Shown here: positions 1 through 20,865 of the stretch, piece by piece
How the letters are laid out: the number at the start of each line of letters is the position of its first letter
Numbering within the stretch: the first letter of the stretch is position 1
Assembly (NCBI GenBank): GCA_020428895.1
Contig: JAGQLZ010000059.1
Location: forward strand, 324-21,188
Direction of reading: 5' to 3'
Length of the DNA stretch: 20,865 nt
Source: Candidatus Kaiserbacteria bacterium
GTDB taxonomy: Bacteria; Patescibacteriota; Minisyncoccia; Phycocordibacterales; UBA918
Translations under genes and position numbers: made by a program
The notes under the pieces: generated by a model
Seen by the model: only the letters and a program-made list of their open reading frames with translations
Databases searched by the model: none
Told to the model about the DNA's origin: nothing

Positions 1-933
1 ATCGATTTCTCAGACGGTCCATTCGTTCTGGGTTCAGTCGATGAAACTGACGTTGATATTGCGTCAACAACCGGAGACTTCACAGTCGCCGCAGACTGTT
101 TAGGTACAGATGAAGTATCAGCATCTTTTGGAGCTGGTCCAGTTTTAACCCTGACTTTCTGTGCGGGTGACGGAGGATATATTAATTCTAATGGTACAAC
201 TACCATTAAGATTGGTAATAACGCCACTTTTAGTGGAGACTCAGGAGACGCTAATGCACAAATGACCAATCCAGCAGTTGGTTCATATCAGATTCCAATA
301 ACAATTGGTGGTGCTGATTCTGGTGAAACTCGAGTGGCTATCATTAATACAGTTACAGTTTCTGCATCTGTTGATACTACCTTCGATTTCACAGTTCGCG
401 GTGTCGCACCTGGTACAGACGTTAACGGAACTACAACTACTGGTTCTTCTTCACCACTTGCTATCGATTTTGGCTTACTTGAAGCCGGAGTTGCTAGTAC
501 AGCGGCACAGAACCTTGACGTTGTAACCAACGCAACAAATGGATTTGTTGTTACTGTGCAGGTTGATCATCAACTACTATCTTCAACCGGTGCTGATATT
601 GATGGTTTCCGTAATGGAGGCTATGATTCAACACCACAACCATGGGAAGCGCCAAACGGTACTATAGGAAATGAAAATAACTATGGTCACTGGGGTGTTA
701 CCTCTGAAGATGCTTCAGTTGGCGCAGGTCTGGCCGATAGTTTCGGTACAGAACTTTATGCGTCCGCATCAACCACACCGTTAGAAGTATTCCGACACAA
801 TGGTCCTGCTGACGGTACTACCGTCGACGTAGGAACAACTCAAGTTGGATACACAGTTCAAATTACCACTTTACAAGAAGCTGGTGATGACTACAACGCT
901 ACGCTGACATACGTAGCAACACCAATTTTCTAG
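1..933 (+). CDS. Secreted surface protein with C-terminal WxL-like sorting domain (5' end outside window)
   Basis: The frame is open from the first base to the stop at 931-933, so this is the last 310 residues of a longer protein; the internal ATG at 262 is not a credible start. The visible part is Gly/Thr/Ser/Asp-rich and predicted all-beta, as in secreted adhesin-like proteins. From about residue 126 to the end it carries a domain that is also the C-terminus of the giant protein at 7714-15168. Shared landmarks are an 'FG.L' strand, 'TNAT-G-[FY]', a 'P..W' motif, 'P-[RL]-EV', and a final 'LQ.AGD...Y-[VI]-A-[TI]-P-[IT]-F'. The layout (an early FG motif, and a G-x-Y-x-x-x-[LI]-x-[YW] strand before a terminal Pro) recalls the WxL cell-wall-binding domain of Firmicutes. 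That relation is my inference. A terminator follows 34 bases after the stop, so this gene ends its transcription unit. The function beyond surface display is unknown. Confidence 0.85.
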   Translation: MDFSDGPFVLGSVDETDVDIASTTGDFTVAADCLGTDEVSASFGAGPVLTLTFCAGDGGYINSNGTTTIKIGNNATFSGDSGDANAQMTNPAVGSYQIPITIGGADSGETRVAIINTVTVSASVDTTFDFTVRGVAPGTDVNGTTTTGSSSPLAIDFGLLEAGVASTAAQNLDVVTNATNGFVVTVQVDHQLLSSTGADIDGFRNGGYDSTPQPWEAPNGTIGNENNYGHWGVTSEDASVGAGLADSFGTELYASASTTPLEVFRHNGPADGTTVDVGTTQVGYTVQITTLQEAGDDYNATLTYVATPIF

Positions 934-966
934 TCGCGAGAAAGTTAGTGTACAGACTTGGAAGTA

Positions 967-1012
967 AGCAAAAACCCTATCTCCCACCACGAGAAGGGTT
1001 TTTTGCTTTTTT
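967..1012 (+). terminator. Intrinsic terminator after the first gene
   Basis: The left arm AGCAAAAACCCT (967-978) pairs with AGGGTTTTTTGCT (995-1007) with one unpaired T. An inner TCTC/GAGA stem (980-983 with 991-994) closes a seven-base loop. A run of six T follows at 1007-1012. The hairpin lies 34 bases after the stop at 933 and about 50 bases before the next -10 element, so it separates two transcription units. Confidence 0.85.
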
Positions 1013-1038
1013 AGGTAAATTTTATGTGCAAAAGATAT

Positions 1039-1076
1039 TATTTTTTAAGAATGAATCTAGGTATAATAGACAATAT
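1039..1076 (+). promoter_or_regulatory. Promoter with consensus -10, almost no leader
   Basis: A perfect TATAAT sits at 1062-1067. The region 17 bp upstream (1039-1044, TATTTT) is a poor -35 in an AT-rich stretch. Transcription would begin around 1074-1077, so the mRNA would start at or within a few bases of the ATG at 1077. No Shine-Dalgarno sequence precedes that ATG. Confidence 0.6.
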
Positions 1077-2111
1077 ATGAAGACCATAGGGACGTTTGTT
1101 GCACTGGGATTATTTTCGGTTGGTTTGCCAGCTTATGCGGCTTCTTTGTACATGGATCCAGGTTCAGCTGATTTGAAAATTGGTGATTCAGTAACCATGG
1201 CAGTTCGTCTTGATGTCAGTGAAGCAGCTGGCGAATGTGTCAACGCAGTTGATGCCACCATTAATTATTCTCCTGAAATTGAACCAGTAGACATTTCTCT
1301 AGGTCAGTCTATTTTTAGAATGTGGGTAGAAGAACCAACTATTGATAAAAATAAAAATCAGATAACTTTTGCTGGTGGAATACCAAATGGTTACTGTGGA
1401 CGTATCTCTGGTGACCCTCAGTTAACCAATAAAATAATCGAAATTGTTTTTGTATCTGCTAAAAAAGAAATACTAGAGGAAGATACAGACGTTATTGCCG
1501 AAATAAATTTTTCAGAAAATACCAATGCCTATTTAAACGATGGCTTTGGTACAGTGGCAAATTTACGTACTGATGGCTCAACAATAGTGGTGAAGCCAGA
1601 ATTAGGAGGAGATAGCAATCAATGGCTTGAATTAGTAGCTTCTGATAGAACAGCGCCAGAACCGTTTAGTATCTCTTTACAAAAAGGTAACGGTGCATTT
1701 AGTGATAAATATTACATAGTATTTAATACAACTGACAAACAAACTGGCATTGATCATTATGAAATCATCGAAGAGCCACTTGATAGTTTAAATATTTTCC
1801 GTTTTGGTGCTGCTAACGCTCCATGGATAACAGCTCGCAGTCCGTATGTGTTGGATGATCAGAATCTAAATAGCACAATTAGAGTCAAAGCCTTTGATAA
1901 CGCTGGTAATTTCTACATGGCCACCTTAGTACCTGACGAGCACTTAAGGAATACGCCATTAACTGAGAAAATTTCTAAAGTAATAATCATTATCTTCTTA
2001 GCCTTGATGGTGGTATCACCGGTTATTATGGTTGTTAACCGCCGACGCACTGTTAAGAATAGGATATTAAAACAAACTAATTCAGTAACAAATTATGAAG
2101 ATAAGCCATAA
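1077..2111 (+). CDS. Membrane-anchored cohesin-domain protein
   Basis: A 344-residue protein. I start it at ATG 1077, because the frame upstream (from 948) runs through the terminator and promoter, while 1077 gives a clean signal peptide (residues 1-21, ending 'AYA-A'). Residues about 22-170 form a cohesin-like beta-sandwich: 'NAVDATINYSP', then 'W-V-E-E-P-T', then 'FAGGIPNGYCG', matching the 'NA.DA....', 'W.[QE]EPT' and 'F.GG.P.GY.G' pattern of the next gene. C54 and C107 could form a disulfide. Residues about 190-285 look like an Ig/fibronectin-type sandwich ending 'AFDNAGN'. A transmembrane helix (301-320) and a short basic tail place the body outside the cell. It opens a four-gene unit and its end overlaps the next gene by 17 bases. 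The cohesin fold predicts a dockerin partner; the gene ending at 5273 has one. Confidence 0.88.
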   Translation: MKTIGTFVALGLFSVGLPAYAASLYMDPGSADLKIGDSVTMAVRLDVSEAAGECVNAVDATINYSPEIEPVDISLGQSIFRMWVEEPTIDKNKNQITFAGGIPNGYCGRISGDPQLTNKIIEIVFVSAKKEILEEDTDVIAEINFSENTNAYLNDGFGTVANLRTDGSTIVVKPELGGDSNQWLELVASDRTAPEPFSISLQKGNGAFSDKYYIVFNTTDKQTGIDHYEIIEEPLDSLNIFRFGAANAPWITARSPYVLDDQNLNSTIRVKAFDNAGNFYMATLVPDEHLRNTPLTEKISKVIIIIFLALMVVSPVIMVVNRRRTVKNRILKQTNSVTNYEDKP

Positions 2112-3846
2112 GTACATTTCGATATTTCCAACGATAACTTTTTTGTTTTGTTTACTGATGTTTTTTGTGATGCCACAGATTGCTGATGCGGCTAAGTTAT
2201 CACTTTCTCCCGGTACTGGTGTGTACACAGCTGGTGGTACTTTTACTGTACGTGTAATTCTAAATACCGAAGGTCAGCCAGTTAATGCTGCTGATGCTAC
2301 CTTGTCGTTTAATTCTAGTGAGTTAACAGTTGTGTCAGTATCGAGAAGTGGTTCGATTTTTAATCTTTGGACACAAGAACCAACCTTTTCAAATTCAGCC
2401 GGTACCATAAGTTTTGGTGGTGGTTCACCAACTGGTTACACCGGCAGTAGCGGCACAATTATGAATGTAACTTTTCGTGCCGCTACTGCCGGAACTGGTC
2501 GTGTATCATTTACAAACGGCTCTGTTTTAGCTGCTGATGGACGAGGTACTAATGTTTTATCTAACATGAATGGTGGAACTTACACCATTTCCGCGGTTGA
2601 TGTACAGCCAGATCCGGAGGTTATTATTGAGTATGTTGCTCCTGCTAACACTCCGGCAAAACCTGCTATTAAATCATCCACTCACCCTAATCCAGATGGT
2701 TGGTATAAAGAAACCACTGCTAAACTAAGTTGGACAATTCCAACTGGTGTGACTGGAGTAAGAACATTACTTGATAATAATGCTGGCTCAATTCCAACCA
2801 AAGTTTATGAGTCACCAATTTCCAGTATTGATTTGGATAATCTTGAAGACGGAATAAGTTACTTTCATATACAGTTTAGAAACAGCGAAGGCTGGGGAAA
2901 GGTAGCACACTATCGACTAGCGGTAGACACAAAAAATCCTGAAAGTTTTGAGATTGTACCAGTGGAAGGTTCAGACCCAAGTAATCCTAGTCAAACCTTT
3001 GAATTAAAAGTTAAAGATGCAATTTCTCCCGTTAAGCGCTTTATAGTAAAAGTAAATGCTGATGAGCCGTATGAATATATTGATGAAACAGCCAGTGGCA
3101 CTATTACAGTCGGACCACTGGAGCCTGGTCATCATACTTTAGTCATTGAAGCATTTGACTCTGCCGGTAATAGTATAGCTGATACGCATTCTTTTAATAT
3201 AATTGCTTTTGGTAAACCACAATTTACAGATTATCCGACTGAGTTAAACGAAGGAGTGATACCGGTCATTAAAGGTTTGACCAAACCAAGAGCAAAAGTA
3301 TACGTAACTTTATTGCGAGGTGGTAAAACTATTGCAGAAAATATTGAAGTTACTGCTAATGAAAATGGAGAGTTTATCTTTATTCCTGAAGAATCTCTAA
3401 ATAACGGTATTCACGAGTTAACTGCTTATGCTGTTGATGAATTAGGAGCGCAAAGTGAGGTATCTGACACAATTAGAATTGCTGTTCAGCAACCGGGCTT
3501 TATTAGAATCGGTAGCTTTATAGTCAGCATTCTATCAGTTCTGATTCCACTAATCGCTCTATTGGTACTACTAACGCTTTTTGTGTGGTTTGTTTATATG
3601 CGTCTAAAACGTTTTAGACGGAAAGTAAGTGTTGAATCAACTGAAGCTTTTGATATTGTTAAAAAAGAATTTTCTGAACTCCACACTATATTGCTTGCTC
3701 AAGAGAAAAAAGTAGCTGAATCAAGAAAAACTAAGAAATTAACAAAAGCTGAGTCAGAATTAATTGAAAGTTTAACCATGGAACTACAAGATTCTCAACA
3801 GCGAATTGAGAAAGAAATTACCGATGTTACAAAATTAACGAAATAA
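2095..3846 (+). CDS. Cohesin-domain membrane protein with Ig-like modules and cytoplasmic coiled coil
   Basis: A 583-residue protein whose start overlaps the previous stop by 17 bases, indicating translational coupling. Residues 1-33 are a signal peptide ending 'ADA-A'. Residues about 34-167 are the clearest cohesin-like domain in the window ('NAADATLSFN', 'W-T-Q-E-P-T', 'FGGGSPTGYTG'). Two or three Ig/fibronectin-like sandwiches follow (about 183-280, 281-370 and 372-465); the middle one ends 'AFDSAGN' and the last 'AYAVDELG'. A strong transmembrane helix (474-502) is followed by a basic stop-transfer segment (RLKRFRRK). The last 75 residues are rich in Lys/Glu/Leu and predicted coiled coil, in the cytoplasm. 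The protein thus spans from an outer binding domain to an inner helical tail. It may be a scaffold for dockerin-bearing partners, but I see no enzymatic motif. Confidence 0.9.
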   Translation: MKISHKYISIFPTITFLFCLLMFFVMPQIADAAKLSLSPGTGVYTAGGTFTVRVILNTEGQPVNAADATLSFNSSELTVVSVSRSGSIFNLWTQEPTFSNSAGTISFGGGSPTGYTGSSGTIMNVTFRAATAGTGRVSFTNGSVLAADGRGTNVLSNMNGGTYTISAVDVQPDPEVIIEYVAPANTPAKPAIKSSTHPNPDGWYKETTAKLSWTIPTGVTGVRTLLDNNAGSIPTKVYESPISSIDLDNLEDGISYFHIQFRNSEGWGKVAHYRLAVDTKNPESFEIVPVEGSDPSNPSQTFELKVKDAISPVKRFIVKVNADEPYEYIDETASGTITVGPLEPGHHTLVIEAFDSAGNSIADTHSFNIIAFGKPQFTDYPTELNEGVIPVIKGLTKPRAKVYVTLLRGGKTIAENIEVTANENGEFIFIPEESLNNGIHELTAYAVDELGAQSEVSDTIRIAVQQPGFIRIGSFIVSILSVLIPLIALLVLLTLFVWFVYMRLKRFRRKVSVESTEAFDIVKKEFSELHTILLAQEKKVAESRKTKKLTKAESELIESLTMELQDSQQRIEKEITDVTKLTK

Positions 3847-3847
3847 T

Positions 3848-4513
3848 ATGGAAATTCAGAATGCAGATAAATTAAAAAACACCAATAATATTTACAAGCT
3901 ATTGGTGGGAATCTTGATTGGTATAGTTGCAACACTGACCTACACACATTTTCAAACAAGTACACTGAGTGCAAATTTAAAACAAAGTATTTCCTTGCAG
4001 GAATCAAAAGTCATTACTATGTCAGAAATTACTGATTCTAATGTGGCTGACCAAACAGTGTCTAAAGTAGTAGCTGATTGCCAGCGTAGCGAACGTGAAC
4101 AATATGATAACCTTTTATCTTCATTAAGTGACACTTATAGTCCTGCTCAGTTAAATGACTTAAGTATTTTGCACAAATTGTGTGGTAAATATTATGCTTC
4201 ATTAAAAACTATAAACGTTATGCGACTACAGAAAGAGATCGAAGTGCTTGATGACTTAGTGAAGGTTACTGAATCAAATACCATCACTGTAGATGGCTGG
4301 TATGAGCTTTTGGCAAAGGAGCAACAACAAGCTGATCTGTTTCGAAAATTAGCTGATATTCAAGGTTTAATAATAACCGCTCTTACTAAGGGAGAATCAG
4401 CTAAGGGTGAGGTTGTTAAAGAATTATTGTTGGAAGCTAGCGCCCTTCAGGAATTTCAACAAGTAGTTAATATAGAAATAGATAACCTAAGAAACTCACT
4501 GATTGAAAAATGA
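3848..4513 (+). CDS. Membrane-anchored helical protein of unknown function
   Basis: A 221-residue protein starting one base after the previous stop. A single N-terminal membrane helix (about 16-34) leaves most of the protein outside the membrane. The rest is predicted alpha-helical with heptad-like Leu/Ile spacing, unlike the beta-rich neighbours. C78 ('ADCQRSE') and C112 ('HKLCGKYY') are the only cysteines and could bond, pinning two helices together. I do not recognise a family. Its place between cohesin-domain genes suggests a structural or accessory role in the same assembly. The stop TGA (4511-4513) is followed at once by an in-frame TAA, a tandem stop. Confidence 0.8.
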   Translation: MEIQNADKLKNTNNIYKLLVGILIGIVATLTYTHFQTSTLSANLKQSISLQESKVITMSEITDSNVADQTVSKVVADCQRSEREQYDNLLSSLSDTYSPAQLNDLSILHKLCGKYYASLKTINVMRLQKEIEVLDDLVKVTESNTITVDGWYELLAKEQQQADLFRKLADIQGLIITALTKGESAKGEVVKELLLEASALQEFQQVVNIEIDNLRNSLIEK

Positions 4514-4520
4514 TAACAAC

Positions 4521-5273
4521 ATGGAAGTTATTAAGAAAATCCTCTCATATCTTTGGCCAACTGCTTTTCGACGAGGAAGCCGTACTGTAAGGTATGCATT
4601 TCCGATTTTCTTCTTATCAGCTGCATTGTTTGGAGCAGCTTTAATTGCTGATAAAAATAAATCTTATGTCAGAATAGTTGTTTCTGAACCAGTTGTTTTA
4701 GCTGGTGATACATTTTGGGTTGACGTTTATGCTTATGCTCATGTGCCTGTTAACGCAGTTGATGTTTCATTAAAATTTCCAAATAAGCAGATAAAAGTAA
4801 CCGGTATTGATGTTGGACAATCGGTAATTACTCTTTGGACTAAAGATCCAACGGTTACTAATGATATTGTTCGTTTAAGTGGTGGTACATACAATAAAGG
4901 ATTTTTGGGTGAACACTTAATTGCTACCATCAATATGAAAGCATTAGAAACAGGAACGGCTGAACTTAATACCTCTAGTATAAGATTATTGGCTGGAGAT
5001 GGGGTGGGTAGTACGGTAAATGCCATTAGTGATACGGTTGGAACGGCAAGTTTATTTATTTATGACGAAGATACTGATCAGGAGACAATCTTAGCGGCAG
5101 CAAATATCCGAATAAAAACCGACATTGATGGTGACGGTAAGGTTAATTTGAAGGACATAAGTGCATTTATGGCCGCATGGTTTAGTCGAAATACGACTTA
5201 TGACTTTAATGGGGATGGGCGAATGACCTTTGTTGATTTTAGTATTATTCTCTCAGAGTCATTTACACACTAA
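4521..5273 (+). CDS. Membrane-anchored protein with both cohesin-like and type I dockerin domains
   Basis: A 250-residue protein. I use ATG 4521; a TTG at 4503 would add six residues and overlap the upstream gene. After a basic N-terminus (RRGSRTVR) comes a membrane helix (about 25-43), so the rest is extracytoplasmic. Residues about 48-181 are cohesin-like, with 'NAVDVSLKF', 'W-T-K-D-P-T' and 'GGTYNKGFLG' matching the two cohesin proteins upstream. Residues 199-250 are a full dockerin: two EF-like loops, 'DIDGDGKVNLKD' and 'DFNGDGRMTFVD', each with Asp/Asn at loop positions 1, 3, 5 and 12 and followed by a helix. Dockerins bind cohesins in a calcium-dependent way. Having both on one tethered protein allows self-association or docking onto the upstream cohesins. 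It is the last gene of the unit. No catalytic domain is present. Confidence 0.9.
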   Translation: MEVIKKILSYLWPTAFRRGSRTVRYAFPIFFLSAALFGAALIADKNKSYVRIVVSEPVVLAGDTFWVDVYAYAHVPVNAVDVSLKFPNKQIKVTGIDVGQSVITLWTKDPTVTNDIVRLSGGTYNKGFLGEHLIATINMKALETGTAELNTSSIRLLAGDGVGSTVNAISDTVGTASLFIYDEDTDQETILAAANIRIKTDIDGDGKVNLKDISAFMAAWFSRNTTYDFNGDGRMTFVDFSIILSESFTH

Positions 5274-5298
5274 ATTATTATTTTCTAGTTAACATTGT

Positions 5299-5328
5299 TG
5301 TGGATAAATTCATAATATCTGTTGATAA
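5299..5328 (-). other. Two DnaA-box-like 9-mers, 21 bp apart
   Basis: On the minus strand, TTATCCACA (5299-5307) is an exact match to the strong E. coli DnaA box. TTATCAACA (5320-5328) has one mismatch. Same orientation and 21-bp spacing put both on one face of the helix, in an AT-rich gap upstream of a DNA-binding protein gene. By simple probability one exact 9-mer is expected about 0.16 times in a window of this size over both strands, so chance is possible. No dnaA, dnaN or other origin-linked gene is nearby. Confidence 0.3.
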
Positions 5329-5360
5329 GTACCTTAATAAGTTACGAATAGGTGTAGAAT
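5322..5360 (+). promoter_or_regulatory. Possible promoter of the HTH-membrane gene
   Basis: TAGAAT at 5355-5360 is a good -10 candidate. TTGATA at 5322-5327 is a good -35 hexamer, but it is 27 bp from this -10, too far for a standard promoter, and it overlaps the second DnaA-box-like site. No good -35 exists at 17 bp. If used, transcription starts near 5367, giving a leader of about 70 bases. Confidence 0.35.
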
Positions 5361-5410
5361 AAGTATGTGATGGGAAGGTGTCGAGTGTCGAGAAAGTCAC
5401 CACGATGCTC

Positions 5411-5436
5411 GAGATACGGCTTAAAATAAGCCTCTC
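5411..5436 (+). promoter_or_regulatory. Hairpin abutting the start codon
   Basis: GAGA (5411-5414) pairs with TCTC (5433-5436), and after an unpaired TAC, GGCTTA (5418-5423) pairs with TAAGCC (5427-5432) around an AAA loop. The ten base pairs end exactly one base before the ATG at 5437. They occupy the whole ribosome-binding region, so initiation could be controlled by folding. There is no T run, so it is not a terminator. Confidence 0.5.
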
Positions 5437-5823
5437 ATGATTGATGCAAGTAGAGCAAAACAAAAAGGGTATATTACCCTCAAAGAAGCGGCGCAAATCT
5501 CTAGTTATAGTCCAGACTATATTGGACAGTTAATTCGTTCGGGTAAGATAAAAGGAGAACAAGTTTACATGAATGTAGCTTGGGTCACCACCGAGGCAGA
5601 GATTATGGCTTACACAAATCGGTTAAAACAACCGAAAGTTTTTGAGGATAAGCCCGATAGTATTAATTATCGAAAACGCAATGTACTAGTTACAACAATT
5701 GCGATTTTGATTATGTTCGTGCTTTTGCCAGCTTTGGCATATTTGTTTGTTTTACCTGAATCAACGGCTAACGTTCACGCTTTTGATAGTGAACATTTTT
5801 TTGAAGAACATGCGTACAACTAG
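5437..5823 (+). CDS. Membrane-anchored helix-turn-helix protein
   Basis: A 128-residue protein. Residues about 12-60 ('ITLKEAAQISSYSPDYIGQLIRSGKIKG', then 'WVTTEAEIMAY') have the shape of a MerR/excisionase-type HTH (Helix_turn_helix_17-like): a first helix with 'KEAA', a recognition helix 'YIGQLIRSGK', and a wing leading to 'W.T'. A basic linker (YRKRN) leads to one membrane helix (about 84-106) and a short acidic tail outside. It could be a membrane-tethered regulator responding to an envelope signal, or an HTH fold reused for protein contacts; the sequence does not decide. It overlaps the next gene by 14 bases, so the two are likely co-translated. The start is preceded by a hairpin and no clear Shine-Dalgarno sequence. 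Confidence 0.85.
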   Translation: MIDASRAKQKGYITLKEAAQISSYSPDYIGQLIRSGKIKGEQVYMNVAWVTTEAEIMAYTNRLKQPKVFEDKPDSINYRKRNVLVTTIAILIMFVLLPALAYLFVLPESTANVHAFDSEHFFEEHAYN

Positions 5824-7675
5824 AGACATACAATCGCCTGTGTGCGAAACAGTTCTTGTTTACCGTCTGACATTTAGAAGTCAGTGGGTTTTGTGTTTTA
5901 TATTATTGTTGATACTTTCAATTTTTATACAACCGATTAATTTGGCATTTGCTAATGAAACCGAAGTTACCGAAGTTACTGAAGTGACATCAGCTGAACC
6001 AGATAAAGAAGAAGTGAAGGAAGTTGAAGAAGTGACAATTGAAAAATCAGCAGATGATCCACTAGAGACGGAAGAAAGTATTACAGAAACTGAACCAAAT
6101 AAGACTGAAGAAGTCTCCAAGCAAACCGTTGTAGATGATATCGAAGAAGAAGCTGAAGTGACCGAGACTGCTAATGCAACAGAAGAAGATGTAGAAAATG
6201 ATAGTAGTTCTTCAGACAATGATGATCCAGTTGAAGAAGATATTGAAACTGAAACTGAGGTAATTGTGCCAGTCACTACTAATACTGATAAGGCTGAAAA
6301 TGATGTAATTTCAGATGATTCATCAAGCTCTAGTGACAGTTCAGACGACGATTCTAATGATGAGGCATCTACTGCAACTGATGGCGTTAAATCAACGACA
6401 ACTACAGATTTTGCTTCTTCTACTGAAGATGTTAAAGCATCTAGTACAGATGACGTCAATCAAGAAAGTGTTGAAGATATTGTTGAAATTACTACTATCA
6501 CAAAAGATGATACTGACAATAATGATGACGTTAATGAAAACGATGATGTATCAAATAATAATCAGGAGGTAACTAAAACAAAAGCTTCTACCACTGATGG
6601 TTTAGCATCTTCGACAACAGATAGTGCCTCAACTAGTAAAAACGTGGTTCATGTAATTAAAGACACCGCGAGTGGACCGCTGTCATTTTCTGATACAGAT
6701 TGTATGCAGATTGGTAATGGTTCTTATTATTGTGAAAAAAATAAGAACAAAAATAATTATTATGAAAGTGACGAAATTTTTGCAGCACAAGATGAAGATG
6801 GCGATACTGAAATATATCTAAGATTAAAAGGTAATTTAACTAAGCTAACTGATAATAAAGTAGATGACGACGCTCCAAGATTTGATTCTAAAAGTAAACA
6901 AATGGTTTGGCATCGGTTGATAGAAGGTCGTTTTCAAATTGTGACTTATGATTGGGAAACAAAGACCGAAAAACAAATAACTCAAGGTACTTCAAATAGT
7001 TCAGAACCAGATTCTTACGATGGTGTAATTGTTTGGCAGTATTGGGATGGAAGTGATTGGGAAATTATGATGTTAAGCGAAGATGAGATGATTCAGGTTA
7101 CTGATAATGAATTTCCTGATTTGGCGCCAAGAATTAATGAAGAATATATTATTTGGAACACTGTTCATAATGGTAAAAAGACCATTGTTATTTATGAAAT
7201 AAGTACTGGTTTTACAGAATTAATTCATGATAGTGATGAAATTTTAGCCAGCAACCCTAGACTGGTTATGTTGTATGAGGCTGAATATGGTAACGGAGAC
7301 GTAGTTACCAGAGGTTTTGATCTTGAAACTGGGGAAATTATTCCACTTACAGTTCAACCAAAAGAGTTACCAACAAAAATTCCAGAACCTGAAAGTACAG
7401 ATGAAGTAAAGGCTTTGATTACTACTAAGTCAACCTCCCGAGAGAACAAAAATAGTGAAGATTTAGATATAAATACTGGATTGGCAACATCTACAAACAA
7501 AACTCCGTCAAGTTCAGCCACCACCACTGTAGTAGCTGAAGAAATTACTGATATCACAGATGTAATTGTAGAGGATTTTAATACAGAAACCCCGACAGGT
7601 GAAATAATTGATGACACCATAAATTTATCAGGAACCAGCACTATCCCAGACGTTGTTATTCCACCGATAGAGTAA
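5810..7675 (+). CDS. Secreted acidic low-complexity protein with TolB-like beta-propeller
   Basis: A 621-residue protein. I choose ATG 5810: upstream in-frame starts lie deep inside the HTH gene, and 5810 gives a basic N-region, a hydrophobic core (about 26-41) and a cleavage site 'AFA-NE' near residue 48. Residues about 49-290 are an extremely acidic Glu/Asp/Thr/Val/Ser linker with TEV repeats, Ser-Asp runs and 'ASST.D' motifs, resembling Ser-Asp stalks of surface adhesins. Residues about 300-515 hold four or five TolB/WD40-like blades ('DEIFAAQDEDGDTEIYL', 'LTKLTDNKVDDDAPRF', 'MVWHR', 'IVWQYWDG', 'IIWNT'), a propeller fold for protein contacts. C-terminal residues 516-621 are again Thr/Ser-rich. 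There is no C-terminal anchor or LPxTG. A role as a spaced extracellular binding module is inference. Confidence 0.85.
   Translation: MRTTRDIQSPVCETVLVYRLTFRSQWVLCFILLLILSIFIQPINLAFANETEVTEVTEVTSAEPDKEEVKEVEEVTIEKSADDPLETEESITETEPNKTEEVSKQTVVDDIEEEAEVTETANATEEDVENDSSSSDNDDPVEEDIETETEVIVPVTTNTDKAENDVISDDSSSSSDSSDDDSNDEASTATDGVKSTTTTDFASSTEDVKASSTDDVNQESVEDIVEITTITKDDTDNNDDVNENDDVSNNNQEVTKTKASTTDGLASSTTDSASTSKNVVHVIKDTASGPLSFSDTDCMQIGNGSYYCEKNKNKNNYYESDEIFAAQDEDGDTEIYLRLKGNLTKLTDNKVDDDAPRFDSKSKQMVWHRLIEGRFQIVTYDWETKTEKQITQGTSNSSEPDSYDGVIVWQYWDGSDWEIMMLSEDEMIQVTDNEFPDLAPRINEEYIIWNTVHNGKKTIVIYEISTGFTELIHDSDEILASNPRLVMLYEAEYGNGDVVTRGFDLETGEIIPLTVQPKELPTKIPEPESTDEVKALITTKSTSRENKNSEDLDINTGLATSTNKTPSSSATTTVVAEEITDITDVIVEDFNTETPTGEIIDDTINLSGTSTIPDVVIPPIE
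5960..5986 (+). repeat. Three tandem 9-base TEV-coding repeats
   Basis: Three near-identical units coding Thr-Glu-Val sit just after the predicted signal cleavage site of the acidic protein. They begin the low-complexity stalk and are a likely site of length variation by slippage. Confidence 0.7.
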
Positions 7676-7696
7676 GCATTTAAGCCAGATTTACGA

Positions 7697-7713
7697 TAGA
7701 ATGTAAATATAAC
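7697..7713 (+). promoter_or_regulatory. Possible internal promoter of the giant gene
   Basis: TAGAAT at 7697-7702 lies 11 bases before the ATG at 7714, implying a leader of only a few bases. No convincing -35 is found 16-18 bp upstream. No terminator separates this from the preceding gene, so read-through is equally likely. Confidence 0.35.
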
Positions 7714-10700
7714 ATGTATACGGGAATTCGGAGAATGTCCAAGAGTTTTTACGTGTGTGTGAAGAAATTATTAACTTTGGTAGTTTTGGTTAATTTAGTA
7801 TACGGAGGTATACCGTTACCATTTAATTTTAATTTCAACAAACCACAAACTGCCCATGCTTTGGCTGGAGATTTTTCGGTATTTCGAAAAAATTCTGGCA
7901 ATATTGCTATTCCAACCTCGGGTGCTGAGATAGAAATGACTTGGGATACAACAGTTTCTGAATCAAGCAATATTCAACTTCAAGGTGATACAAAGTCGAT
8001 CGATTTATCTGAAGGTGGAAAATATCTAGTTCTGTACAATGCTTGGGCCGAAGAAACTGGCGCAGGTACACAAAACCGTCGGGCCTTTGAGAGTTATTTG
8101 ACACTTGATGAATCAGAAATTGTTTACGGTCGGGGCGCTGGTTATATTCGAGATAGCAACCAAGATGATCAGTACGCATACACCAACGGAGCCGCTATTA
8201 TTGATGCCGGTGCCGGTGAAGATCTTAAAATAAATGTTAGACGAGATGATACCAATCCTGATGATTTAACACAGACTAGAGCTGGTACTAATGGTGTATC
8301 AGTTCTTAAAATGAAAGACAATCTTGATTACGCAATAATCCCTAAAACTTCAAATAGCACAGACATTAGTGGTAATACTAGTTTTATAGATGTTAGTTTT
8401 AATAATGCTGACGAGCTAGATACTGGTTCATTTGGTTACACTAGTGGATCTTCAGACATTACCCTTAAAGGTTCAGCTGGTGATTATTTTTTAGTTACTT
8501 ATAACATTAGACTCAATCAAACTGAAGGCTCAGGTGAAAGACAGAACTACCAATCGAGACTGGCTTTAGATGGTGTTGAAATTGATGGTACTAAAGTTAC
8601 AACTTACATTAGAGGTGACGCTAATAGTAATGGTATATATTACGGAACTTTAGCTTACTCTGGTATTATTCAAAAAACTAGCTCTAGTGATGAAATTTTA
8701 AATATTCAAGTTAGACAAGAGAATACTGATGATGGATCACCGCCAGCAACAGTGATTGTTGGTAATGAAACCGGTGTATCAATTGCCGCTCTTCCAGATA
8801 CTGCTCATTACATAATGCTAACATCTACAACTACTCAAGCAGTACCAAACACCCAGTCGCCAATAGATTTTGATGAACAGATAGTAGTTGATAGTACAGC
8901 ATTTTCACATTCAACAACTATCAATCCATCGCGGATTAATATTGATTTAGCGGGAGATTATTTATTCTTTTCAAACATACACGCCCTTAGAACTAGCGGT
9001 GGTGGTGACCGCGATCCATATCGAGTGGAGTGGCGCTTAGATGGCACTAACACTCTTGGCTATGGTGGACACGGTAGTTTTTTAAGAGGAAATCAAGGGT
9101 CACAAAATAGTTACGAAGCTGGATCGGCTGGTGGTTTGATAATACCGGGTTTGTCAGATACTCAGTATGTGGAAGTAACCATGTTTGATGAAGAAGATAA
9201 CGCTGATGCTGATTTAATACCTGGTGATATTGCGGTTCAAGGTGTGGAGATGTCACTACTTTTCCAGACAAACGTAGATGTTAGTGCTACCAGCTCTCAT
9301 AATACTAATTCTCAAATTCCAGCTAATAATGTTTATCAAGGTGGTGGGTTTGTGATTGAAGAGAACACTTCTTCTAGAAATGTAACGAATATAACAATAT
9401 CCGAATCTGGTACAGTGGATGGATCAACTGGTCTTGATAATATAAAACTTTTCTATGATCAGGATACTACTGCACCGTATGACTGTACTGGAGAATCATA
9501 TTCTGGTTCAGAGAGTCAATTTGGTTCTACAGACACGACTGGTTTTTCTGGTGCTAATGGCATTTCAAGTTTTACTGATTCAGTTGGCATTTCTACAACC
9601 TCGTCACTCTGTGTTTATGTTGTTTATGATGTTACAGAAAGTGCTAACGATGGTGAAACTGTAATTATCAGTATTAACGATCCGACTATTGATGTTGGGG
9701 TCACTTCCGGAGGAAGTATCAGTCCCGATTCAGCAGTCGCGCCGACCGGTCAAATGACCTTAGCCAAAGCTGATTTAACTCAAATTCATTACCATTGGCG
9801 TAATGATGACGGTTCAGAATCGGCAGCTACTTCTGTCGATGGTGCGGAGGATACGGCAGCGGGTGGTTTTACTGCTGGTACCCAACGGCGTTTACGTATT
9901 GAAGTTTCTGCTGAAGGTTCAGCTAACGCTGACCCAGCGCAGTTTAGACTACAGTATGCAGAAAAATCCGGTACATGTTCGGCCTCTTCTGGTTGGGAAG
10001 ATGTGGCTGATGTAGGCGGAGCTTGGGATATCGGTGATTCTACAAATCTTACTTTCGCAGCTAACGCAACCAATATCGGAAGTCAGGCCTTGGGTGAGGT
10101 AACCGATGAAGAGCTAAATTTCAATGGTACACAAACTATTGTTGACGGTGGTGACAAGAGTGTTGATGTAAGTATCGATGGTGATGAGTTTGCTGAACTC
10201 GAATATACCGTAATTTCTACAGCTGCCGCCACTGAAGGTAACACTTATTGTTTTAGGTTGGTAGATGAGTCACCAGATGTGACCCATAGTTACCGTATTC
10301 CACTCACTATAGATTCAGCAGAAGTTAATAGTAACCTGACAGATTTTCCAGTTTATGTTGATTTGAGTAACTTGGGTTCACATTTTTTCTCAAATGTTTC
10401 AAGTAATGGTGGTGATATTAGAATTACTGAAAGTGATGGTGCGACCGAAGTAGCTAGGGAGGTGGTGTCGATTAATACTGGGGCAGAAACAGGAGAACTG
10501 CATTTTAAAGCCCCAAGTATATCTTCTTCAGCTGATACAACTTTTTATATTTACTATGGTGCAGCTGGAGAAAATGAATATCAGGCGTCTAGTACTTATG
10601 GTTCCCATAATGTATGGAGTAATAACTTTGAAGCGGTATATCACTTTCCAACAACTGAAGACAGTACTGGTAACGGCTACACTTTAACAGCTTCTAACAT

Positions 10701-13700
10701 TACAAACTCAGGAACCACAAAGGTAGGTACTCAAGCCGCTGATTTTAATGGTTCCAATTCTCTTTATAGTCACCCAGATCCGAACTTAATTTTAAGTGGT
10801 CGTAGTGCAATCACCTTTACAGGTTGGATTGATAGTGACGTAACTAATACTGATAAAGGTTTTTTAATTGCAGATACTGTTAATGGTAGTGATGCTGGGC
10901 ATTGTATGCGTTACGATCAGTCGGGTGCTAGTGGTGGAGGATCACAAGTAATTAAAGGATGTATTGATACATCTTCAGGTGTTAGCCAATATGAGTCAGC
11001 TAGCAGTGTTCAGACTACTGACTGGCAGTACGTGTCACAAACATGGCAACCTAGTCAAGCAATTGAAATGTATATAAACGCTGTTGCTACTACTTATACT
11101 TTCTCACCAACTTCACGAACCGGTACGACTTTAGTGGGTGCAGGTACTCTTTACATTGGTGCTGGTGGAAAAGATACCACTTCTGGCGGTTGGGATGGAC
11201 GGTTGGATGAGTTTAGATTTGCCAGTGCCTACCGTAATAGTGCGTGGATAGCTGCTGAATATAGCAATCAAAATACACCATTAACATTTTATTCAACAAG
11301 TACTGAAGAGTCGTTAAACAATTCACCGGTAGCCATTACTTACGATGTGTACCCAGAAGCTAATATAACAGCTGACATCACAGTTTTATCTAGTGGTAGT
11401 CAAGTTTCCACACTCGATGCTGGCTCTACTGCAGGATACGTCGGCGGAACCTTTATTATTGAAAGGGATGGCGGTGATCGTATATTAACCGATATTACCA
11501 TTCACGAAACTGGAACTATTGATGCTCAAAATGATCTCGATAATATTAATATTTATTACGATTTAGACACTAGTTTTCCATATGACTGTACTGGAGAAAC
11601 CTATAATGCAGGATCAGATGCTCAATTTGGGTCAACAGACACTGATGGATTCTCAACTGCTAATGGTTCTTCTACGTTTACTCACGGAATTGGAGTAACC
11701 ATAAATACCACTCAAACTTTTTGTGGTTATGTTGTTTTAGATGTTAGTTCACAGGCAGTTAATGGAGAAACTATTGGTATACAGATAACTAATCCGTCTA
11801 CGGATGTAGTGGTAACCAGTTCATCAGTTGGACCAAGTACGGTAGTCTCACCAACTGGTGACACGACTGTGGCGGCTTCAATTTTAACGCAAACTGGTTA
11901 TCACTGGCGAAATGATGATGATAATGAAGTTGATGCTACTTCAGCTACTGGTGATATAGAAAACTCACCTTTGTTAGATTTACCAAGAAATACTACTTAT
12001 CGATTACGTTATCAAGTCTCAAATGAAGGAACAGTTACTAGTAATGCAACCCAGTTTCAGCTTGAATACAGAACTAAAGTATCTGCTTGTGACGCAACCG
12101 GATCGTGGCAAGCTGTAGATGTGAGCACCGCCTTTACTATGGGGTCTACCTCACAACTAATTGATGGAAATAATACAACGGACGTAACTTCAGGAGGTAT
12201 TTCTAATCCAGGTGGTAAAACTTTTCAGGGTACCAATGGTGGTCAGAAAGAAGACGATGATACAACTGGCAACATTACTTTGAGTAGTTCGCAGTTTGTT
12301 GAAGTTGAATACGCCATTGAAGCTACTAATTTATCTGGCTATAACACAGATTATTGTTTTAGGCTTACTGATGCGGGTACTCCATTGCCGGCATACACTG
12401 AATATGCTGAACTTACTACTCGTGAAAAACAAGATTTCTTTATCCAAAGAGGAACGTTGTTTGTGTCAGGCACGGGTGTAACCCTTACTGCTGGAGTTGA
12501 CTATGTAGCCCCAGCATCTACTAGTACTGCCTTTGTTCGTATTACAAATACTAATTACACTGGGGCTGGCCACTCAGTACAGGGTACTCAATCTGCAATA
12601 AATGTAACTGCCTATATTCAAGATCAATCTGACATTACTTCTAGTTTTCGGATTGGTAGACCAACTGGTGCTGCTAACTCAACCAGAGTAAGTTGGGAAA
12701 TTATTGAATATACCGGATTGGCAGGAGCAGATAATGAAATAATAGTTCGTGATGTTGATGCAGTTACTTATGGGACAACTGGTCTAACCGCGACTGGTAC
12801 AGCTTTAAGTAATGTCGCTGACGAAAATGATTTAGTAGTATTTATAACTGGTCAGTTGAATCCAAATACTGGCAGTGGAGCTTTTTTGCAAATGCAATCT
12901 ACAGCCGAATGGTATAGTACCACTAGCGAACCAGTGTTTAGACGTGGTCGGTCAGGTGATGCGATTGGAGTAAGTTACGCCGTAGTTGAATTTACCGGCT
13001 TGAACTGGAAAATTCAAAGAGTTGAACATCCATACACGGCCGCTGGATCTACAGAGACAGAAGCAATAAACCCTGTTAATAGTCTTTCTCGGTCATTTAT
13101 TCATTCACAAAAACGTATAAGCGGTACTGTAACTGGACTTGATGATTTTGGCCATATCATCTCTCAAGTTACTAGTGGTTTAGTTAATTTTCAACTCAAT
13201 TCAGGTTCAACTCCAGCCAATGTTCATACTTCGGTAGCTTGGGTGATTGAGAATACTCAGACTGGCGACGGATCCATGCAAGTTTTTCGGTCCGATAGTT
13301 CAGTTGATGGTAATGAAGCCGTTGAACCGAGAGTCACAGTCCGGTCATTCGGTGGTCCGGCAAATCGACTAAGTAATATCTCTGTGTTTGGTAGTAATGA
13401 TTCAACTGGTAGCGGTACAGCTTTCCCAAGAGCAATACTAGGCTTAACTGCCACCAGTACTTCACAATACGAATTATTTGAAAGTGATGCTGGACAAACT
13501 CAAACATACAGTATCATGACAGTGCAATGGCCGGTAGCGGAATTAGCTTTCCAGCAAAACTATTATCGTTTTTATGTAGATAATGCAAGTACCACTCCTA
13601 ATGATCCGTGGCCAGTTGGTGGAGTTAATTTGGGTGAAAATACTGCCATTACTAGTACAGATGATCCGCTTGGTGAAGGAGAGAGAGTACGAATCAGAAT

Positions 13701-15168
13701 GTCAATTAAAGCTAATAATGCTACCTTCCCTGAGAGCACTGTAAGTTTTAAGTTACAGTATGGTCGGCGCGATGGTATATCATGTAGTGCTATTTCAAGT
13801 TGGTTTGATGTAGGTGTGGCTGGCAGTGGTGAAGTTTGGCGGGGTTATGACAATACACCAATAGACGGTGACACATTAACACAATCTTTATTAAGCGCTG
13901 ATGTATTAGCTACTTATGAAGAAGAGAATAATTCGGCCGTTAACCCAAATGTAGCTCAAGTCGGTGATAATATTGAATACGACTGGTTAATTGAACACAA
14001 CGGTGCCACCCAACGTTCCGACTATTGTTTCCGCATGGTTGAATCTGATGGTACTGAATTTTCTAGTTATAATTATTATCCAACCTTACGAACCACAGGC
14101 TATACTCCAGTAATTAATAACTGGCGCTGGTACACTGACGAAGCTAGTGTTACTCCAACCTCTCATTTAGCTAATGAAAATGTGGCTCCAATTGATACTG
14201 CTAACCAAGAAGTATTAAAACTTCGTTTATCATTAAAGGAATTAGAAGGTGCGCCTGGTTCAAATCTTAAATTCTCACTTCAGTATTCTCAGTATAGTGA
14301 TTTTAGTGATGGCGGAGTAACCCTAGTTTCAAGTGCGAGCTGTACAGAAAATTCTATTTGGTGTTATGCCGATGGTGGTGGTAACGACAATGCTTTGATT
14401 GATGAAGCGGTGATTTCTGATTCTGATGCATGTTCTGGTGGCAGTGGAGTTGGTTGCGGTACACACAATGAATCTATTGATGGCCCTAGTACCTTAGCCC
14501 ACCCTTCTTTAGGAACCATTGAAATGGAATTCACACTAAAACAAGCTGGTGCTCGAGTTGGTGGTGTGTATTATTTCCGTCTGTATGATACCGCTTCTGA
14601 GGATGTAGTTTACGCTAGTACCACATATCCGAGTATTCAGGTGGAGAGTGCTAATTTAACCTTTACTATTGGCGGCTTACCTAGCGGTACGGTTACGGAA
14701 GGAATTACCACTGATGTCGGCACTACACCAGCTGGAGTCAATTTTGGTACTTTGCCACTGGATACAGAAATAGAAGCTGCTCATAGGTTATCAGTTAATA
14801 CAAACGCAACTGAAGGTTATCAAATCCTTACTTATGCCCGACAAAATCTTTTAAATACCTATGGAACAGCTATTGATCCAATTACCTCTACGAACCTAGC
14901 TCCAGCCGCATGGGCAACCGGCTGTTTAATTTCTGCCGATGGCTGTTTTGGATATCACGTCGGTGACGATATACTATTTGGAGGCTCAACTAGATTTTCA
15001 CCAATCGATAGTTATGCCGCCTTTGATACTACACCGCGTGAAGTAATGTATAGCTCTATTCCGATAAATGAATCTCAGGATATAGTTTACAAAATTCAGG
15101 TGGGTGAGTTACAAACCGCTGGTGATTACGAAACCGAAATTGTATATATAGCCATCCCAACTTTCTAA
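7714..15168 (+). CDS. Giant modular surface protein (DUF2341, LamG, repeated Cys-pair modules, WxL-like C-terminus)
   Basis: A 2484-residue secreted protein; ATG 7735 is an alternative start (GGAG only one base upstream). Signal peptide about 1-51 ('AHALA-G'). Modules in order: three related jelly-roll-like units (52-208, 209-373, 374-519); module A1 (520-687); module B1 (688-855, 'HYHWRNDDG...YCFRL'); DUF2341 (about 856-950, 'RIPLTID...FPVYVDL...FYIYYG'); LamG/concanavalin-like domain (about 966-1192, 'YHF...DFNGSNS...GRLDEFRF'); A2 (1213-1387); B2 (1388-1572); a beta-rich stretch (1574-1945); B3 (1946-2130); B4 (2133-2314); and a C-terminal domain (2315-2484) shared with the gene at 1-933. 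Repeats A and B carry conserved Cys pairs, suggesting disulfides. LamG domains often bind glycans, so adhesion is plausible but not shown. It lies six bases before a DUF916-like gene, so they are probably co-expressed. No membrane segment other than the signal is seen. Confidence 0.92.
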   Translation: MYTGIRRMSKSFYVCVKKLLTLVVLVNLVYGGIPLPFNFNFNKPQTAHALAGDFSVFRKNSGNIAIPTSGAEIEMTWDTTVSESSNIQLQGDTKSIDLSEGGKYLVLYNAWAEETGAGTQNRRAFESYLTLDESEIVYGRGAGYIRDSNQDDQYAYTNGAAIIDAGAGEDLKINVRRDDTNPDDLTQTRAGTNGVSVLKMKDNLDYAIIPKTSNSTDISGNTSFIDVSFNNADELDTGSFGYTSGSSDITLKGSAGDYFLVTYNIRLNQTEGSGERQNYQSRLALDGVEIDGTKVTTYIRGDANSNGIYYGTLAYSGIIQKTSSSDEILNIQVRQENTDDGSPPATVIVGNETGVSIAALPDTAHYIMLTSTTTQAVPNTQSPIDFDEQIVVDSTAFSHSTTINPSRINIDLAGDYLFFSNIHALRTSGGGDRDPYRVEWRLDGTNTLGYGGHGSFLRGNQGSQNSYEAGSAGGLIIPGLSDTQYVEVTMFDEEDNADADLIPGDIAVQGVEMSLLFQTNVDVSATSSHNTNSQIPANNVYQGGGFVIEENTSSRNVTNITISESGTVDGSTGLDNIKLFYDQDTTAPYDCTGESYSGSESQFGSTDTTGFSGANGISSFTDSVGISTTSSLCVYVVYDVTESANDGETVIISINDPTIDVGVTSGGSISPDSAVAPTGQMTLAKADLTQIHYHWRNDDGSESAATSVDGAEDTAAGGFTAGTQRRLRIEVSAEGSANADPAQFRLQYAEKSGTCSASSGWEDVADVGGAWDIGDSTNLTFAANATNIGSQALGEVTDEELNFNGTQTIVDGGDKSVDVSIDGDEFAELEYTVISTAAATEGNTYCFRLVDESPDVTHSYRIPLTIDSAEVNSNLTDFPVYVDLSNLGSHFFSNVSSNGGDIRITESDGATEVAREVVSINTGAETGELHFKAPSISSSADTTFYIYYGAAGENEYQASSTYGSHNVWSNNFEAVYHFPTTEDSTGNGYTLTASNITNSGTTKVGTQAADFNGSNSLYSHPDPNLILSGRSAITFTGWIDSDVTNTDKGFLIADTVNGSDAGHCMRYDQSGASGGGSQVIKGCIDTSSGVSQYESASSVQTTDWQYVSQTWQPSQAIEMYINAVATTYTFSPTSRTGTTLVGAGTLYIGAGGKDTTSGGWDGRLDEFRFASAYRNSAWIAAEYSNQNTPLTFYSTSTEESLNNSPVAITYDVYPEANITADITVLSSGSQVSTLDAGSTAGYVGGTFIIERDGGDRILTDITIHETGTIDAQNDLDNINIYYDLDTSFPYDCTGETYNAGSDAQFGSTDTDGFSTANGSSTFTHGIGVTINTTQTFCGYVVLDVSSQAVNGETIGIQITNPSTDVVVTSSSVGPSTVVSPTGDTTVAASILTQTGYHWRNDDDNEVDATSATGDIENSPLLDLPRNTTYRLRYQVSNEGTVTSNATQFQLEYRTKVSACDATGSWQAVDVSTAFTMGSTSQLIDGNNTTDVTSGGISNPGGKTFQGTNGGQKEDDDTTGNITLSSSQFVEVEYAIEATNLSGYNTDYCFRLTDAGTPLPAYTEYAELTTREKQDFFIQRGTLFVSGTGVTLTAGVDYVAPASTSTAFVRITNTNYTGAGHSVQGTQSAINVTAYIQDQSDITSSFRIGRPTGAANSTRVSWEIIEYTGLAGADNEIIVRDVDAVTYGTTGLTATGTALSNVADENDLVVFITGQLNPNTGSGAFLQMQSTAEWYSTTSEPVFRRGRSGDAIGVSYAVVEFTGLNWKIQRVEHPYTAAGSTETEAINPVNSLSRSFIHSQKRISGTVTGLDDFGHIISQVTSGLVNFQLNSGSTPANVHTSVAWVIENTQTGDGSMQVFRSDSSVDGNEAVEPRVTVRSFGGPANRLSNISVFGSNDSTGSGTAFPRAILGLTATSTSQYELFESDAGQTQTYSIMTVQWPVAELAFQQNYYRFYVDNASTTPNDPWPVGGVNLGENTAITSTDDPLGEGERVRIRMSIKANNATFPESTVSFKLQYGRRDGISCSAISSWFDVGVAGSGEVWRGYDNTPIDGDTLTQSLLSADVLATYEEENNSAVNPNVAQVGDNIEYDWLIEHNGATQRSDYCFRMVESDGTEFSSYNYYPTLRTTGYTPVINNWRWYTDEASVTPTSHLANENVAPIDTANQEVLKLRLSLKELEGAPGSNLKFSLQYSQYSDFSDGGVTLVSSASCTENSIWCYADGGGNDNALIDEAVISDSDACSGGSGVGCGTHNESIDGPSTLAHPSLGTIEMEFTLKQAGARVGGVYYFRLYDTASEDVVYASTTYPSIQVESANLTFTIGGLPSGTVTEGITTDVGTTPAGVNFGTLPLDTEIEAAHRLSVNTNATEGYQILTYARQNLLNTYGTAIDPITSTNLAPAAWATGCLISADGCFGYHVGDDILFGGSTRFSPIDSYAAFDTTPREVMYSSIPINESQDIVYKIQVGELQTAGDYETEIVYIAIPTF
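7867..9270 (+). repeat. Three diverged ~150-residue jelly-roll-like units
   Basis: The units share a 'G-[KD]-Y-L-[VF]-[LF]-[YS]-N' strand, an 'R...Y...L.LDG..' strand, 'G.G.-Y/S-[IF]-[IL]-R-[DG]' and a later '[GS]-[AG]-[AG]-[IL]-I' strand. They resemble C1q/TNF-type sandwiches in layout. The family is not recognised and the boundaries are approximate. Confidence 0.55.
9271..9774 (+). repeat. Module A, copy 1 (Cys pair)
   Basis: Residues about 520-687 of the giant protein. It has 'FVIEENTSSRNVTNITISESGT', 'PYDCTGESY', 'QFGSTD' and 'CVYVVYDV', which recur in copy 2 at 11350-11874. The conserved cysteines are C591 and C633. Confidence 0.75.
9775..10281 (+). repeat. Module B, copy 1 (Cys pair)
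   Basis: Residues about 688-855. The module opens with 'YHWRNDDGSE', contains an 'RLQY...C....GW' strand and ends with 'YCFRLVD'. The conserved cysteines are C755 and C846. Confidence 0.75.
11350..11874 (+). repeat. Module A, copy 2 (Cys pair)
   Basis: Residues about 1213-1387. It repeats 'FIIERDGGDRILTDITIHETGT', 'PYDCTGETY', 'QFGSTDTDGFS' and 'CGYVVLDV' of copy 1. The cysteines are C1292 and C1337, with nearly the same spacing. Confidence 0.75.
11875..12430 (+). repeat. Module B, copy 2 (Cys pair)
   Basis: Residues about 1388-1572. It opens 'YHWRNDDDNE' and ends 'DYCFRLTD...YTEYAEL'. The cysteines are C1459 and C1548. Confidence 0.75.
13546..14103 (+). repeat. Module B, copy 3 (Cys pair)
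   Basis: Residues about 1946-2130. It opens 'YYRFYVDNAS', carries 'KLQYGRRDGISCSAISSW' and ends 'DYCFRMVESDG'. The cysteines are C2024 and C2105. Confidence 0.7.
14110..14655 (+). repeat. Module B, copy 4 (Cys pair rearranged)
   Basis: Residues about 2133-2314. It opens 'NNWRWYTDEAS' and ends 'YYFRLYD', so the usual 'YCFR' cysteine is lost. Four other cysteines ('SCTENSIWC', 'ACSGGSGVGC') appear instead. It directly precedes the C-terminal WxL-like domain. Confidence 0.65.
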
Positions 15169-15173
15169 AGAGT

Positions 15174-16196
15174 ATGAAAATTTTATCTTGGTCACAGACA
15201 GTCAATAAAATAATTGCTAGCTTTGTTTTTATCTTAACTATTTTTTGGTTAGCTACTCCAGCAATTGCTGCTAACTATACAGTTTCACCACTTTTAATTG
15301 ATCATACAGTTGAAAAAAGAACTATTTTATCAGAAACAATTACGATAAAAAATTTTGAAAAACACCAAAATATTAGAGTTTATGCTAGTGTTCATGAAGT
15401 TACTTTAGGCGAAGGTGGAGAAATTAAAGAATTTACACCACCGTCAATGAGTGACAATACCAATTCTGTAACTAGTTGGATTGAAATAAATCGTGGTCGT
15501 TTGCAAATTGAACCGGGCGGGGAACTAAAGATACCAATGACAATTCGTATAAACCCAAAGGCTCAACCGGGTGAATATCACGCTTTTGTAGGGTTTGGCA
15601 ATGGTTCCAATCGAACCATTGCCGAGAAAAAAACCATGGACGGTATTGCTCCGGGTGTGATTATTAGAATTTCACTAGATGAAAAAAAGAACGTATTTTT
15701 AAAATTAAAACAATTTACGGTAGATAGATTTATAACGGATGTTAGTAAAGGGGGTGTTTCATATACCGTTACTAATCCTGGTGAAGAAGCAATTTCACCA
15801 AGTGGAGAAATTATATTTTATGATAATCGTGGGGTAGAAGTTGGGGCTATGCCTGTTAACGACTCTGGTCATGTAATAAATCCCGGCGAAGAATACGAAT
15901 TTACTTCAGCTTTACCTGAACATGCTGGCTTCGGCAAAAGGAAAGCATTTTTGTCACTTGAATATGGCACAAATCAATTAGCTTCAATTCATGATACAGC
16001 GTTTTTTTACATTGTTCCGTACAAGCAATTAATAATAATATTTTTAGTTGTTCTATTCATTGCGATAACAATTACTTTATTGATTAATAGAAGACTGACA
16101 AGAGAAATTGATATACATTCCGATGATTTACCATTATATGTTCGAGATGGTATACATAAAGACGAAGCAGATCATGATGTTAATCTTAAAAAATAA
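15174..16196 (+). CDS. DUF916-like membrane-anchored surface protein
   Basis: A 340-residue protein starting six bases after the giant gene's stop. Residues 1-32 are a signal peptide ('PAIA-A'). The body has two Ig-like sandwiches with DUF916 hallmarks: an opening 'YTVSPLLIDHTVEKR', a 'WIEINRGRLQIEPGGELKIPMTIRINP' stretch, and 'AQPGEYHAFVGF'; the second sandwich holds 'YTVTNPGEEAISPSGEI'. A C-terminal membrane helix (about 285-304) with a short cytoplasmic tail anchors it. In Firmicutes, DUF916 (WxL-interacting) proteins are encoded beside WxL-domain proteins and bind them at the wall. Here the neighbour upstream ends in a WxL-like domain, so the same partnership is the best guess. The next gene overlaps by 23 bases and is a paralogue in its first half. 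Confidence 0.85.
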   Translation: MKILSWSQTVNKIIASFVFILTIFWLATPAIAANYTVSPLLIDHTVEKRTILSETITIKNFEKHQNIRVYASVHEVTLGEGGEIKEFTPPSMSDNTNSVTSWIEINRGRLQIEPGGELKIPMTIRINPKAQPGEYHAFVGFGNGSNRTIAEKKTMDGIAPGVIIRISLDEKKNVFLKLKQFTVDRFITDVSKGGVSYTVTNPGEEAISPSGEIIFYDNRGVEVGAMPVNDSGHVINPGEEYEFTSALPEHAGFGKRKAFLSLEYGTNQLASIHDTAFFYIVPYKQLIIIFLVVLFIAITITLLINRRLTREIDIHSDDLPLYVRDGIHKDEADHDVNLKK

Positions 16197-17826
16197 CAAA
16201 ATATTATCGATATTGTTGATAGTTTATCTGGCGGTATTTTTGTTATTACCAACAGTTGCTAGCGCACAAAGTGCCATTACTTTAAGTGTCACTCCTACTT
16301 TATTTCAAATGAGTGCTGATCCGGGCCAAGTCTGGAAAAGTTCAGTAAAAGTAGTAAACAGTAATAATTTTGATTTAACTGTTTATGCCAAACCAGTAAA
16401 TTTTCAACCTCAAGGGGAAGGTGGGACTGGTAAGTTTTTACCAATTTTTGAAAATTTTACTGAAGGTTCAACTTTAGCTGAATGGATTGATATAAATCAA
16501 GATGCCGTTACTATTCCAGCTTTCACCAGTCAGGAAATACCTTTTATTGTTAGTGTTCCAGATAATGCTGCACCCGGTGGTCACTTTGCGGCCATTTTAA
16601 TAAGCACTCAACCGCCTAAACCAGAAAAAAACCAAGTAGTAACAACTCAAGTGGTTACTTCATTATTTTTCCTAAGACTGTCTGGTGACGTTATTGAAAG
16701 TGGCAGTATTAGAGAATTCCGTGTCAATAAAAGATTTGTTTCTAATCCAGTCGCTGATTTTGAATTTCGCTTTGAAAATGACGGTAATGTCCATATTCAG
16801 CCACAAGGGGATATAACTATTTACAACATGTGGGGTGAAAAACGTGGTATCGTGCCCATTAATCAACAGACTCACTTTGGAAATGTTTTACCAAACAGTA
16901 TTAGGCAATTTAATTTCTCATGGGCTGGAGAATTAGCTTTGACTGAAATTGGCTTACATAGAGCTGAATTAACTTTGGGATATGGAGAGAATGGTAAGCA
17001 TTACGTAACTAGACGAGTTTATTTTTGGGTAATTCCTATTAAAGAAGTATTTATTACTTTAGGAGTATTAGCATTAATTGCATTGCTCGTAGTTTGGGCA
17101 GTAAAGTCATATATCCGCCGAATGTTACATTTAGCTGGTATTGATCCAATCAAACATAAAAAACAACCTCGTCAATATATTTCACGTGACGATACAACTA
17201 CTGTAAGAATTCATTCAGTTAAACAGGTTAGTGCACCAGTACGAATTGGAATAACTGACCTAAAACGGCGACTCATCGCTACCGAAACTGGACTTGGTTA
17301 CCTTAGAACTTTGTTTGGTTTTGTGATTTCTTATCGCAAATTCTTTATCGGAATAATTTTGATTTTACTGGCGCTAAGCACGATAGTTTGGTTTATCAAA
17401 AATGCCAACATTGAAGATAGGAATTATGAAGTTACAGTGGAGGGAGTGGATAACAGTATTACTATTACCTCTGAAGAAATGATATACGATGATTATGAAC
17501 AATCAGATAATCAAGTAACGCAAGATATTACCCTTGAGGCACCCGCAAACGTACCAAAAATATCGATAATTAACACTAGTGGTATACCGGGAACAGCCGC
17601 CACCCTTAGAAAACAATTGGAGACGGCTGGTTATACGGTAGAAAAAATCTCCTCTGAGTTAAATCGCCATGATGAAAGAACAATAGTTGTCTTTACAACA
17701 GAATTTCAAGATGTTGCGGTTGCCTTAAGTGAACGTCTCAATGATGCCTTACTTTCAGGTGTTTCAACCTCTACTACCGGTTCAGACATTACGATTTTTG
17801 TCGGTTCTGATATGGTGACCAACTAG
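16174..17826 (+). CDS. DUF916-like protein fused through two membrane helices to a LytR_C-like domain
   Basis: A 550-residue protein. I start it at ATG 16174 (or 16177, the next codon) because this gives a normal signal peptide ending 'VASA-Q'; longer starts add a stretch encoded wholly within the upstream gene. Residues about 35-285 are DUF916-like: 'LSVTPTLFQMSADPGQVWKSSVKV', 'WIDINQDAVTIPAFTSQEIPFIVSVP' and 'AAPGGHFAAIL'. A membrane helix follows at about 292-311, a basic cytoplasmic loop at about 312-388, and a second helix at about 390-408. The C-terminal residues (about 460-550) match LytR_C: 'ISIINTSGIPGTAATLRKQLETAGYTV', then 'RTIVVFTTE', then 'DITIFVGSD'. With two helices, both ends lie outside the membrane. 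LytR_C is often attached to LytR-CpsA-Psr envelope enzymes, but that catalytic domain is absent. A role linking surface proteins to the wall is inference. Confidence 0.85.
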   Translation: MMLILKNNKILSILLIVYLAVFLLLPTVASAQSAITLSVTPTLFQMSADPGQVWKSSVKVVNSNNFDLTVYAKPVNFQPQGEGGTGKFLPIFENFTEGSTLAEWIDINQDAVTIPAFTSQEIPFIVSVPDNAAPGGHFAAILISTQPPKPEKNQVVTTQVVTSLFFLRLSGDVIESGSIREFRVNKRFVSNPVADFEFRFENDGNVHIQPQGDITIYNMWGEKRGIVPINQQTHFGNVLPNSIRQFNFSWAGELALTEIGLHRAELTLGYGENGKHYVTRRVYFWVIPIKEVFITLGVLALIALLVVWAVKSYIRRMLHLAGIDPIKHKKQPRQYISRDDTTTVRIHSVKQVSAPVRIGITDLKRRLIATETGLGYLRTLFGFVISYRKFFIGIILILLALSTIVWFIKNANIEDRNYEVTVEGVDNSITITSEEMIYDDYEQSDNQVTQDITLEAPANVPKISIINTSGIPGTAATLRKQLETAGYTVEKISSELNRHDERTIVVFTTEFQDVAVALSERLNDALLSGVSTSTTGSDITIFVGSDMVTN

Positions 17827-17830
17827 AAAG

Positions 17831-17868
17831 TGATATAATAAATATTATTAATCGCAAACTATAATAAT
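17831..17868 (+). promoter_or_regulatory. Extended -10 promoter for the two-cysteine protein gene
   Basis: TGATATAAT at 17831-17839 is an extended -10 element. Transcription would start near 17846, giving a leader of about 23 bases. A second TATAAT at 17860-17865 is too close to the ATG at 17869 to serve that start. The -35 region is weak, as is usual with extended -10 promoters. Confidence 0.55.
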
Positions 17869-18354
17869 ATGCCGAACAAAACTGCTATTTTAGCCATAGT
17901 TTTATTTGCCTTCATTGTAATAGGTATGTTTGTTTATGCTTACCTAAAGAATCAAGAAAATCAGCTACAACAAAACCAAGAATCTCCAATGGCTGATGAG
18001 GAGGTAATCACCCCATACGATGATATAACACGAATTAATGCTAAGCATTTTTTCATTGATGATGTTCACACTTTGACCGGAGAAATTCTAATGCCGACCC
18101 CTTGTGATTTACTAGAGACAAGCGTTTTGGTAGCTGAATCATTTCCAGAACAAGTAACAGTTGAGTTTTCAGTAATTAATAATGCAGAATTTTGTGCCCA
18201 AGTAATTACTCCTCAAAGATTTAAAGTTGAAGCAAAAGTATCAGAAAATGCTACTTTTAAAGCAGTATTTCAAGGTAGGGAAGTTGAACTTAATTTAATT
18301 CCAGCGGCTGAGGGTGAACTTCCAGATGACTATGAAATCTTTATCAAAGGATGA
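17869..18354 (+). CDS. Small membrane-anchored extracytoplasmic protein with a Cys pair
   Basis: A 161-residue protein with an N-terminal membrane helix (about 6-25), a polar Gln/Glu-rich linker and a compact domain from about residue 55 that is predicted beta-rich ('HFFIDDVHTLTGEILMPTPCDLLET', 'VTVEFSVINNAEFCAQVITPQRFKVEAKV'). Its only two cysteines lie in 'TPCDLL' and 'EFCAQV', on strands that could be bridged by one disulfide. I do not recognise a named family. It has its own promoter and terminator, and the thiol-redox operon begins about 215 bases downstream, so it may be one of that system's substrates. The TGA stop lies inside the terminator stem. Confidence 0.85.
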   Translation: MPNKTAILAIVLFAFIVIGMFVYAYLKNQENQLQQNQESPMADEEVITPYDDITRINAKHFFIDDVHTLTGEILMPTPCDLLETSVLVAESFPEQVTVEFSVINNAEFCAQVITPQRFKVEAKVSENATFKAVFQGREVELNLIPAAEGELPDDYEIFIKG

Positions 18355-18388
18355 TTTTAAGACGAAAGTCTTAAAATCATCGTTTTTT
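18350..18388 (+). terminator. Strong intrinsic terminator, 14-bp perfect stem
   Basis: GATGATTTTAAGAC (18350-18363) pairs perfectly with GTCTTAAAATCATC (18368-18381) around a GAAA tetraloop. G plus six T follow (18382-18388). The stem begins before the TGA stop of the preceding gene, so ribosomes finishing translation would delay or affect folding. Confidence 0.95.
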
Positions 18389-18448
18389 AAAATAAGCTAA
18401 AAGAATAATAATTTTAAAATAAAAGCAAAGTTATAAAAACTTAAAATG

Positions 18449-18505
18449 GTATAGTATACTTTAAAGTTGTTACTAGTTAACAAACCTTTGATTTGTTAGT
18501 AACAA
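18449..18505 (+). promoter_or_regulatory. Promoter and 5' hairpin of the thiol-redox operon
   Basis: TATACT at 18455-18460 is a -10 candidate lying in the palindrome GTATA-G-TATAC (18449-18459), a possible operator. Transcription would start near 18467. There TTGTTACTA (18467-18475) plus ACAAA (18480-18484), interrupted by an unpaired GTTA, pairs with TTTGT and TAGTAACAA (18492-18505): 14 base pairs around a seven-base loop. No T run follows, so this is a leader structure, perhaps stabilising the mRNA. About 65 further bases separate it from the ATG at 18570. Confidence 0.5.
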
Positions 18506-18569
18506 TACAGTTGTCTGGTTTTCTTAGCGTCAGCTTATCCAGATATTTATTATGGAATTAGTTTAATTT

Positions 18570-19250
18570 ATGAATATTAATACACCTACAGCTATCGTTA
18601 TCGGGTTTGCCATGTTGTCATTAGCAGTATTTTTTCAAGGTTCGATTTTACCGGGATTAAAAATTGATAATAATTCGATGAATGCAGATAAGGTAGTTGC
18701 CGCAGACGATAAAGTTAAGATTGATGCCTCAATAGTAAGGAGAGAATCAAATAATCGAATATACGGAAATCCAGACGCCGAGATTAAAATTGTAGAATTT
18801 TCAGATGTAGAATGTCCATTCTGTGCACGTGTCCACCCAACTATCAAAAGAATTGTTGATGAATCTGAAGGTAAAATTAACTGGGAATACCGACATTTCC
18901 CACTACCAGGTCATGCCAATGCCGTTTCAGGAGCTCTGGCTAGTGAATGTGTTGCTAAGTTTGCTGGGAATGATGCCTTTTGGAAATTCTTAGATAAGCT
19001 ATTTGCTACTACTGGACATAGTACTGAGTTTTATAAAAATACCGCAATATCACTTGGAGTATCAGAATCTGATTTTGTGACTTGTGTAAACGATGAAGCA
19101 ACGCAAGCAATTGTGCAGGATGACATAGAAACAGTGCAAGAATTAGGTGCTACTGGAACACCGTACAACTTGATAATTCATCCAGATGGCCGTGTTGAAG
19201 AAGTTAAAGGAGCACTTCCATACAATAATTGGTTACCGCTAATTAAGTAA
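18570..19250 (+). CDS. DsbA-like thiol-disulfide oxidoreductase (Thioredoxin_4 family)
   Basis: A 226-residue protein with one N-terminal membrane helix (about 7-27), so the catalytic domain faces outside. The thioredoxin fold starts near residue 65 ('YGNPDAEIKIVEFSDVECPFC'). The active site is C82-P-F-C85, and the cis-proline loop is 'GTPYN' (P198). 'YRHFPLPGHANA' and a helical insertion are typical of the DsbA/Thioredoxin_4 group. A second cysteine pair, C127 ('ASECVAK') and C172 ('VTCVND'), occurs in many members. It likely introduces or reshuffles disulfides in exported proteins; repeated Cys-pair modules in the giant protein are candidate substrates. It begins a three-gene operon with a TlpA-like protein and CcdA. 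No DsbB or VKOR partner is in the window, so its reoxidation is unknown. Confidence 0.93.
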   Translation: MNINTPTAIVIGFAMLSLAVFFQGSILPGLKIDNNSMNADKVVAADDKVKIDASIVRRESNNRIYGNPDAEIKIVEFSDVECPFCARVHPTIKRIVDESEGKINWEYRHFPLPGHANAVSGALASECVAKFAGNDAFWKFLDKLFATTGHSTEFYKNTAISLGVSESDFVTCVNDEATQAIVQDDIETVQELGATGTPYNLIIHPDGRVEEVKGALPYNNWLPLIK

Positions 19251-19256
19251 GTACCT

Positions 19257-19811
19257 ATGAAGAAACAGTCAATCATAACAATTTTACTGCTAGTTTCCAT
19301 ACTGGCAGTAGCTGGTTATGTAGCTGTTGAATTTGTACATAAGCGAACTTTAGAAAAGGAAAATAACCAAGCCCTACAAGCATTAGTGGTTGAAGAAGGT
19401 CAAGCAGGCTTTACTGACTTAAATGGAAATAATGTAAAACTAAACGATTATCTTGGAGACATTTTGGTAGTAAATTCGTGGGCTAGCTGGTGTCCATTTT
19501 GTGTAGCGGAACTTAATGATTTTGCCAAATTAGCCAATGAATACGCTGACTCAGATGTCCACGTTTTAGCTATCAATCGAAAAGAATCTAAAGAACAAGC
19601 GCAAAGATTCATGAAGAGTGCTAAACTGCCTGAAAATAAAATTGTATTTCTACTTGATCCTGATGACAGATATTATGAAAAAATTGGTGGTTTTGGTATG
19701 CCAGAGACCGTTTTTTATGATAAAGACGGAGTGATTTTCTTGCACAAACGTGGACCGATTAAACTTGATGAAATGAGAGAGGTAATTGAATTGATGAAGA
19801 ATAATGATTAA
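19257..19811 (+). CDS. TlpA/ResA-like membrane-anchored thioredoxin
   Basis: A 184-residue protein starting six bases after the DsbA-like gene. A membrane helix (about 5-25) anchors a thioredoxin domain outside. The redox motif is W78-C79-P-F-C82 ('SWASWCPFC'), with the cis-proline in 'GMPETVF' (P149). 'FTDLNGNNVKLNDYLGDILVVNSWASWC' is the standard AhpC/TSA-Redoxin start of TlpA/ResA proteins, and the length is normal. Directly followed by ccdA, it is the likely recipient of electrons passed across the membrane, acting as a reductase that corrects wrong disulfides or keeps a partner reduced. No cytochrome c maturation genes are seen here, so a cytochrome-specific role is unlikely. Confidence 0.93.
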   Translation: MKKQSIITILLLVSILAVAGYVAVEFVHKRTLEKENNQALQALVVEEGQAGFTDLNGNNVKLNDYLGDILVVNSWASWCPFCVAELNDFAKLANEYADSDVHVLAINRKESKEQAQRFMKSAKLPENKIVFLLDPDDRYYEKIGGFGMPETVFYDKDGVIFLHKRGPIKLDEMREVIELMKNND

Positions 19812-19813
19812 TT

Positions 19814-20575
19814 ATGGTTGAAGTTGGCCTAGGACTATTAATCGCTTCGTTTACAGCCGGAATTTTTATGTTCTTAGCACCGTGTACTTTACCATTAGTA
19901 CCAGCTTATTTAGCTTTTATCGGCGGAGTTAAACAGTCTGACTTATCTGACCCAGACAGAGCAAAGTTTGCACACAATAAAATTGTTGTTAATGGCTTAT
20001 ATTTTGTCTTAGGTTTTTCTGTTATTTTCATTCTACTTGGAGTTTTAGTTGGTTTTCTGGGTTCACAAACAATTGGGCCGTTTCGACAGTTCTTAGTGCC
20101 AGTTGGTGGTTGGTTTATTATTTTGTTTGGACTATTGATGTTAAATGTTATTAAGATTCCTACATTAATGAAGGAACATAAACTTAACTTTGCCAAACAC
20201 ATAGAACCAGGAACAAAGTCTGCAGCCTTAATCTTAGGAGCAACATTTTCGTTAGGTTGGTCGCCGTGCATTGGTCCAATTTTAGCTAGTGTGTTATTAG
20301 TAGCCACCGAAAGTGTTACTCAAGGTGCGATATTTTTGACTGCATTCTCACTAGGGTTGGCATTACCACTTATGTTAACGGCTATACTTTATTCGAGAAT
20401 GACAGGAGTGCTTAACGTAGCAGTAAGGTTTAGTAAATATATGTCAGTCATTGGTGGAGTGTTTTTGATATTTATCGGTGTGCTAATGGTAGTAGATAAA
20501 TTTGGTTTAATGGTTCAGTACGGGTACGTAGTATTTGAAATTTTTGGTTTCGATGGTTTATTTGATAAATTATAG
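19814..20575 (+). CDS. ccdA: CcdA/DsbD-type transmembrane thiol electron transporter
   Basis: A 253-residue protein with about six membrane helices, the usual CcdA size and topology. The two redox cysteines are C24 in 'LAPCTLPLVPAY' and C152 in 'WSPCIGPIL', the paired Pro-flanked motifs of CcdA/DsbD. CcdA carries electrons from cytoplasmic thioredoxin to an outer thioredoxin-like partner. The TlpA-like protein two bases upstream is the obvious one. It starts at ATG 19814 and ends the operon. A new promoter begins immediately after its stop. Confidence 0.96.
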   Translation: MVEVGLGLLIASFTAGIFMFLAPCTLPLVPAYLAFIGGVKQSDLSDPDRAKFAHNKIVVNGLYFVLGFSVIFILLGVLVGFLGSQTIGPFRQFLVPVGGWFIILFGLLMLNVIKIPTLMKEHKLNFAKHIEPGTKSAALILGATFSLGWSPCIGPILASVLLVATESVTQGAIFLTAFSLGLALPLMLTAILYSRMTGVLNVAVRFSKYMSVIGGVFLIFIGVLMVVDKFGLMVQYGYVVFEIFGFDGLFDKL

Positions 20576-20576
20576 C

Positions 20577-20604
20577 TTTACAAAAATTTGTTTTGTGCTA
20601 TACT
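20577..20604 (+). promoter_or_regulatory. Strong promoter for the 53-residue gene
   Basis: TTTACA (20577-20582), a 16-bp spacer and TGCTATACT (20596-20604, extended -10) form the best promoter in the window. It starts right after the ccdA stop. Transcription would begin near 20611, leaving a leader of about 88 bases. Confidence 0.75.
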
Positions 20605-20631
20605 GATATAAGTTAGCTCAAAGAAAAGCCA

Positions 20632-20686
20632 GCGTCCAACCTACAGATTATGTGGGGCTTATCGCAAGATAAGTTTCCAAGGATGC
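20632..20686 (+). promoter_or_regulatory. Predicted structured leader RNA (three-way junction)
   Basis: Three helices fit together. P1 is GCGTCC (20632-20637) with GGATGC (20681-20686), including one G-U pair. P2 is CCTACA (20640-20645) with TGTGGG (20651-20656), including one G-U pair, around a GATTA loop. P3 is CTTATC (20658-20663) with GATAAG (20668-20673), closed by a GCAA tetraloop of the GNRA class. Twelve bases separate P1 from the ATG at 20699. I do not recognise a known riboswitch class. There is no T run for a terminator, so any control would act on translation or mRNA stability. Confidence 0.5.
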
Positions 20687-20698
20687 AATTCTAGAATT

Positions 20699-20860
20699 AT
20701 GTTTAGAGCAATTGGCTTTGTGATAATGTTGATCGCATTATCAAAATTTTTCTCTCAGAGCTTTGAAGCTTTCGATGACGCTACTTCAGCAAGCTTTCAC
20801 GCCGCTGAATCAGCTGCTGTCTTTGCACAGTACAAAATCGAAACTCAATACTATGAGTAA
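20699..20860 (+). CDS. 53-residue membrane-anchored small protein
   Basis: The frame begins 'MFRAIGFVIMLIALSKFF' and ends at TAA 20858-20860. One hydrophobic helix (about 4-18) is followed by a Ser/Ala-rich amphipathic stretch ('SFEAFDDATSASFHAAESAAVFAQ') and a short polar tail ending 'QYYE'. Support comes from a strong dedicated promoter, a structured leader and the coherent membrane-plus-helix design. There is no cysteine, so it is not a redox carrier. Being next to ccdA suggests only proximity, since it has its own promoter. The function is unknown. Confidence 0.65.
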   Translation: MFRAIGFVIMLIALSKFFSQSFEAFDDATSASFHAAESAAVFAQYKIETQYYE

Positions 20861-20865
20861 AACAT

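Follow-up and report, generated by a model that had tools for sequence, protein, structure and literature searches.

Does the C-terminal domain carried by two secreted proteins of this locus belong to a surface system of the WxL/WxLIP type, and what part do the two membrane proteins encoded beside it play? A first-pass annotation had read the genes as a diverged WxL-type surface display system, an interpretation that our analysis partly supports. We analyzed the whole stretch of DNA introduced above (the window), which covers 20.9 kb of contig C58 from a draft genome of 0.67 Mb that is about 80% complete.

A gene run with a shared C-terminal domain and WxLIP-like partners

All genes of the run lie on the forward strand, from the 5'-incomplete protein A through to three redox proteins. 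The window contains 310 residues of protein A (1..933), in which an N-domain precedes the shared C-terminal domain (residues 149–310, 445..930). The N-terminus of A is missing because a run of Ns lies directly upstream in the contig, and a paralogue on contig C18 is 385 residues long, with a signal-like N-terminus. A is followed by two cohesin-like proteins, both with membrane segments. The first (948..2111) has a C-terminal hydrophobic segment by hydropathy and matches PF00963 with E 2e-4 and 22.0 bits, short of the cut-off of 24.1; the second (2095..3846) is a cohesin and Big_13 Ig-like membrane protein with matches to PF00963 (E 2.3e-8) and PF19077 (E 3.7e-11), both above cut-off. Next are a 221-residue protein (3848..4513), retained in the same-genus cluster at 31% identity, and a dockerin protein with a cohesin-like N-part (4503..5273; PF00404, E 8.7e-6, above cut-off), the cohesin part being assigned from a profile seeded with the same protein and from likeness to a same-genus protein. 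A small protein inside the operon (5437–5823) has an excisionase/AbiEi-like HTH and then a hydrophobic segment. Behind it, an acidic protein with beta-propeller-like repeats (5747..7675; TIGR04275, E 1.8e-9, below cut-off) is part of a conserved same-genus run. Protein B (7714..15168) is a large secreted protein of 2484 residues, with a weak DUF2341 match, that ends in the shared domain (residues 2336–2484, 14719..15165). It is followed by two WxLIP-like genes, a small TM gene and the redox genes, DsbA-like, TlpA-like and DsbD/CcdA-like (18570–20575), which close the window and suggest that disulphide bonds may be important in the exported proteins. Most of the run is retained in order in a same-genus genome (locus L097), from an A-like to a TlpA-like protein; among ORFs of at least 90 residues in L097, neither the small HTH gene nor the DsbD-like gene has a match.

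The shared domain is about 150 residues long. Over their last 185 residues, A and B share 55 identities in 182 aligned columns (30%; E 8e-16 for a single comparison), in agreement with the first-pass annotation, which had placed a common domain on the proteins ending at 933 and 15168. HHalign of a 120-homologue profile of A against a three-row profile of the B type gave 99.3% (E 8.8e-21, 156 columns). The E-value that another profile gave for B is disregarded, B itself having been among its members. Across 65 loci, selected by a domain or WxLIP-like match and overlapping slightly where they neighbor one another, 84 ORFs bear the domain (a duplicate locus, L100, and one partial ORF left out), and in 83 of these it lies within 6 residues of the C-terminus. 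These proteins range from 192 to 2484 residues, setting aside two short contig-end ORFs (92 and 173 residues), with groups near 190–270 residues, at a pilin size near 350–440, and giants. Small and large proteins alike carry the domain. WxL clusters are likewise described as holding small and large WxL proteins in the available text of PMC9772566.

Two points of the first-pass annotation were not borne out. A chain end in Phe is not general, the final residue of 83 full domains being Phe in 34 and Tyr in 13, and a role as a tag for many proteins of this genome is not supported: the NCBIfam model finds three copies in it, to which a PamT-like one is added (at about 80% completeness). The PamT-like protein (L100:12953-13726, contig C23) matches part of NF058579 with E 6.8e-11 and has a variant C-terminal domain; it lies at a contig end and adjoins the tail of another WxLIP-like gene. 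This locus is a second cluster in the same genome.

The genes at 15174 and about 16174 encode proteins related to each other and to WxLIP. WxLIP-like protein 1 (15174..16196), a membrane-anchored protein of the DUF916/DUF3324 type, is assigned by the family profile and has no individual PF06030 match. WxLIP-like protein 2 (16108..17826), whose true start is probably near 16174, matches PF06030 with E 0.006 and 17.0 bits, below the gathering score of 27.3, and carries a LytR_C domain (E 1.1e-8). The family profile matches the solved EfmWxLIP1 (E 1.6e-8, positions 39–265), and HHalign of the family against 12 Firmicutes WxLIP gave 98.6% over 253 columns (reversed control, 2%). The homology covers both domains (DUF916/DUF3324), and PF06030 matches 17 of the 23 aligned family members at E up to 1 (best 6.9e-9). 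The two DUF916-like partners that had been reported behind the second protein are WxLIP homologues by these comparisons. A hydropathy scan found an N-terminal hydrophobic segment in both proteins, later segments at 275–308 (protein 1) and at 306–336 and 402–433 (protein 2), and in both the C-terminal transmembrane helix expected of WxLIP. The LytR_C domain of protein 2 sits behind a further hydrophobic segment, and a same-genus relative has the same fusion, judged by length and similarity. For Firmicutes WxLIP, the available text of PMC10599100 describes the conserved sequence NQIDKxxxYFDLK.

Fold of the domain and the Pam pilins

The predicted model of the B domain (14653–15165) has a pLDDT of 95.2 and a pTM of 0.89. 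Donor-strand pilins, counted by title, make up 37 of the 50 matches listed in one fold search and 36 of the 50 listed in a second, and TLP-1 is among the listed neighbors of the first (rows 3–4). The domain shares its Ig-like arrangement with the chaperone-usher pilins FimG, FimA, PapA and CsuA/B, with TasA and with the archaeal threads, and differs from them in that the listed matches have modest scores and 3–15% sequence identity and that its partner is a membrane-anchored WxLIP-like protein.

A related domain has already been named by NCBIfam, and the domain is therefore not new as such. CPR_Pam_pilin_C (NF058581) matches A with 31.6 bits (E 1.5e-7) and B with 26.1 bits (E 7.6e-6), in both cases from position 4 or 5 to 148 of 148, the last model position. 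HHalign linked the window-type domain to above-cut-off NF058581 members at 96% (E 3e-9), and such members in genomes G118 and G084 also adjoin WxLIP-like genes. Alignment to the last model position and WxLIP-like neighbors are thus common ground with NF058581 and PamT (NF058579), whereas the window proteins score 26–32 bits against a cut-off of 55 and a PamR was not found in their genome. NF058580 and NF058577, considered as further Pam models, proved to be unrelated families.

The domain could be the polymerizing unit of a CPR pilus ('Pam pilus'), in which A is the main pilin, each subunit is joined to others through a strand of its own N-terminus, B forms the tip or base, and the WxLIP-like proteins serve only as chaperone or base. 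We regard this as doubtful, since both proteins fall below the curated NF058581 cut-off and B is one protein of 2484 residues. The PamR model, moreover, has no match in the organism's own genome, and its 5 matches in 9 other genomes were weak (E up to 0.1), with none above cut-off; a literature search for 'Pam pilus' found no publication on such a system.

Possible kinship with WxL and linkage to WxLIP-like genes

PF13731 matches neither A nor B, nor any protein of the whole genome, and 19 aligned domains gave no match at E up to 10 with HMMER filters on. The Trp-x-Leu pair typical of WxL is absent, B having G-Y-Q-I and V-Y-I-A. Among 81 aligned domains, a Gly stands ahead of the first aromatic position in 79 (aromatic in 61) and a C-terminal Tyr ahead of the second in all 81 (aromatic in 63), with Trp at motif 1 in 9 and at motif 2 in none. 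Direct profile comparison with WxL reached at most 10.5%, which is not significant, using 17 and then 131 small WxL sequences and separately 6 of the large type, in local and global modes.

Patescibacteria also have WxL domains that Pfam recognizes. PF13731 at E up to 0.1 matched in 15 of 379 Patescibacteria genomes, five above cut-off, and 9 of the 12 loci fetched around these matches contain WxLIP-like genes of the same family as those in the window. Twenty such WxL domains, taken from loci located with PF13731 and chosen for matching Firmicutes WxL profiles, compare with small Firmicutes WxL at 98.6% (E 1.5e-15, 150 columns), a figure that is partly due to this selection. Several of them end like AGTYTSTITYSIS, with T-Y/F-x-L/I-S where Firmicutes have T-W-x-L. 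At loci L236 and L237 of other Patescibacteria, two small WxL-type proteins, each near a WxLIP-like gene, are repeated within about 6 kb.

Comparison of the Patescibacteria WxL profile with the window-type domain gave 84% (E 7e-6), over just 27 C-terminal columns. The real score was 39.2 versus 12.1 for the best of 40 shuffles, and other controls against the window-type domain gave 0.2% (cohesin), 4% (WxLIP-like family) and 0.3% (clean N-domain of A). With the last 28 residues removed, the match to WxL was an insignificant 2%, though in the same register. A control with the N-domain of A at 92.8% was an artefact, in which the slice of an N-truncated row (P0013) ran into the shared domain; the clean control had P0013 removed, shorter sequences dropped and a shorter slice. 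One shuffle reached 128.7 in no-realign mode; neither a default-mode run of these shuffles nor 40 new ones gave such a score again. A single WxL sequence gave no match in the PDB, and the listed PDB fold matches of the B domain include no WxL chain, which has no bearing on the WxL fold.

From sequence, a distant tie of the window domain to WxL, short of demonstrated membership, is plausible. The proposed divergence from WxL has remote support, over 27 columns, and no significant match in direct profile comparison. Of the proposed change from Trp to Tyr, the endings of the Patescibacteria WxL domains speak in its favor, while the second motif is, across the wider family, an aromatic-x-small residue pattern and not a fixed Tyr-x-Ala.

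The window-type system resembles the Firmicutes one (Csc; PF13731, PF06030, PF11797) in having a domain at the C-terminus of secreted proteins both small and large, in a related C-terminal strand motif, and in being encoded with a two-Ig-domain, membrane-anchored WxLIP (as far as the available texts of PMC10599100 and PMC9772566 describe it). It differs in having no significant direct WxL profile match, in Tyr or Phe in place of Trp in most motifs, and in its dockerin and cohesin partners. The same texts describe WxL as a peptidoglycan-binding domain, and the LytR_C domain of WxLIP-like protein 2 also fits the view that the window domain is a mere wall-binding anchor, as proposed for Firmicutes WxL, with the WxLIP-like proteins stabilizing its putative attachment to peptidoglycan; with the domain outside Pfam WxL, we judge this unlikely.

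The domain and the WxLIP-like family are linked in genomes. Among 383 genomes of the class, the domain occurs in 43, the WxLIP-like family in 97 and both in 39 (Fisher p 3e-22). Among the matches listed for these genomes, a WxLIP-like gene lies within 3 kb at 57 of 78 domain places; it is on the same strand in 57 of 57 and downstream in 54 of the 57, and 17 of the 78 places have no WxLIP-like match on the contig. About 25 weak WxLIP-like rows are omitted from the count of 57 of 78; the genome-level counts take in all 97 genomes. With the ten genomes that contributed rows to the alignment set aside, the figures are 39 of 50 places (again among the matches listed) and 29 of 33 genomes. The immediate upstream neighbor bears the domain in 50 of 73 WxLIP-like ORFs. 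For 12 of the 58 genomes with a WxLIP-like match alone, 11 of 12 loci carry the domain according to an iterated model, built from matches in loci that the same model then scored. The first-pass annotation had named a lack of association with DUF916-like genes as the result that would count against it, and this is rejected. Across Patescibacteria, 127 of 379 genomes have the domain.

When named genomes were scanned, the A family gave 76 loci, mostly titled as Patescibacteria groups or unspecified bacteria, with one titled as Balneolia. Fifty of these loci are 12 kb or longer; a WxLIP-like gene is present in 47, a dockerin in 42 and a cohesin in 35, and 3 have none of these. Likewise, 57 fetched loci with WxLIP-like ORFs contain the domain in 53, a dockerin in 34 and a cohesin in 31, the cohesin and dockerin profiles having been seeded with the window proteins and five relatives. 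All five relatives' loci (L032, L035, L039, L103 and L104) have a dockerin match, one of them below the Pfam cut-off. Such clusters regularly contain cohesin-like and dockerin proteins, and a frequent gene order runs from a large protein through a small protein and WxLIP to a dockerin and cohesins. The same loci do bring together cohesin, Ig and other surface proteins, but direct adjacency upstream of WxLIP-like genes, the single strand and downstream placement of the near pairs listed, and the C-terminal position in 83 of 84 ORFs make it very improbable that the domain is just a common Ig-like module at the C-terminus of CPR surface proteins, neighboring WxLIP-like genes merely through surface-gene islands.

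A proposed strand-donation mechanism

We propose that the C-terminal Ig-like domain is held or completed by the membrane-bound WxLIP, in a cell-surface cluster that works like WxL/WxLIP of Firmicutes, and we give this reading a probability of roughly one half. The secreted proteins, of which B is very large and A is of pilin size, end in the Ig-like domain. After Sec export, the membrane-anchored, two-domain WxLIP-like protein of the next gene would hold or complete the domain by strand donation. The donated strand would keep the domain folded, and anchoring at the envelope or hand-over to a fibre may follow. The dockerin and cohesin proteins of the cluster would probably pair to couple further modules. 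The presence of two Ig domains within a single protein is reminiscent of PapD chaperones.

Strand donation from the membrane-anchored WxLIP-like protein to the C-terminal domain is, we infer, the simplest account of the shared domain and its C-terminal position, the WxLIP homology, the genomic linkage and the pilin fold neighbors. The Patescibacteria WxL loci with the same WxLIP-like family (9 of 12) also count in its favor, as does the Firmicutes model in the available text of PMC10599100, in which AlphaFold2 inserts a hairpin strand of WxLIP into a gap of WxL. More tentatively, WxL/WxLIP of Firmicutes and the pairs of Pam-type domain and WxLIP-like protein of Patescibacteria may be one ancient, usher-less chaperone-pilin system, with WxLIP as a tethered PapD-like strand donor and with cohesin-dockerin coupling added in the Paceibacteria type.

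In the literature searched, we did not meet the consistent WxLIP partner, the order of large, small, WxLIP, dockerin and cohesin genes, WxL-domain proteins in Patescibacteria, or the pilin-like fold of the window domain; a search combining cohesin, dockerin and Parcubacteria found no publication. Cultivated Patescibacteria are all described as living on other microbes in the available text of PMC12206443. Much of the surface machinery of Patescibacteria is without names, and a domain found in about a third of the sampled genomes, together with its partner family, offers a starting point for testing it. WxLIP, described chiefly in Firmicutes, would extend to a far-off phylum, and the findings suggest that WxL domains could be pilin-like modules, beyond wall binding. 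A surface system known from gut bacteria may be widely spread, perhaps working by the lending of strands between proteins.
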